Source of the DNA: Rhodothermales bacterium
GTDB taxonomy: Bacteria; Bacteroidota; Rhodothermia; Rhodothermales; Bin80
NCBI GenBank assembly: GCA_958296045.1
Contig: CATQHT010000003.1
Location: 2,057,246 to 2,121,245, forward strand
Length of the DNA: 64,000 nucleotides
Direction: 5' to 3'
Shown here in pieces: positions 1-64,000 of the stretch (its first letter is position 1; each line of letters starts with the position of its first letter). The notes beneath the pieces were generated by a model. That model was given only the letters and a program-made list of their open reading frames with translations. It was not told the origin of the DNA and did not search any database. The position numbers and the translations under genes were made by a program.

Positions 1-58
1 TTGCTTAGGCAGGCCTCGTCCATGAGCTGCCATCTCATTCACTCATTGCGTATCGCCT

Positions 59-2119
59 ATGCCCGGACCCTCATCCCATAAAATCACTGCCGACCATCTC
101 AACCGCCGGGCCTGCCTGTACATCCGCCAGTCCTCGCTGCATCAGGTGCAGACCCACAAGGAGAGCCAGCACCGTCAGTACGACCTGCGCAGGCGTGCCA
201 TTGCCTTGGGCTGGCCCGAAGATCGGATTGACGTGATTGACGAGGACCAGGGCAAGTCTGGCGCCACCAGTACCCAACGTATGGGATTCCAGGATCTGCG
301 TGCGCGTGTCGGTGCTGGAGAAGTGGGCATGGTGCTCAGTCTCGAAGTATCACGCCTGTGCCGAGACAATGCGGAATGGCATCAATTACTTCGGATCGCA
401 GCCGTGGCAAAGACCCTCATCCTGGACGAGCATGGCATTTACGACGTAGGCGACATCAACGACTGGATGCTGCTCGGGCTCAAGGGGCAGCTCTCGGAGT
501 ACGAACTGCGCGGCATACGCGCACGCATGGTTGGGGGACAGCGCTCGAAGGCACTGCGTGGAGAGCTCAAGCTTCACTTACCGATCGGGCTGGCATACAT
601 CGAAGCAGACAGGGTTGTCTTGGATCCAGATCAATCCATCACCGAAGCGATTGCCTTGGTATTCACGACCTTCCGGCGACTGGGGTCCGCCATGCAGACC
701 ACCCAGTGGTTCCGGCGACAAGCGATTCGCTTACCTTCGCGGCCCCACACGGGTAACAGTGAAGTGCACTGGGCAGTGCCCAATTACAGCCAGATTCAGC
801 GCATCCTCCATAATCCCCGCTATGCCGGCTGCTACGCCTACGGCCGTACGGGCATGCGCACACGCCCAGATGGGTCCGTGCAGCGTACCTCCCTGCCCAT
901 AGACCAGTGGCTGGTGTGTATTCGGGATGCCCACAAGGGCTACATTGACTGGGAGGAATATTTACACAACCAAGAGACCATGCGCACGAACGCGGCGAGC
1001 TACCTTGGCGGCGCCGAGCGTACGCCGCCGCCACGCAAGGGGGTGGCCTTGCTTCAATCCCGCATCATTTGCGGCCTGTGTGGTCAGAGGATGCGCGTAA
1101 ACTACAACTATACTAACCGCAAAGAAGTTAAGTGGTACTATCTGTGCAAGGAGAACATCGTTCGCCGCGGCACGCGTACCTGCCAAAGCATGCGTGGAGA
1201 CGTGCTGGATGCGGCGGTAGGTCGCTTTGTTGTCGCCGCGGTCAACCGGGAGAACCTGACGCTTTCGCTGATGGTGCGCGAGCAGCTGCGCAGCGACTTT
1301 GAGGCGGCAGATCGCCAGAGAATCAACCATATCGAAAGCTTACGATATCAGGTGGATCTGGCCCGCCGCAGGTACATGGAAGTGGACCCGTCGAATCGCC
1401 TCGTGTCTGCGACGCTGGAGGCCGAATGGGAAGCCCGTCTGAAGGCCCATGGTGAAGCCGTCAGAGAACAAGAGCGGTACAAGAAAGCCCAGCATAGCAC
1501 ACCCGATGCCGCGTTGGACCAGCGCATCCTTACGTTGGCCAGCGACTTTGGCACCGTGTGGGAAGCGGCTCATACCACCAACAAGGACCGGAAGCGTCTC
1601 TTGGGATTGCTGATCGAGGACATCACCCTGACCCGAAGGGGATACCAGGTGAATGTCGGATTGCGATTGCGTGGCGGACGAACCCACGAGCTGCCTCCAG
1701 TAGCGTTGCCCCTGCCTCGCGCTACGGTCATCCGTCGCGATGCCTCCAAGCAGGCCCTGGCCGAACTGGAGGAGCTGCTTGAGGCAGGCTACGATGATTC
1801 CCAAGCCGCCGAGGAGCTGAACCTGCGCGGGCACCGCGACAGCTTGGGAGGACGGTTCAACGCAAAACGCATTCGCACCATTCGCGTGCGTCACAAGATG
1901 CCTGGAGGAATCGAGCGGCAACGCGAAAAGATGCGTGCGCAGGGCTACAAAACCGCCAAAGAACTCGCCGCCGAACTCGCAATAGATGTTTCCACGGTAG
2001 GATGGCGAGCCCGGGAGGGCAGAGGCATTGACGTGCACCAGATCCCTGCCAGCAAGCGTACCTTCGCAATGTATAGAATCAGCCCCAAAATACGAACCAC
2101 AGCTACCGCCTCCTCATGA
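59..2119 (+). CDS. Large serine recombinase
   Basis: Site-specific DNA recombinase of 686 residues, the size of large serine integrases/transposases. The N-terminal resolvase domain begins with YIRQSS (catalytic Ser about residue 25) and carries the family patterns LEVSRLCRD and SEYELRGIRARM. A recombinase domain follows (about 170-310), then a zinc ribbon with CGLC near residue 338 and two further Cys about 30 residues on, then a charged coiled-coil region (about 420-500). The last 130 residues hold repeated helix-turn-helix-like segments. Such enzymes join attachment sites to integrate or excise an element; it acts on DNA in the cytoplasm. No att sites could be identified. It sits at the window edge and is abutted on its 3' side by a transposase fragment. 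The element it belongs to cannot be bounded here. Confidence 0.9.
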   Translation: MPGPSSHKITADHLNRRACLYIRQSSLHQVQTHKESQHRQYDLRRRAIALGWPEDRIDVIDEDQGKSGATSTQRMGFQDLRARVGAGEVGMVLSLEVSRLCRDNAEWHQLLRIAAVAKTLILDEHGIYDVGDINDWMLLGLKGQLSEYELRGIRARMVGGQRSKALRGELKLHLPIGLAYIEADRVVLDPDQSITEAIALVFTTFRRLGSAMQTTQWFRRQAIRLPSRPHTGNSEVHWAVPNYSQIQRILHNPRYAGCYAYGRTGMRTRPDGSVQRTSLPIDQWLVCIRDAHKGYIDWEEYLHNQETMRTNAASYLGGAERTPPPRKGVALLQSRIICGLCGQRMRVNYNYTNRKEVKWYYLCKENIVRRGTRTCQSMRGDVLDAAVGRFVVAAVNRENLTLSLMVREQLRSDFEAADRQRINHIESLRYQVDLARRRYMEVDPSNRLVSATLEAEWEARLKAHGEAVREQERYKKAQHSTPDAALDQRILTLASDFGTVWEAAHTTNKDRKRLLGLLIEDITLTRRGYQVNVGLRLRGGRTHELPPVALPLPRATVIRRDASKQALAELEELLEAGYDDSQAAEELNLRGHRDSLGGRFNAKRIRTIRVRHKMPGGIERQREKMRAQGYKTAKELAAELAIDVSTVGWRAREGRGIDVHQIPASKRTFAMYRISPKIRTTATASS

Positions 2120-2122
2120 ACC

Positions 2123-2700
2123 CTACAGGTCGCATACAGACTCGAACGACTTATCGCCTCCGTCGTGCTGCATGTGGTGCATCAAGATGAATTGATGCTG
2201 ATCCTCCAGCACGCAAACCGGAATGCCGAGCTCAGCTAACACACCGGCCTTTCCTTTCCTGACCCACTGCGTATGCGGTTCGAAAACAGAAAATATCTTC
2301 TCTTTGTGGTCAATCTCTTCCTTTTTCAGCAAGCGACGGTCCACTTGGTCTACCCGTGTTTCGCTGGCTTCCAGGTACCACGCCATCTTGTCGGTCACTT
2401 CCTCCAGCGTCTTCACCGTCCCTAACGCCTTTGTGATGATCTGGCGCGCAACCGCAAGAAACTGACGTACGCGGTCGAGGAAGCCATTCTTACGGGCCTT
2501 ACGGCAACGGCGATAGGCTGTCGTTAATCTCTTCACCCACCAGCGGGCCTTGCGCCAGCCCATCATTCCTATCGCCTTGCAGTGTCCGTACAACTCATTA
2601 ACCAGACTGCGCAATGCATCACAGAGAAGGCGTACGTCCGTGGGCCACTCCACGTTGGTACGCGCCACAGCCGAATCCGAGCGGCAGCGCAAGGCAGGTA
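2123..2700 (-). pseudogene. ISNCY-type transposase, N-terminally truncated
   Basis: The protein reading right to left contains DSAVARTNVEWPTD, a basic helical middle, and HKEKIFSVFEPHTQWVRKGK followed by CVLEDQHQFILMHH, which I recognise from ISNCY (IS1202-like) transposases. Only the middle of the usual ~450-residue enzyme is present. The N-terminal third is replaced by sequence of the repeat that starts at about 2701, and the open frame runs into it by chance. The reading frame stops at 2123, a few bases after the recombinase stop codon. It is an inactive relic. Confidence 0.7.
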
Positions 2701-3098
2701 GTGGACCACCATTAGTTGGAAGAGAGCTAGAAGGGGATTCTGGGGTTACGTAGCCGGGTCCTGGCATCCATAAGCGCCTTTTGGAGCGTGGGTAGGTGTT
2801 GGTGGTTGGGGATAATCTTCAGTTTGGGTTCTGGAAACATGAGTGCCAGCGTCATCCAGTGGTGGACCTGTGCCGAGTTTTCCAACTGCAGACATTGCGC
2901 GTCAATCTGCCGACCCAGTCACTCGCTACGTCTCCCAATTCACCCTTCTCCATATGGCCTTGACCGCTTCCACCAGGCACCGAGCATCCAGCCCGTGTGC
3001 TCAGATCAAGACCCCGGTCACGGATGAATCGATTGGCCTCTGAGCCCCACTTTTTCCCTGAAATGGCCTTGCTTAAATGGCAGGAAGTCCCCCCCTGT
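2701..3098. repeat. ~395-bp duplicated segment, copy A
   Basis: This stretch is nearly identical to 5166-5560 in the same orientation, with scattered point differences. On the minus strand parts of it read as a protein-like segment (LENSAQVHHWMTLALMFPEP, then KLKIIPNHQHLPTLQKAL), so it is probably a fragment of a degenerate transposase that I cannot assign to a family. The two copies bracket the IS110 element. Confidence 0.75.
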
Positions 3099-3239
3099 AT
3101 CTTGTACGTGACGCTTTTGGTGTGCATCCTGAAGGTGATCACTGAGGTGGAGATCTTAGCAACCGAGGTTGCCTGATGATGTCCTGGGCTTGGCCAGCCC
3201 AGCCTTTGATCACTGAATGCGGTGCACTTCGCTGAGCGT

Positions 3240-3438
3240 CGCATCACGGCGAGTCAACTCTCTGGGAGTACCAATTGCCCCTTGCTGTCTTGAATGCCTG
3301 GGGGGGAGGTGTGCCCCAGAGAGTGCTGTGATACACCTCCCGAAGGAAGTCTGTGCCTTTGAGCGCCGATACAGGGACTGATGGAACGTCGCAGCGACTC
3401 GCCACCGTCATTTTCCGTCAACCAGACGCACACATCCC
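3240..3438 (+). ncRNA. Candidate IS110 bridge RNA / structured left end
   Basis: The segment just before the IS110 transposase start is rich in long complementary arms. CTCTCTGGG (3258-3266) pairs with CCCAGAGAG (3315-3323), and GGGAGGTGT (3304-3312) pairs with ACACCTCCC (3333-3341). The two pairings interleave, so the RNA could adopt alternative folds. IS110-group elements are known to express a bridge RNA from the non-coding end next to the transposase gene; position and structure fit. No covariance support is available from one sequence. Confidence 0.4.
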
Positions 3439-4713
3439 ATGGCTACTCATCCTCAACCGACCTTTTTCGTGGGCATTGACTGGGGCTCGACGTCCCATCA
3501 GGCCTGTATTCTCGCATCTGACGGCACGGTCCTCGGTGAAAAGGCCTTCCCTCACTCTGGCGATGGGCTTTGCCAGCTCATTGACTGGATCCTCAGCTGC
3601 GTGTCTGTTGCGGCACGCTTTATTGCGGTCGCCATCGAGGTTCCGCACGGCCCGGTCGTCGATAGCTTGCATGATCGCGGATTTCAGGTCTTTTCCATCA
3701 ATCCAAAGCAATTGGACCGCTTCCGGGATCGTTTTTCCCCTGCGGGCGCCAAGGATGATCGCCGCGACGCTCGTGTATTGGCCAGCGCCATTCGTACGGA
3801 TCCCGCGTGTCTGCGGCGGACCGCCCCACTCGATGACACCGTTATTGAGCTTCGCGATTGCTCGCGCAGGGCCGAGGACCTCAAAAAGGAGCGTACCAGG
3901 CTGACCAACCAGATCCGTCAGCAGCTCTGGCGCTATTACCCGCAGTTCCTTGAACTCAAAGTAGATCTTTCTGCCGCCTGGGTCTTGGAGCTCTGGGATC
4001 GTGCGCCCACGCCTAAGCGGGCCCGCCGCATAAGGGTGTCCACCGTGGCTAACCTTCTCAAAAAGCACCGCATCCGACGCTTCACAGCAAAGCAGGTTAT
4101 CGACATCCTTCGGTCCAAACCTCTTACCGTACCTGAGGGAGTTACGGCGTCTGCCACCTCCTATATCGGTTCACTCGTACGGAGGGTCGACCTGGTTAGA
4201 AAGGAGTTGACCGCGGTAGAGCAGAAGATTCAAGCCATACTTGATTCACTCAAGGCCTGTGCCGAGCCCGCCGATGACGAGTCCACGCCGGAAAAACCCG
4301 ATACTTTGCCGGATGCTACCATTCTCGCCTCGCTGCCAGGCGTTGGTCCCGTAGTCCTTGCCACCCTGCTTTCCGAAGCGTCTGGTGCACTGCAAGCTCG
4401 GGATTATCGAGCTCTCCGCTGCTTATGCGGCGTTGCGCCGGTTACCCGACGATCTGGAAAGAAGCGATACGTCGTCCGTCGCCGGGCTTGTCACAACCGC
4501 TTGGTAAACGCAGTCTACCATTGGAGTAGAGTGGCCGCCCAGCGGGATCCCGTAAGCAAAGCAAGGTACAGAGCCTTGCGCGCCCGCGGCCATTCACACG
4601 GCCGAGCACTGCGCACCGTAGGAGACCGATTACTGCTTGTTGCGTGTGCCATGCTGCGAAATGCCACCGTCTTTGATCCGGACCGGGTAGCGGCAGCTCA
4701 CGCAAACGGATGA
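3439..4713 (+). CDS. IS110-family transposase
   Basis: Intact 424-residue transposase. The N-terminal RuvC-like DEDD domain shows FVGIDWGS (first Asp about residue 14), VAIEVPHG (Glu about 69) and KDDRRDARVLA (Asp about 112-115). After a helical linker comes the C-terminal transposase_20 domain with SLPGVGPVVLATLLSE, the glycine-rich motif next to the catalytic Ser, and GVAPVTRRSGK. Members insert without terminal inverted repeats and usually without target duplication, guided by a bridge RNA. The gene is full length and free of frameshifts, in contrast with most transposases in this window, so it may be recent. The downstream end of the element is not resolved. Confidence 0.92.
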   Translation: MATHPQPTFFVGIDWGSTSHQACILASDGTVLGEKAFPHSGDGLCQLIDWILSCVSVAARFIAVAIEVPHGPVVDSLHDRGFQVFSINPKQLDRFRDRFSPAGAKDDRRDARVLASAIRTDPACLRRTAPLDDTVIELRDCSRRAEDLKKERTRLTNQIRQQLWRYYPQFLELKVDLSAAWVLELWDRAPTPKRARRIRVSTVANLLKKHRIRRFTAKQVIDILRSKPLTVPEGVTASATSYIGSLVRRVDLVRKELTAVEQKIQAILDSLKACAEPADDESTPEKPDTLPDATILASLPGVGPVVLATLLSEASGALQARDYRALRCLCGVAPVTRRSGKKRYVVRRRACHNRLVNAVYHWSRVAAQRDPVSKARYRALRARGHSHGRALRTVGDRLLLVACAMLRNATVFDPDRVAAAHANG

Positions 4714-5165
4714 CGCGGAAAAGGAGCCTGCACGTGGCATTCTCACATGTAGAAGATATGTCTATCATGTAATACCGTAATCAACATAACGTTTTGATAC
4801 GCTACCGCGATCTGTAAGCGGAGGCCTTGTTGCTCAGTGTTCCGATGTAGCGGTCCTGTTGGATCTTCACTTGTAGCAGCTAAATGGCGTGGGTCTGCAT
4901 CGGTATCTCTTGGCCGAGCACCATGCATGGCGCTGCCGATGTCCTGGAGCACGCCTTTACGTCCAGCTTGAAAGCGTGGCCAGGTAGGACACAAGTGCAC
5001 GACCGCTTAGCACCTTGTGGCTGCCCGCTGTACGCTGGGTGCCCACTTTCTCTGCCATTGCCCGCAAGCGCTCTGCTGTGTGAATGATTCTGATAGGTGA
5101 GGACAGCTTGGGCATACCGCGAACCGTGTCGCAGCAAAGCCTAGGCGGTTTGCCTATGTCGGTAG
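4714..5165. other. Gene-free segment after IS110
   Basis: No convincing gene. It probably contains the right non-coding end of IS110 followed by older remnant sequence up to the second copy of the 395-bp repeat. Confidence 0.5.
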
Positions 5166-5560
5166 GTGGACCGCCATTAGTTGGACGAGGGCTAGAAGGG
5201 GATTCTGGGGCTTCGTAGTCGGGTCCTAGCATCCAAAAGCGCCTTTTGGAGCGTGGGTAGGTGTTGGTGGTTGGGGATAATCTTCAGTTTGGGTTCTGGA
5301 AACATGAGTGCCAGCGTCATCCAGCGGTGGACCTGTGCCGAGTTTTCCAACTGCAGACATTGCGCGTCAATCTGCCGACCCGGTCACTCGCTACGTCTCC
5401 CTATACACCCTTCTCCATATGGCCTTGACCGCTTCCACCAGGCACCGAGCATCCAGCCCGTGTGCCCAGATCAAGACCCCGGTCACAGATGACCCGATTG
5501 GCCTCTGAGTCCCACTTTTTCCCCGAAATGGCCTTGCTTAAATGGTAGGAAGTCCCCCCC
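5166..5560. repeat. ~395-bp duplicated segment, copy B
   Basis: Near-identical direct copy of 2701-3098. It ends in a run of ten C at about 5557-5566, where copy A also has a C-run. Same degenerate transposase-like content on the minus strand. Confidence 0.75.
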
Positions 5561-5605
5561 CCCCCAACGGCCGGTCGCCGATAGCGAGCTGAAAGAGGGA
5601 AGAAG

Positions 5606-5815
5606 ATGAAAGACCCAGAAGAAGTACTGCGAGACCTGGAACCGAGCAATGACACGGAAAGCCGGCCCGAGCGCCGCAATCAGCGAAACGGTCTCCACGG
5701 ATGTATTGATCGCTGGCTGGCCGTGTTCGACAAGCGAGGGCCGGGGCCATACAGGGATGAGATGCGGGCCGCAGTGGACGAGTTGATCAACGAATGTAAG
5801 GCAATCCGGCCATGA
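5606..5815 (+). CDS. Small hypothetical protein
   Basis: A 69-residue acidic/basic protein with no recognised domain. An AGGGAAGAAG purine run directly precedes the ATG, which is a good ribosome binding site. It lies upstream of the methylase-nuclease pair on the same strand. A further short open frame (5847-6062) follows and overlaps the methylase start in another frame. A motif resembling CCCAACGGCCGGTCGCCGAT before this gene recurs in diverged form just after it (about 5821-5845). It may be a small partner of the modification cassette or chance coding. Confidence 0.35.
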   Translation: MKDPEEVLRDLEPSNDTESRPERRNQRNGLHGCIDRWLAVFDKRGPGPYRDEMRAAVDELINECKAIRP

Positions 5816-5982
5816 CCGCCCCCAACGGGCGATCACCAATAGCGTCATGAGAGCAGATGCGCGACCCATGCCCTATGGAATGTCAAGTGTTTTTGACGTA
5901 GATTGGAGGCAGCGGAGCAATATCCCGGGCGGACTTCCCCCTCCAGACGAAACAGCCCGAGACAAGGAAGTGATTCGGTACT

Positions 5983-6969
5983 ATGAAGAACGGCGCGCTT
6001 CACGTTGCGAACCAGGCGAAGTACGACGAGTTCTACACCCAGCGTTCCGACATCGAGAATGAGCTGAGGCACTATAAGCGTCACTTCCGTGGTAAGACCG
6101 TCTACTGCAACTGCGACGATCCCAGGATCAGCAACTTCTTCCACTACTTCTCGCACAACTTCGATAGCCTCGGCTTGAAGAAGCTGGTCACCACCTGCTA
6201 CATGAGCCAGTGTTCGGATCTGTTCTCCCAGCATGACTGCGAGCGTGCGATCAGGCTGGAATACGACGGTTACCGCGATGGCGAGAACGTTCCCAAAGCC
6301 GAAGACATCGGGATTTCCCACCTCGCCGGCAACGGCGACTTCCGCAGCCGAGAGTGCATCGACATCCTGAAACAGGCGGATATCGTCGTCACGAACCCCC
6401 CGTTCTCGCTGTTCCGGGAATACGTCGCTCAACTGGTTGAACACGACAAGAAGTTCCTTGTGATCGGCAACATGAATGCCATCACCTACAAGGAGATCTT
6501 CCCGCTCATCAGAGACAACAGGCTTTGGCTTGGGCGTAGGCCGGCGGGCCGGGACATGCTCTTTGACGTGCCAAAAGCGCATGTGCGGGAGTTGATCGAA
6601 ACGAAGAAGGAGGGAAGCGCCTATCGGATCGTGGACGGCGTTGTGAAACGCAGGTTGGGAAATGCCACCTGGTTCACGAATCTCGACCACGCCAAGCGCC
6701 AGGAAGAGATGATCCTCTACAAACGGTACTCACCAGAAGAATACCCGCGATACGACAACTACGCCGCGATCAACGTGAACAGACTGGCGGACATCCCCGC
6801 GGACTACGACGGCGCGATGGGCGTGCCGATCACCTTCCTAGACAAGTACAATCCGAAACAGTTCGAGATCATACGATTCAGAAAGGGCGATGATGATAAG
6901 GACCTGAGTATCAATGGTAAGTGTCCATACTTCCGAATTATCATCCGCAAAAAGCAATCTGCCACATGA
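5983..6969 (+). CDS. EcoRI-type adenine-specific DNA methyltransferase
   Basis: A 328-residue protein closely patterned on M.EcoRI: KYDEFYTQRSDIENELRHY near the start, VYCNCDDPRISNFFHYF, LGLKKLVTTCYMS, and the catalytic motif TNPPFSLFREY (NPPF, about residue 138). It should transfer a methyl group from S-adenosylmethionine to N6 of adenine within a specific site. The start at 5983 matches the family N-terminus. Its stop overlaps the next start (ATGA at 6966-6969), so the pair is translationally coupled. The partner is not an EcoRI-like endonuclease but a DUF262-HNH protein. Confidence 0.88.
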   Translation: MKNGALHVANQAKYDEFYTQRSDIENELRHYKRHFRGKTVYCNCDDPRISNFFHYFSHNFDSLGLKKLVTTCYMSQCSDLFSQHDCERAIRLEYDGYRDGENVPKAEDIGISHLAGNGDFRSRECIDILKQADIVVTNPPFSLFREYVAQLVEHDKKFLVIGNMNAITYKEIFPLIRDNRLWLGRRPAGRDMLFDVPKAHVRELIETKKEGSAYRIVDGVVKRRLGNATWFTNLDHAKRQEEMILYKRYSPEEYPRYDNYAAINVNRLADIPADYDGAMGVPITFLDKYNPKQFEIIRFRKGDDDKDLSINGKCPYFRIIIRKKQSAT

Positions 6970-8048
6970 TCGTTAAACTACACGAAATCACAATCCGCGA
7001 CTTGGTCAAGGGCTATCGGGACGACGGGGAAGGCGGTGTTGTGGGCTATGGCGGACGGCTGGATATCCGCCCACCCTATCAACGGGAGTTCGTCTACAAA
7101 GATAAGCAGAGAGACGCCGTAATCCGCACGATAAAGAGGGGATTTCCCTTGAACATCATGTACTGGGCGGACAAGGGTGACGACCAATACGAGGTGATTG
7201 ACGGTCAGCAGCGTACGATCTCCGTGGCCCAATACGTCAATGGCGATTTTTCGCTGGATGACTTGTACTTCCACAACCTGCCATCAGACAAGGAGGATCA
7301 GATACTGGGTTACGAGCTGATGATCTACGTGTGCACTGGGACGGACAGCGAAAAGCTGGACTGGTTCAGAATAGTCAACATCGTAGGTGTGAAGCTTACG
7401 GACCAGGAATTGCGCAACGCCGTGTATTCGGGACCGTGGGTATCCGATGCTAAGCGGTATTTCAGCAAAGTGGGCGGTGCAGCGTATCAGATAGGTAAAG
7501 ATCACCTTAAGGGTGCTGCCAATCGGCAGGCCTATTTGGAGACCGCGATCAAGTGGATTAGCAGCGGTAACATTGAAGACTACATGGGCAAGCACCAGCA
7601 CGACGACAGCGCCAATTCGCTGTGGGCTCACTTTCGGGCGGTGATTGCGTGGGCAGAGTCGTGCTTCAAGACCCGCCCTAAACTGATGCGCGGCGTGGAC
7701 TGGGGATGGCTTTACGACAAGTACCACGACAAGTCTGTCGACCGCGAAGCCATTGAAAAGGAAACGAAACGGCTCATTTTGGACGACGATGTGAAAAGGA
7801 ATTCGGGCATATACGCGTACATTCTAACCGGCGATCCGCGGCACTTGGACATCAGGTCGTTCACCCCCAAAATGCGGCAGCAGGCGTATGAGAAGCAGGG
7901 TGGTATTTGTCCTTTGTGCGGTGAGACATTTCCGCTAAAACAGATGGAGGCGGACCATATCACGCCGTGGGTCGAAGGGGGCGCGACGGTGGAACAGAAT
8001 TGCCAGATGCTCTGCAAGAAGGATAACAGAAGGAAGGGAGCTAAATAG
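6966..8048 (+). CDS. DUF262 (ParB-like) and HNH endonuclease fusion
   Basis: A 360-residue protein starting at the ATG that overlaps the methylase stop; the longer upstream frame only reads through the methylase gene. The N-terminal DUF262 region includes RPPYQREFVYKDKQRDAVI and YEVIDGQQRTISVAQYVNGD, the DGQQR motif of this ParB/Srx-like fold. The C-terminal HNH nuclease has CPLCGETF, MEADHITPWVEGG and NCQMLCKKDNRRK. The DUF262-HNH combination occurs in GmrSD-like modified-DNA nucleases and in phage or genomic-island cassettes. Coupling to an adenine methylase suggests a restriction-modification or self-protection role, which is inference. Confidence 0.85.
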   Translation: MIVKLHEITIRDLVKGYRDDGEGGVVGYGGRLDIRPPYQREFVYKDKQRDAVIRTIKRGFPLNIMYWADKGDDQYEVIDGQQRTISVAQYVNGDFSLDDLYFHNLPSDKEDQILGYELMIYVCTGTDSEKLDWFRIVNIVGVKLTDQELRNAVYSGPWVSDAKRYFSKVGGAAYQIGKDHLKGAANRQAYLETAIKWISSGNIEDYMGKHQHDDSANSLWAHFRAVIAWAESCFKTRPKLMRGVDWGWLYDKYHDKSVDREAIEKETKRLILDDDVKRNSGIYAYILTGDPRHLDIRSFTPKMRQQAYEKQGGICPLCGETFPLKQMEADHITPWVEGGATVEQNCQMLCKKDNRRKGAK

Positions 8049-8572
8049 TGCTAGCATTCAGACATAAGAAGTCACAGATTCCAAGAGAACACCGGCAGGA
8101 AATCCTGCGCAGAGCTGGTCCGCATCCGTGTGGGATGTGAGCGGGCTATGAACACGCCAAGCCCAAACCCGCGCGCGCCGCGCCACCAAGGGCTAACAGT
8201 ATGGGAGGCCTATGGTGGATCGATGAAGGCAAATGTGCAGGTCAAGCAGACACCACAGTCCAACCCAGAATGAGGCCAGTTTCACATAGGTACAATACTC
8301 CCCAACCTTTTCGAGGCTGGCAAAGAGGGAGGCCTCCAGAATATCTACGTGGAGATGGGTCCAGGCACGCTGCCAAACAGCGCCTCTTACTTCGAGGGCC
8401 TGCGCACTGTATCCATCCGAAACTCCGTTTATTTCAGCGGCCCATTTAACAAGGAAGTGCAACACTTGATTTGGCAGGGCAATGGGTTGGCGAGCACGTT
8501 GGCATCCCGATGGAGCCGTAAGGTCCAGAGGCTGTTGGTATGTATGGTGGATTCATCATTGGAGGGTATCAG
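8049..8572. other. Gene-free segment
   Basis: No supportable gene between the nuclease and the IS30 remnant. Short open frames here look random. Confidence 0.5.
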
Positions 8573-9472
8573 ATGGCAAAGGGCTACCGTCACCTTTCGT
8601 ACGAGGAAAGGTGTCAGATTCATGCGTTGAAGGAGCGGGGGGTTCAATACGCGCCATAGCGCGACAGTTGGGTCGTTCGCCATCGACGATCAGTCGAGAG
8701 GTGCGGCGCCAGAAAGCGTCGTTGCATCCTCGTAAGATGACCGCAGCGCTGTGGGCCATGGTGCGCGAGAAGCTTGCCTTGCACTGGAGTCTGGAGCCAA
8801 TCGCGGGTCGGCTTCGTCATGATGGGGTCGTTGCGTTGAGCACTACATGGATCTACCGGTACATTTGGAGCAACAGGGTAGCTGGGGGATCGTAGTGCAA
8901 GCTGCTTCGCCGCAGCGGAAAGCGTTATAACAGACGTAACCAGCGCGGTGCTGGGCGCGGCCTGATACCGAATCGTGTAGACATCAGCGAACGGGATCCC
9001 ATAGTGGAGAGGAAGGCGCGTATAGGCGACTGGGAGGTGGATACGACCATTGGGGGCAATCACCAGGGTGCGTTGGTATCGATGGTCGACCGTGCGTCGA
9101 AAAATCACGTTTCTTGCGCTGGTATCTTCGCAGGCTGCGATCGGTGTCCGCCGCGCGATCGTAGCGTGTCTGAAATCGGTGAAGGGTCGGGTGCTTACCA
9201 TCACGGCGGACAATGGGAAGGAATACGCTCATCACCGGCACATCGTCTGGGCCCTTTCAGCGTCGTTTTACTTTGCGCGGCCGTACCATTCCTTAGAGCG
9301 TGGCCTGAACGAGCACACCAATGGCTTGGTACGGCAATACTTTCCGAAGGCGACCAACTTCCGCACTGTTGAGCCGGCAGCGGTAATGCGGGTACAGACG
9401 ATTCTGAACGATCGTCCACGTAAGTGCTTGGGTTACCGCACACCGGCGGAAGTCTTCATTGGCGCGCGGTAG
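8573..9472 (+). pseudogene. IS30-family transposase, multiply frameshifted
   Basis: Starts as MAKGYRHLSYEERCQIHALK, the classic IS30 N-terminus, then shifts frame within a G-run near 8638 to continue as RAIARQLGRSPSTISREVRR (helix-turn-helix). It breaks again near 8893, resumes with RKARIGDWEVDTTIGG at about 9010, and shifts once more near 9100 to reach ADNGKEYAHH, ARPYHSLERGLNEHTNGL and NDRPRKCLGYRTPAEV. These are the D-D-E catalytic blocks of the IS30 family. At least three disruptions make it inactive. Confidence 0.85.
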
Positions 9473-9965
9473 GCTGTAGCGGCCGCTGTGGATGGTGCAC
9501 CAAGGTCTGAGCCAGACCCGACAGCAGAAGCCGGTGCGCCTGGGTCAGCGATTCCCAGCAGTCCAGTCTGTGGTGATGGATTGATTCGGTCGTATCACCA
9601 GAACGACCGGTAGGGCACGATACCGTCTACATGCGGCATCATGCATGGCTGCGCGCATGGGAAAGGGCGTTTACCCCGCCAGCGCCGAAGCTCTCGGGGC
9701 CCAAAGCGCTGTTTCAGTCTGCCCGACGCCGTTCGATGGAACGGCCCCTTCCTGCTCTCTTCGCTAACCTATGCCTCTATTTGCGAGCACACTGACCTGA
9801 TTGTATATGTTGCGCTTCGGTGTTAAATTGGGGTCAGTATTCAGCGGGCAAGCCTTTTTTCTAACAGCGAATGCCATTGATATGAGCAATCCCGGGCTAC
9901 CACAGTCTGGTAACCTGCGCGAAGGTGGCAAAGCGGCGCGCGACTTTGTCACGGACTGGGAGCAC
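9473..9965. other. Gene-free segment
   Basis: No convincing coding sequence. It separates the IS30 relic from the 3' boundary of the group II intron remnant. Confidence 0.5.
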
Positions 9966-10588
9966 ATCGCGGTAGCCCCAGGGTTTCCCCTGGGGCCCCG
10001 CACAGATCCGTGCGTGCGCGGTGACGCACACGGCTCCTCCCGCAGGTCGCGCTGTCGCGCATGACGTTAGGAAGTGGGGATACCCACCTCCAGCCGTAAG
10101 CGGTACACTTGCGCCCCGACTGTGGCTCTGAGTCCACAGCCATTTGGACAGATTCACAAAATCCGACCCAGAGTCCGGCATGAATCCAGCTTTCCGCTTT
10201 CCCCTTGGGTGCGACCCTTGGCTCCACCGGCTCCGCCCCGTGGTCATCCACGCGTTGTTCGCTGGCTTCGTAGCTACTATGGTCACATCTGACTTCTCTC
10301 CACCGTACATCCTCCGATCAGCATTTAGCCTACGCTTTGGCGACCCTCCCCGAAGGGATGGGTAATGGAGAGACCTCCCAGGTCCCGATGCAGTACGTAC
10401 GTGCGTGCCTGGGTTCTTGGACACCGCGGGACCCTCCTCCGCCTCACCATTAACGGCGAAGAAGGTGTTGCCTTCGACCAAGCAGAAAGCCTCGGCATCC
10501 CGGACTATAACATTTTCGGTGCTCATTAGCCCTGCCCACCCGCACCTCTACCGACGCTTCGCTGGCACCCTCGCGGGTACCAACGCAC
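9966..10588 (-). mobile_element. Group II intron remnant with deleted reverse transcriptase
   Basis: Read on the minus strand, 10036-10005 folds as a domain V hairpin starting GAGCCGTGTGCG and closing with CGCACGCACGGATC. It is followed by a domain VI-like GC hairpin and CTACCGCGAT at the 3' end (9966). A GTGCG 5'-end motif lies at 10588-10584. Just inside are the segments MYGGEKSDVTIVATKPANN and, in another frame, AEPVEPRVAPKGKAE, both typical of the first residues of bacterial group II intron maturases/RTs. The rest of the ~400-residue RT is missing, so the intron has lost its ORF by internal deletion. It is antisense to, and immediately upstream of, the cmr operon. The boundaries are my reading of consensus ends. 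Confidence 0.7.
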
Positions 10589-10599
10589 GGCTCGAGGAG

Positions 10600-13185
10600 A
10601 TGCGTGGATGGTTAATCCTTCACATCGGGAGACTTTCACTCCCTGTACTGGCACCAGTTAGCCTGGCGCACCTGCTTCTAGTTTACCTGCATGATCCGAT
10701 AGATAAAGCCTTGGACATCAGGGGGCACGAGCGGCGCGCAGCCCGATACGCGACTGCTGCGCTTGGCCGCTCGGTAAGCCTTAACGAAATGAAAAGAGCT
10801 GCGCGCACGGCAGATTCCAGAGCCGCTGTTGCTGAACGTATTCCGATGCCTACAGCAGGGTTCCGAGGCGAGCGCGCCATTAGCCCGGAAGGGGGTGTAT
10901 TACAGATCAGGCATCCCTTAAGCGGAGACCCTATGGAGCTTCGTTGCCAGCCTTTGAACGAGGAGTACGTAGAACGAACCATCGCCACGATTGTGGACGG
11001 ATTGGGCTCGCCTCGAAAGCGATTCCTGGCACTTTGGCGGCTATTGCCTGATCGCCTTGACTCATGGATCTCACGTCTGCCGGCTGATACGCGCATACCA
11101 GATCACACGGTGATCCATCATACTGACATCACGGCAGCAATTGCGGCAAGCCTTCAGCATAGCACATCAGGCGGCGCGATTCTCTCTTTTGTTTTGGGTC
11201 CGGTTCAGAGTTTTATAGACGCAGCGCGCTCGGTGCGTGACCTGTGGACAGGCAGTGCGATTCTCTCATGGCTGTCCTTCCAGGCAATGCAACCTATATT
11301 GGACGCCTTGGGACCCACGGCATTCATCTATCCGTCGCTCAGAGGTAATCCGCTGCTGGACCTTTGGCTGCGGAATGAAGTGCATCTGAGCGGCATTCCT
11401 CACCCAGAGGCTGCTGTTCGTATGAGTCCGTCACTCCCACACCGATTCGTAGCACTGGTCCCTTGGGGCAATAACGGAAGAATTGCGAGCGAGTTGTCTT
11501 CAAAGTGCAGGTCAGCATTTCGGGCGGCTTGGGAGCGTGTCACGGCGAAGGTACATGGCGAACTTGCTCCGATCCTGAACGGATTAGCAAAGGGATGGAG
11601 CCGGGACTGGGAAGGACAGAATGGTGACTTTTTCGACGTAGTCGTCAGCGTGGTTCCGGCGAACAGGATGGATGACACCAAATTGGCGCACTTGCTGGGC
11701 GGCAAGTCATTTAAGCATGTTTGGAATGATGCAGCGGCAATCCGAGCGCTGGATGCAGCCATGCCAGCCGCCGACAAGCCTCGCTATGCTCAGCGCTCAG
11801 CAGGGCGCTGGCAGGCTCAGCTCGAATACTCGGCGCGTGTAATGGAAGCCAACCGGCAGGTTCGACATGTTCCGTCATCAGGACCAGCGACGGAAGATGC
11901 AGGGGCCGTACCGGCTAAGTGCAGCCTTTTTGGGTCGTGGGAGCAGATGGGACCGGCCAAATGGCGACCGTCGATTGGATTTTGGGAAGCCGCAGCGAAC
12001 GCCTTGAACGTTAAGGGGGTACGGCTGAAATCAGGCGAGCGTTTTTGTGCTATTGCGCTTGCGAAGCGCTTTGCAGGTCCAGCGTTTCTTGCGAGTAAGC
12101 TGGATCTTGCTCCTAGTGAGCTGCGCTTTCCAGATACGGCTACGGTGGCGGCGGCGGAGTGGCTCCAGAGTACAGAAATTGATGTAGAGGCGATTCGCTC
12201 CCGGCACGGATATTGGAGCGGGCAGTGGCTGCATGACCATGACGAGCAAATGCCATCCGAGACACGTGACGAGGTTGTGCACGCGACCACGCGGTGGGGA
12301 AAGGTACCTTCTTACTATGCGGTCCTAAAGATGGACGGCGACGACATTGGAAGCTGGCTCCGCGGAGACCGCTCACCGATGCTCCGAAGCGTGCTGCACC
12401 CTAAGATGGTAGGTTACTTCGAAGCATTGGATTCGAAGCCGGTGTCGGAGGCGCTAAGAGCAAAGCGCCCAGTAGGCCCTGCATTGCATGCATCCATAAG
12501 TGCAGCGCTGGGAAAGTTCGCCTCGCGCGATGCTCCAAAGATTGTTCGGCGCAACCACGGCACGATAATTTACTGTGGTGGCGATGATCTCCTAGCACTA
12601 TTGCCTGCGAAGTGTGCCGTGCGGTGTGCTCAACAGTTGCGTACGGCGTTTCGCGACGGACCGAGTGGTATGGGATCCACGGCTACCATCTCCGCTGGTA
12701 TTGCGTACGTACACTACAAGGAGGATCTCAGACTGGCGCTTCAAGCTGCACGAAACGCCGAGAAATTCGCCAAAGACCAGGGAAAGGATCGGCTGTATCA
12801 GACCTTCATGCGACGTTCGGGTGAGCACACGGGTGGAGCACTGTCATGGCGACTCGTTGACTGGTTCAGTGAGCTGGTTCAGTGTTTTTCCGGCGGTGCG
12901 AGCAGCCGATGGGTTTTCCGCATTGCTGCCCAAGTGCCGATTCTTGCGGAAGCCGATTTGCCCGCACTCGCAATCAGAGCGCAGATCATTCGCATCTGTA
13001 ATCGAATTGAAGACGAGCAGTGGCATGATCTTGCAAAATCAGACACGCCTGGTGAGTTCATAGCCCGCATGTGGGAGCGTTTCCTGGCCGTGCGCGGCGA
13101 TTCTAGTGCAGCGGGGCCGAATTCACTCTATGAATTTATAGGGCTGTGCGGTGGCGCTGCATTTGTCGCTAGGGGACAGGATTGA
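10600..13185 (+). CDS. cmr2: Type III-B CRISPR Cas10 (Cmr2)
   Basis: Large subunit of the Cmr complex, about 861 residues from the ATG at 10600. The open frame extends further left, but only into intron sequence. The N-terminal HD-domain motif YLHDPIDKALDIRGHE (H31-D32) is intact. Two palm domains follow: LKMDGDDIGSW near residue 578, and CGGDDLLALLPA with GGDD near residue 660, the cyclic-oligoadenylate synthase signature. A DNase HD site and an active cyclase site are both present, so target-RNA binding should trigger second-messenger production. First gene of a tightly packed operon; its stop overlaps cmr3. The close intron boundary may have replaced the original promoter. Confidence 0.93.
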   Translation: MRGWLILHIGRLSLPVLAPVSLAHLLLVYLHDPIDKALDIRGHERRAARYATAALGRSVSLNEMKRAARTADSRAAVAERIPMPTAGFRGERAISPEGGVLQIRHPLSGDPMELRCQPLNEEYVERTIATIVDGLGSPRKRFLALWRLLPDRLDSWISRLPADTRIPDHTVIHHTDITAAIAASLQHSTSGGAILSFVLGPVQSFIDAARSVRDLWTGSAILSWLSFQAMQPILDALGPTAFIYPSLRGNPLLDLWLRNEVHLSGIPHPEAAVRMSPSLPHRFVALVPWGNNGRIASELSSKCRSAFRAAWERVTAKVHGELAPILNGLAKGWSRDWEGQNGDFFDVVVSVVPANRMDDTKLAHLLGGKSFKHVWNDAAAIRALDAAMPAADKPRYAQRSAGRWQAQLEYSARVMEANRQVRHVPSSGPATEDAGAVPAKCSLFGSWEQMGPAKWRPSIGFWEAAANALNVKGVRLKSGERFCAIALAKRFAGPAFLASKLDLAPSELRFPDTATVAAAEWLQSTEIDVEAIRSRHGYWSGQWLHDHDEQMPSETRDEVVHATTRWGKVPSYYAVLKMDGDDIGSWLRGDRSPMLRSVLHPKMVGYFEALDSKPVSEALRAKRPVGPALHASISAALGKFASRDAPKIVRRNHGTIIYCGGDDLLALLPAKCAVRCAQQLRTAFRDGPSGMGSTATISAGIAYVHYKEDLRLALQAARNAEKFAKDQGKDRLYQTFMRRSGEHTGGALSWRLVDWFSELVQCFSGGASSRWVFRIAAQVPILAEADLPALAIRAQIIRICNRIEDEQWHDLAKSDTPGEFIARMWERFLAVRGDSSAAGPNSLYEFIGLCGGAAFVARGQD

Positions 13186-14249
13186 CTAAACGCTCCATGA
13201 CCCAATTGCTGCGATTAGACCCTATTGATAGCTTGTTTTTCCGGGGCGGCCGCCCCTTTGGACCTGCGACCCGGGCTGTTTCGGGCCTCCCCAAGCCGCA
13301 AACAGTTGCTGGAGCGCTCCGCACGTCAATGCTGCGAGCGGCTGGCATTGATCTGGCACTGATCGGGTCACGCATCAGGTCTGGGCTGTCGTTTGGAGAA
13401 GCCGCAGAGGCATGTGGTGACGTTGGGGCCGCCATCGGCAGTGTCCGATTCAGAGGGCCGTGGTTGGGGCACGACGGGTCCCTGATGTATCCTGTACCTG
13501 CAACGCTGAGGCGTGAGGAGGAAGGCGGGCCTATTGTTCGGCTTGATCCGTTACGCGACATGCTGCCGGGGTGGCAACCCAGGCAATCGGGCATGAAACC
13601 TCTCTGGTCAAAGTACCGGCAACGACTAAAGCGCATTCCAGGCTGTATCACGGAATGCGGCATGGTTCGGTACCGTGCAGGCAGCACGCCACGCAGCGAT
13701 GACATCGTGCCAGCTGATAAGCTGTATGGATTTGATGATCGGACTGGGATAGGTCTGGATTCTGACCGTGGCGTGGCAGCGGACGGCATGATCTACGCGG
13801 TACGTCACCTGGTGCTATGTCCCGGGGTGAACTTGTTTGTTGAGGTAAGCGGGTCGGCGGATGCGCTCCTGCTGTTTCCAGAGGAAGGTACGCTGTTACC
13901 TCTGGGTGGTGAAGGGCGGCGGGTGGTGGCGTACCCGGTGATGCGTAAATCCAATGCTGATAACCTGACTCCTCAAGTAGGAATGGATGGCCAGCTGATT
14001 ATATTTACGACACCGGCATTGTTGAATGGATGGTGTCCAGACAGCCTGAAGCCGATCGCTGCAGCCGTGCCAGGGTACGAAGCCGTTTCAGGGTGGGATC
14101 TTGCACGCGGAGGACCAAAACCCAACCGATTTGCAGTTTGCGCGGGTACGGTTTTCTTCGTGGAATCAGTTCCGGGGACCTCGGCGCTGTCCCGCGATTC
14201 CGAGCTGGGCTGGGGGAGCTATCTGGCGGGTTACTGGAGATATACTTGA
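13182..14249 (+). CDS. cmr3: Type III-B CRISPR RAMP protein Cmr3
   Basis: A 355-residue RAMP (Cas5-like) subunit. The N-terminal LLRLDPIDSLFFRGGRPF and KPQTVAGALRTSML are typical of Cmr3, which binds the 5' repeat-derived handle of the crRNA and contacts Cmr2. The start is taken as the TTG at 13182, which overlaps the cmr2 stop as TTGA and follows a purine-rich stretch. The ATG at 13197 is an alternative and would remove five residues. C-terminal glycine-rich segments (LGWGSYLAGYW) match the family end. Confidence 0.88.
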   Translation: MTKRSMTQLLRLDPIDSLFFRGGRPFGPATRAVSGLPKPQTVAGALRTSMLRAAGIDLALIGSRIRSGLSFGEAAEACGDVGAAIGSVRFRGPWLGHDGSLMYPVPATLRREEEGGPIVRLDPLRDMLPGWQPRQSGMKPLWSKYRQRLKRIPGCITECGMVRYRAGSTPRSDDIVPADKLYGFDDRTGIGLDSDRGVAADGMIYAVRHLVLCPGVNLFVEVSGSADALLLFPEEGTLLPLGGEGRRVVAYPVMRKSNADNLTPQVGMDGQLIIFTTPALLNGWCPDSLKPIAAAVPGYEAVSGWDLARGGPKPNRFAVCAGTVFFVESVPGTSALSRDSELGWGSYLAGYWRYT

Positions 14250-14288
14250 ACCATTGGCTGTGCCCCCACGCAGCGAAACACGACAGAT

Positions 14289-15188
14289 ATGGCTAAGAAC
14301 GCGTTACTCTATATTCACTGCCTCACCGGCCTTCACCCGGGCAGTGGCACCGCGCTGGGTGTTGTTGATCTCCCAGTTAAGCGGGAGCGCCACACGGAGT
14401 GGCCGACAGTTCCTGGCTCGTCACTCAAGGGTGTGCTCAGAGCTGCCTGCGCGTCTGAACGTGGAAGGCACGATGAAAGGGTCCTGGCAGCCTTTGGTCC
14501 AGAACCTGGCGCCGCAAGTGATCATGCTGGAGCGCTGGCGCTAGCTGATGCGCGCCTGCTGGCATTCCCTGTGCGCTCGCTGCGGGGGATTTTTGCTTGG
14601 ACGACCTGCCCAGCGGCACTGGAGCGTCTTAACAGAGATCTGGGACTAATTGGAGTGACGGATTTTCCTGAGATTCCGACCGTAGTCTCCAACAGGTTGG
14701 TCTGCGCAGCGAACAGCCCGTTGCTGACTAATGAACATGCGGTGTTAGAAGAGTTCGAATTCGCCCGCGAGAAAGACCGCGGTGCGGGAGCAAGGGTGGC
14801 TGCGTGGCTTGCCTCTCGCGTGACTACGGACCCGCACATGCAGGAGCGCTTTCAGTCTCACTTGGCTATACTAAGCGATGATGATTTTACTCACTTCGCC
14901 CGCCATACTACGGACATTGTTGCCCGCATCGGTCTTGACTATGAGCGCAAGACCGTGCGCAAGGGGGCACTCTTTTATGAAGAGTATTTGCCAGCGGAGA
15001 CGCTGTTCTACAGTCTGGTTATGGGGGTGCGAAGTCGTCGAAGCAGTGTCCGCATGAGTGCAGCGGGTATCCTCGGATGGTTTGGTGACGCCATGCCGAG
15101 ACATGTGCAAATTGGCGGTGGCGAAAGTATCGGTAAAGGGCTTTGCGCACTACAACTTGTAAGCGATAACAGGGGGGTAGTGTCATGA
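14289..15188 (+). CDS. cmr4: Type III-B CRISPR backbone RAMP Cmr4
   Basis: A 299-residue Cas7-like backbone subunit that polymerises along the crRNA and cuts the bound target RNA at 6-nt intervals. LTGLHPGSGTALGVVDLPVK contains the loop Asp (in VVDLP) known as the cleavage residue of this family. WPTVPGSSLKGVLRA and the late QIGGGESIGKGLC are the RAMP glycine-rich motifs. Its stop overlaps the cmr5 start (ATGA at 15185). The gap from cmr3 is only about 40 bases. Confidence 0.92.
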   Translation: MAKNALLYIHCLTGLHPGSGTALGVVDLPVKRERHTEWPTVPGSSLKGVLRAACASERGRHDERVLAAFGPEPGAASDHAGALALADARLLAFPVRSLRGIFAWTTCPAALERLNRDLGLIGVTDFPEIPTVVSNRLVCAANSPLLTNEHAVLEEFEFAREKDRGAGARVAAWLASRVTTDPHMQERFQSHLAILSDDDFTHFARHTTDIVARIGLDYERKTVRKGALFYEEYLPAETLFYSLVMGVRSRRSSVRMSAAGILGWFGDAMPRHVQIGGGESIGKGLCALQLVSDNRGVVS

Positions 15189-15592
15189 CCCAGACCTTAA
15201 GCCAAAGGCGGGCGCGCCATGCGTGGCAGGCCGTACAGAAGGCCAGTGCGGCGCTGAACGAGTCAGAATGGGAGGATTACCAGCGTCAGTCAAAGCGATT
15301 GTCGGTGAGAATCATGACGTCTGGACTAGGACATGCCATTGCCTACATGAATGCGAAATCTGGAATGGTAAATGACCGTCTTGGAGCGGGCATGGCGGAC
15401 TGGTTACTGGTAAAACGGCCAACCACGAAGCGTACTCGCCGGGATAAGGTTTGTGGCAAGATTTTGTGTGATGAGATCTGCCACCGCGACGCGAATTTCT
15501 TGCGGTTCGCCACCAATGAAGCCTTGCAGTACCTCCAGTGGCTCGTTCGTTTTGCGGAGGCAGAAATACGGGACAAAAACAAGAGTCAGTAG
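15185..15592 (+). CDS. cmr5: Type III-B CRISPR small subunit Cmr5
   Basis: A 135-residue, mostly helical small subunit. The opening QTLSQRRARHAWQAVQ and the short GLGHAIAYMNAKSG are typical of Cmr5, which forms the minor filament stabilising the target-bound complex. Translationally coupled to cmr4 by an ATGA overlap, and followed five bases later by the fused Cmr6-Cmr1 gene. Confidence 0.88.
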   Translation: MTQTLSQRRARHAWQAVQKASAALNESEWEDYQRQSKRLSVRIMTSGLGHAIAYMNAKSGMVNDRLGAGMADWLLVKRPTTKRTRRDKVCGKILCDEICHRDANFLRFATNEALQYLQWLVRFAEAEIRDKNKSQ

Positions 15593-15597
15593 CTGCG

Positions 15598-17844
15598 ATG
15601 GATCGCACAGGGTCAGCGTCAAACCGTATAGGTGTGCCTAGACTGGTTCTTCCGCATCAGACGATCGAGGCGGTCGGAGCTGTGGAGATTGCAGATCGCC
15701 ATGCCGGGCTGCAGCTTGATAAGTTGTCTTGGGGAGCTGATCAACAAGAGCAAGGTGCCGCGCTGGACCATGTAACCAGTTGCTGCGGTGACGTTACACT
15801 ACTATCGGCGCTGCGAGCAAGGCGAGATGCCACGCTTCGCGACTTGGGTGCGAGGCGCATGCAGGGCAAAGCGCAGGGCCCACTCACATTACACTTGGCG
15901 CGTTCAGGTGCTTTGGAGAATGCCGGTATTGCGCTTCATCCGCTCTACGGATTTGTTTGGCTCCCTGGCTCTGGACTCAAGGGAATGACGCGAGCCTGGG
16001 CAGAGACCATTTGGGCACCAGCCCAGCCTGATGTACGCGATGCATGGGACAAGATCTATGCAGTGTTTGGAACGGGTCCAAGGGCTGGGAAAAAGGACGC
16101 ATGGATACCTAAGGATATCGGGCAACCGGTGGAAGGCGTGGGGCACGTGGTTTTTCACGATGCCTGGCCGGTTCAATGGCCGAAGCTCGCACGAGACATT
16201 GTAAACAACCACCATAGCAAGTACTACGGAGGCGAATGTGGCCCAGGCGACTGGGAAGCTCCGAATCTCGTGAGCTTTCTGGTGGTGGTTGCAGGCACAG
16301 AGTTCGACTTTGCGGTCTCCAATCGTGGGACTGGCGATCCGGGATTAGCTGATTTGGCTATACAGTGGATGTCAGCAGCGCTGTTGCATACAGGTACAGG
16401 GGCGAAGACCGCAGCTGGTTACGGGCGTATAAGAATTGTTGACCCGGCGCCGGCGAGCCCACCCGTGCTCCGTCGCCTAGCTCGATCCGAGCATGTGCTT
16501 GAGCTGGTTTCTCCTGCCTTTCTGGCAGGCGCGGAGCAAGGACAGGCAGACTGTGACCTGCGCCCGGCGACACTGCGCGGCCTGCTTCGATGGTGGTGGC
16601 GCACTATGCATGCAGCGCACCTTTCGCCTGAAGACCTCCTTACGCTGGAATCGTTCCTCTGGGGCGATACGGACATGGGCAGCCGCATCTCAATTGCTCT
16701 CACGAAAAAAAGCTCGAGCGGTGTCGCAATGCGGTACGATAAGCAAGAGATTGCAAAGCAATCTCTTGCTCAGTCTACAAAGAATCGTCCGAGGCAAGTC
16801 ACGCAGGGGCTCTATTATACCTCCTACGGAATGGGCGAGCGTAATAGTCGAAGTTGGAGGTATTACCGGTGCCCGGGAGACAGCTGGACTCTTACGATAA
16901 CGGCGGTCGAGGCAAGGAAGACAGCGCTAGGCGGCAAGACTGTAACGGCTAAGATGCTGCTCAGGCAGGCGCAAGCTGCACTGTGGTTGCTCACAATGTA
17001 CGGTGGTGCCGGCTCCAAGGCTCGCAAGGGCTTTGGCTCATTTGCCGACGTAGAGGTTACGGGTATCGCGGCTATAGCAGACTGCATCCGTATCGGAAAA
17101 GAGTTTCGCGAGTCCTTCGGCCCTTCGCGGAAAGGGCGGAGCCAGACACCGGCACTGGAGAATCGCATTGGACCGGTTGCGGTACCTACCGACTGGACAG
17201 CTGACACCTTTTGGCATGCCCTTGGTTGTATCGGTGCGGTGTACCAGAGGTACGTAAAGTCGCTTCGAAGCCGGAAGGAACGTATGGCGGTGGGACTGCC
17301 GCGCACGTACGGTGAAGGTAAGCAGCGGCAGCCCATCATTAGTCCTGACGGATGGAAGCGTCACGCATCTCCTGCTCACTGGAGTCTGGCGCGAAACAAT
17401 GGGAAGCTTGTTGTTCGATTGATGGCATTTCCCGCCGAGGGTTTGCCAAACAAGGAAACAAGCACGCTTGTCATGCAGGAGTTAGTAAAGCAAGCAGATA
17501 AGGGCCTGCAGGCCGAGTCTAAACGCAAGCCCAAACGCCCGCTGGCACATCAACCTCCTCAGGAAAGGCAAACACGGCTGGTATCCGGTACTAAGGTAGA
17601 TGCAGTCCTGCTGAAGGAACAGACGAGACGGGGTGGTTGGAAAGCCAGGACGGATTCGAGGCTTACCGGACCCATCGTTGATTCTCCCCGAGTGCCCGGA
17701 GGGATGAAGGCCGGCGATAGGATTGAGCTCTACATTCTCAGCACGAATCCAAGGGCTCCCAGTTTTCAGTATAAGCGTACTTCGAAGAAGCGTCCTAATG
17801 GACCGAGGTCCAAGAGGGGCAAATCCAACAACAGGCGGAGATGA
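15598..17844 (+). CDS. Fused Cmr6-Cmr1 RAMP protein
   Basis: A 748-residue protein with two RAMP units in one chain. Residues about 60-275 match Cmr6: FVWLPGSGLKGMTRAWAE near 126, HVVFHDAWP, and HTGTGAKTAAGYGRIRI near 265. Residues about 295-540 match Cmr1: VLELVSPAFLAGAEQG, LRPATLRGLLRWWWRTM, and YGGAGSKARKGFGSF near 468. The last ~90 residues resemble a basic nucleic-acid-binding tail (KEQTRRGGWKARTDSRLTGP, then GDRIELYIL) ending in a Lys/Arg-rich stretch. In most Cmr loci these are two genes; here no separate cmr1 or cmr6 exists. Both cap the 3' end of the crRNA in the complex, so fusion would fix their 1:1 contact. The start is the ATG at 15598, since the upstream frame only reads through cmr5. 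Confidence 0.87.
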   Translation: MDRTGSASNRIGVPRLVLPHQTIEAVGAVEIADRHAGLQLDKLSWGADQQEQGAALDHVTSCCGDVTLLSALRARRDATLRDLGARRMQGKAQGPLTLHLARSGALENAGIALHPLYGFVWLPGSGLKGMTRAWAETIWAPAQPDVRDAWDKIYAVFGTGPRAGKKDAWIPKDIGQPVEGVGHVVFHDAWPVQWPKLARDIVNNHHSKYYGGECGPGDWEAPNLVSFLVVVAGTEFDFAVSNRGTGDPGLADLAIQWMSAALLHTGTGAKTAAGYGRIRIVDPAPASPPVLRRLARSEHVLELVSPAFLAGAEQGQADCDLRPATLRGLLRWWWRTMHAAHLSPEDLLTLESFLWGDTDMGSRISIALTKKSSSGVAMRYDKQEIAKQSLAQSTKNRPRQVTQGLYYTSYGMGERNSRSWRYYRCPGDSWTLTITAVEARKTALGGKTVTAKMLLRQAQAALWLLTMYGGAGSKARKGFGSFADVEVTGIAAIADCIRIGKEFRESFGPSRKGRSQTPALENRIGPVAVPTDWTADTFWHALGCIGAVYQRYVKSLRSRKERMAVGLPRTYGEGKQRQPIISPDGWKRHASPAHWSLARNNGKLVVRLMAFPAEGLPNKETSTLVMQELVKQADKGLQAESKRKPKRPLAHQPPQERQTRLVSGTKVDAVLLKEQTRRGGWKARTDSRLTGPIVDSPRVPGGMKAGDRIELYILSTNPRAPSFQYKRTSKKRPNGPRSKRGKSNNRRR

Positions 17845-19073
17845 TGATGAAAACAGGTAAAGTTCTGGTGCTCACCGTAGGTACCGGTGACATTGATAGG
17901 CTAAAAGAAACGCTGCTGACGCCACTGGCCAAGTCCATCGGCGACGGCGAGTGGGACTGTGCAGTACTGCTGCCTTCGATGATTACCGCAGAATACGCTG
18001 AAGCGCTTAAAGCACAGATTCGAGGCCTGCCCGTTCAGACCAAGCCCCTACCGCAGCCCGGACTGGAGGACGATGCAGATGCGTGTTTTGGACACTTTGA
18101 TAAGGAATTGGCCAAACTGCTTGATGAAGGATACGGCCCGTCAGCAATTACAGTGGATTTTACTCGTGGTACGAAGGCTATGAGTGCGGCGTTGGTGCTT
18201 GCCGCGGCGGGGCGGGGAATTCCTCACCTTCGGTATGTGACAGGAGTGAGGGATCGTCGAGGCATGGTTAAGCCGGGCTTAGAGACGATCTCGGGACTGC
18301 TTGCAACGCGCGCGATCGCTCGAAGGCAACTCAGCTTGGCGGGTAACTTATACGAGAAAGGCGACTATGCGGCAGTGTTGGAGGTCTTGAACGGTGCGCT
18401 TGACGAATGGCCGGCTGAATACAGAGAAGACGTGCAGACTCGTCGCCATTGCGCCCGGTTTCGCGGTGCTTGGGATCGACTCAACTACTGCGAAGCTGCG
18501 AAGCTACTCGAGGAAATTCAGTTACCCGAATCACTGTCTGAAGCTGTAGAGTGGGTCAAAAAGCTGTCCCGAAAACCAAAAAGGAGCAACCACGAGGCGA
18601 TGTCTCGTTGGCTAACATTGGTCGCTTGGGATGTGCTCAACAACGGTCGCCAGCGCCTGCGTGAGCACCACTACGAAGACGCATTAATTAGGGGTTACCG
18701 TGTGCTTGAGCTCATCGGGCAGCTTAGCCTGTTTGCATACGGCTTGGACAGTGCTTGCCTGGATGAGACTGATGAGGGAGTCCAAAGACTCAAAAAGAAG
18801 CTTCGGAAAGGGGGCAGTAGGGAGCTTGGAATAGACGGAAAAGGCCGCCTAAACGCTGGTAGGGAACAAGTGGCAAGATTGCTTAAGCTAAAGGGAGATC
18901 CAGTGGGGAAGAAACTGCTTGCGCTTGCGGAGGGGAGTAAGGTGGTCAGAGGCCGGAACATTAGCATACTGAATCATGGGTTTGAAGCGCAGGCACCCTC
19001 TGAGGATGCTCTGGTAACGTTTTTTAACGACCTTGAGTCGCTTCTTGGGACGTATGAACCCAGGCTAAGTTAG
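17841..19073 (+). CDS. CARF-HEPN CRISPR ancillary protein (Cas02710 family)
   Basis: A 410-residue protein of the TIGR02710/Cas02710 type. The N-terminal CARF Rossmann domain has VLVLTVGTGDID and VDFTRGTKAMSAALVLAA, the loops that bind cyclic oligoadenylate. The C-terminal helical HEPN domain ends with RGRNISILNHGF, an R-x6-H ribonuclease motif near residue 372. Known relatives are RNases switched on by the messenger made by Cas10. It overlaps the preceding RAMP gene at ATGA, so it is produced with the complex. Three consecutive ATG codons occur at the start; the first is used here. Confidence 0.85.
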   Translation: MMMKTGKVLVLTVGTGDIDRLKETLLTPLAKSIGDGEWDCAVLLPSMITAEYAEALKAQIRGLPVQTKPLPQPGLEDDADACFGHFDKELAKLLDEGYGPSAITVDFTRGTKAMSAALVLAAAGRGIPHLRYVTGVRDRRGMVKPGLETISGLLATRAIARRQLSLAGNLYEKGDYAAVLEVLNGALDEWPAEYREDVQTRRHCARFRGAWDRLNYCEAAKLLEEIQLPESLSEAVEWVKKLSRKPKRSNHEAMSRWLTLVAWDVLNNGRQRLREHHYEDALIRGYRVLELIGQLSLFAYGLDSACLDETDEGVQRLKKKLRKGGSRELGIDGKGRLNAGREQVARLLKLKGDPVGKKLLALAEGSKVVRGRNISILNHGFEAQAPSEDALVTFFNDLESLLGTYEPRLS

Positions 19074-19394
19074 TCGGGGCTGGGAAAGGCATATGGGCCA
19101 TGTACACGGAGGATTTCGAGGAGTGCCAACAGTATAAGTTACAGAAGGCGGGTCAGCTGCTCGTAAGCGGGCAGGTTCTCTTGTTGTAGCGCGGGAGGAG
19201 GATCCAGATGGGCAGGGCCCGCAGCTGGGGCGCCAGGCGGCTGTTGCTGGGTAGCCGTCCCGTAGACTGCGTTTAATGCGATCCATGCACGCAACGTGGA
19301 ACCAAGCGCTAATTTCCGCCTGAATAATGCAATCGCCTGGCCTCAGTGATACGTGATTTGCATAGTTGCACAAAGCGCCTATATGTTATGATAC
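19074..19394. other. Gene-free segment with possible coding remnant
   Basis: No intact gene. On the minus strand about 19340-19140 reads as LRAWIALNAVYGTATQQQ followed by a stop, faintly like the core of a HEPN-type protein, but too short to name. Confidence 0.3.
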
Positions 19395-19712
19395 ATGAAA
19401 CGGGCTTCACTTGCTGAACGGGCAGAGCGTGTAGGCACGGCCAACGCGCTCTGCGAAGTACACACCACTGCGGAGTCGGTGCGCATGCTGGCGGCACGGT
19501 GTGGAATCTCGAGGGCACAGGCATACCGGTATGTCCGCGCGGCGCAGGAGGATTCTTCGCTGGCGCGAGCCAAAGCCACCGCGTCTTTGAATGTACGCAT
19601 CCCTATTGTCCTACTTACCCGCGTGCGTGCCCGGGTACGTTCTACCGGTGTGAGTCTCGGCGTGCTGGTGACCCGGGCCTTGACCCCCTTGTTGGCCAAT
19701 GACTCTGGGTGA
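19395..19712 (+). CDS. Small helix-turn-helix protein
   Basis: A 105-residue basic protein with a clear helix-turn-helix: SVRMLAARCGISRAQAYRYV at about residues 28-47. The C-terminal half (SLNVRIPIVLLTRVRARVRS) could form a strand-helix dimerisation unit as in plasmid-type regulators. It stands alone between the cmr operon and an IS66 relic, so its target is unknown. A transposon or plasmid regulator is the likeliest identity. Confidence 0.55.
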   Translation: MKRASLAERAERVGTANALCEVHTTAESVRMLAARCGISRAQAYRYVRAAQEDSSLARAKATASLNVRIPIVLLTRVRARVRSTGVSLGVLVTRALTPLLANDSG

Positions 19713-20045
19713 GTGAGCCGTAAGCGTCCCGTAGAGAGCACGCCAGTTTAACTCCGAAGTGCACCACATGCAGACGGAGCAGCCATGCCTGGTAGCTCTG
19801 GCAGTTATCTGTATTCGCCGATGTTCTTTGGGAGTCAGATTGTTGGCGCGGGCGATCTTCTATGGAAGGTGCACCTGGTCAATGAGCGAACGGCCATGCG
19901 ACCCAGTGCGGACGGGGATTGTGGTGCGTTTTTTTGCATGTAGGCGGCCTTGTCACGCAGGTTTGCCAGTGTACGCAAGGGTAGATCGGCGGCGGGGTGT
20001 TACGGAACAGATGACCGGTAGCGGAGAATGAGGATGGAGTGGCTG
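19713..20045. other. Gene-free segment
   Basis: Nothing supportable. Short open frames here show no family pattern. Confidence 0.5.
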
Positions 20046-20357
20046 TCACTGGTGGGGTAGCAGCAGGTGGATCTCCTTGGACGGAAGGCCCGCAGCAATG
20101 CGTGGCAGCACATCTTCGAGCCATGTTTCGGGATTAACGCCGTGCAACCGGCATGTTGCCAGGAGCGTGTAGAAGGTGGCCATCTGCTCGGCTGCGCGGT
20201 GGGAGCCGCAAAAGAGGTCGTTCTTACGGCCGATCGCGACCGTGCGCATGGCCCTTTCGACGCCATTGTTGATGTGCGTTCGCCGACGATTGATGAAAAC
20301 GAACACATCGCCAGAGAGAGGGTCACGCTTCATGCCCGAGCGCACCCGCCCGCACAA
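20046..20357 (-). pseudogene. IS66 relic: TnpB and TnpC pieces joined in frame
   Basis: Reading leftward, GRVRSGMKRDPLSGDVFVF plus INRRRTH is the TnpB (orf2) middle. It passes directly into INNGVERAMRTVAIGRKN and CRLHGVNPETWLEDVLPRI, the last 75 residues of the IS66 transposase TnpC. About 1.7 kb between the two is missing, and the join keeps the frame open for 103 residues. The TnpB part is nearly identical in protein to that of the complete IS66 at 57.6 kb, though the TnpC parts differ. A deletion product; activity is not expected. Confidence 0.8.
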
Positions 20358-20889
20358 CCCGTCAAACCCCTTGCGCGTGTCTGTAGGCTCCCGGTAAGAA
20401 TGAAACCGGTGCGACGGATCCAGCGCTAACGTGACGGGCTCCGCTCACGCTTCAACACAGGTAATATCAAAAAGGTTGGTCGCGCTGTCTGGCGCGTACA
20501 TGGTTCGGGTTTCACCAAACAGCGAAGTACGTCATGAGGCAGGTAGTCTACTTTGGCCTGGATGCCCATGTCCGCGACAGCGTTCTGGCGGGGGTGGGGA
20601 AGGATGGCAAGTAGATCGTTAGCGATCGGCTCAGGACATGCGAGTCGTCGATAGTGAGTCGCATTGTCGCTGAACAACTGTGCCCGAAAAAACGCTACCC
20701 GAAAAGGGAACAGGAGAGGCCCAACCTTTCACATCACTACCAATGACGAAGTTGAGCCAATATCGTGGGGTATGGCGGCCTGCTCGAGGACGATTGCGTA
20801 CGCGTCGGGTGGACGGCCATCGACTGCCGTGCCCTTGACTACGACTATCCCTGACCAAGAGAGGCCGCAGCCATGTACTATCGTGTTGA
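20358..20889. other. Gene-free segment
   Basis: Contains an upstream continuation of the IS66 relic (to about 20400), then sequence without a convincing gene. Confidence 0.45.
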
Positions 20890-21078
20890 GTTGGATTGAT
20901 TGGCCCTCCTGGCCACCCTGTTCACTGTAGTATGCGGATCGGATGCGCCCCGCTCGATCAAGGCAGTATACTGGGGAGGTTCCTACGCGCGCGCCGTCAA
21001 CGAGGGCGCGAACATTCCCTTCACCGATGCGACCGGGATAGGCGTTGAGGTAGAAGACTACAACGGTGACCGTTGATC
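20890..21078 (+). pseudogene. Truncated polyamine-type solute-binding protein
   Basis: The plus strand reads LALLATLFTVVCGSDAPRSI, then KAVYWGGSYARAVNEGANIP and FTDATGIGVEVEDYNGD. This is the lipoprotein-like signal and first ~55 mature residues of a PotD-type periplasmic binding protein. The frame stops right where the sequence shared by the two restriction-modification gene ends begins (about 21069). Upstream, an in-frame TGA precedes the signal, so the 5' end is also damaged. It marks a gene cut by the arrival of the restriction genes. Confidence 0.6.
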
Positions 21079-21640
21079 GGGCTGCCGCCCATCCGTATGT
21101 GTCACCGCTGTAGGGGCCAGCCCCCATGCCGGTCGATCACCACGTCAATCTTGTACATCAGCCGCATGGTTGCGGAGACTGCAGCGTGCATATGCCGGAA
21201 GTGGAATACGTCATCTACCGAAAGTATGCGCCCCTTCCGTTCCGCCATCCACTTTTTCAGCGGCTGATAACCACATTGGACGAAGCTGTACACCTCCTCG
21301 TTCACCCCAGCGAAGTACTGCCGCTCGTTAAGCCAGACCCTGCCGTCCTTGAACCGGGAGCGTACACTCTCAACTTTGTTAGTGCCTGGCACAGGAAATC
21401 CAGGCAAGTCGCTGCCGTGCTGGCGCATCAGATGAAGCTGGGCCAAGCGGTCACCCAGGTCTACCAGATGCCAGAATAAATCCGGCTGATCCGTTACAGG
21501 AATGTGCGGAAAGTCTACCTTCAACTGGGGTAAGTACCGAGATCGGTATTGGGGGCTGTGCAGGCAAGCATAGATGTAGTACAACACGTCTTCGGGCCCA
21601 AACGTGCCAGCGCCGTCGCCCCTTCCGTCTGGAAGCCACT
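21067..21640. repeat. 3'-end repeat shared by the two RM genes, copy 1
   Basis: About 570 bases, starting with GTGACCGTTGATCGGGCTGC some 35 bases outside the stop codon and running through the last ~180 codons of the first restriction-modification gene. They are almost identical to 24563-25120. Similarity falls sharply further inside the genes, which suggests recombination or gene conversion of the C-terminal end. Confidence 0.8.
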
Positions 21641-24290
21641 CGATCTCCAGTTTATTGGCAACAAAGGCTGCAAATTTCAGATTCACGTTGGCAGTCTTGC
21701 CCATGGAGCCGCTGTAGATGTACAACGGGAACACGTACGCTGACCCGATACGGTCCATCAGCAGACGGTGCGTACAGACATGGGGCGTAAGGAATACATG
21801 GTTGAAAGCACTCTTTGCCACCTGCCGCACCGTGACCAGACCCAGGTTGGGCCCGTGGATCATATGCTGCATCACCTTGAATACTGGCTGGCATATGAAA
21901 CTGCGTGAGCTATGAGTGTAGTAAGTGTATCGCACGTCATATGGACGATAAAGAACGGGCTGTACAAATCGCGGTGATATGCTCGTTCCCTTGACGGCGT
22001 TCTGGGCACGTCGCACCTGCCAGTCGCGGCTGTCCTTGCCCGTATTGAATGTGATTCGTGCCTCTTCAGGCGTCATACTCACAAATTTTCGCACGAATGC
22101 TATCAAAGCCTTCCGGGAGTCGTGGATCGTTACATGATCTCTGCATGTCTGCATCGCGGCCGTGCTTTCAAGCATGATATCGCGCTTGAGGCTATGCCAC
22201 GCATGGTATGAGCTCCTCTGCGCCTCGCTTTGCGGCAGGAAGAAATACCAGGGCGACGATGGGGCTACCTCAGTCCATTTGGTGCTGGTCCAGTCTTCGC
22301 GGTTAAGCCACTGGTATTTCAAGTCGCGATCACCCCACAGATCCGCGTGAAACACACGAGCATGCTCATGGCCCACATCCTTGCGCTTTACGAAAAGCCC
22401 GATGGCCACTCCCTGGCGGATGTCAAACACATTTTGATCTTTGATTCCGGCGGGTGCATCAACAGAAAGAAAGGCATCGCCATGCAGGTCCAAAACGTAG
22501 ATCTCGCTGAATGAGTGCAGCAATGACTCCCTCATGCCGCGGAACGTGATGTTCTTCAGGTATGCATGATTCGTCACGAATGCCAGAATCCCCTCACCCG
22601 TTCGATCTATCCTGTGCTGGGCAAAGCGAATGAACTTTACGTAGTCATCCTGTAACGAGCCGGATTGTCGCTCCCGGATCGGTGATCCATCTGCGGAGTA
22701 GTAACCGACCGAGTGATTCACCCCGCTTCCACCTTTGCCCTTAAGTAAATCACTGATCCACCGCCCCTTATTCAACGAATTCCTGGCATACGGCGGGTTG
22801 CCCATAATCACCATCAAGGGCGTATCACGCTTTACACCATCGGCTCCTTTCGCCTCAGCCACAACGGGGTCAGGCTCGAAAAGTATTGAGCCGGTTTTGG
22901 ATGGTTCCGTGAGGGCATTAGTCAGATAGACCTGAAAACGTTGGCTGGCATCGAGCTTAACTCCGTGGCTTCCGCTCTGTAACTCCAGGGCCAGTCTCAG
23001 ATGACATATAGCATGTGGAGCCACCAATAGCTCGAAGCCGTACAACTTGGAAAAGAGGTGCTCATGCACATAGCCTGGCCAGATGCCTGCCATACCTCGT
23101 GCCACTACATGGTCACGTATATGGGCAATCACGTGTCGCAAGAATGTGCCCGTACCCGTAGCAGGATCGAGTATCAGCACCCGGTGTACACGCTGCTCTT
23201 GACGCTTCCCGTTGGCCTCCACCGTATGAGAAACCATCTGCTTGTCTGCCAATCCGTCGGACAAATCGAAGTGCCCCTTAAGTAGCGCATCAACACTAGC
23301 CACTATATACTTGACTACCGGCGTCGGAGTATAGAATACACCGCGCTGGAGCTGCAATGTCTCGTCATACTGTCTCAGAAATTTCTCGTAAAAGTGCACG
23401 ACGGGATCTTCATCCTTGCCGTTGCCACGAAACTCAGCCAGTATAGCGCCAAACCAGCGTCCTGCGAGCAATGCTGCCAGCTCGTCCACAATCCATGTCA
23501 GTCGAGGGTCTGCCCAATTGCCCGCGATATAATCAAAAAAATGATTGAGCAGCCGCGTGGTAAGAACTCTGAGCGCATCGTCCTTTGAGAACGTTGACTC
23601 CCCATTTACGAACGTTAGACAGCGAGCAGCAAACAGGCCATAGGCGGCCGACTGGGCGTAGATATCGGCGAAAGCACCTTCGGTTAGGTCTGGTATCAGC
23701 TCCCTCTTGAGCTTCTCGTACATCGCCCTGAACCGGCCCTCCTCCTGCTCCTCGATCAAGATACTGGCCATCACATCGCGAAACAGCTGCGCTTTTCCCG
23801 CCATATGTATGGCCAATTGGGCAGCCGTATGTATCTCGAGCGTTGATGGTTTCAAGAACTCGCCGAAGAATGTCTCGGGTAAAATCTCACTTGTGGCTGC
23901 CGTGATCCTTCCCGTCCTCGACACCGCACCTATCTGGACTGATGATCTCCGCTCACCCCCCACGTACCACCGGAATTCCAGATAGTCCGTAAGCAACAGA
24001 TTGTTGAATGCCGCTCGGTAGCGCTTCAGCTGGCTAGAGCGCTCCACCACATCGAGGTCCGTTCCGATATCCTTGCACTCAACATAGCCGATGGGTACGC
24101 CATCGCGCTGAATAGTGAAATCTGGCGCGTTGTGTTGTACCTGCTTTGCCTCATTGAGCACCATTCTGCTCTTACCACTCAATTCCTGCAGCAGCTGCTG
24201 AAGGGCAGACCGATATGTGTGCTCCCTGGCCTGGCCCGTAGCCAGCTTTCCCTGAAGGTCCTTACGATACGCACGCAACAAATCAGTCAT
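21102..24290 (-). CDS. Single-chain restriction-modification enzyme A
   Basis: A 1062-residue enzyme with nuclease and N6-adenine methylase in one chain (type IIG / type ISP-like, here without a helicase). The N-terminal PD-(D/E)xK site is NAPDFTIQRDGVPIGYVECK (D57, E71, K73). The methylase motif I is LDPATGTGTF (D375) and motif IV is GNPPY (498-501). The region after ~600 is the specificity and C-terminal part (WYFFLPQSEAQR, YRPYDVRYTYYT). It should modify and cut at one recognition site. It lies head-to-tail with a paralogue at 24599, with the C-terminal ~180 residues almost shared and the middle diverged, which fits two different specificities. Confidence 0.85.
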   Translation of the reverse strand: MTDLLRAYRKDLQGKLATGQAREHTYRSALQQLLQELSGKSRMVLNEAKQVQHNAPDFTIQRDGVPIGYVECKDIGTDLDVVERSSQLKRYRAAFNNLLLTDYLEFRWYVGGERRSSVQIGAVSRTGRITAATSEILPETFFGEFLKPSTLEIHTAAQLAIHMAGKAQLFRDVMASILIEEQEEGRFRAMYEKLKRELIPDLTEGAFADIYAQSAAYGLFAARCLTFVNGESTFSKDDALRVLTTRLLNHFFDYIAGNWADPRLTWIVDELAALLAGRWFGAILAEFRGNGKDEDPVVHFYEKFLRQYDETLQLQRGVFYTPTPVVKYIVASVDALLKGHFDLSDGLADKQMVSHTVEANGKRQEQRVHRVLILDPATGTGTFLRHVIAHIRDHVVARGMAGIWPGYVHEHLFSKLYGFELLVAPHAICHLRLALELQSGSHGVKLDASQRFQVYLTNALTEPSKTGSILFEPDPVVAEAKGADGVKRDTPLMVIMGNPPYARNSLNKGRWISDLLKGKGGSGVNHSVGYYSADGSPIRERQSGSLQDDYVKFIRFAQHRIDRTGEGILAFVTNHAYLKNITFRGMRESLLHSFSEIYVLDLHGDAFLSVDAPAGIKDQNVFDIRQGVAIGLFVKRKDVGHEHARVFHADLWGDRDLKYQWLNREDWTSTKWTEVAPSSPWYFFLPQSEAQRSSYHAWHSLKRDIMLESTAAMQTCRDHVTIHDSRKALIAFVRKFVSMTPEEARITFNTGKDSRDWQVRRAQNAVKGTSISPRFVQPVLYRPYDVRYTYYTHSSRSFICQPVFKVMQHMIHGPNLGLVTVRQVAKSAFNHVFLTPHVCTHRLLMDRIGSAYVFPLYIYSGSMGKTANVNLKFAAFVANKLEIEWLPDGRGDGAGTFGPEDVLYYIYACLHSPQYRSRYLPQLKVDFPHIPVTDQPDLFWHLVDLGDRLAQLHLMRQHGSDLPGFPVPGTNKVESVRSRFKDGRVWLNERQYFAGVNEEVYSFVQCGYQPLKKWMAERKGRILSVDDVFHFRHMHAAVSATMRLMYKIDVVIDRHGGWPLQR

Positions 24291-24598
24291 CGGCCCATCT
24301 TATTCGTATCCAGCCGGGCAAGAGTGGGCGCGTGGAGATCTTGCAGCCGCCAGCAGCTCGGAAGGGGTTGATAACTACGACCCTCAGGTTGATATCAGCG
24401 TAAGGTAGCATTTTGGGTAGATTTGCGCTTCGGATTGCGGAGGGTTCGCTCCTGAGGCCAGCGTGTCCTGGCATTTCGGGTACGCGTTTGGCCTGTTTGA
24501 TCTAGGTAGGCTTGGGCGGGAGGGCGCGGAGACCTTGCGACGTTCTACACACCATGAATTCAGTGACCGTTGATCGGGCTGCCGCCCATCCGTATGCG
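24291..24598. other. Spacer between the two RM genes
   Basis: About 310 bases with no gene. The last ~37 bases belong to the shared 3'-end repeat. The region upstream of gene A should hold its promoter, but no confident motif was found. Confidence 0.5.
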
Positions 24599-25120
24599 TC
24601 ACCGCTGTAGAGGCCAGCCCCCATGCTTGTCGATCACCACGTCAATCTTGTCCATCAGCCGCATGGTTGCGGAGGCTGCAGCGTGCATATACCGGAAGTG
24701 GAATACGTCATCTACCGAAAGTACGCGCCCCTTTCGTTCCGCCAGCCACTTTTTCAGCGGCTGATAACCGCATTGGACGAAGCTGTACACCTCCTCGTTC
24801 ACCCCAGCGAAGTACTGCCGCCCGTTAAGCCAAATCCTGCCGTCCTTGAACCGGGAGCGTACACTCTCAACTTTGTTGGTGCCGGGCACTGGAAATCCAG
24901 GCAAGTCGCTGCCGTACCGGCGCATCAGATGAAGCTGGGCCAAGCGGTCACCCAGGTCTACCAGATGCCAGAACAGCGACACCTGATCCGTCACAGGGAC
25001 GCGTGGAAAATCCACCTTGAGCTCTGGCAGGTAGCGAGATCGGTATTGGGGACTGTGCAAGCAGGCATAGATGTAGTACAACACGTCTTCGGGCCCGAAT
25101 GTGCTTTCACCGTCACCTTG
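24563..25120. repeat. 3'-end repeat shared by the two RM genes, copy 2
   Basis: Direct counterpart of 21067-21640, covering the 3' end and downstream flank of the second restriction-modification gene. Confidence 0.8.
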
Positions 25121-27772
25121 GCCATCCTTGACCCACGTCAGATTCAAACGATCAGAAATGACTTCAACGAATGACTGACGTACGTTAGACTGTCTTCCGA
25201 GCCGACCGAGGTACGAGTACAGAGGCAGAATATCCGCAGCCGTCGATATCGCTTTAATCACATGCTTGTTAGCGATAGTGTCTGTTATCCAAACATGATT
25301 ATATGTATTGCTACCTACAGTCCGAACGACCAGCAGCCCCAGATTGGCACCATGCACCATATGTTGCATTACTCGATAAACCGGCCTGCTTAAGAAACCC
25401 TTCGAATGCTCTGTATAGTAGGTGAAGCGCACATCATACGCCTTCATCAATATGGCTTGCACATTAGCTGTTGTGGGCCCAGATTCACGCACAGTGTCTT
25501 CAGCCAACTGCATCGCCCAATAACTACTATCCGCAGGCACATGGTGCTTGACCCGAACCCTCTCGTGCGGAAGATTGACCAAGTCCTGCACAAAATCCCA
25601 CAATTCCTCCTTAGTGAATCTAGTGGTGATGCTGTCTCTCCCGGTCTGAATCGCCGCCGTACGCTTGGAAAATATGCCGCCCACCACGCTGAAGTAGCTT
25701 CTGTACTCGTCGGCGAACGTACTGTGGCGAGGTACGAACATGTAATAGGGAGCCTCTGGTACGACCTCCTGCCAGGATACCGACGCGACATCATTCTCTG
25801 CCAGCCACAAATACTTGGAATTGCGGTCACCCCACAGATCCGCGTGAAACACACGAGCAAGACCATCATTTCCATGCTTACACTTGACGAATAGCGCAAT
25901 TGCAACCCCCTTCTGAATGTCAAACACGTTCTCGTCCTTCGCGCCAAGCGGCGCATTGATGGACAAGAAGGCGTCACCATGAAGGTCCAGCACGTACAGG
26001 CTCGTGAACGACTCCAGCAATGACTTGCGCATTGCTCTAAACGTTACGTTGTCCAGATAGGCATGATTCGTGATGATCCCCAGAATGCCTTCGCCATTCG
26101 TATCAATCCGAAACTGTGCAAAGCGAATGAACTTGACATAATCGTCAGCGATGGATCCGCGTTGCTTTTCGCCAATGTCTACTCCGTCGACTGCGTAGTA
26201 ACTGGGCGCCAACGCTCCGCCTTCGTGGACACCCTTGAGCAGGTTCGTGATCCATGCCGACGTGTTAACGGAGTTCCTGCGATACGGTGGATTGCCAAGG
26301 ATGACCATGATCGGCGTGTCTGCCCTTATAATGCTGGCATCTATGGCCTCAGCAGCAATCGGGTCAGCGTAAAGTCCACCACGGTTGTGTACCGGCCTAT
26401 TCAGCGTGTTGGTGAGATGAACACGGAAACGTTCCGTTCTTGAGAGGCTCACCGGCGGACGCAATCGCTTGAGTTCAAGCGCCAACTTCAGGTGACAGAT
26501 GGTATAAGGGGCAATCAGTAGCTCAAACCCGATCAGCCTGTTGAGCAAATGGCGCCGAACAAACCTTGGCCATATACCCGCCATGCCCTGCTGAACGACA
26601 CGGTGATGTATGTGATGGACCACCTCCTTCAGAAACGTTCCCGTGCCCGCAGCCGGATCCAGGATCGTTACCTTGCTACTCCGCTCTGTACATCTTCTCG
26701 ACGAGGCGAATTCAACTTCATCCTGATTGGCTAGACCATCCGCAAGACCGAAGGAGGTTTCAAGCAGTCTGTCGATACTCCGCACAATAAACTGGACCAC
26801 CGGCCTGGGGGTATAGTACACACCACGCTTCACACTTAGGTCAGGATTATAGGCGCGCAAGAAATCCTCATAGAAGTGCACCACGGGGTCTTCAGCAACA
26901 CTGTCCGCACTAAATTCTTCTAGAACATGTCTCATGTAGTCACCACTGACCAGATAGGCTATTTCGTCTACAATCCACTCAAGCCTCGGATGCGCATACG
27001 CCCCCGCGATCCCGCCAAACATGTGATTGAGAAGCGGAGTGGTCACAGCCATGATCGCTTGTTGCCTTGTAAAGCGACCACCATTCGCATCAAAGGTGAC
27101 GCACCTGGCAGCGAACAAACCATAGGCTGCAGACTGCGCGTACATGTCGCTGAAGGCCTCCTCGGTAAGGTCTGGAATCAGCACCTCCCGTAGCCTCATA
27201 AATAGTACCTTCAGGGCCCCGTCATCTCCCTCGTCTGCCAGTATGCTCGCTACCGTTGTCTTGAACAGCTGGGCTTTGCCCGCCATGTACTGCGCGAGTT
27301 GGGCTGCCGTCCGTATCTCCAATGTAACGGGATCAAAGAAGCGCTCAAAGAACTTCGCTGGATGCAGCTCGCTGGGGTACGCCCGGATCTGTCCCGCCGG
27401 CGTCACTACGCCCACAACAGTCACCGCCCTTCTCTTACCCCTCACATACCAGCGAAACTCCAGGTAATTCGTTAGCAACAGATTGCTGAAGGCCTGCCGG
27501 TAGCGTCTTAGCTGCTCAGACTGCTCCGCGCCATCCAGATCATTGCCAACGTCCTTGCACTCAACGTAGCCAATGGGGACCTCGTCTCGCTGGATAATAA
27601 AGTCCGGTGCATTATGCTCCACCTGCTGCGCCTCGTTGAGCGCCGTCACACCCACGCCGCCCAGTTCATGCAACAGCCGCTGCAGTGCAGACCGGTACGC
27701 GTGCTCTGTTGCCTGGCCCGTAGCGAGAAGGCTCTGAAGCCCATGGCGGTACGTGCGAAAAGGATCAGCCAT
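24599..27772 (-). CDS. Single-chain restriction-modification enzyme B
   Basis: A 1057-residue paralogue of enzyme A with the same plan. The nuclease site is APDFIIQRDEVPIGYVECKD (D57, E71, K73), motif I is LDPAAGTGTF, and motif IV is LGNPPYRRNS. The segment at about residues 660-890, where target recognition is expected, is strongly diverged from enzyme A. The last ~180 residues from FGPEDVLYYIYACLHSPQYR onward are nearly the same. Two intact copies argue that both specificities are, or were recently, maintained. Its promoter would lie to the right of 27772. Confidence 0.85.
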   Translation of the reverse strand: MADPFRTYRHGLQSLLATGQATEHAYRSALQRLLHELGGVGVTALNEAQQVEHNAPDFIIQRDEVPIGYVECKDVGNDLDGAEQSEQLRRYRQAFSNLLLTNYLEFRWYVRGKRRAVTVVGVVTPAGQIRAYPSELHPAKFFERFFDPVTLEIRTAAQLAQYMAGKAQLFKTTVASILADEGDDGALKVLFMRLREVLIPDLTEEAFSDMYAQSAAYGLFAARCVTFDANGGRFTRQQAIMAVTTPLLNHMFGGIAGAYAHPRLEWIVDEIAYLVSGDYMRHVLEEFSADSVAEDPVVHFYEDFLRAYNPDLSVKRGVYYTPRPVVQFIVRSIDRLLETSFGLADGLANQDEVEFASSRRCTERSSKVTILDPAAGTGTFLKEVVHHIHHRVVQQGMAGIWPRFVRRHLLNRLIGFELLIAPYTICHLKLALELKRLRPPVSLSRTERFRVHLTNTLNRPVHNRGGLYADPIAAEAIDASIIRADTPIMVILGNPPYRRNSVNTSAWITNLLKGVHEGGALAPSYYAVDGVDIGEKQRGSIADDYVKFIRFAQFRIDTNGEGILGIITNHAYLDNVTFRAMRKSLLESFTSLYVLDLHGDAFLSINAPLGAKDENVFDIQKGVAIALFVKCKHGNDGLARVFHADLWGDRNSKYLWLAENDVASVSWQEVVPEAPYYMFVPRHSTFADEYRSYFSVVGGIFSKRTAAIQTGRDSITTRFTKEELWDFVQDLVNLPHERVRVKHHVPADSSYWAMQLAEDTVRESGPTTANVQAILMKAYDVRFTYYTEHSKGFLSRPVYRVMQHMVHGANLGLLVVRTVGSNTYNHVWITDTIANKHVIKAISTAADILPLYSYLGRLGRQSNVRQSFVEVISDRLNLTWVKDGQGDGESTFGPEDVLYYIYACLHSPQYRSRYLPELKVDFPRVPVTDQVSLFWHLVDLGDRLAQLHLMRRYGSDLPGFPVPGTNKVESVRSRFKDGRIWLNGRQYFAGVNEEVYSFVQCGYQPLKKWLAERKGRVLSVDDVFHFRYMHAAASATMRLMDKIDVVIDKHGGWPLQR

Positions 27773-28951
27773 GAAGTCTGCTTTTTACATCGACTTCCAA
27801 GTAGCAAGTGCGGCGGCCCACCATGCAGGCTATAACCCACCAAGTCTGGTCCAGCCCCACCTCACCCAATTCCCACACGCTTCGCTTCGCAGCAGCCTGC
27901 GCCACATAGTATTCCAAGCACTTCAGGCTGATCTCTCAAAATCAAGGCGCCGCGGTTCCCATGCTCGAACATAACCGGGAAGCCCTCGGTTTCCAGTGGT
28001 ACGCGCCGTGCCCTTGACCCACTCTCCAATGCCATGCTCCAACGCGCTGGATTTCGACATTCCCTTGCAAAAACGGCCTCCTTCATATATGCTTCGTCCC
28101 CATGGACGGCGCCCCGTAGTGTAGCCCCAAAGAGCCGCTTGCCTCCACCACACGCACCAACACCTGCCCGGGAGCCCAGTCCTTCTGGCCTGCTACAACC
28201 ATCTTGCACCCCATCTCATTGCGCACGTCGAGACGCTGGAGTCTGGTGATGTGGTCATCCTTGCCTCTGGGGCCACACCGGTTCCTAGGCACCAAGGACT
28301 GCAGCCCTTCCCTGGTGCGCTGCAACATGCATCCGACCGGATTCTGTGTGTCGCCAATATCCCTGCGCAGCTTCATGCTACCTTTCACGGTAGGACATTT
28401 CTGGCGCACCCTCGATACATCGGTTTCGCTGCTTCCGCATCGCGTGCAACGACGCCCACCCAGCCATTTGCACCTCCAACAGCGCAGTTGCGGTCTCCTC
28501 ACGCCGAACCGTCCCCGCCATGTCAACCATAGAAACGCTCTTGCGGTAACTCATGCCCAATGCAGACCTATCCATGGCTATCTGAGAGGCATCACTCACA
28601 TGATACTGCATTGAGATATCCAGCAGATGGCTCCCACCAGGAAACGGATTTGCGGCGGGGGATGGGGGTGCATCCAGACAAGCACGTACATCCACTTCAT
28701 AGGGCACTGATCAAGCCCGCCTGCAGCCTGCGGAACGGGCAATAAAAAATGTCGGGTTTAGCACGGCCCCAGAGGGGATGACGCATGGCATCTGAGCTGT
28801 TGACCGATTTGGCTCGGAATACCTGCCTGGTTGCGGCCGCCGTAGGCACGCACTCTACTGGTAGCACCACCTTTGCTTAAATCGAAGCAGCAAGGCGCGC
28901 ACCAGGCTCCCGCTTCTGGCGTCTAAGGGGTATTCCAGCTATCCATCTCCT
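27773..28951. other. 1.2-kb stretch without an intact gene
   Basis: On the minus strand the segments ALGMSYRKSVSMVDMAGTVR (about 28560-28500) and FEHGNRGALILRDQPEV (about 27970-27920) look protein-like, but frames change between them. This may be one degraded gene, possibly for a DNA-binding protein. I cannot name it. Confidence 0.35.
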
Positions 28952-29245
28952 ATGAGCCAATCGCCCGACCGCCCAACGGCGCGCACTCGTTGGATTTGCA
29001 TTCAGGTATCAGACGCTGAGCTGGCACGAATCAATCACCTTGCCAGCCAGGCGCGCCGCCCAAGAAGTGCGTACGTCCGCGCGTCTGCGCTGGGCACCGA
29101 TGTTGGCCGCCTGATGCGGGACCAATTTATCCGGGCGCTCCTGGTGCTGATCCAAGAGATGAAACCTGTGGACGACCATTGTGGCGCCGATAAGCTTCTA
29201 GCGTTGTTGCAACGCGCTATCGACGGAGCAAAGCTCCAAGACTAA
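28952..29245 (+). CDS. MobC-like mobilisation accessory protein
   Basis: A 97-residue protein opening TRWICIQVSDAELARINHLA followed by RRPRSAYVRASAL, the ribbon-helix-helix pattern of plasmid MobC/relaxosome proteins that help a relaxase open oriT. Its TAA stop overlaps the relaxase ATG (TAATG at 29243-29247), so the two are coupled. The family call rests on pattern and position. Confidence 0.7.
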   Translation: MSQSPDRPTARTRWICIQVSDAELARINHLASQARRPRSAYVRASALGTDVGRLMRDQFIRALLVLIQEMKPVDDHCGADKLLALLQRAIDGAKLQD

Positions 29246-30138
29246 TGATAGCACAGAGCCAACGGACCACGGATTTCAAGGCGGTCGCGCGCTACCTCGA
29301 AAGACCCAAGCCGCAGCGCCCAGATCTGCAGCGGGTAGCCTGGATCGAGCCGCGCAACTTGGTATGCACCTCAACCCTGCAACGCATGGCCTGGGAGATG
29401 TCCGTGGTGGCCCGCGGCAATCACCTTGTTCAGAAGCCCGTCCTGCACATGTCCGTGTCGTGGGCTCCAGAAGATGAGCCGCAACGCTGGCACATGGCCT
29501 CCGTGGCCGACGAGGTAATGCAGAGGCTTTCTTTGGCGGATCACCAGGCGATCTATGTGGCGCACGGCGACGAGGAATACAAACACATCCACGTGGTAGC
29601 CAATGTAGTTCACCCGCGGACGCTCAAAACGCAGAAGCTTGGTCTATATTATCGCCAAGTCCAGGCGGTGCTGCGCCATGCGGAGCGGCGCTATGGCTTT
29701 CGCGAGGTTCCCGGCCATCGCTACCTTTTGCCAGGGCAGCGTCCCCCGGACCGTAGCCAGTCACTCAGCAAAGGTGCGTACAAGGCACTGTGCCTCCATG
29801 AAAAGGTGCCTTTTCAGGTTATTGTCCGCCGCGTGGCCGAGCAGGACTTTAGCGAGGCATCGAGCTGGCGTGAACTTGCGGCCCGCCTACGCCACCATGG
29901 CCTGCGGATGGAGGAACGCCGCTCCGGCCTGGTAGTAACCGACGGCACCGAGTATGTCAAAAGCAGCAGTATCGCACCCTACATTTCCCGGAAGAAGCTG
30001 GAGCAGCGATTCGGAGCCTCGTATATGGAGGAGCGCGATCACGACCGGAGCCAGACTCTGGAACGCTCAGCGCCCTCACTAACTCCGGCGAGCTGGCAAT
30101 GGAAGGCGCCGGAGCGCTCCGCCGACCTCGGCCTCTGA
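29245..30138 (+). CDS. Relaxase / mobilisation nuclease
   Basis: A 297-residue MOBP-type relaxase. It shows KPVLHMSVSWAPEDEP, then EEYKHIHVVANVVHPRT near residue 112, the metal-binding His motif, then a central YYRQVQAVLRHAERRYGF and a basic C-terminal region. Relaxases nick oriT and carry the strand during mobilisation. The expected nucleophilic Tyr near the N-terminus is not obvious (the first ~40 residues have only the Tyr in ARYLERPK), so function is uncertain. With MobC it forms a minimal mobilisation cassette, suggesting this part of the island was once a mobilisable element. Relaxases with C-terminal helicase or primase domains are longer; none is present here. Confidence 0.78.
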   Translation: MIAQSQRTTDFKAVARYLERPKPQRPDLQRVAWIEPRNLVCTSTLQRMAWEMSVVARGNHLVQKPVLHMSVSWAPEDEPQRWHMASVADEVMQRLSLADHQAIYVAHGDEEYKHIHVVANVVHPRTLKTQKLGLYYRQVQAVLRHAERRYGFREVPGHRYLLPGQRPPDRSQSLSKGAYKALCLHEKVPFQVIVRRVAEQDFSEASSWRELAARLRHHGLRMEERRSGLVVTDGTEYVKSSSIAPYISRKKLEQRFGASYMEERDHDRSQTLERSAPSLTPASWQWKAPERSADLGL

Positions 30139-30380
30139 GGCGTGGCCCCAACGCCCGTATGTGGCTGCTTGCCCAGCGAGTGTCTGCTCCGCGGAGCCTC
30201 TCGCAATGACGGCAGCATGTTCCTTGTTCTGTGCCACCTATAGCCTAGCGACCGGTGGAGTACATTACGCCCTCTACACTCACTACACCAAAGGTTCGCC
30301 AGAGCGCGTGGAGCCTATCCAAGTTGTCAGGTCGGGTGATCCAGCACAGATAGAGCGGGCGCCATGTGGACCGCTGCAGG

Positions 30381-33300
30381 TCATCGCGAATCGGGCATTG
30401 CCGATTGCTTATGGCACTCCTTGATAGCCTGCACTGCACACTCGATCGTCTCTGGCTCCATGTAGGGCACCTGGACATAAACTAGCGAGTCTTCACCATC
30501 GAGCTTGGCCAACATGTGACCGCGGCCAAGCAGTTGCACCGCATCTCTGGAATCAAGCGCCATCTTTGATGTGCCCTCAGAATTGACACGCAGAATCAGG
30601 CGGTTGCCCAGGTTATCCCGCAGCTGAGGGGGCGTGACGTTAGCATCTGGGCGCTGTGACGCAAACACCAAGTGAATGCCCGCCGCGCGCGCCTTTACTC
30701 CCAGGCGGGCCACGGCACTGGTCACACTCTTCTTATACGACTCAGTGAGCATCCACTCCGCGAATTCGTCGTGCACCAGCCAGAGCACCGGCAGCTGCTG
30801 GTCTGTGGACATTTTGCGGTTGAAGGCCCGCAAGTCTTTCGCCCTGGCCTCACGAAGCAGCGCGTAGCGGCGATCCATCTCCTCCACCAGCGAGTCAATC
30901 CGCTCCAGGGCTTTGTCTTGCGCAACAATGACTCCGCCCTCCAAGTGAGGGAGGTCGTCAAAGGCGAAGTAGTCTACCCCATGCTTCGGGTCCACCAGCG
31001 TAATGTGCGCCTGCTGTGGCGTGTTGGTCGCCCCGATCGCCAGAAGTATGTTCTGCATCAGCACCGACTTGCCGCTGCCGGTGGCCCCCGCTATCAGGGT
31101 GTGCGGCGCGTGGCGACCACCTGGATGGAGCATCTGGGCCTCCCCGTTGTCCTCGCGCACACCAATAAGCAGCTCCGTGTTGCCTCCTTCTAGGGCAGGA
31201 TGCCACGTTTTCCAGAGGTCCTGCAGACGTACCGTCTTCCGGCGCTTCCTTGCGACCGCTATCGACACGATCCCGGGCTTCCCCTGCACAGACACCACAC
31301 GCAGCCCATACGTGGTCAACAGCTCGCTCTGGCGGCTTCGCACCTTCGATACGGTCAGGCTCGCCGTGCCGCGAAAATCTACCAGCACCGTGTTGGGCGT
31401 AGCGCGCGATCGCTCCACCTTGTACGAAAAGCCGAAGGCGCTGAGCGCACCCTTCAGGGCACGTTCGGTGGCCTTAAGCTGTGCGTCGTCCTCCACGGCG
31501 TTCTCCTCCGGTGCCGGACCCTCAAGTTTTTCTATGAGGTGCGCAAAGGCGTTGCCCGCAGGCGGAGGCAATGGTGGATCAGGCTTAGGCCCGTCTTTGT
31601 CTGGCTCCTCGCCGTTTCCTGTGCCCCCGTTGCGCTCCGTGACCACTCGACCATTGGGCAGTGGAGCATTCCCTCCCCCTTTCTCGCGCTCATATGCTGC
31701 CACCAAATCGCGGAGTTGCACCGGGTCATAGATGGTCTGAGTGGCCTCAAACGAAGCTTGATTGCCGACGGGTGCATCGGCTCCGCATCCTTGCGCCTCC
31801 GAGGGCCCCCAGACAAATACATGCGAAGCTCCCCTTAGCGTGACTCGGCAGCTTCCCGACCTGATGGCGCGGCGCAGCGATGCAGACTGCTCCGCCGAGC
31901 CGACGGCGTCAATGACGCGGTCCAGTATAAGGTCGGACAGGCGCGCCCGCCAAAGACCCCGATCCACGCGTGGCGACTCCTCATCAAGCGCACCATGGAG
32001 CCGTTCCATAGTCTGGAGGAGCTGGCGCTGGGACTCCCGCCGCTTTGAAGCAAGTCCAGACGCAACGATATACTTGGCCTCAGAAACAAATACGTCAAGC
32101 TCCCAGACATCGTCTTCACCACGATGCGGGCTGAGCGCCAAGATGTCTGCGATCTGGCCTTCGCGCTGACCCAGCCGTGCTGCATAGTCATCCAGAAAGT
32201 ACCACCCCGCCGTGCGCTCGACTCCAAGTTTGCGCTGCACCTCGTACCGGCTAAGCACCAGCCCGATAAGCTCGCTGGCGCTGCGCCCCCGCTTGGCCGC
32301 CCGCAACAGGATGTCACCCGACACCTTGCTGGCATCCTCGATCATCCGTAGGGCCAGATCCTTGAGGCGGCGCCCATCTCCAGCAAATGGCAACCCCAAT
32401 CGCTTCAGACGCTCTGCGACCAACTTCCGAAGCAACTCCGTCTCCGCATTAGAAGAAACGAGCAGACTGCGCCCCTGCGCCGCTATCCGTTTCCACCGGA
32501 TAATCCTGATGTCCTGACTCTCGAGATGAGAGCGATCCAGAAGGCGATCGTAGTTGGCGACCCAGTTGGCCAGACCGTGCGTGTCCTGGATGATGCGCCG
32601 TGTCTGGTCATCCTGAAACTTCAGCTCCACGACCGGCACGAGCCGCTGCCCGTTGGCTTCGCTTCTTTCCCCAAGGATCAGCGCCGCAACAGCATCCAGA
32701 TACGCCCACCCTTCGCTGGTCTGTTGGGGACAGGTCAAGTAGACCGCAGAACGTAACATACCCCTTTCTGCTGGCACGCGCCGTGCCCAGTGCGGCGGAA
32801 CCAACTCTTGCGGAGCTATCGGCTCGGGCGAAAGGTAACGCCACTGCACCGTGGCATGCTGCGAAATCGCATCCTGCGCAAAAAGCAGGTCGACCGGCCG
32901 GATCTCATCTTCCTGCTTCTTTCTGTGCCACACCTCCACACGGAGCCATGACATGAAGTCGCGGCTGCCATCAGTGGTCATGAACTCGTCGCTTTCTGAG
33001 TCCTCCACTAGGTCCTGATAGATTTTCGCCAACTGGCGCCGGTCCCGATTCCAGAGGATCAGGCGACACCGAATGTCTCGCTCCTTCCCCAGCGATGATT
33101 CGAGGGTATCCACCACCGTGCGCACCCACCGGGCCGTCGAGGGATTGAACAGCGCAACCGACAGGTCCGCGCGCTCATGCGGATAGAGCTTCAGGAATCG
33201 GCCGACAAGCTCGGTCACCTGCCGCGCCGCGCCCTTGGCATCCTCATCTGCGTTGTCGGATTTGGCCACCGGCAGGTCGTGCAACGTATAGTCACCGGCC

Positions 33301-35519
33301 GTGTCACAGTGCTTCAAAAGCTGCGGCTTCCTGCCTTGCCAGCCTGCGACCACCTCTGGATAGAACGGATCCTCCAACACCTGGGCCACATCCTGGAAGT
33401 ACAAGCGCCTGTCACCGAACTTCATGTCTCCTCCTTTGCCGACACGTTCTAAGAGCCGAACCAGAAACCTCGCTTTACGGACCATTGCCGCCAGACGCAG
33501 CGGCTGCCAGGGCGCCACAATAGCCACAGCCTGCCCGGCATTGACCTGGGCTATGCCAATACGCATAAGAGGCCGCAGCAGCAACTCCCTGTTGCGGTCG
33601 CCCGGGGCCTCTTGGCATACGCACGCAAGCAATGCGCCAAAAGCCGTGGCCTGTTGCTCAATATCCTCGCTGTATTCGAAGCCATGGTCCGAAAATCCTC
33701 TCAAGGCTGCCGTATACCGCTGCTCAAATTCGCCAAACAGCGCCTCCAACCTATTTCTTGTACTTTGGACGAGCACGCGCTCGGCCACGGCCAGGTCCAG
33801 GTTGCGTCGCCATGTCGCCGCCAGATCTTCTGGATCCGTGGCCACCAGGGTTCCCCTTTGCTGCCCGAAGGCAGCAACCAGCGTGCCCCGATCTTGAAGG
33901 TCCACGTTTGCAGCGCTGGCCTTGGATCGCACGGGCTCACGGCTGGCGACCAAGGCAGAAAACACACGCTTCTTAAGCCGACGCAGGTCGCTGGGCAGCT
34001 GCCCCTCGATGCTGTCCTTTTTGAAGGTCCATACCAGTCGCTTGCGCGCCACCTCATCACCGCGTCTGATGCGGACCTCGAAGCGAAGCTGGAGCGCCCG
34101 ACGCGACCTGGAGCGCCCATACTTGATGCCCTTGTTTTTCCAGTCCTGCTCCAGCTCATGGTAGCGAAACAGGTGCCCCACCTGAAGCCGCGCCCACGAC
34201 TCGAGCAATGCCTCCAGCCCACGATAGCGGCACGCAAAATAGCGGGCGGCCTCTTTGTTGAGAGATTCAAAGTCCTTTTGGCTCTGGCGATCGCTGTGAA
34301 TCGTGATCTTGCCCGGATCGCTGATGCCTTCCTGGGCCAGGGGCTCCAAGGCCAAGGCCAGGCCCCGGACAAAGTCCCGGGATTCTATGGGGGACTGGTA
34401 AACGAACTTTTCCCATGCAGCAAACAGCTTGGGCTCCTCTGCCAGCTCTCGGCGGTGGTTGTCAAAAAACTCCTGGTCCTCTTCCTCCGCGCTCGTTCGG
34501 CGGCTTTTTTCTAGAAGGCGCAAGTATTCTTCTTCATCCTCGGTGAGGAGTCCCCACTCTTTGCGCTCCGCATAGAATTCGTGTGTCCTCTTGCGAAAGT
34601 CAAAGCGCTTGGCGCGCCGCATGCTTCCAAACAACCGCTGCACATCCACCCATTCCTGCTCCGCAAGGGCTGCCGCCTGGGCGTTCCATCCGGCCGGAGC
34701 ATTGATAAACGCCTGCATGGTCTGATGGTATGCCTCTGGAATGTCTGCGCGAACCTCGTCAAAGGTGGTCTGCAGCACTTTGGCTGTCAGTGTCCTGCCG
34801 TCGGAAGTCTGCTTACGCAGCAGAGGCTCCTGCATTGTCAACAGAGACCGGATCTTTCGCATCCAAGGCCACTTCTGGCGACGCTTCTTTGCCGGTATCC
34901 CGTGAAATATCGTGGAGTTTCTGGGTACTCGCAGCTCGGGAAGCGCCATGCCCAGTGCCGAGAGCAGGGGCTGGCCATCCTGCTTCATATGCCGCCGCAC
35001 TCTTAGCGTGTACCGCGCCAGCTCATCAAGGGAGCCTACCGCCTGGTCGCTGAAAGCTTCCAGCGCCTTGGCCCATATTTTCTTGTCCTGGTCGCCCAAG
35101 ATTCCATCCAGGTCCTCCGCAGCCTTCTCCACCCACAGGTTCGTCCGTTCGCGCAGCTCCCTCGTACCAACGGGCAGCAGTTCACGGAGCGACTGTTCCT
35201 CGTCGTCTCCGGTGTTGGCCACCAGCAGTGCTGGCTTTTCTATGGCAGCGTGCCGATAGTAGGTGGCACGCTCACGCGTCAGGAATTCCTGGGGTAACCC
35301 TTCATGTTGCAGTAGGTGCTCTGGCAGCTTGACCTCGATGCGGGCCGACAGCTCAGGCCTGCTATGGATGGCGCGAGCAATCGCCGCCATCTGCTCACTA
35401 TGCAGACAGTCAATGATGTATCGCGCGGTGGCACTGCTGCGCTCACTGGCAGAGGCCGCCCTCACCTCCCCGAACAGATAGTTGGCCGTGAGCTCACCAA
35501 TAAATTGTGTGGAAGTCAT
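30381..35519 (-). CDS. DptH-like FtsK/HerA-type ATPase, 1712 residues
   Basis: A giant protein whose last ~300 residues form an FtsK/HerA motor: Walker A GATGSGKSVLMQN near residue 1475, LVDPKHGVDYFAFDDLPHLE, Walker B LWLVHDEFAEWML near 1583, and ARAAGIHLVFASQRPDANV with RDNLGNRLILRV. The first ~1350 residues are largely helical and charged, with no domain I can name, ending in a Pro/Gly-rich linker. This architecture, length and motor subtype resemble DptH/DndH, the translocase of DNA-phosphorothioation-dependent restriction. It is third in an operon with a P-loop ATPase and a middle protein, starting 25 bases after the latter. No dnd sulphur-modification gene is in the window, so the trigger may differ. 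Confidence 0.7.
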   Translation of the reverse strand: MTSTQFIGELTANYLFGEVRAASASERSSATARYIIDCLHSEQMAAIARAIHSRPELSARIEVKLPEHLLQHEGLPQEFLTRERATYYRHAAIEKPALLVANTGDDEEQSLRELLPVGTRELRERTNLWVEKAAEDLDGILGDQDKKIWAKALEAFSDQAVGSLDELARYTLRVRRHMKQDGQPLLSALGMALPELRVPRNSTIFHGIPAKKRRQKWPWMRKIRSLLTMQEPLLRKQTSDGRTLTAKVLQTTFDEVRADIPEAYHQTMQAFINAPAGWNAQAAALAEQEWVDVQRLFGSMRRAKRFDFRKRTHEFYAERKEWGLLTEDEEEYLRLLEKSRRTSAEEEDQEFFDNHRRELAEEPKLFAAWEKFVYQSPIESRDFVRGLALALEPLAQEGISDPGKITIHSDRQSQKDFESLNKEAARYFACRYRGLEALLESWARLQVGHLFRYHELEQDWKNKGIKYGRSRSRRALQLRFEVRIRRGDEVARKRLVWTFKKDSIEGQLPSDLRRLKKRVFSALVASREPVRSKASAANVDLQDRGTLVAAFGQQRGTLVATDPEDLAATWRRNLDLAVAERVLVQSTRNRLEALFGEFEQRYTAALRGFSDHGFEYSEDIEQQATAFGALLACVCQEAPGDRNRELLLRPLMRIGIAQVNAGQAVAIVAPWQPLRLAAMVRKARFLVRLLERVGKGGDMKFGDRRLYFQDVAQVLEDPFYPEVVAGWQGRKPQLLKHCDTAGDYTLHDLPVAKSDNADEDAKGAARQVTELVGRFLKLYPHERADLSVALFNPSTARWVRTVVDTLESSLGKERDIRCRLILWNRDRRQLAKIYQDLVEDSESDEFMTTDGSRDFMSWLRVEVWHRKKQEDEIRPVDLLFAQDAISQHATVQWRYLSPEPIAPQELVPPHWARRVPAERGMLRSAVYLTCPQQTSEGWAYLDAVAALILGERSEANGQRLVPVVELKFQDDQTRRIIQDTHGLANWVANYDRLLDRSHLESQDIRIIRWKRIAAQGRSLLVSSNAETELLRKLVAERLKRLGLPFAGDGRRLKDLALRMIEDASKVSGDILLRAAKRGRSASELIGLVLSRYEVQRKLGVERTAGWYFLDDYAARLGQREGQIADILALSPHRGEDDVWELDVFVSEAKYIVASGLASKRRESQRQLLQTMERLHGALDEESPRVDRGLWRARLSDLILDRVIDAVGSAEQSASLRRAIRSGSCRVTLRGASHVFVWGPSEAQGCGADAPVGNQASFEATQTIYDPVQLRDLVAAYEREKGGGNAPLPNGRVVTERNGGTGNGEEPDKDGPKPDPPLPPPAGNAFAHLIEKLEGPAPEENAVEDDAQLKATERALKGALSAFGFSYKVERSRATPNTVLVDFRGTASLTVSKVRSRQSELLTTYGLRVVSVQGKPGIVSIAVARKRRKTVRLQDLWKTWHPALEGGNTELLIGVREDNGEAQMLHPGGRHAPHTLIAGATGSGKSVLMQNILLAIGATNTPQQAHITLVDPKHGVDYFAFDDLPHLEGGVIVAQDKALERIDSLVEEMDRRYALLREARAKDLRAFNRKMSTDQQLPVLWLVHDEFAEWMLTESYKKSVTSAVARLGVKARAAGIHLVFASQRPDANVTPPQLRDNLGNRLILRVNSEGTSKMALDSRDAVQLLGRGHMLAKLDGEDSLVYVQVPYMEPETIECAVQAIKECHKQSAMPDSR

Positions 35520-35544
35520 GCTGCTTTGCGATTCTCAGATTCAT

Positions 35545-37182
35545 TTATGCTAGCTGGGCTGCCGTGATGTGCTGGTCCTTGTCATAGCCCTTGGCTCGTT
35601 CGTAGTACGGATTAATGACGTATGCACAGGCGTCCGACAGGCGCCGCACCAGCCCCAGGCTGCGCAGCCGGCTCTCTAAGCGACGCGCGTTCTCCTGCAG
35701 TGCTTTGCCGTCGTAGTTTTCGCGCTTGAGCACCTGGCTGGCTTCCACCTGTCCAATAACGATCCCGTACCGCTTATAAAGGCGCGCAAGGAATGCATTG
35801 AACTCCATGTGCTCGGCCACATTGGCCAGCACCAGGGTCCGAAGCAGCGCATCGTTAGGCGCATACCGATATCTGTTGGTCCCGCGCCTGGAGACAAGTC
35901 CGATGCGACGACCGCAGGTCACCTGCATTCCTGCACTGCGCTGTTTGTGGCGCTTGAGTACAGCTTCCCGGAATTCTTTCATTAATGCATCCGCGGATCT
36001 TGAATCCGTTCTGTCTTTAGGACGCCAAGCCACGACTTCTTCTAATAGCTTAGCGCCGAGGGCGCCCCCGTCCTCGGCCTGCGCCGCCTCCTGCCATTTT
36101 GCAGAGCCCTCGATCGCTTCCAGGTACGCTTCCACACCCTGGGTGGAGAGCCCTTTGTTCGTTTCCAGGCTACGCACAGAGAGTCGGCGCAGCTGCGTCC
36201 GCTGTGGGCTTATGATCTCACACACCATGGTGGGTTCCGCACCCTGACGAAGCACTTCCCTAGACACCAGGAGCTGGTAACGCATCAGATGCAATGCGGC
36301 CAAGGTCGCGAGGTGCGCCAGCTTGTCTCGCCACGAGAGCCCGCCCAGCTTTAGCACATGTAGCCAGTCTTCACCCAGCTCGTCGTACACGCGGTGGTGT
36401 TTGTACGGCAGATATCCGCCCCCGCGGTTAGCGCGCCCGTTGGCACCGCTTGGCAGCAACTTGCTTAACAGCAGGTCGCATAAGTCTGTTCGTGCAAAGA
36501 AGCTGGCGAACTGTGCCGCCAGCTCTTCACGGAGTCCGCACCTGCAGATCATCAGGTAGAGGAGTTCTCCCGTGTGGCCGAAGTAGATGTAGTTGCGATC
36601 CAGCTCGCCGGTGGGCTTGATCCCCACGTCCTCGTAGATCGCATGCTTTCCAAACGGAAACAGGAACCGAGATGTCCAGCGCTTGCCGGTTTCTGCTACC
36701 ACCGCCTCACGGAGCATATCAATCGCGCGCGCAAAGTCTCCAAACTCTTCAAAGGTCTCGCCGTCACGTAAGTAGTTGAAGTTGTTCGGCTCGATGTGCG
36801 CATAGCGACCCTCCATCTTGCTGCACCAGCTGTTCCAAGCCACATGGCTATCTTCATCGCCATCCGCTAGGCTCACAGCATCCTGCTCATTAAACAGCAG
36901 GATGCGAAGGTGCAGCCGCGTATGCGGCTTATAATTAAATTTGTGAGCCCTTTGCATCCCTTCCTCTGGGGAAAAGAGGGTGTGCTCATCAGCGCGCCAA
37001 TAGTATTCGGCCACGGTGAGAAACTCGAGCAGGATGAACCATGGCTCCTGCCCCGCGCGCAGCCTGTTGCCCCATATCTGTTCATCCACAATCATGGATT
37101 CCTTGCGGCCAGCCAAGGCAGCTGCCGGGACCGCCACCCGGGATGCACCAGGCCCCAGCGCTTCTCGTATGACTTCATGCAT
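35545..37182 (-). CDS. Middle protein of DptFGH-like operon
   Basis: A 545-residue protein beginning MHEVIREALGPGASRV. This ATG overlaps the stop of the upstream ATPase gene within ATGCATGA, so I prefer it to a start 30 codons earlier. No catalytic motif or membrane segment is visible. The text is rich in aromatic and acidic residues (FLTVAEYYWRADEHTLFSPE) and basic near the end. By position it would be the DptG equivalent, but I do not recognise DptG sequence with certainty. Tight coupling suggests a structural partner of both ATPases. Confidence 0.55.
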   Translation of the reverse strand: MHEVIREALGPGASRVAVPAAALAGRKESMIVDEQIWGNRLRAGQEPWFILLEFLTVAEYYWRADEHTLFSPEEGMQRAHKFNYKPHTRLHLRILLFNEQDAVSLADGDEDSHVAWNSWCSKMEGRYAHIEPNNFNYLRDGETFEEFGDFARAIDMLREAVVAETGKRWTSRFLFPFGKHAIYEDVGIKPTGELDRNYIYFGHTGELLYLMICRCGLREELAAQFASFFARTDLCDLLLSKLLPSGANGRANRGGGYLPYKHHRVYDELGEDWLHVLKLGGLSWRDKLAHLATLAALHLMRYQLLVSREVLRQGAEPTMVCEIISPQRTQLRRLSVRSLETNKGLSTQGVEAYLEAIEGSAKWQEAAQAEDGGALGAKLLEEVVAWRPKDRTDSRSADALMKEFREAVLKRHKQRSAGMQVTCGRRIGLVSRRGTNRYRYAPNDALLRTLVLANVAEHMEFNAFLARLYKRYGIVIGQVEASQVLKRENYDGKALQENARRLESRLRSLGLVRRLSDACAYVINPYYERAKGYDKDQHITAAQLA

Positions 37183-39010
37183 GGTGCACCTCCAGGAGTT
37201 CTGGTCTTGCGTATCCCTTTTTATCCAGGGCGAGTAAGTCAAACCGGAGTCCGTGGCCATCGTGATCGGCATCTACCCGGTTGAGGGCAGCTAAGAGCTG
37301 GCTCTTAAAAGCCAGCGCATCCTCGTAGAGCTCATTCGAAAAGCTGCTCGGCAGCACGCCCTCTGCCACCTGCACCAGGAATTCAAAACGAGTCAGGTGC
37401 AGCTCGTACTGTAGCTCCTTAGCCTGACCGAGCCACACCTGTAGCGTCGGCATGCCAGCCGAGATCGTCAGATACACCCTTTTCTCGCCCTTTCTCTTGC
37501 TCCAGCGGATCCTTTTTTTGAGCAGTTTGCTGACGCGAGCCTGAGAAGAGACCAGCCCTTCTGCCAGGAGCAGCTCCTTGCGGTCGGCTACATGCATGCC
37601 TGTAAAGACACGGTTGAGTCCCCGTGTCAGCGTGCCGCGAAGCTTGGGCGGGATGTCCTGACCGGTGGACAGCCGACCGACGATGTCGCGCAGGTACGAT
37701 CCCGCCCACCTGAATGACGTCAACTCCCACAATTCGTCGCCTCCAGGGTGCAAGAAGAATAGCGCTCGCCGCATGCGGACCAGCAGCTTTAAAAACGCTC
37801 TGGCCTGCGCGCCGCTCTCGTCCTCGGCTTCGATGTAATCTGTTCGGCCCTGCCAGAATTCCACATCCGCGCCGTACACCGGATCTTCCGCCAGGTGTAT
37901 CAGCTCCTGCGTGCTCTTTTGTCCGTAAATCAGTCGTCCATCGATGCGGTTGCTGGTCTCTAGTCCGATACGGAAATGACTCAAAAAGCGAAAGATCAGA
38001 ATGGTGTTGCGTCTGGACTCTAAGAGGTTGTATCCGACAATGTTGTCGTACAAGCTCGCTTTGGAGCGTGTGCCGTTGTCGATGATCTGGCCCACATGTG
38101 AGGGGCGCATCAGCTTTCCTGGCACGTCGGGATGCCCCAGAATCGCGTTGACCAGCATCAGCAGGATCTGCCGTATCGGGACGTGAAAGTCATTGAAATA
38201 GCAGAGCTCCAGTAGCTGGCGGATACGCTTCTGGACAAGTGGTGTCTTTAGGAGCTCGTAGTTGCGCCTGATGGGGCATTCCGGGCCAAAGAAGGTGCCC
38301 ATGCCTTTTGCGTCGTAGCATGCCTGCCATCCTTCATGCTCGAGCAGCGCCGTCAGCGCCAGATCGTACAGATCCACCGAGCCGCTGCGGCTAAGGTTGA
38401 ACATCTGTACGCGAACACCCGGCATCCTCTCCCGGCCCTTGATCAGTAGAGATTCCAGATCTCGGTACGCATCAGATACTGTTCGGTCTTGGGTAGCACT
38501 CCGGCATTTCAGCCGCCTCAAGGATTCAATGAGCTGGCCATCGTTGGCCGCGATGAGGTAGAGCTGGCCATTGGATTCCTCGTACAGCGATTGACAGAAG
38601 GCGGTTAAAAGGTCCGCCTTCTTTGCTGCCCAGGGCCTGCCCTGCGGCGGGACCCATGCGCTCAGATCCCGAATGACATGCAGCTGGGCTGGCCTGCCAG
38701 CGACACGCTGGCGGACCGCAAGGTGCGGATCGTCCTGTTCCCAGGCCTCTGGGGCACCGCCCAGGCGCTCCCAGACCTGCCGACAGAGATGGGTCTTACC
38801 ATCTCCCGCTGTTCCTGTCAGGATTACCGTACGTCTGTCCTCTAATACGGCGCGCTCAACATCTGGCAGGCGTGGATGGTCAAACTCGATAGGTCGAACA
38901 CGGCATTGCCTGGCGTGGCGCTGTACCGTTTCGTCATACATGTTGTCATTTTGCGCGATGGGGCCATACCCGCGCAGAAATCTGATCCACGCTCGCGCGT
39001 TGCTGCTCAT
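37175..39010 (-). CDS. DptF-like P-loop ATPase
   Basis: A 611-residue ATPase, first gene of the operon. Walker A is VILTGTAGDGKTHLCRQVW (GTAGDGKT at 66-73), followed by LGGAPEAWEQDD, HVIRDLSAW and LYLIAANDGQLIESL (likely Walker B/sensor region). The rest is helical. In Dpt systems DptF is the smaller ATPase that works with DptG and DptH on foreign DNA. Order and sizes (ATPase, middle protein, giant FtsK/HerA) fit that system, but the assignment is by architecture. The promoter should lie right of 39010. Confidence 0.6.
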   Translation of the reverse strand: MSSNARAWIRFLRGYGPIAQNDNMYDETVQRHARQCRVRPIEFDHPRLPDVERAVLEDRRTVILTGTAGDGKTHLCRQVWERLGGAPEAWEQDDPHLAVRQRVAGRPAQLHVIRDLSAWVPPQGRPWAAKKADLLTAFCQSLYEESNGQLYLIAANDGQLIESLRRLKCRSATQDRTVSDAYRDLESLLIKGRERMPGVRVQMFNLSRSGSVDLYDLALTALLEHEGWQACYDAKGMGTFFGPECPIRRNYELLKTPLVQKRIRQLLELCYFNDFHVPIRQILLMLVNAILGHPDVPGKLMRPSHVGQIIDNGTRSKASLYDNIVGYNLLESRRNTILIFRFLSHFRIGLETSNRIDGRLIYGQKSTQELIHLAEDPVYGADVEFWQGRTDYIEAEDESGAQARAFLKLLVRMRRALFFLHPGGDELWELTSFRWAGSYLRDIVGRLSTGQDIPPKLRGTLTRGLNRVFTGMHVADRKELLLAEGLVSSQARVSKLLKKRIRWSKRKGEKRVYLTISAGMPTLQVWLGQAKELQYELHLTRFEFLVQVAEGVLPSSFSNELYEDALAFKSQLLAALNRVDADHDGHGLRFDLLALDKKGYARPELLEVHHA

Positions 39011-39420
39011 TGATCAATGTCGTCTGCCTTGCACGCCCTGCGAGCCGGCTCGCTCCATCCTCAAAGGGCGCAGTCTATACCTATTCCATTCCTGCGAGGC
39101 TGCCTTTACGCGCAAGCGAGCATTATGTCTCGCGACGCGCTGGGAGAGTAAGAACGCCGCATGGGTGGTGGGCTGCACGATGCTACACGCGCTACTCTAC
39201 TGCCTGTGCCTGGCCCGTAGTACTGCCGGCTACGCAGCACGGCGCATGCCCACCTAGGAGTCATCGCCGCAGAAAAACTACAGTTCGAGCATTTCCGTTG
39301 CTGACCAGCATGGCACCGGAATGGCAACGAACGGGCCTATTGTCATCGCAATTTCTGTTGTTTATAGTAGAATTATAGCTACCATATCTTATATTACTCA
39401 TGTAAGTCCTAGATTACATC
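39011..39420. other. Upstream region of the DptFGH-like operon
   Basis: No gene. It contains an AT-rich stretch at about 39355-39415 and a copy of CCTAGGAGTCATCGCCGCAG (39253-39272) that recurs with one change at about 54953, perhaps an insertion-sequence end. Confidence 0.4.
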
Positions 39421-39790
39421 GAATGTAAACGCCTCAGGTTTAGGCAAAGGCGGACCAAGTTCCATTCGCCGCTGTCCTTCGTCTGGCCCCAGACACTGTA
39501 TCGGCGAAAACCGAGAACGTTTTTGATCCGCCCGTTGGGGGCCTCCGAGAGCCACTTACGCTGCGCGTAAATCGCCCGCCCTTTGTAGCCAGCTTCGCCT
39601 GCATCTAGGCCGTCTGTGGACCAGTCTCTGGGTTAACGGACACGGCCTTGCGTCCCTCACGCCCCAATGCTACGTATCCGTCCACACCGCGCGACGCTAA
39701 ACCAGCAAGATTGGCCTCGCTGCAATAGCCCACGTCTGCCACAACCGTATCGGGCTGCTGACCATAGGTCTCCATTACTGCCGACACCAT
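39421..39790 (-). pseudogene. IS1182-type transposase remnant
   Basis: Two pieces in order on the minus strand. PDTVVADVGYCSEANLAGLA (to about 39605) carries the catalytic Asp region of IS1182-like enzymes. IYAQRKWLSEAPNGRIKNVL and FRRYSVWGQTKDSGEWNLVR (39600-39421) are the C-terminal Glu region and end. The N-terminal half is absent and the frames are separated. Confidence 0.65.
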
Positions 39791-39955
39791 CGGTAATGCA
39801 GCGATCGCGAGCGGTAGCGTATATCTCCAAAATACGGAACTAATGGAACATAACGGACATCAAAACATCAAGGGGGCCGATATAGGCGCAAGCCGCCTAC
39901 CGTCACCCCCCAAAGCGTTTCTGCGGCGGAGACTCCTAGCGCTATGCATCAAACC

Positions 39956-39992
39956 ATTTCAGTCCCCTAATGAGCGGGACAGGCGTTGCGGG
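39956..39992. repeat. Orphan CRISPR repeat
   Basis: A 37-base copy of the array repeat with three mismatches, in the same orientation, 2.2 kb left of the array and separated from it by the kinase gene. Its divergence matches the decay seen at the left (old) end of the array. Confidence 0.9.
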
Positions 39993-40152
39993 AAGGATAG
40001 TCGAACACTGTCGAGTTGCGGTCGAGGAGGAACGCGGCGGCAGCTCCGTCGGTCAGGAGCAGACTCATGAGGGCGATTAAGCTGAGAGCGCCTGCGAATC
40101 CGACGGCCCAAGCCGCCAGGCGCCATCGCAGCTCGTTCGTGCTGGCCACCAC
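39993..40152 (-). pseudogene. Start of a small membrane protein cut at the orphan repeat
   Basis: From an ATG at 40152 reading leftward, a basic N-terminus is followed by one hydrophobic helix (LAAWAVGFAGALSLIALMSL). After about 50 codons the frame runs into the orphan CRISPR repeat. The coding part therefore seems truncated at the repeat junction. The family is unknown. Confidence 0.35.
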
Positions 40153-40407
40153 GCGAGTCAGTCTATCTCACCCATACGCGCTCAGCGGCACCCCACCGTT
40201 CGGGACCGGCACGGGCGCACGTCGGACCATCGGCACCGAGACGAAGCACGACATTTCCGTCACTTGGCACAGCCCTCGCGTGCTCTGTGTCGACGCACGC
40301 ACTAAGTGTCGCGCGCGTTCGACTTGTCTCCTCCCGCAACCGTTGGTTTGCCGTGCAGAACCCCGTTACCGATTAGACCTCCGGTATGGTTTGCGTGAAC
40401 TTTCCCA

Positions 40408-42093
40408 CTACTCCAGGTCGAGCCTTGAATCTTCGGGGATCCAGAGTACATGTTGCGACCAATTCGAGGGAATGCACCTGCACGTCACTGTGAACGGAAT
40501 CCGGCTGCTCCATGACTTGATGCGGCGGATGTTGTCCAGGTTTCCGTCACTGCCCCAGAACGCAGCCACGCCAAGGTCCGTCAGACACTCCAAATAGTGG
40601 TTACCCCTGGATGTGACACTCTCCTGCCTCAACCGCGAGATTCTCAAGGTCTGTGCTTCTGGCGGTTTTCGGCTCATGGGTTTTTCCTCTCGGAGGCCGT
40701 GTTCCGAACTCTCCAGAAGGTCATTCCTACGTACCGCCGCCCCGTCCGCACCTTGCCCGCGCTGTAACAACAGGCGCCATGCGCGGACGTTCTGTGGCCG
40801 GTCCGCGGCACGCGGGGCAAGCGCTTCATCAATCGCCGCGAGGAACTGATCCTCAGGGCGCTGCAGGCGCGTTCCCAACGGCTGGTATTCATCCTCAGTG
40901 ACCCGGTCCGCGGCATCCGGCGGCGGCACGCCGGACAGCACGCGGTACGAGACCGCCGCGAGCGCGTAGATGTCCGTCGCGGGTACTTGCCGGTTTGACG
41001 ATGAGTACTGTTCAATCGGCGCGTAGCCAGGAGTGTGAACAGCCGTGAGGTGGCGCGTCTTCTCGGCGGCCGCGCGGCGTGCGGCCCCGAAGCCGACCAG
41101 GACCGGCATCGTCCACCCGGCTTGGTCCGTGCGAATCACAATGTTCGCAGGCTTGATATCCAGATGAAGGTAGTTGTGCCCGTGTACGTGCTCCAGGCCG
41201 GCCAGCAGCGGCTGCATCCATACCCACCACTGTTCCGTGGTCAGCTTGCCGTGCTTCTCGATCACTTCTGCCAGCGACTCGCCCTCAAGGTAGTCCATGA
41301 CGATGTAGGCGGTGTTGTTCGCTTCGAAGTAGCGATGAATCCGCGCGACGTTGGGATGGTCTAGCCGTGCTAGGAGACGCGCTTCGTCAAGGAAACGGTC
41401 GCGGCCCCATTCGAAGGGCTCCGCGCTACTCGGCGCGCTGGACGCGACAACGCCGCCGGACGCACGAGCCGCAAGACCAGCATAGAAGTACTCCTTGACC
41501 GCCACTGGACAGTTCAAGGCGTGGTCGAACGCCAGATAGGTAATTCCGAAACCACCGGCACCGAGCACCCTCAGGATCTCGCATCCTCGCAGCTGAGTTC
41601 CCGGCGGCAGCGCGGTCGAGTCGGCGTTCCGTTCGACCGAGACTCCGGCTTCGAGTTGCTGGGGTCCAAAAGCTGGGTTATGCACCGCGGCACCTACTCT
41701 GTCGGAACCCTCCGACAGACCCGCAGACTGCGTGGTCGTTGAACGAGTGGGGGCCCGACGTTTGTACTGTGCGCGGTGAACCAACAGGACAATCGCGGCT
41801 CCGACATCGATCGGCGCCCATATCTCGCGCGTCAGCGACACCGGGAAGAGCGGATTGAAAAGAACGCCAATCCCTCCCAGGGCCACGACCCAAGCGGATG
41901 CCTCGCCTCGGACCTTGAACTCCTCGTAGGCCAGAACCAGAACGGTTCCACAAACCACCCAACGCAGCAGCGTGTAGAAGCTGTAGGGCCAAGGCCCGAC
42001 GGCGGCAAGTAGCATCAACGCCGGGACGTACCAAACGGCCGGATGTGCGGAAATCCAAGTGGACAACTGAGCGCGATTCATAATCGGATTCAC
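40408..42093 (-). CDS. Membrane-anchored Ser/Thr kinase-like protein
   Basis: A 561-residue protein. Residues about 20-105 hold three or four hydrophobic segments ending LFNPLFPVSLTREIWAPIDV, resembling DUF6804-type membrane modules. The kinase domain (about 170-430) has the glycine loop VLGAGGFGITYLA, VAVKEY (K200), YLHLDIKPANIVI (catalytic D312) and the APE-like GYAPIEQYSS. The metal-binding DFG reads GFG (334-336), a D-to-G change that usually abolishes normal catalysis, so it may be a pseudokinase or a degenerate copy. A C-terminal ~90 residues (from MSRKPPEAQTL) form a separate unnamed module. It is on the strand of CRISPR transcription, 118 bases past the array end, so read-through expression is possible. 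Confidence 0.8.
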   Translation of the reverse strand: MNPIMNRAQLSTWISAHPAVWYVPALMLLAAVGPWPYSFYTLLRWVVCGTVLVLAYEEFKVRGEASAWVVALGGIGVLFNPLFPVSLTREIWAPIDVGAAIVLLVHRAQYKRRAPTRSTTTQSAGLSEGSDRVGAAVHNPAFGPQQLEAGVSVERNADSTALPPGTQLRGCEILRVLGAGGFGITYLAFDHALNCPVAVKEYFYAGLAARASGGVVASSAPSSAEPFEWGRDRFLDEARLLARLDHPNVARIHRYFEANNTAYIVMDYLEGESLAEVIEKHGKLTTEQWWVWMQPLLAGLEHVHGHNYLHLDIKPANIVIRTDQAGWTMPVLVGFGAARRAAAEKTRHLTAVHTPGYAPIEQYSSSNRQVPATDIYALAAVSYRVLSGVPPPDAADRVTEDEYQPLGTRLQRPEDQFLAAIDEALAPRAADRPQNVRAWRLLLQRGQGADGAAVRRNDLLESSEHGLREEKPMSRKPPEAQTLRISRLRQESVTSRGNHYLECLTDLGVAAFWGSDGNLDNIRRIKSWSSRIPFTVTCRCIPSNWSQHVLWIPEDSRLDLE

Positions 42094-42211
42094 AGGATCA
42101 CGACCGCATAGCTCGCGGGCCTCACCGCGTCAATCCGCGATGATCTCGCCCGTTCCCGGGTCGCAACGTACCGATCCCCTGGGCAAACCGTCACCAGCCT
42201 GCGGGACACTT

Positions 42212-43126
42212 GTTTCAATCCCCTAATGAGCGGGGCAGGCATTGCGGGCAAATCACGGTTCGCCGTGAGCGAGGAGACTATCCTGGAGATGTTGTTGCAA
42301 TCCCCTAATGAGCGGGGCAGGCGTTGCGGGTCCAGAATGAATGCAGCGTTAACCAAAGCGCGGAACGATGTTTCAATCCCCTAATGAGCGGGGCAGGCGT
42401 TGCGGGGAGAGAGAGCTCCTCCTTGATATAATAAGGACCGAGCAGATGTTTCAATCCCCTAATAAGCGGGGCAGGCGTTGCGGGCACCGATGTCCCTGGG
42501 GAGCAGATACTTGCTCTACAGGACTGGTGCAAGGGTTTCAATCCCCTAATGAGCGGGGCAGGCGTTGCGGGCCAGAGCTTCTTGTCCTTGCATTCCGACA
42601 TCTTCGCGAAGTTTCAATCCCCTAATGAGCGGGGCAGGCGTTGCGGGTTCGCTGCTATGCACCGTGTGTCGGTGGAAGACGGGATCGAGGAAGTTTCAAT
42701 CCCCTAATGAGCGGGGCAGGCGTTGCGGGTTGAAAAAGGAGGTCATCATGACTTTGATTTACAGTGTGAAGAGGGGTTTCAATCCCCTAATGAGCGGGGC
42801 AGGCGTTGCGGGCGAATCCACGTCATGGCTGTCCTCAAGGAGGAGATGGACAAGTTTCAATCCCCTAATGAGCGGGGCAGGCGTTGCGGGCGAATCCACG
42901 TCATGGCTGTCCTCAAGGAGGAGATGGACAAGTTTCAATCCCCTAATGAGCGGGGCAGGCGTTGCGGGTTGTAATGCGGATGGCACAGTGCCTGACTGCT
43001 AAACGAAGTTTCAATCCCCTAATGAGCGGGGCAGGCGTTGCGGGATTGTGAAGGACGTTTGCGGTATCAGGGTGAGATGCTCACTTTGAGTTTCAATCCC
43101 CTAATGAGCGGGGCAGGCGTTGCGGG
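42212..43126 (-). CRISPR. CRISPR array, 12 repeats, 11 spacers
   Basis: Repeat of 37 bases, starting GTTTCAATCCCCTAATGAGC on the plus strand. Repeats start at 42212, 42294, 42370, 42448, 42535, 42611, 42693, 42776, 42854, 42932, 43008 and 43090. Spacers are 39-50 bases. The repeats at 42212, 42294 and 42448 carry single changes, marking the left as the old end. The leader and cas2 are on the right, so transcription runs leftward and the transcribed repeat ends ATTGAAAC, the usual 5' crRNA tag of type I/III systems. The spacers at 42813-42853 and 42891-42931 are identical. The repeat type suits the Cmr complex encoded 23 kb away; no cas6 is present for processing. Confidence 0.98.
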
Positions 43127-43295
43127 GGCGCCTTGTGAGCCTCGAAAGTAATCGCAACGCCATTATGAAGGCTCAAGCGGCTGGTAGCAAGCACCGTAAT
43201 GGCCAATATAAGCCTTTTCCCATACCGAAACCATCAAGACGCGAGGAAATTGGGCACTCACCTCCCATCGACATGGTATCAGCTCGGCGTACGCG

Positions 43296-43344
43296 AAATT
43301 CGTAACCCCATGGCAGTCCCAAAAAGGGCCGAGGTTACGAATTT
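43296..43344. repeat. Inverted repeat 1 in leader
   Basis: Perfect 12-base arms AAATTCGTAACC and GGTTACGAATTT around a ~25-base centre that includes CAGTCCC. Confidence 0.85.
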
Positions 43345-43620
43345 CTCTCGCACTATGCGCTCGTGAAACGAGAAGGGCTCTACCTCCTGAGCAACAAACG
43401 GCACCTCCTGAATCTTTTCGGACCATCCGACCGACAATCCGCAGCCCCTTGACCATCCGATTCAGGACCACCGACCAGAAAACAACCGCTCCCGGAAACA
43501 CCCGAATGCGTGAGACCAGTTAAGGCAATACCCAATGCGCAAACTAGGCGGTCGCATTGGCAGACAATCAGCAAGTCAAAGAACAAACCGGCGACTGCAG
43601 GCCCGATTGCCACGGCCCGG

Positions 43621-43665
43621 ATTCGTAACCCCCCTGCATGTCAGGGACCGTTGGAGGTTACGAAT
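43621..43665. repeat. Inverted repeat 2 next to cas2
   Basis: Perfect 10-base arms ATTCGTAACC and GGTTACGAAT, the same arm sequence as inverted repeat 1, ending six bases from the cas2 stop. It could act as a cas2 terminator or as a binding site. Confidence 0.85.
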
Positions 43666-43671
43666 GACCGC

Positions 43672-43959
43672 TTAAGCGATAAAGACCTGCTCCTCGCCAA
43701 TACTGCCCGCAGTCGCACTCGCGCCAAAATGCTGGCGTCGATCTGAACATCTGGCACATAACGTGTATACGGCCACCTGATCATCCACCAGCTCAATGAG
43801 CGCACGGACACGAGCCAGGCACCGCTCAAAGCGGCGCCGATCAACCTTTACCTCAAATACACTCTCCTGCACGCGATCACCAAATGACTCCAAACACTCG
43901 GCGACCTTCCTCCGTCGTCGGTTGCTCGCTATGTCGTAACAGAAAACGTAACGGGGCAT
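43672..43959 (-). CDS. cas2: CRISPR adaptation protein Cas2
   Basis: A 95-residue protein beginning MPRYVFCYDIASNRRRRKVA with the conserved Asp at residue 9, then GDRVQESVFEVKVD and a C-terminal CARCSD. It is intact. Cas2 bridges two Cas1 dimers for spacer integration; here it is the only intact adaptation gene, lying 14 bases after the broken cas1. Confidence 0.93.
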   Translation of the reverse strand: MPRYVFCYDIASNRRRRKVAECLESFGDRVQESVFEVKVDRRRFERCLARVRALIELVDDQVAVYTLCARCSDRRQHFGASATAGSIGEEQVFIA

Positions 43960-43973
43960 ACCCTCCCTCTGGC

Positions 43974-44543
43974 CTATGAAGCAAAGATCGGGACGTACTG
44001 CTTACGACCACGTACATGCCGCGCTAACCTGTCGACCTGGCGCCGCATAAGCTCCTCTGGAGATATGCGCTCGCGAAGCCCAGGCAACGGCCGGTCCATA
44101 AACGCTTCCCACAAACGGAAGCAAGTGCGCGGTCCATCGCGCGTCAAACGAACACCACCCCCGTCTGGATCGACCCTGAAATCACTCGGCGTCAGCTCAC
44201 GCCGGTTGCAGACCCTTAGCACAAAACGATCCACCACCGGATGCCGTAACTCCTCAGTAAGGTCAAGCGCCAGACTGGGACGGCCAGCACGCACCATGTG
44301 CAGAAATCCAATGTACGGATCAAAGCCGCGTGCCTCAAGGAGGCTGGCAAGAGCATTGACCATTATGACATACCCGAAAGAAAACACCGCGTTTGCAGGA
44401 TCTGGTGGCGGCCTGCGAGCACGGCCAGAAAATGGGATGCCCCCGTCAAATGCCGCCGCTAGCGCCGCAAAGTACGAACTGGCCGCATAACCTTCAAAGC
44501 CGCGAAGGGTATCCTTGTCTGCCGCTACCTCCACAGCCCTAAG
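43974..44543 (-). pseudogene. cas1: cas1, C-terminal part
   Basis: About 186 residues of Cas1 from just before TLRGFEGYAASSYFAAL (catalytic Glu) through GYVIMVNALASLLEARGFDP, then YIGFLHMVRAGRPSLALDLT (catalytic His and Asp/Glu) to the natural end. The residues of the active site are all present. The 5' side is interrupted by the ISAzo13 element. AGCCCTAAG (44535-44543) is one copy of the 9-base direct repeat. Removing the element and one repeat copy restores the frame into the fragment at 46.7 kb. Confidence 0.92.
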
Positions 44544-44881
44544 GGATCATCCATAAATAACTTGCCCATCTGGACAGGTTGTCTCAGATAAGCGGGATGT
44601 GGTCCAGTCCTTCGCTGCCGCATTACAGAGCATTCCGGGTCCTGTTAGCCTAGTGTTATGGAACACTGTTGATCAAGCCAAGACTGACTGAGTACTTTTT
44701 CGGCCCGCTCATCAGCTGTTTTCCGCGCTCAGTGGGTAGCTGGATCCGTTTGCCCTTAATCCTTGTTCATCATGGATGCCCGTTCCACGAGTCAGATGCA
44801 GTTCGCTGCATCCATGAGCTATTGTCTGCGTTATGACGATATTACGATATGTCTTAATACGATACATGTCATAAGGAGGCC

Positions 44882-45637
44882 ATGAGACCCGTTACCTATT
44901 CCGCCGACAAGCTGGCGGAGGCCCTGCGACGCATGACCGTTGCTACCTTACCCGAACTGGCTGCTGCGCTCGGCAATTGCTCCGCCATCACGGTCCACCG
45001 CAAACTTAAGCAGCTCGGCTACCTCTCTAGCTACTCGCACCGTGGCAAGTACTACGCGCTCCAAGCGGGTGCGAACTTTGATGCGCACGGTTTGTGGTTT
45101 CACAACGATATTCGATTCTCCACTTACGGTACGCTTCGCAATACGGCCAAGATGCTGGTTGAGGCATCCCCACTGGGCTACCGTTCTACCGAACTGGATG
45201 ATGTGCTGCAAGTCCGCACAATTGATACGTTAGCGGCCCTGGTCCGTGACGGCGACCTTGCCCGTGTCCGCTTTCAGGAGCGGAGTGTGTATTGTTCTGC
45301 GGATATTACTTATCGGCGGCGTCAAGTCGCTGCTCGCCGCATTCAAGCAGCCGGAATTGAGGCCATGCCCAATCCCACCCAAGCCAACAGCGCACACTCA
45401 GCTGCGATCGCCTTGTTTTACAGTGTGCTGAATGAGAAGCAGCGGCGCCTGTTTGGGGGTCTTACCTCTCTGTTATGCGGCTATGGTGGGGACCGACGGG
45501 CCGCGAGTCTGTTCGGTCTGCACCGAAAGACCGTCCGAAAGGGTCGCCTTGAACTGGCCAGCGGCAAAGTGGAGGCGCATCGCATTCGCAAACCGGGTGG
45601 GGGGCGTACCGCCTTGAAAAAAAAAGCCCTTGGATGA
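44882..45637 (+). CDS. ISAzo13 element ORF1: winged-helix domain plus transposase N-terminus
   Basis: 251 residues. The first ~155 form a DNA-binding module (MTVATLPELAAALG, VHRKLKQLGYLSSYSHRGKY, a winged-helix pattern). The rest (LNEKQRRLFGGLTSLLCGYG, HRKTVRKGRLEL, RKPGGGRTALKKK) is the N-terminus of ISAzo13 transposases. It ends just after nine consecutive A at 45617-45625. A -1 slip there enters the ORF2 frame and gives KKKSPWMIAELIRLVQPETA, the family's continuous sequence. ORF1 alone could be a DNA-binding regulator. An AAGGAGG precedes the ATG. Confidence 0.82.
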   Translation: MRPVTYSADKLAEALRRMTVATLPELAAALGNCSAITVHRKLKQLGYLSSYSHRGKYYALQAGANFDAHGLWFHNDIRFSTYGTLRNTAKMLVEASPLGYRSTELDDVLQVRTIDTLAALVRDGDLARVRFQERSVYCSADITYRRRQVAARRIQAAGIEAMPNPTQANSAHSAAIALFYSVLNEKQRRLFGGLTSLLCGYGGDRRAASLFGLHRKTVRKGRLELASGKVEAHRIRKPGGGRTALKKKALG

Positions 45638-46605
45638 TCGCGGAGCTGATCCGACTGGTCCAACCGGAGACCGCTGGTGATCCCATGGGTGGTCTGTTAT
45701 GGACACGGCGTTCGCTGTCCAAGCTCGCCGCTGCTCTTGCGTGCTCAGGTATCAAGGTCAGCCCGACCACGGTAGGTAAATGGCTCCGAATGCTCGGATA
45801 CTCCATGCGCGTGAATCGCAAGAGTCTCAGTCGTACCGCACCGTCCGGGCGCGACAAGCAATTCAGGCACATCGCTGCTCTGCGTCAGCAGTGCTATGAC
45901 GATGGCATTCCCGTTATCAGTGTGGACACCAAAAAGAAAGAGTTGATCGGGCTGTTTGCTAACTCCGGGGCTGTCTGGTGCCGCGCTCCACACCAGGTCA
46001 ATGATCACGACTTCCGGTCTCAGGCCAAGGGCTTGGCGGTACCTTACGGCATCTACGATGTGCAGGCGGATAGCGGTACCGTCTTTGTCGGTGACTCCCG
46101 GGATACTCCGGCCTTCGCCGTGGATTGCATTGCGCACTGGTTCAATACCGTGGGCCGTAGTCGGTATCCCGATGCCGACCGGCTCGTTATCTTGGCTGAC
46201 TGTGGCGGAGCGAACGGCTACCGTTCACACGCTTGGAAGTACTTCCTGCAAACAGGTGTGTGCGATATCCATCAACTGAGAGTTTCGGTTGCGCATTATC
46301 CCAGCGGTGCAAGCAAGTGGAACCCCATCGAGCACCGCCTCTTTAGTGCTATAAGCCGGAACTGGGCGGGCCGACCCCTGGATAGCTGGGAAACACTGCT
46401 CAAGTACATCCGCACGACAACTACCAAGTCTGGGTTGCGCGTCAACTCTGTCAGAGTAACGAAGCAATATCAAACCGGCATCAAAATCAGCAAGCAACAG
46501 ATGGTAAAGGTGAACATTAACCGTAGCGAGACGCTACCTCAGTGGAACTACGACATCTACCCCAGCGAAACGCTGGCCTCTGCTCGGATGCCAACAGATG
46601 CCTGA
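45634..46605 (+). CDS. ISAzo13 transposase catalytic part (ORF2)
   Basis: 323 residues, continuous in family alignments with the end of ORF1 and probably made as a fusion by -1 frameshifting. It has ISVDTKKKELIGLFANSG (first Asp), VILADCGGANGYRSHAWKY (second Asp) and HYPSGASKWNPIEHRLFSAI (Glu), the DDE set of the ISAzo13 family, ending QWNYDIYP. It is full length with no stops. Confidence 0.9.
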   Translation: MIAELIRLVQPETAGDPMGGLLWTRRSLSKLAAALACSGIKVSPTTVGKWLRMLGYSMRVNRKSLSRTAPSGRDKQFRHIAALRQQCYDDGIPVISVDTKKKELIGLFANSGAVWCRAPHQVNDHDFRSQAKGLAVPYGIYDVQADSGTVFVGDSRDTPAFAVDCIAHWFNTVGRSRYPDADRLVILADCGGANGYRSHAWKYFLQTGVCDIHQLRVSVAHYPSGASKWNPIEHRLFSAISRNWAGRPLDSWETLLKYIRTTTTKSGLRVNSVRVTKQYQTGIKISKQQMVKVNINRSETLPQWNYDIYPSETLASARMPTDA

Positions 46606-46711
46606 CTACCCAAACATCATCTGCCAGATCGCGATTTACCTCCCCTAGTCTGCCAAAGTGGACTCCTGGAGAGGTTGACTTCATTCAGGATGGGAAAGTT
46701 ATTTATGGACG

Positions 46712-47061
46712 AGCCCTAAGCATGGGGCGAAGATCACGTATCGATTGGCCAAACTCCGGCCTGCCCGTACGGTTCTAACGCACAGCGCTGAGCAGCTTAG
46801 CAGCAATAAAGATCCTCGCCAGCTCCAGTGAACGTACCTCGTCACAAATCATGTGACACTGCCTGACCCGAAGATCAGCCGTGCGAGATAACTCCGACAC
46901 CAGACGGCCAATGAACCGTCCATTGCGGCGAAACCACACGACCCCAATACCCTCCCACAGGCACATCCGTGTCGCAGCACTGGTGATGTGCGCGCCACCA
47001 ATCAACGCCACCATCTCGAGCCGGTGTGGCTCTACCTCAATGATCTCCCGCGTCTTCTGCG
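46712..47061 (-). pseudogene. cas1: cas1, N-terminal part
   Basis: Reading leftward: REIIEVEPHRLEMVALIGGA, HITSAATRMCLWEGIGVVWF, GRFIGRLVSE and ELARIFIAAKLLSAVR, the N-terminal Cas1 domain. An in-frame TAG follows at about 46775, after which NRTGRPEFGQSIRDLRPMLR continues in the same frame to the insertion site. The first ~35 codons and a start codon are missing; an in-frame TAA lies just upstream of RPSPQKTRE. So three lesions are present: a missing 5' end, an amber codon and the insertion sequence. Confidence 0.85.
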
Positions 47062-47155
47062 GCGAGGGTCTTTAGCAGATGAAGCTCTATTCCCGCTGTC
47101 CTGAATCTTATAAGACACGGTCACAGTGAGACCAATGCCGCTCGGGAGATCAGAT

Positions 47156-47689
47156 TCAGGGCCGGGGGGCCTTGCAGCGCCGGTAGGTCATGAACCGGCA
47201 GCCGGGTGCGACCTCCTCATTCTCCAATCGATACTCCGCGCCGATCAGATGCTTGTAAGGCGGAAAATACGTGTCGCCTTCGTAGCCGCCTCCCTCCACA
47301 ATTGTCAGTTCCAGCCGGTCAGCGAAATCCAGCGCTTCCTTGTACGGACGGTGGCCGCCAGCCACAAACACGGGGGAATCCTGGCTGGCAGCCTCGATTG
47401 CGTCACCCAGTGATGCACAGGTCTCAATGTCTGGGTGATCCCGCAGCGGTCCAGAGGTGGTAAGCACTAACATGCGCCGCTGGGGAAGGGGCGCACCGAA
47501 CTGGCGGATAATACTTGTGAACGTACATCGCCCGACGATGAGCACATGGCCCAAGGTCAAGCGCTTAAATCTCTTGAGGTCTTCCCGGATGGGCGGCCAC
47601 GGCATGCCCAAATCGCGGCCAATCAGTCGTGTCTCTTCGCACAACGCAGCGATAACAACAACCTCGCGGCGGGCGGAGGTTACTGTCAT
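47156..47689 (-). CDS. folA: Dihydrofolate reductase
   Basis: A 177-residue enzyme reducing dihydrofolate to tetrahydrofolate with NADPH. Family blocks are RLIGRDLGMPWPPIREDLKR, LGHVLIVGRCTFTSI, RMLVLTTSG and DRLELTIVEGGGYEGDTYFP. The usual glycine pair of the NADPH site (IGGG-x-IY) appears as VAGGHRPYKEAL, a slight departure. It is six bases downstream of the MamK-like gene on the same strand and in one cluster with thyA, whose product regenerates its substrate. Confidence 0.88.
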   Translation of the reverse strand: MTVTSARREVVVIAALCEETRLIGRDLGMPWPPIREDLKRFKRLTLGHVLIVGRCTFTSIIRQFGAPLPQRRMLVLTTSGPLRDHPDIETCASLGDAIEAASQDSPVFVAGGHRPYKEALDFADRLELTIVEGGGYEGDTYFPPYKHLIGAEYRLENEEVAPGCRFMTYRRCKAPRP

Positions 47690-47695
47690 TTCGAG

Positions 47696-48736
47696 CTACA
47701 AGTTCTCCCAGCGCTCTGACGGCATGTCCATTGCCAGCTCCAAGGCTCCGTCGGCGCCAATAAAGAGCGGATCTTCCACCGCCTGCACACGAAAAGTGCC
47801 GTGGTCTGCCAGCGCTTCGGTGAGCCCCTCCGCAATGCCCTTAATCTGGCTGCCGCCTCCTGCCAGGAATATATTTTTGCGCACAAGCTGTTGGAACGAG
47901 GGCTCGTAGCGCTTTATCAAGTCGATAAGCGTGTCTGCGATGGGGGACACCAAGCTTTCGCACGCCTGTGTCACTTCGCGCGTCAGGTCGTGCTGCACAA
48001 ACTTGGCTGCAACCGGCACCTTCACCTTGACGCGACCTTTGACGTTGCCCACTCTGCCGTGCTGCTCCTTAAGCTGCCGGACCATAGTCTCGCTGAAGCG
48101 TGCATTCGGATGTGCTTCACGCAGCAGGTCATAAAGCTGCCGGTCCACATAGTCGCCAGCGCTCAGCAGCGTGCGTTGATCCTCATCTTCCGGCGTAACG
48201 CCGTGCATAACGCAGAAATCTATCGTACCAGCGCCGATGTCGATGATGCAGGCGTTGTTGAGCGCACCCAGCTTGTAGGCCACCGCAAATGGTTCAGACA
48301 CCACCACCGTCCGGTCCGCACACTCGCCCACCGCGAGAATTGTGGCCTCCTTGTTCACTTTCAGGGCCTCTGCAGGCACGCCGACTGCCGCACGAATTTC
48401 CTGCCCTTTTGCAGGCTGAACATGCTCGAACAGATGCAGAACAAGCTGCCGGACCGCTTCCTGGTCGCGCTGTGTGCCCTCGCGAATCACGCCAGAAGCC
48501 AACGGCCGAACTAGGTCCACGGACAGCCTGTTATTGATGGCCTCCTCGCCAAAGACGATGCTTTTGCCAAGCACCTTGCGCGCGACAAAGTCTTTGGGCC
48601 AGCCCACAAAGCTATATACCCAGTGCCGCTGGCCGTTGCTGGCTGCAACAGCGCTGCGCAAGGTGCCAAGGTCGATGCCGACGTACAGGATGTCCGGGGC
48701 CTTCATCTCGGTGCTGCCTGAGCCTTTTGGAGCCAT
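47696..48736 (-). CDS. MamK-like bacterial actin
   Basis: A 346-residue actin/Hsp70-fold ATPase. YVGIDLGTLRSAVAASNG is phosphate loop 1, IIDIGAGTIDFCVMHG is loop 2, and IFLAGGGSQIKGIAEGL is the adenosine loop. Segments such as VGWPKDFVARKVLGKS, VVVSEPFAVAYKLGAL and TLLSAGDYVDRQL resemble magnetosome MamK more than MreB. No other mam gene is present, so a magnetosome is not implied. Such proteins form filaments and may position cell structures. The ATG at 48706 is an alternative start. It sits between an amidase gene and folA. Confidence 0.8.
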   Translation of the reverse strand: MAPKGSGSTEMKAPDILYVGIDLGTLRSAVAASNGQRHWVYSFVGWPKDFVARKVLGKSIVFGEEAINNRLSVDLVRPLASGVIREGTQRDQEAVRQLVLHLFEHVQPAKGQEIRAAVGVPAEALKVNKEATILAVGECADRTVVVSEPFAVAYKLGALNNACIIDIGAGTIDFCVMHGVTPEDEDQRTLLSAGDYVDRQLYDLLREAHPNARFSETMVRQLKEQHGRVGNVKGRVKVKVPVAAKFVQHDLTREVTQACESLVSPIADTLIDLIKRYEPSFQQLVRKNIFLAGGGSQIKGIAEGLTEALADHGTFRVQAVEDPLFIGADGALELAMDMPSERWENL

Positions 48737-48842
48737 TCCGTGAACGATTCTATTGCGGATTCAGCGTGATTGTTCACCGCCAGCAACTGGCGAAGATACG
48801 ATATGGGCCATTGCCGTGCATTACGATCACAGCGCGGATCGC

Positions 48843-49934
48843 CTAGGAGCCAAGCTCGAGCGCATCAAACGTTGTTTCCTGCGGCTCCGATTCGGTTCCA
48901 ACGACCGTTCCTTGGCCATTGGACTTTGCAAATGCCAGGATGCCGTCCATCAGAGCGCCAGCCAAGCGCTCTCGGTACTCGTCGGAGCGCAGCAGCGCTT
49001 CCCCTTCAGGAGTATTGATGACGGAAACTTCCGTCAGAACCGCGGGAACCGCAAATACTTCCGGCTTTGCCGCGCTGCTCCACCGGTCAGAGAGCACCAT
49101 GAATGGCCCGCCCTTCGCCCCCCAGTCTTCCGCTTCGGGTACATATTGGCGGACTACTTCGGACAGGGGACCCTGCACCGCTTCGGCCAAGCGTCGCGAC
49201 TCTTCCTGCTTTACGGCATGCGCCAACTCCCCCACTTTACTGCGCCATTCGCCCAGTGTGATGCCCGAGTTGGCGTTTTCACGCATGGCCAGATGTTCGG
49301 TCGCTGCACTGCCTCGCACGTTAAAGAAGTAGGTTTCGACCACCTGACGGGGATCAGACTCTAGGGCATTCACATGGATCGAGACCATGATGTCCGCGTT
49401 AGCCTTTACATAATAGTCCACGCGCTCCCGAATGGTCATGCTAACGTCATTGTGCCGCGTCAGGAACACCTCGAACCCCGCTAGGAGCAGGCGCCGCTCC
49501 AGGCGGCGTGCGATATCTAGTACTACGGCCTTCTCTGTCAGGCCTGATGGCCCGACAGCTCCACCATCGCGCCCCCCATGGCCCGGATCCAGCACGATGC
49601 GCCGCATGCCAAGCCCGTAGACGCTAGCCAGGGACCTCGGCGCATCAGACGGCAGTTGCAAACCCGGATCCTCCGCTACACCAAACTGCTGCTCGATCTC
49701 CGCGTCGGGTGCAAGTAATTCGGCTTCGGCTATAGGGGAGGGCGGCTGGGGGCCGACGCCTCCAAACAGAGCCACAGCCAACGCAGCCAGCACGAAAAGG
49801 CGCGAACCCCAAGATGCCGCGGGCCGGCGGCCAATCAGCCGAACCTTGCGCCCTTGGGCCAACTCCAGGTTATCCTCGTACACGCCACGCAAAATCGCGG
49901 CTTTAACCTTGTCCGTCCGATCTCTGGTGGCCAA
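48843..49934 (-). CDS. N-acetylmuramoyl-L-alanine amidase
   Basis: A 363-residue zinc amidase (amidase_3) that cuts the amide bond between N-acetylmuramic acid and the stem peptide in the envelope. One membrane helix at about residues 46-61 (LFVLAALAVALFGGVG) follows a basic cytoplasmic tail. The catalytic domain shows VLDPGHGGRDGGAVGPSG (first zinc His), VSIHVNA (His) and AVLTEVSVINTPEGEALL (catalytic Glu). It starts six bases after the thyA stop, so the two are probably co-transcribed. Confidence 0.92.
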   Translation of the reverse strand: MATRDRTDKVKAAILRGVYEDNLELAQGRKVRLIGRRPAASWGSRLFVLAALAVALFGGVGPQPPSPIAEAELLAPDAEIEQQFGVAEDPGLQLPSDAPRSLASVYGLGMRRIVLDPGHGGRDGGAVGPSGLTEKAVVLDIARRLERRLLLAGFEVFLTRHNDVSMTIRERVDYYVKANADIMVSIHVNALESDPRQVVETYFFNVRGSAATEHLAMRENANSGITLGEWRSKVGELAHAVKQEESRRLAEAVQGPLSEVVRQYVPEAEDWGAKGGPFMVLSDRWSSAAKPEVFAVPAVLTEVSVINTPEGEALLRSDEYRERLAGALMDGILAFAKSNGQGTVVGTESEPQETTFDALELGS

Positions 49935-49940
49935 CGGTCT

Positions 49941-50834
49941 TTAAACGGCTACAGGCGCTGGGATCGCCGGGTGATGGCGGTAGTCCTGCAGACAAAAATC
50001 TGAATACTTGTAATCAAGTATAGACGATGGGCGGCGGCGAATCACCAAGCGCGGCAAGGCGTAGGGCGCTCGGGTGAGCTGTTCTCGAATCTGATCCAAG
50101 TGATTCACGTAGGCGTGTGCGTCTCCTATAGTATATACGAGATCACCGACCTCAAGGTCAACCTGCTGTGCAACCATATGGGTCAGAAGCGCATACTGAG
50201 CGATGTTGAAGGGCGCGCCCAGAAACAGGTCGTTGGAACGAATATAGAGCTGGCAGGATAGGCGACCCTCGGCCACATAGAATTGGAACAGTAGGTGGCA
50301 CGGGGGCAGCGCCATTTGGGAAACGACCGGCGGATTCCATGCGGCTACCACGTGGCGGCGGCTGTTCGGATTGTCGCGAAGGCTTTGAATAACCTTCTCG
50401 ATCTGATCCGTACCCCCAAAGTCTCGCCACTGCTTGCCGTAGATCGGTCCGAGATCGCTATGTTTCTGGGCAAAGCCGTCGTCATTCCTGATGCGCTCTT
50501 CGAATGCCTCCCGCGTAGCTAGCCACTCGTCCGAATCTGAAGATGGCACCCTCTGGCCCTGTTCCTCAAGGTACCGCTTCAGCGACCAAGCGGTCCAGAT
50601 GGAGATGCGCTTATCCACCAGCGGCTTGATATTGGTGCTCCCAGAAAGGAACCAGAGCATCTCTATCGCCAACCCCCGAAACCATACTCGCTTGGTGGTG
50701 CAGATCGGGAATCCCTCTGCCAGATTGAAACGCATCTGGTGGCCAAATACGCTCAATGTGCCCGTTCCGGTGCGATCCGACCTTCGGACCCCATGGTCGA
50801 GAACACGCCTGAGCAGATCCAAGTAGGTTCTCAT
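49941..50834 (-). CDS. thyA: Thymidylate synthase
   Basis: A 297-residue enzyme converting dUMP to dTMP with methylene-tetrahydrofolate. It starts [20 protein letters not shown] and has [30 protein letters not shown] (catalytic Cys near 178), [20 protein letters not shown] and [12 protein letters not shown]. The length corresponds to the longer form with an insert around [16 protein letters not shown]. It heads the amidase pair, and folA lies further down the same strand. Confidence 0.96.
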
Positions 50835-51133
50835 TCAGACGGCATTCATGCACCGGCACTTGCAACAGGCCGATCAGGACTTCTGATTTCAGTGCTGACG
50901 GCTCTCTGCTGCAACGCTTCTGGTGCAGACCCCACCCAAACACCCAGGGTGGCAGCTGATCCAACCCTACGTAACCAGCGTCGAGCCAAAGCCAATGCGA
51001 TTAAGCCGCACCATTCCCGGTGCGACCCCTCAAAGGGAGGCACCGGGACACGGTACAACAAACTACGGCATTTGAATCAAGCTGTTAGCTATAGAGCGAG
51101 TCAGGGACCGGCTGGGCATCACCGCTCGACTTC
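50835..51133 (-). other. Gene-free region between receptor gene and thyA
   Basis: No coding sequence. It contains GC-rich complementary segments at about 51015-51052 (CCCGGTGC ... GCACCGGG), likely a terminator for the receptor gene or part of a thyA leader. Confidence 0.45.
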
Positions 51134-53506
51134 CTAGAACAGCAGCCGGTACGTCAACCGGATGTCGCGGCCGGGCAGCGGTATCTGGTCTTTTAGGAAA
51201 GATGTGTGCAAGCGCCTAGTGGCATCGGTCAGGTTACGGCCCTGAAGCGATACCACATGGCCCGTTCCCCCCAAGAAGAAACGGTACTTGGCGTTCGCGC
51301 CAATCTCGACAAAGCCGGGCGTGACCTCCTCAAAGCGCGCAACCCTGTCCTGCTCGGCAGCCGAATGAAACGAAGCCCCCACCTCGAGCGATCCGTGGTG
51401 GAATGACAAGCCTCCGCCAATTCTCATCGGCGGGATACGCGGCAATGGCTCATCCGCGTCCGTTCGATGCGCATGCGTGTAGTCACTCATCAAACGCAGC
51501 GCCAAGCGCTGGTGACCCCGGTCAAGCAGCGCCACCTCCGTCTCAGCCTCGAACCCTCTGAATGTGGCACTCCCTTGCGTAAAGGTGTACACCGGCGTCT
51601 CTTCGCTGGCATCAGGCGTATGGCGCAAGTAGATGAAGTCGTGGTACGTATTGGAAAACAGCGAAGCGGATACGTCGACCCTATCCGTTTGCACATGGGC
51701 GGCCATGTCAATGCTGAAAGCAGACTCAACGCTCAAATCCTCGTTGCCGATTTCAATGACCTGCGTTCCGACATGAAATCCATTGATGTAAAGCTCAACC
51801 GGGTGCGGAATCTTGACACTCCGGGCAGCACCAAGCACCAGAGACAGCTGGTCTGAGGCCTGCACGTTTACGCCACCGCCGACAGAAAACGCGGAAAACG
51901 TCCGATCCCGTCCGGCATCCGGCGTCATAGCCGCGCGCTCAAATCGAAGTCCAACTTCCAGGTTGGTTTTTCCCCGGGTCAGCCGCTCGAGCATAAAGAG
52001 CGACACCCTGTTGGTCGAGGATCCGGGCATGATAGCTTCGTGGCCGCTGACGTCAAGCCTGCGCTGATCCACCTGGAGACCGATCACCCCGCTGAGTCCG
52101 TCCGCTAGGACATGGTCCGCCTCCACGCGGCCTTCCACCAGATCATTTTCAAACGTCAACGCCACTTCGTCACCTTCCACCTCGTCGTGCTGGTAAAAGG
52201 TGGTGCCGAACCGGAAGCGCAGGCCTTTGAGAAAGTCACCGCCCATACGCCATTGACCGGCAAGGTTGATGGACGGCTGCGCTAGGTCAACACGCACGGC
52301 AGCCTCCTCTTCCGCCTCGCCTTCCTCGTGCTCGTCGTGCTCGTCATGTTCGTCATCGTGACCCTCTTCTTCCTCATGGTGCCCGTGCCCAGGAACGCCG
52401 TAGTTGGTGGCATGCATCGTAAATGCTGCACCAATGTAGCCCCAGTCGCCCACGTAAGACAGACCCACTGAGCCACGCCCCAGCGAAAGGTTGCTGTTTT
52501 CAATGTGGTCGCTCAGCTCTCCATGCTCGTCTTCGTCTTCGTGGTCATCGCCGTCCTCGTGATCTTCGCCGTCCTCGTGATCTTCGTCATGGTCCTCATC
52601 GTGTTCTTCCTCAACAATGCTGCCCGCGGGGACGCTAAAGTCTCCAGTGCCCCGCATCAGACCACTCACGCTCCATACCAGATTGCCGCCCCTCCCGCGC
52701 AGCTTAAGCGCTCCAGTGCGTCCCTGCGATACCGAGCTGACCCGGCCGGTTAACGTTCCAGAGAAAGCACGGACCGGCCGCTCGGTCGGAACGCGTCCTT
52801 CCTGCATGTTGACCACGCCGCCAATCGCGCTGCTGCCGTAAAGCAGGGTGGCAGGGCCACGAATGATCTCCACGCGGTCAGCCAGGAGAGGCTCCACGCC
52901 TGAAGCATGATCTGGGTTGACGTCAGACACATCTCCGACGGTCAGCCCTTCCTGCAGGATGCCGACCCTGCTGCCACCCACGCCGCGAATGATGGGGCGC
53001 GCGGAGCCGGGGCCGAAGTAAGATGAACTGATGCCGGGCTGCTGGCCGAGGGTTTCTCCGAGGGTGGTTTCGGCGGCATCTGCGAGGTCCTGGTATGAGA
53101 GCGCGTCCGCGACTTGAACTGCACTGGAGCGCGTAAGCGTCATGGGGCCAGCGGAGATCACCAGCTCCTCCAGATCTGCGTGAAGGATGGCCTCTAGCGT
53201 TACCTCACTGGTCTGGGCATCTTGGACGGTCACTTCGAGCAGTCCGCGGCCCCAACGTACACTGACGGCTTCTAGCACGTAACGGCCTGCGGGCAGGCTG
53301 CTAAATTCAAAGGCGCCGACCTCATTAACGGTGGTGACCTGGCCCATGCCGATAAGCCGCACCTGCGCATCCAGCGCGAGGTCACCGGCCGCGTTGTATA
53401 CCACACCCTGGATGTCCCCTGAATCCTGGGCGTTGCCTGTCTGCGCGAACGACGCGGCAAACAGAAGAACAAATGTGATGCGGGCGAGAAATAGCTTGCT
53501 ATACAT
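51134..53506 (-). CDS. TonB-dependent receptor, ZnuD-like
   Basis: A 790-residue outer-membrane receptor. The signal peptide is MYSKLFLARITFVLLFAASF with cleavage after about residue 26. A carboxypeptidase-like regulatory domain (about 30-115), a plug (about 130-240, PIIRGVGGSRVGILQEGL and RVEIIRGPATLLYGSSAIGG) and a beta-barrel ending in ...RDIRLTYRLLF follow. Two loops are extraordinarily rich in His, Asp and Glu (about residues 290-335, and about 375-400 with HGHHEEEEGHDDEHDEHDEH), as in zinc receptors of the ZnuD group. The substrate is therefore probably zinc or another divalent metal. Upstream on the same strand is a small exported Cys/His protein. Confidence 0.92.
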   Translation of the reverse strand: MYSKLFLARITFVLLFAASFAQTGNAQDSGDIQGVVYNAAGDLALDAQVRLIGMGQVTTVNEVGAFEFSSLPAGRYVLEAVSVRWGRGLLEVTVQDAQTSEVTLEAILHADLEELVISAGPMTLTRSSAVQVADALSYQDLADAAETTLGETLGQQPGISSSYFGPGSARPIIRGVGGSRVGILQEGLTVGDVSDVNPDHASGVEPLLADRVEIIRGPATLLYGSSAIGGVVNMQEGRVPTERPVRAFSGTLTGRVSSVSQGRTGALKLRGRGGNLVWSVSGLMRGTGDFSVPAGSIVEEEHDEDHDEDHEDGEDHEDGDDHEDEDEHGELSDHIENSNLSLGRGSVGLSYVGDWGYIGAAFTMHATNYGVPGHGHHEEEEGHDDEHDEHDEHEEGEAEEEAAVRVDLAQPSINLAGQWRMGGDFLKGLRFRFGTTFYQHDEVEGDEVALTFENDLVEGRVEADHVLADGLSGVIGLQVDQRRLDVSGHEAIMPGSSTNRVSLFMLERLTRGKTNLEVGLRFERAAMTPDAGRDRTFSAFSVGGGVNVQASDQLSLVLGAARSVKIPHPVELYINGFHVGTQVIEIGNEDLSVESAFSIDMAAHVQTDRVDVSASLFSNTYHDFIYLRHTPDASEETPVYTFTQGSATFRGFEAETEVALLDRGHQRLALRLMSDYTHAHRTDADEPLPRIPPMRIGGGLSFHHGSLEVGASFHSAAEQDRVARFEEVTPGFVEIGANAKYRFFLGGTGHVVSLQGRNLTDATRRLHTSFLKDQIPLPGRDIRLTYRLLF

Positions 53507-53570
53507 GACGTAATTCTGGAAGAGCCGCCAGCCGGGGCGACCTCCTTACGTCAGGCAAACAGTGCAGGGG

Positions 53571-53990
53571 TCAGCAGCCGGGACCAGCGGCGGTGAACAG
53601 AGCTGGATACAGGCAGAAAAGGAGTGCATCCGCCACTGGAGGGCCTCGCGAGCGGTGATGCCGGTCGGTCGCCAGGACGGGGTCGCTGGCTGCGGGGACC
53701 GAAAACTCAGCCTGAGGACAAGAGAAGGTTGCACTTCGGGCATCCGAGTTAACATCACTGTCACGCTGACAAAGAAGGCACTCGTCGAAGTGCTCTGGCC
53801 CCTGGTCGGGATGCCAGACTATGCGGGTATGGTCACAGCCATCATCACACGCCTGCCATGTGCGCGACTGGTGCGTAAAGCCGTGTGCGGCGGGCAGGAT
53901 GAATCCACCGACCAGGAACACAGCCAACAGGACCCTCGCTCTTGACGCGGTCCTTTGCACACTGATATGGCGAAGGGGAGTCCAGCGCAT
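53571..53990 (-). CDS. Small exported Cys/His protein (DUF2946-like)
   Basis: 139 residues with one hydrophobic N-terminal segment (RVLLAVFLVGGFILPAAHGF), then ACDDGCDHTR and HFDECLLCQRD, a pattern seen in DUF2946-like periplasmic proteins that accompany metal receptors. It lies about 65 bases upstream of the TonB receptor on the same strand and may be co-expressed and bind metal. The start is uncertain. Confidence 0.55.
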   Translation of the reverse strand: MRWTPLRHISVQRTASRARVLLAVFLVGGFILPAAHGFTHQSRTWQACDDGCDHTRIVWHPDQGPEHFDECLLCQRDSDVNSDARSATFSCPQAEFSVPAASDPVLATDRHHRSRGPPVADALLFCLYPALFTAAGPGC

Positions 53991-54685
53991 CTTGGCACAC
54001 TATGACCAGCAGATGGACGGCCAGATACGCGTAGCCTCCAGAGATGTTGCCCAATTGGCCGGCGCATACTGTTCCTCAGGCGCCGATGCTCCGCATGGCC
54101 GAAGGCCGAAGTCGCGGACTGCACGCGAAGGTGATGGCTCTGGCAGCGCAACCATTCTATCGCCCGAGGCGGCTTGGCACCGGCTTCTGACCGCCCCGTA
54201 GCAGGGCTTTGCGCCTTGGGAAGACAGACCACATGCAGCCGTGGTATCCACAGGGCGGTCAAACCCCCTTTGGGCCAGTGGCTCGCGCGTCATTCGGCGG
54301 TCACATGCAAGAAAGGGTCGCACACAGCCTGCCGCCTGCACATGCAGATCATGGCAGAGCATCCGTTCCTTGATCGCTCCGCTCCAGATGCGCTGGCCCA
54401 CGATCCATCCGATATGGCGCTATTGAGGCCTGCGCGTACCCAGACCAGAGCCCTGCAACACCCGTGTGAAACCGAATCGAACGAGTCGTGAATTAGACAT
54501 GCCTAGCACTCGTCTCACCTTGAACACTAGGCCTGCAGCCGTAGATCAGCCCGAACTGGCCTGTCAGCGAATCGTGTGCTCCAAGCATCGGATTTCCAAA
54601 CGGGTACAACAAGCCAGAGTCCTCTGAGCTGGGGGACTTTGGCCAGTTGACTCAGCGCTATGTGCTCCAGCAATGAGCAGCTAGA
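53991..54685. other. Gene-free segment upstream of receptor operon
   Basis: About 700 bases with no supportable gene. The promoter of the receptor operon should lie near 54000-54200, but no clear motif was seen. Confidence 0.45.
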
Positions 54686-54880
54686 TGTTTTCCGACTCAT
54701 CCTCAGCCTGCTTGGCCTTAGCTCGTTCAATCTTTTGACGGCCCTGTCCATCCAGGTATGCCCAAACTAAAGTGTGGACTCCTTCCGGCGGATCATCCAG
54801 TGCCAGCTTGATTTTCAACTTCCCTACATCCTGAAGGCGTATCCAAGGCTGGCCCGATAGCGGGATCCACGTTCGATTCC
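54686..54880 (-). pseudogene. C-terminal fragment of an unknown protein
   Basis: The frame reads WNRTWIPLSGQPWIRLQDVG, KLKIKLALDDPPEGVHTLVW, AYLDGQGRQKIERAKAKQAE and a short acidic end before a TAG. No start codon is found upstream. It looks like the end of a larger gene removed by rearrangement. Family unknown. Confidence 0.4.
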
Positions 54881-54959
54881 ATGGAGCGGCACCGTCGCTA
54901 TTACGTTTGTCGGCTTCGTCTTAAGCCATGTTGTTCCCCTTCGTTTCAAGTCCTAGGAG

Positions 54960-55993
54960 TCTTCGCCGCAGAAAAAGAGTTTGGATTGCCACATCGACCC
55001 TGAGTGACTGGGTCTCCCTGGTAGCATTCCTCTTGGCATGCCACTATCATGAGCTCATCAAAGAGGCCCTCAAGCGCGGATTCCTCTACGTGGACGGGAC
55101 GACCATGCCGGTGCAGGATCGCAGCAAGATCCTCAAGCACCACCGTGGGTATTACTGGGTGTACCGGTCACTGGAGCGCGGATTCGTGTGGATGGAGTAT
55201 CGTAAAGGCCGCGACCAGAAAAGCTGCCCCACTCCTTCCAGAGGCCATTCCAGACCAGACGTTGAGGAGCTTTATTGGCGCACATCGGCGGGCCTTTGGG
55301 TTTTCGGTGCGGTACCGGCGGTGGTGGTGCCTGACAACTTGAAGGCGGCAGTCAAGAAGGCGCACCGTTACGATCCAGAAATCAATCCTACCTACCAGGA
55401 GATGTACGAGCATTACGATCTGGTAGCGCTGCCAGCTCGCACGAGAAAACCAAGGAAAACAATCTCGTCGAGAACAGCATCCGCCCCTTAGCGCTGGGGC
55501 GCAAGAGCTACCTGCATGTCGGATCACTCGTAGCAGCCCACCGCGCTGCTATCATCTACTCGCTGCTGGGCACCTGCGAACTGCACCGCATTGAACCACA
55601 AGCCTAGCTAGAAGCTGTGCTAAAGCGCATGCCGACGCACACCACCGCCATTGGTGGACCAAGCGTGAAAGCGCCTCCACCTAAACAGACACAGCTCCCA
55701 CCCGTGCACGCCAGCGCATAAGCCCCTCTGCGCCGCTCTTGAGCGCAAGACTAACACCGCAGTGCACCGCCACCCTAACGCCCTGTGTGCACCCACCGCT
55801 ACCTCCCCTGGAGCACCTATCAGGCCGCTTGGGCAGCTGCCGTAACACAGTCACGCCAGCAAGGTAAGCCGCCAACCGGCTGCGCCCAACTTCCCCACGA
55901 TTCTGCAGTGCCCAGCCTGGAGCCACAACATACCGCAACAACGCCTCCGCGCGATACTGATTAGCTGAAATATGCGGATTTCTGGACGGATAC
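54960..55993 (+). pseudogene. IS66 relic with an IS21 istA fragment inside
   Basis: From 54985 the sequence encodes IS66 TnpC (TSTLSDWVSLVAFLLACHYH, FLYVDGTTMPVQDRSKI, WMEYRKGRDQK). At about 55265 it switches to IS21 IstA (FGAVPAVVVPDNLKAAVKKA, RYDPEINPTYQEMYEHY). Near 55450 it returns to the TnpC end (ENSIRPLALGRKSYLHVGS). The right end GGACGGATAC at 55984-55993 equals the end of the complete IS66 at 60.5 kb. A mosaic of two families; non-functional. Confidence 0.8.
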
Positions 55994-56216
55994 GGAAAAC
56001 GGGCGAAAACGGCGCTACAATGGGCTTCCCAGAAGACCACAGGGAAGAATTTGACCCCACAATCGGGAAATTGTCAGCCCGAGTGATAAAGATGGGTTAC
56101 GCGACAAGGATGGGAACTTTGCTGCAGTAGGTCGGTTGAAGCTATCGCTAAGTGAAGGGCACTTTAGCACGCCCCGTGTCCGGTGGCATAAGCAGAAAGC
56201 ATAACCACGTAAAACT

Positions 56217-56516
56217 ATGACATCATCTTACAACGTCTTCCCAAATCCAGTGAAGATCCCTCACAACGACGAGTGCCCCGTTTGCAGCCGCAGCGCTGAA
56301 GGAAGCGTGCTTCCTCGGAAGGACGCCTTTTGGATAACATGTGAATCGTGTGGCCGTTTCGCAATATCCGGGTCGGCTTATGCTACCGTTGGGGGTCGCC
56401 GCCATCTGTTTTCCCCTGCGCTGCGCGCCAAGCTTTCGGCAGACATACGAGAGCAGACGAGTCGGGAGCCGAACTTCATATTTTGCACCGGTTGGTTTAA
56501 GGCTCGCTACCAGTGA
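56217..56516 (+). CDS. Small zinc-ribbon protein, possibly truncated
   Basis: 99 residues with CPVCSRSAEGSVLPRKDAFW followed by ITCESCGRFAISGSA, a four-Cys zinc ribbon with short beta strands. The remainder (RRHLFSPALRAKLSADIREQ) could be the start of a longer protein cut at about 56516. Such ribbons occur at the N-terminus of several uncharacterised island proteins. No partner is adjacent. Confidence 0.45.
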   Translation: MTSSYNVFPNPVKIPHNDECPVCSRSAEGSVLPRKDAFWITCESCGRFAISGSAYATVGGRRHLFSPALRAKLSADIREQTSREPNFIFCTGWFKARYQ

Positions 56517-56619
56517 CAAAGTTGGAAAAGGCACTTCAATCACTGCTGGGTCTGGATTCGCGACATGCTCAGCAGGTGGCTACGCGTGACCACAACCCTG
56601 ACGGATCACCAGTAGCAGG

Positions 56620-57182
56620 AGATTATCAACAGTCGGGACTCGCGCCTAAACAGCCCGCGCATGCGCGTGGTGCGGTGCGCGTAGAGGAGATTGTGAATCC
56701 GGTACAGGTTCGAGAGCGATACGCAATTGTCAGGGTCCGGCCCCATGAGCTCTAACAATCCTGACTTCTCGTGCAGCCACGCATGGGTGGCCCGTTCACT
56801 GGATGGGTGAAGCAAACGCGCGATCACGACCGTAAGCGCGATTCGTGCATCACGCTCGCATACCCCGGCCTGCTTCAACAAATCCTTGAACCCCAGCTCC
56901 TGCAGGACCTTCAGGCCGACGCGTTCGCCTCCTACTTGACGCGGGGACTCTGGGTGATCCAGCGTGTCAAGGTCCACCGTTGTAAGCGCCTTCTCCGAAC
57001 CGTCCGGCTTCTTATCAAGCTCTACCCCGCGGACCCGCAGCTTCACGCAGATGGCCTCGGTGACCTTCGTCAGCTCTGAATCCAGGTTCATCACCTGCTG
57101 TTCCCGGTAGCGGCACGCGATGAGCTCAACGAGTCGGGGCCACTTCTCGGGTGGCACGTCGAAGACTATACCCAGGTACAAC
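56620..57182 (-). pseudogene. IS1634-family transposase, internal fragment
   Basis: The minus strand reads LYLGIVFDVPPEKWPRLVEL, VGLKVLQELGFKDLLKQAGV and LLHPSSERATHAWLHEKSGL, typical of the first third of IS1634 transposases. It is cut on the left near 56640 and interrupted on the right by the IS66 insertion. The N-terminus (MYIRAITSHTTKGEVRWGYR) continues at 60605-60500. Confidence 0.75.
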
Positions 57183-57271
57183 GTATCCGTCCGAAAGTCT
57201 GCATCTTGACTGGGTGATTTTGTTGCCCGACCTTGTCGGAGTTTCTTTCCACCAATCTGGGAGGTCGTTTT

Positions 57272-57592
57272 ATGGCAACGAGAGTCAGGGGCACCTCGGA
57301 GGTGATGTTTCCGTTGGTCGCCTGCTATTTGCGTGGTAGTAAGGGTCTGGACGCATTTTGCCAGGAGCATGGCCTATCGCGTAATCAGCTGACCTATTGG
57401 CGCCGGAAGTATGCGGCATCTTCGTCTGGGTCGGAGGTCGGCGCGTTTGTGGAGGTACCGTCGCCGCAGGCGCGTGAGCGGGTTTTAATGGAGGTCGAGT
57501 TTCCAGGCGGCACGCGTCTACGCCTGTTCACGCCGGTATCGGCGGATTTTCTCGGGTCTGTGCTGCAACGTGTGCGGAGCCCATCATGTTAG
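57272..57592 (+). CDS. tnpA: IS66 accessory protein TnpA
   Basis: 106 residues with a helix-turn-helix of the IS66 orf1 type: MFPLVACYLRGSKGLDAFCQ then EHGLSRNQLTYWRRKY. The start at 57272 follows GGGAGGTCG at suitable spacing; the longer frame begins earlier without such a site. Its end overlaps the tnpB start. Confidence 0.82.
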   Translation: MATRVRGTSEVMFPLVACYLRGSKGLDAFCQEHGLSRNQLTYWRRKYAASSSGSEVGAFVEVPSPQARERVLMEVEFPGGTRLRLFTPVSADFLGSVLQRVRSPSC

Positions 57593-57933
57593 CGCTGGGG
57601 CCGTCGCACCGGTTTCATTATTACCGGGAGCCTACGGACATGCGCAAGGGTTTTGACGGGTTGTGCGGTCTGGTGCGCTCGGGCATGAAGCGTGATCCTC
57701 TCTCGGGCGATGTGTTCGTTTTCATCAACCGCCGTCGGACCCATGCAAAATTCTTGGTGTGGGATCGGAGTGGTTGGGTCGTGTACTACAAGCGTCTCGA
57801 GTCGGGTACGTTCGAGCTTCCTTGCAGTGGCACTCCAGATTGGGCGCAGATCGTTTGCCTTCTGGAGGGTGTGGCGCTGAATTCTGTTCGTTATCGTCGG
57901 CGTTACTCACGGCTGGCAGTGTCGCAGGGATGA
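57586..57933 (+). CDS. tnpB: IS66 accessory protein TnpB
   Basis: 115 residues, nearly the standard length for IS66 orf2: FHYYREPTDMRKGFDGLCGL, VFVFINRRRTHAKFLVWDRS, GWVVYYKRLESGTFELP. Required for transposition of IS66 elements, exact role unknown. Overlaps tnpA by seven bases. Confidence 0.92.
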   Translation: MLALGPSHRFHYYREPTDMRKGFDGLCGLVRSGMKRDPLSGDVFVFINRRRTHAKFLVWDRSGWVVYYKRLESGTFELPCSGTPDWAQIVCLLEGVALNSVRYRRRYSRLAVSQG

Positions 57934-57986
57934 AATTTATTTTCGTGTAGTATCTTACTTGGGGGACTGTGTGCTTAGAGGGTGGT

Positions 57987-59711
57987 ATGAACCCTATGGC
58001 CGCACACAAGCCTCCTATCGTGCTTTCTTCGGCCCCGGCTGGGAACTCGGCGTCGATCATCGCTTCCCTGGAGGCGAGGCTAATGGAGGAGCGCCGCGTG
58101 AGGTTGAAGGCAGAGGCGGAGGTTGGACGGTTGCGTCACGAAAACAGCAGCGTTTGCAAGGAGAGGGACGGCTACCGTGACCGTCTGAAGTTAGTCAAGG
58201 CTGAACGCGATGCCCTTCTGAACTTGGTCCACGGTGCGAAGAATGAGCGCTTTGTGCCCAACGATGGGGCGGGCCCCGAGGAGAACTCCTTGTTTTCCGA
58301 TGACGACGAGCCGTCGTCAGAGGTCGAGCCGTCGCCAGATACGGACAAGGCGCGCCCTGAGGCCTCGAAGCGCAAAGCGGTTTCGCAGAAACCGAAGCGG
58401 ACACGCCGCCGCCTTCAAGCCGGTTTTCCGCCCCACCTTGAGCGCGACATGGCCGTCCTCGAGCCCGAGGAAGATGTCTCGGGCATGAAGCGCATAGGCT
58501 TTGTAGATAAAGAGACGCTACATGTAGTGCATCTTAAGGTGATCGTCAAAGTGCTCAGGCGGTACAAGTACGCTCGTAGTGAGACGACGGATGGTAATGG
58601 CGAGCGTTCGGACGAGGATGACGGTCCGAGCCCCATCGTCATCGCACCGTCACCGCCCCGCCTGAGCGAGAAATGTATGGCTGAGCCAAGCCTGCTCGCT
58701 CATGTAACCGCCGCTAAGTACCTGGATCACCTTCCTCTCTACCGCCAGCGAAAACAGTTCTTACGGCAACAACTCCCGATTTCCAGCTCGACCCTGGGTG
58801 ACTGGATCGGCCTGGTAGCATTCCACTTGGGGGCCCTCTATGATGCGCTCAAGAAAGAGGCCCTTCAGAGCGGCTACCTATGCGTGGACGAGACCACCAT
58901 TGCGGTGCAAGATCGTAGCAAGGTCGGGGCACATCACCGTGGGTATTTCTGGGTGCACCGTGCACCGGAGCTCGGACTCGTGTGGATGGAGTATCGTAAG
59001 GGCCGTGACCAGCAAGGGCTGATCCACTCTTTGCAGACCTTCGGGGGTCACATTCAGTGCGATGGCCTCGCAGCCTACAACGCTCTTGGCCGCAATCCGA
59101 ACATCGTTTTACACGGATGCTGGGCCCATGCCCGACGCTATTTCGTCCGGGCGCAGCAGAGCTATTCGGAGCGGGCCGAGCATGTGCTGACGAGGATTCA
59201 GCAGTTGTACATGATTGAGCGCAGGCTGCGCGAGGCGGGCTGCACGCCAGAGGAACGCTACCAGGCGCGCCAAAAAGAGGCGGTCCCCATCCTGAAAGAC
59301 CTGAAGGCATGGCTTCAAGCGCACTTCGGCACGCCACGCAGCGTTTGGGGCAAAGCCGTGGGCTATACCCTGAATCAGTGGGACAAGCTGTTTCGATACA
59401 CCCGCTTCGGGCGCGTTGAGATAGACAACAACCTCGTGGAAAACTCCATCCGGCCGTTGGCTCTGGGCCGCAAAAACTACATGCACGCCGGATCACACGA
59501 TGCAGCCCAACGCGCAGCCGTCATCTACTCGTTGCTGGCAACCTGCAACCTGCAAGGCATAGCCGACCCCCAAGATTGGCTCGAGGATGTGCTAACGCGC
59601 ATGCCTACGCACACCGCAGATATTCGTGAGCTGCTACCCCAACAGTGGACCGAGCGTCCAAGCTCCGCGACCTCACAGGCATTGCTCCCAGCGATGCGGG
59701 CCTGCGCATAA
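57987..59711 (+). CDS. tnpC: IS66 transposase TnpC
   Basis: About 574 residues from the ATG at 57987 (alternatives are the GTG at 57969 and the ATG at 57996). An N-terminal coiled coil (LEARLMEERRVRLKAEAEVG) is followed by an acidic linker, then the DDE domain with GYLCVDETTIAVQDRSK (Asp), GGHIQCDGLAAYNALG (Asp), HGCWAHARRYFV and RFGRVEIDNNLVENSIRPLA (Glu). The C-terminal LEDVLTRMPTHTADIRELLP is intact. The element therefore has all three genes and may be active. Confidence 0.94.
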   Translation: MNPMAAHKPPIVLSSAPAGNSASIIASLEARLMEERRVRLKAEAEVGRLRHENSSVCKERDGYRDRLKLVKAERDALLNLVHGAKNERFVPNDGAGPEENSLFSDDDEPSSEVEPSPDTDKARPEASKRKAVSQKPKRTRRRLQAGFPPHLERDMAVLEPEEDVSGMKRIGFVDKETLHVVHLKVIVKVLRRYKYARSETTDGNGERSDEDDGPSPIVIAPSPPRLSEKCMAEPSLLAHVTAAKYLDHLPLYRQRKQFLRQQLPISSSTLGDWIGLVAFHLGALYDALKKEALQSGYLCVDETTIAVQDRSKVGAHHRGYFWVHRAPELGLVWMEYRKGRDQQGLIHSLQTFGGHIQCDGLAAYNALGRNPNIVLHGCWAHARRYFVRAQQSYSERAEHVLTRIQQLYMIERRLREAGCTPEERYQARQKEAVPILKDLKAWLQAHFGTPRSVWGKAVGYTLNQWDKLFRYTRFGRVEIDNNLVENSIRPLALGRKNYMHAGSHDAAQRAAVIYSLLATCNLQGIADPQDWLEDVLTRMPTHTADIRELLPQQWTERPSSATSQALLPAMRACA

Positions 59712-60470
59712 GAGCTCTGCGCCACTGCTGAGCGCCACTTCTGCACTGCCGCGCGCAGGCATCCAAGCGCTTGCGCCTGCCGACCGCTAGCATTCCCGCA
59801 GCCCCCGTCGGCCCGCTCCAGCAGCGGCTTGAGCCCAGTAACCCCCGCAAGGGGCGCCGCCAACCAGATGCGCCCAGCATGTGCCGACGACGAGTCGACT
59901 ACGGTACGGGATCGAACGCAGACTACGCGAGGCGGGCTGCACGCCGACCGACCGCTACAAGGCGCGTCAAAGAGAAGCGGTCCCCATCCCTGGAAGACCT
60001 GAAGGCATCGCTTCAAGAACACATCAACGCGCAACTGGCATCTACGCGCTGCTAGAAACCTCCAACACTTAGATGCCCAAGACGGGCTCGAAGATGTGGT
60101 AGCGCGCGTGCCCACACCTACCACAGCACTACGCGAGCCGCTCCCCCAGCGGCGGACCTACCTTGAAACTTCCGCGACCCCACAGACACCGCTCCCACCA
60201 GGGCGTGCCTGCGCATAAGACCCGCTGTGCCACTCCCAAGCGCGAGACATGCACCGCACTGCGCAGGCGCCCAAGCACCCTGCGCATGCCTACCGCTACC
60301 ATCCCCGCAGCGCCCAGCGGTCCGCTCCAGCAGCGGCCCTAGCACAGTAGCCCCAGCAAGATGTGCCGCTCAAAAGCACGCGCCACCGTGCATTCCATGG
60401 CCTGAAGGCAAACACGACGGCGAAAAATAGTCCTCGGCACGCTACCAGTCAGCTGAAATACCCCCGAAAA
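59712..60470 (+). pseudogene. Repeated tnpC-end remnants inside IS66
   Basis: After the tnpC stop, shortened echoes of its 3' part occur: ERRLREAGCTPTDRYKARQR (about 59905-59970) and LEDVVARVPTPTTALREPLP (about 60088-60150), each followed by similar non-coding tail sequence. They look like tandem deletion copies of the IS66 right end. Confidence 0.7.
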
Positions 60471-60491
60471 ATCGGATTTTCGGACGGATAC

Positions 60492-61066
60492 GGTACAACT
60501 GGAGGTCTGCCGCATCTTACCACCGATGCTATCGGAACGCACGAGGCGATAACCCCAGCGCACCTCCCCCTTCGTGGTGTGCGATGTGATGGCCCGGATA
60601 TACATCGGACATCAAGGTACATCCTATGAGACTGTGAATAGGGTACACAACCCCACACTTATCATTAGGTACGACAAGAAGAGCTCTTTGGTAGTCGTGC
60701 TTCGCGAGAATCAGCATTTCTTCACAAAACTTACCGAAAAACGATCACATCACGCCGGATTCCGGCCCTGCGGGGCACAGGTCAGGGTAGCCTACCGCCG
60801 CGAGCCCTAGAAAAGAGACGAAGTCGGACCAAGGGGCTGAATCCACCATAGGATCCCATTGTTATCGCCAGCCCACGTATTCTGGACCCACTGGGTGATG
60901 CGTAGACCCAGCCTGTCGCGCCCGATTCCTACAGCACCTTTGCGCTGGCTGCCAAACGAATGCACTGAGCGCCCAGCCAAGGAATCTCCGCGCGTGCGTC
61001 CCGGGAGGCCATAGCTTCGATACCGTCACCCGCAGACGCAGCCCAGTCCGATCCCAATACGGGTGC
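60492..61066. other. IS1634 N-terminal remnant and gene-free upstream region of gmk
   Basis: The minus strand 60605-60500 encodes MYIRAITSHTTKGEVRWGYR, the IS1634 transposase start. The remaining ~450 bases up to gmk have no gene. Confidence 0.55.
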
Positions 61067-61651
61067 ATGCGTTTCAAACGCATGCGGAAACGCAACGCCC
61101 TTATCATCATTACCGCACCCAGCGGGGCAGGTAAGACCTCAATCCTGGAGGGTGTCCGCAAGCTGCTGCCCGCACTGCACTATGCGGTCTCGGTCACGAC
61201 ACGAGCACCAAGACCCGGCGAAACAGACGGACATGACTACAGATTCGTGACCGCGGCGGAGTTTCAGCAACTCATTCAGGAGGACAAACTGGTAGAATAT
61301 GAAGAAGTCTATCCAGGGCTGTTCTACGGCACGCAGCGCTCAGAGCTTGCGCGCGCTTGCGACCAAGAACCAGTCATCCTCGACCTAGATGTTAAAGGAG
61401 CCACATGCCTCAATAAGCAGCTTAGCGACACATGCCTGACGATCTTTGTTAGCCCACCCAGTTTGGCAACGCTCAAAAGGCGGCTCGTCCATCGTGGTAC
61501 AGAGTCTGAAGCCTCCCTGGAAGCGCGACTTGAGCGGACCAACGATGAGATGCGCTACGCTGATACGTTTGACGAAGTCGTGGTCAACAACGATCTCGAT
61601 AAGGCCGTCGCCCAAACAGCAGCCCTCATCCAGAATTACCTCGCGCAATGA
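61067..61651 (+). CDS. gmk: Guanylate kinase
   Basis: A 194-residue enzyme phosphorylating GMP to GDP. P-loop APSGAGKTSILEG, GMP-binding VSVTTRAPRPGETDGHDYRF and VEYEEVYPGLFYGT, and ILDLDVKGATCL are present. The ATG at 61082 (MRKRNALIII) gives the more usual N-terminus; 61067 is the longest start. The stop overlaps the coaBC ATG (ATGA at 61648-61651). Confidence 0.96.
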   Translation: MRFKRMRKRNALIIITAPSGAGKTSILEGVRKLLPALHYAVSVTTRAPRPGETDGHDYRFVTAAEFQQLIQEDKLVEYEEVYPGLFYGTQRSELARACDQEPVILDLDVKGATCLNKQLSDTCLTIFVSPPSLATLKRRLVHRGTESEASLEARLERTNDEMRYADTFDEVVVNNDLDKAVAQTAALIQNYLAQ

Positions 61652-62850
61652 CAGCAGCCGGCAAACTGGAGGGGCGAACGATTCTGTTGGGGGTGACCGG
61701 AAGTATCGCCGCCTATAAAGCCCCCCTCCTGGTGCGCCTCCTGGTGCACAACGGCGCCACAGTGCAGGTGCTCACCACACCCGCCGCCGCACACTTCGTC
61801 ACGCTGGAAACCCTGGCTACAGTATCTGGGCGACCTGTGCTGAGCGATATGTTCGCAGGAGGCAATACCTGGACGCAACATGTGGAGCTGGGCCTTAAGG
61901 CGGACCTGCTTCTTATCGCGCCGCTCTCCGCACACACCCTGGCAAAGGTGGCGCATGGATTCGCCGACAACACGGTGGCTGCCACTGCATTGACTGCGCG
62001 CTGCCCCGTGCTGCTCTGCCCAGCGATGGACCACTATATGTACCTTAACGCTGCGGTCCGTGCTAACCTCGATCTGGTACAGGCGCGTGGCATCCATGTG
62101 ATGGCCCCCGAGTGGGGTGCACTCGCCAGCGGCCTTACCGGAACGGGGCGGCTGCCTGAACCGGCAGACATCTTCCAGGAAGTCGTGCGCACCGTTCGCC
62201 TTGGCCATTCGCTTAGGGGCAAGCGAGCACTGGTTACCGCTGGCCCCACCCGCGAACCCCTCGATGCGGTCCGTGTGCTTACCAACCGCTCCACCGGCAC
62301 CATGGGCTACTGCCTCGCCGAAGCGCTGGCCGTGCGTGGCGCCGACGTGACGCTGGTTTCTGGCCCCACACAACTGAGCACGCCGCCTGGGGTGCAGCGC
62401 ATTAACGTGGAAACAGCGGCTGAGATGCACGCGGCCGTGCTGGATGCCGCCGATCGCGACCTGGTCTTTATGGCCGCCGCAGTGGCCGACTTTGCGCCAC
62501 TCGTGCGCGCTGACAACAAGATCAGCAAGCAAGAAGCCCCCGCTGACGTGCCGCTGCGTCCCACGACGGATATCCTTAAAGACCTGGGACAGCACAAACG
62601 CTCAGGACAGCTCTTGGTAGGATTTGCGATGGAAACCGGCAACGGCCACGCCAACGCCCTCAGGAAGCTCAAGCAGAAAAACCTTGACTTTATCGTGCTC
62701 AACTACGTGAATCAGGCAGGGGCCGGCTTTGGAACAGGCACCAACCAAGTCACACTGTTTGGCCGGGACGGCGCCCACAAGGCGCTGCCCGTCATGCCCA
62801 AGCGCGCCGTAGCAGAAGAGCTTCTAAAGCTTATCCTGCGCCATTCTTAA
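61648..62850 (+). CDS. coaBC: Phosphopantothenoylcysteine decarboxylase / phosphopantothenate-cysteine ligase
   Basis: A 400-residue bifunctional coenzyme A enzyme. The flavin decarboxylase half (CoaC) has LLGVTGSIAAYKAPLLVRLL, the active His in WTQHVELGLKADLLLIAPLS and CPAMDHYMY. The ligase half (CoaB) from about residue 190 has ALVTAGPTREPLDAVRVLTN, FMAAAVADFAP and LVGFAMETG. It is coupled to gmk by an ATGA overlap. Confidence 0.96.
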   Translation: MTAAGKLEGRTILLGVTGSIAAYKAPLLVRLLVHNGATVQVLTTPAAAHFVTLETLATVSGRPVLSDMFAGGNTWTQHVELGLKADLLLIAPLSAHTLAKVAHGFADNTVAATALTARCPVLLCPAMDHYMYLNAAVRANLDLVQARGIHVMAPEWGALASGLTGTGRLPEPADIFQEVVRTVRLGHSLRGKRALVTAGPTREPLDAVRVLTNRSTGTMGYCLAEALAVRGADVTLVSGPTQLSTPPGVQRINVETAAEMHAAVLDAADRDLVFMAAAVADFAPLVRADNKISKQEAPADVPLRPTTDILKDLGQHKRSGQLLVGFAMETGNGHANALRKLKQKNLDFIVLNYVNQAGAGFGTGTNQVTLFGRDGAHKALPVMPKRAVAEELLKLILRHS

Positions 62851-62853
62851 CAC

Positions 62854-62874
62854 TGTGGATAAGGGTGTGGATAA
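62854..62874. promoter_or_regulatory. Two tandem perfect DnaA boxes
   Basis: TGTGGATAA (complement of the consensus TTATCCACA) occurs at 62854-62862 and again at 62866-62874, same orientation, 12 bases apart, just after coaBC and before udg and dnaB. It could mediate DnaA control of the downstream genes or mark proximity to an origin. Confidence 0.7.
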
Positions 62875-62966
62875 ATGGCGCAAAAGACGTTCGCCACACA
62901 TCTTGAAAAGCCGACGCGCGTACGGGTAACTTGCGTGCATCGTTTGTCCGTCAAATTCTTTACGCA

Positions 62967-63662
62967 ATGGTGGATGTTCTGGCCGAGCTGCGTGCTGGCC
63001 TAGCGCAAGAGATAGCCCTTCAAGGCCCCATCATACCCGGTGCCAGCTTTGTCGACCATATGCGGGCACGCGTACCGAAAGACTCTCCCTTGCACCAGTG
63101 CCACTCCCTTGATGAGGTGGCTGCCTTTGTCCGCAGCCATGTGCTGATTCCCATCGACAAGCATCGTACGCATGCCGTCCCGGGAGCCGGCAACCCGCAC
63201 GCGGACCTCGTCTTCGTTGGGGAAGCACCCGGAAAACAGGAAGACGAACAGGGACTGCCCTTTGTCGGGCCCGCTGGCAAACTGCTTACCAAAATCCTGA
63301 AAGCCATTGACCTGGATCGGGACGAAGTGTTTATCACCAACATCCTGAAGACGCGGCCGCCGGGCAACCGAAATCCAGAACCGGAAGAGATTGCCAAACA
63401 CCTACCCATACTCTACCAGCAGCTGTCGCTGATTCAGCCAAAGATCCTGTGCTGCCTCGGTAAGGTTGCGGGAAACGCGCTGCTGAAATGCACCGAGGCC
63501 CTGGGCACGATGCGGCAGCGAGAACACAACTTTTTTGGCATTTCGCTCATGGTCACGTATCACCCCTCAGCCCTGTTGCGTAACCCGCGGTGGAAACGAC
63601 CCACGTGGGAGGATGTAAAGGTGCTGCGCGACAGGAACCGTGCCCTTCAGGTTCTCGTGTAG
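62967..63662 (+). CDS. Uracil-DNA glycosylase, family 4-like, without Fe-S cysteines
   Basis: About 231 residues from the ATG at 62967; a TTG at 62931 would add 12. The catalytic block VFVGEAPGKQEDEQGLPFVG with PAGKLLTKIL and the substrate loop VTYHPSALLRNP are those of family-4 glycosylases that remove uracil from DNA. The four cysteines that normally hold a 4Fe-4S cluster are absent: the pre-HRTHAVPGAGNP segment has none, ILKTRPPGNRNPEP has Thr where Cys is usual, and EEIAKHLPILYQQ lacks the last. Glycosylase function is likely, but the fold must be stabilised otherwise. Confidence 0.85.
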   Translation: MVDVLAELRAGLAQEIALQGPIIPGASFVDHMRARVPKDSPLHQCHSLDEVAAFVRSHVLIPIDKHRTHAVPGAGNPHADLVFVGEAPGKQEDEQGLPFVGPAGKLLTKILKAIDLDRDEVFITNILKTRPPGNRNPEPEEIAKHLPILYQQLSLIQPKILCCLGKVAGNALLKCTEALGTMRQREHNFFGISLMVTYHPSALLRNPRWKRPTWEDVKVLRDRNRALQVLV

Positions 63663-63784
63663 GCGAGACACGCAGTCGCCTGTTCACAGCATTCACCTGA
63701 GCAAAAGCGCCTGGGCGCAGTAGCACCCTTCTTCACCTAGCTCCTGGCGGCGCCCCTGGGGCGAAACCGCAACCTGTCTGACAC

Positions 63785-64000
63785 TTGAGTAATAACGGAC
63801 GCATACCACCGCAGGCAGTGGATTTCGAGCGGGCCATCCTAGGCGCCATGCTCCTCGAACCAGATGCCGTCCAACTGGCTATCGAGCACCTGCAACCAGA
63901 GTATTTCTTCCAACCAAAGAACGCGCGCATCTTCGAGGCCATCTGCAGCCTGTTTGTTGAGGATGTGGGGATAGACCTCTTAACGGTGAAAGAGGCGCTG
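63785..64000 (+). CDS. dnaB: Replicative DNA helicase DnaB, 5' part
   Basis: The window ends inside the gene. The frame begins at TTG 63785 (in-frame stop TGA directly before, no ATG available) and reads PPQAVDFERAILGAMLLEPD and QPEYFFQPKNARIFEAICSL, the N-terminal domain of DnaB that packs the hexamer and binds primase. The ATPase domain lies beyond the window. Confidence 0.88.
   Translation, partial: MSNNGRIPPQAVDFERAILGAMLLEPDAVQLAIEHLQPEYFFQPKNARIFEAICSLFVEDVGIDLLTVKEAL

What the first reader, a model, noticed from the sequence alone, without database searches (positions are those of the whole stretch)
15598..17844. Cmr6 and Cmr1 fused in one chain, with an extra basic C-terminal module
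Both RAMP signatures occur in order in one uninterrupted gene (Cmr6 GLKGMTRAWAE and AKTAAGYGRI; Cmr1 LRPATLRGLLRWWW and GSKARKGFGSF), and no separate cmr1 or cmr6 is in the operon. In the usual complex the two subunits are adjacent at the crRNA 3' end. A covalent link plus a Lys/Arg-rich tail could change crRNA 3'-end handling and stoichiometry.
Basis: partly seen in the sequence, partly recalled or inferred. Interest (0 to 1): 0.62.

Follow-up and report, generated by a model that had tools for sequence, protein, structure and literature searches.

The report
Cmr6–Cmr1 fusion with S1 domain
In this type III-B CRISPR system, the two proteins that cap the far end of the guide RNA are one protein with an extra RNA-binding-type (S1) domain; the fusion is real and occurs in many bacteria, but fusing these two subunits has already been reported, so it is an unusual variant, not a new system.

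Summary
Window 15598-17844 encodes one uninterrupted 748-residue protein (82.1 kDa). It consists of a complete Cmr6 (residues ~19-280), a ~13-residue linker, a complete two-RRM Cmr1 (~294-638) and a C-terminal extension. The operon is cas10-cmr3-cmr4-cmr5-[cmr6-cmr1]-CARF/HEPN. No separate cmr1 or cmr6 passes the family cut-off elsewhere in the genome. An artefact is excluded: a second full-length fusion (44% identical) lies in the same genome, and 32 more full-length orthologs come from at least eight phyla, in the same operon position.

The 'extra basic module' is better described. Residues 661-725 fold as a five-stranded OB domain whose best structural matches are S1 domains. It is conserved in all 34 fusions. 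The Lys/Arg-rich part is a short disordered tail that many orthologs lack.

Most likely function: a pre-joined 1:1 cap for the crRNA 3' end, with an S1 domain adding RNA contact there. Altered stoichiometry is not needed, because characterised Thermus Cmr complexes already hold one Cmr1 and one Cmr6.

Cmr1/Cmr6 fusions are published (Microcystis Cmr1-6, shown to assemble and protect against T4) and occur in other cyanobacteria without the S1 domain. I rate this a new variant of a known kind.

The parts
15598..17844 (+). cmr6-cmr1-S1 fusion gene, 748 aa
15652..16437 (+). Cmr6 part (residues 19-280)
   Evidence: TIGR01898 E 1.8e-27; model aligns to A. fulgidus Cmr6 3x1l_H, Z 15.7, rmsd 3.4 over 209 residues
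16438..16476 (+). linker between Cmr6 and Cmr1 (residues 281-293), variable in sequence and length among orthologs
16477..17511 (+). complete two-RRM Cmr1 part (residues 294-638)
   Evidence: TIGR01894 E 8.1e-8; model aligns to A. fulgidus Cmr1 9l7c_A, Z 24.2, rmsd 3.5 over 285 residues
17578..17772 (+). S1-type OB domain (residues 661-725)
   Evidence: AF2 pLDDT 81-91 over most of it, five strands; Foldseek top hit ribosomal protein S1 E 2e-3; best VIA hits nearly all S1 domains, Z 7.4-8.4; in all 34 full-length fusions
17773..17841 (+). disordered Lys/Arg-rich tail (residues 726-748), not conserved
   Evidence: 52% K+R, net +12; absent or short in many orthologs
10600..13185 (+). cas10/cmr2; palm GGDD at ~12577; native start displaced by an antisense group II intron remnant, true start uncertain (ATG 10600 or GTG 10405)
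13182..14249 (+). cmr3
14289..15188 (+). cmr4
15185..15592 (+). cmr5
17841..19073 (+). CARF-HEPN effector (TIGR02710, Csx1/Csm6-like), HEPN motif RNISILNH intact
42212..43126 (-). CRISPR array, 12 repeats, same repeat as the array beside the second fusion operon

Best explanation
The gene encodes the whole crRNA 3'-end cap of a type III-B (Cmr) effector as one chain. Cmr6 closes the Cmr4 filament, the linked Cmr1 follows as the next Cas7-like units, and the S1-type OB domain with its basic tail extends RNA contact at the place where the crRNA 3' end and the target-RNA seed region are exposed. The link enforces one Cmr1 per Cmr6 and lets the cap load in one step. Target recognition would then switch on Cas10, whose product activates the CARF-HEPN RNase encoded by the next gene. 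Shown by sequence and structure prediction: one chain, complete Cmr6 and Cmr1 folds, an S1-type fold, conservation and operon. Taken from studied Cmr complexes: the position at the crRNA 3' end, the 1:1 ratio and the need for Cmr1/Cmr6 in target binding. Inferred: one-step loading and RNA binding by the S1 domain.
For: Domains and folds. Model residues 19-647 also align across several Cas7 units of single-chain Cas7-11/gRAMP (Z ~10-11), as expected if the two parts pack as consecutive Cas7 units. 34 full-length orthologs (33-47% identity to the window protein), all matching both Cmr6 and Cmr1 models, all with the S1 domain. Conserved operon with no separate cmr1/cmr6. Invariant tryptophans W332-W334, matching the W38/W39 RNA-contact region of P. 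furiosus Cmr1 (PMC5965380). Cmr1/Cmr6 sit at the crRNA 3' end, one copy each, and are needed for target binding (PMC8376896). A Cmr1-6 fusion of Microcystis assembled with Cas10, Cmr3, Cmr4 and Cmr5 in E. coli and gave about 10-fold T4 protection (PMC11855584).
Against: No biochemistry on this clade. Sequence support for S1 homology is weak (Pfam hits sub-threshold and scattered), and OB folds do not always bind RNA. The cyanobacterial fusions do without the S1 domain, so it is dispensable in principle. This particular operon may be decaying: the cas10 5' end is displaced by an intron remnant and the nearby cas1 is interrupted.
Confidence: 0.72

Rival explanations
1. The single frame is an artefact of sequencing or assembly that joins two genes.
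For: None found.
Against: Second full-length fusion in the same genome and 32 further full-length orthologs with no stops inside, from independent assemblies in many phyla.
Confidence: 0.01
2. The protein is made as one chain but cut, or restarted internally, so that separate Cmr6 and Cmr1 enter the complex.
For: The linker is variable and probably flexible.
Against: No conserved cleavage motif or start codon seen in the linker alignment. The Microcystis fusion, tagged at its C-terminus, co-purified as one of five bands identified by mass spectrometry (PMC11855584).
Confidence: 0.06
3. The window operon is a decaying second copy and the other operon does the work.
For: Antisense group II intron remnant abutting the first conserved cas10 codons; cas1 split by a transposase insertion; same repeat at both loci, so the second complex could use these crRNAs.
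Against: All effector genes stay open with Cas10 GGDD and the HEPN motif intact; cas10 has alternative in-frame starts.
Confidence: 0.3
4. The fusion arose twice: once in cyanobacteria (without S1) and once in this clade (with S1).
For: The two sets form separate, well-supported groups in the Cmr6 tree, with stand-alone Cmr6 proteins nearer to this clade.
Against: The AU test does not reject one origin (p 0.43); long branches.
Confidence: 0.5

Closest known systems
Cmr1-6 fusion of Microcystis aeruginosa (PMC11855584) and related cyanobacterial fusions (Nostoc, Synechocystis pSYSA, Picosynechococcus, Leptolyngbya plasmids)
   Same: Cmr6 and Cmr1 in one chain after cmr4 and a small-subunit-sized gene, no separate cmr1 or cmr6 annotated in the loci read
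   Different: 628-668 aa, no S1 domain, low identity (28% over 264 aa), other neighbouring effectors; common origin unresolved
Canonical type III-B Cmr complex (A. fulgidus, P. furiosus, T. thermophilus)
   Same: all six subunit folds present; Cmr6 and Cmr1 adjacent at the crRNA 3' end
   Different: two separate subunits, no S1 domain; cmr1 lies elsewhere in the operon (e.g. first gene in Thermomicrobium)
Type III-Dv and Cas7-11 (III-E, III-I)
   Same: Cas7-like subunits fused through short linkers (~20 residues in III-Dv, PMC11026444)
   Different: here only the two end-cap Cas7-like proteins are joined; cas10, cmr3, cmr4 and cmr5 stay separate
S1 RNA-binding domains (ribosomal protein S1, NusA, Tex, RNase R)
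   Same: five-stranded OB fold, Z 7.4-8.4
   Different: no Pfam model found for the window domain; appended to a Cas protein

Membership tests
Type III-B (Cmr) effector | Cas10/Cmr2, Cmr3, Cmr4, Cmr5 in one operon | tested here: met
Type III-B (Cmr) effector | Cmr6 and Cmr1 domains present | tested here: met
Type III-B (Cmr) effector | assembles on crRNA and cleaves target RNA at 6-nt spacing | not testable with these tools
   biochemistry needed
Cmr1/Cmr6 fusion proteins (Cmr1-6) | both domains in one uninterrupted chain, no separate genes | tested here: met
Cmr1/Cmr6 fusion proteins (Cmr1-6) | common descent with the cyanobacterial fusions | tested here: inconclusive
   separate groups in the tree but one origin not rejected, p-AU 0.43
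S1 domain | OB fold of S1 type | tested here: met
   predicted fold; Foldseek and VIA matches
S1 domain | sequence match to Pfam S1 | tested here: inconclusive
   only sub-threshold hits in a few members
S1 domain | RNA binding | not testable with these tools
   needs a binding assay
Cas7-11 / gRAMP (III-E, III-I) | Cas7 units and Cas11 in one effector chain, no separate Cmr subunits | tested here: not met
   Cas10, Cmr3, Cmr4 and Cmr5 are separate genes; no gRAMP model hit for the window protein

The most novel reading that the evidence does not exclude
The S1 domain of the fused cap holds the repeat-derived 3' tail of the crRNA, or captures nascent or ribosome-associated transcripts, so that this clade of III-B systems sets crRNA length or finds targets in a way that canonical Cmr complexes do not.
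Probability: 0.15. Interest if true: 0.55.

Novelty: new variant of a known kind. Interest (0 to 1): 0.33.

Why it matters
Cmr1 and Cmr6 frame the 3' seed of the guide, and how the crRNA 3' end is trimmed and capped in type III systems is still open. A natural single-chain cap with its own S1 domain, found in two diverged operons of one genome and in many phyla, is a ready test object. It also shows that fusion of Cas7-like subunits, best known from III-D, III-E and III-I, occurs at the 3'-end cap of III-B complexes. NCBIfam has no model for the fusion as a whole and Pfam and PADLOC showed only its parts, so such loci can look as if they lack cmr1, as happened with PADLOC in the Microcystis study (PMC11855584).

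Tried and rejected
Sequencing artefact: rejected (paralog and 32 further orthologs). Separate cmr1/cmr6 elsewhere in the genome: none over the cut-off. Profile search of the C-terminal domain against PDB sequences gave only chance hits (CD4, E above 0.1). Pfam on the C-terminal domain: only weak, scattered hits, some S1/OB. Phrase searches for 'Cmr6-Cmr1 fusion' found nothing; the precedent came from reading PMC11855584 in full text. The 2025 classification paper shows no occurrence of 'cmr' or 'fusion' in its main text; its supplements were not readable. Behler 2018 on the Synechocystis III-Bv system is not held, so I could not check whether it names the fusion. One stand-alone Cmr6 (L097) fell inside the fusion clade in the first tree, on a branch of 7.4 changes per column; it was left out (with two other rows) as a likely long-branch artefact, and the fusion set then formed one side of a branch.

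Full report
OBSERVATION. The frame 15598-17844 (+) translates without a stop into 748 residues, predicted 82.1 kDa. NCBIfam finds Cmr6 at 108-278 (E 1.8e-27) and Cmr1 at 302-483 (E 8.1e-8), both over the curated cut-offs. Pfam sees two RAMP stretches. The neighbours are cas10, cmr3, cmr4, cmr5 and a TIGR02710 CARF-HEPN protein.

ARTEFACT EXCLUDED. A second full-length fusion, 44% identical, lies about 355 kb away on the same contig of the same genome, with cmr4 and cmr5 before it and the CARF-HEPN gene after it. Cmr6 and Cmr1 models pass their cut-offs nowhere else in this genome. Among relatives, ten further genomes carry full-length fusions, whereas others of the same order (G017, G018, G041, G062) have separate genes. 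A scan of GTDB genomes gave 32 related loci. In all I aligned 34 full-length fusions. The named ones come from Pseudomonadota, Planctomycetota, Acidobacteriota, Binatota, Latescibacterota, Nitrospinota, Omnitrophota, Hydrogenedentota and Sericytochromatia; they are metagenome-assembled, so single phylum assignments may be wrong. Every member matches both models. In a sample of 395 genomes of the window's phylum, 6 of 27 Cmr6 hits over the cut-off lie in frames above 740 aa and the rest in frames of 238-518 aa, so the fusion is a minority form. Of 22 fusion-bearing genomes, 5 also have another, separate Cmr1 elsewhere.

OPERON. In the fetched loci that extend far enough, the order is cas10-cmr3-cmr4-cmr5-fusion, often followed by the CARF-HEPN gene and cas1, with no stand-alone cmr1 or cmr6. 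Thermomicrobium has the same downstream CARF gene but a separate cmr1 as the first gene and a normal cmr6, which suggests (inference) that cmr1 moved behind cmr6 and was joined to it. The fusion clade is one group in the Cmr6 tree: 100/99 support for the 34 fusions plus one very long-branched sequence, and one side of a branch once that sequence is left out (SH-aLRT 78).

ANATOMY. AlphaFold2 with the 34-sequence alignment gave pLDDT 78.1 and pTM 0.78. Residues 19-280 align to Cmr6 (3x1l_H, Z 15.7) and 294-638 to the whole two-RRM Cmr1 (9l7c_A, Z 24.2; 4l6u_A, Z 22.0). So both subunits are complete, joined by about 13 residues; the linker is variable among orthologs. Single-chain Cas7-11 structures align over residues 19-647 (Z ~10-11), consistent with the two parts packing as consecutive Cas7 units. 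The remaining 661-725 forms five strands. Predicted alone, its best Foldseek hits are ribosomal protein S1 and other S1 domains (top E 2e-3, none below 1e-3), and nearly all of the 50 best VIA matches are S1 domains (NusA, Tex, Spt6, S1, eIF2-alpha, RNase R; Z 7.4-8.4). A profile of this domain hits every full-length fusion, plus one fusion broken into two frames, and no other open frame in the loci held then, including stand-alone Cmr1 and Cmr6. The strongly basic part (726-748, 52% K+R) is disordered and short or missing in many orthologs.

MECHANISM. In Thermus, Cmr1 and Cmr6 cap the end of the filament that holds the crRNA 3' end, each in one copy in all complex sizes, and they are needed for target binding at the 3' seed (PMC8376896). 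P. furiosus work places the crRNA 3' end between Cmr1 and Cmr6, with W38/W39 in the RNA groove of Cmr1 (PMC5965380); the matching W332-W334 are invariant here. A model from Bacteroides has Cmr1/Cmr6 capping after trimming (PMC11346440). The simplest reading is a one-piece cap with an added RNA-binding surface. The 1:1 ratio is the usual one, so no new stoichiometry is implied. RNA binding by the S1 domain is inferred.

KNOWN OR NEW. Microcystis aeruginosa FACHB-524 carries a Cmr1-6 fusion; its complex was expressed and purified in E. coli, its bands identified by mass spectrometry, and it gave about 10-fold protection against T4 (PMC11855584). I did not fetch that strain's own protein. Related cyanobacterial plasmid proteins of 628-668 aa, including one in a CRISPR locus of Synechocystis pSYSA, have the same order Cmr6 then Cmr1 and no S1 domain. 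They form their own group, but one common origin is not rejected (p-AU 0.43). The fusion as such is therefore already reported; the S1-bearing clade and its spread are what this analysis adds. I found no description of it in the papers that could be searched, and subscription papers were mostly out of reach.

STATE OF THIS COPY. An antisense group II intron remnant abuts the first conserved Cas10 residues (LLLVYLHDP, codons from 10672), so the native cas10 start appears lost although the frame stays open with other starts. The cas1 gene near the CRISPR array is split by a transposase insertion. Palm GGDD and the HEPN motif are intact. The array at 42212-43126 has the same repeat as the array beside the second operon. 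Whether this copy still works is open.

Noticed in passing
window 10412-10672: Antisense group II intron remnant (RF02005, 177 bits) inserted at the 5' end of cas10; the conserved Cas10 sequence starts right at the putative intron boundary (GTGCG at ~10671 on the minus strand).
   Followed up: partly
window 43974-47053: cas1 is split: C-terminal part 44106-44543 and N-terminal part 46778-47053 (minus strand), with a transposase-like gene pair (44882-46605, plus strand) between them.
   Followed up: partly
window 42212-43126: CRISPR array of 12 repeats with one repeat-spacer unit duplicated exactly (42776-42931); the same repeat occurs at the second operon and in a third array on contig C2.
   Followed up: partly
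G000:C3:1717581-1719797 (L002) versus window: The window fusion groups with alphaproteobacterial fusions, the second copy with those of its own family: two III-B systems of different descent share one repeat sequence.
   Followed up: partly
L071 11777-14467 (-), genome G002: cmr5 runs in frame without a stop into the fusion (897-aa open frame): a possible Cmr5-Cmr6-Cmr1 triple chain, though a GTG near the junction could serve as a start.
   Followed up: partly
window 21102-24290 and 24599-27772: Two tandem, related ~1060-aa restriction-methylase-like genes on the minus strand; related pieces also lie downstream of the second cmr operon (L066).
   Followed up: no
PDB 9z7q chain I: A solved Cmr1-MntA chain exists, apparently another case of Cmr1 joined to a further domain.
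   Followed up: no
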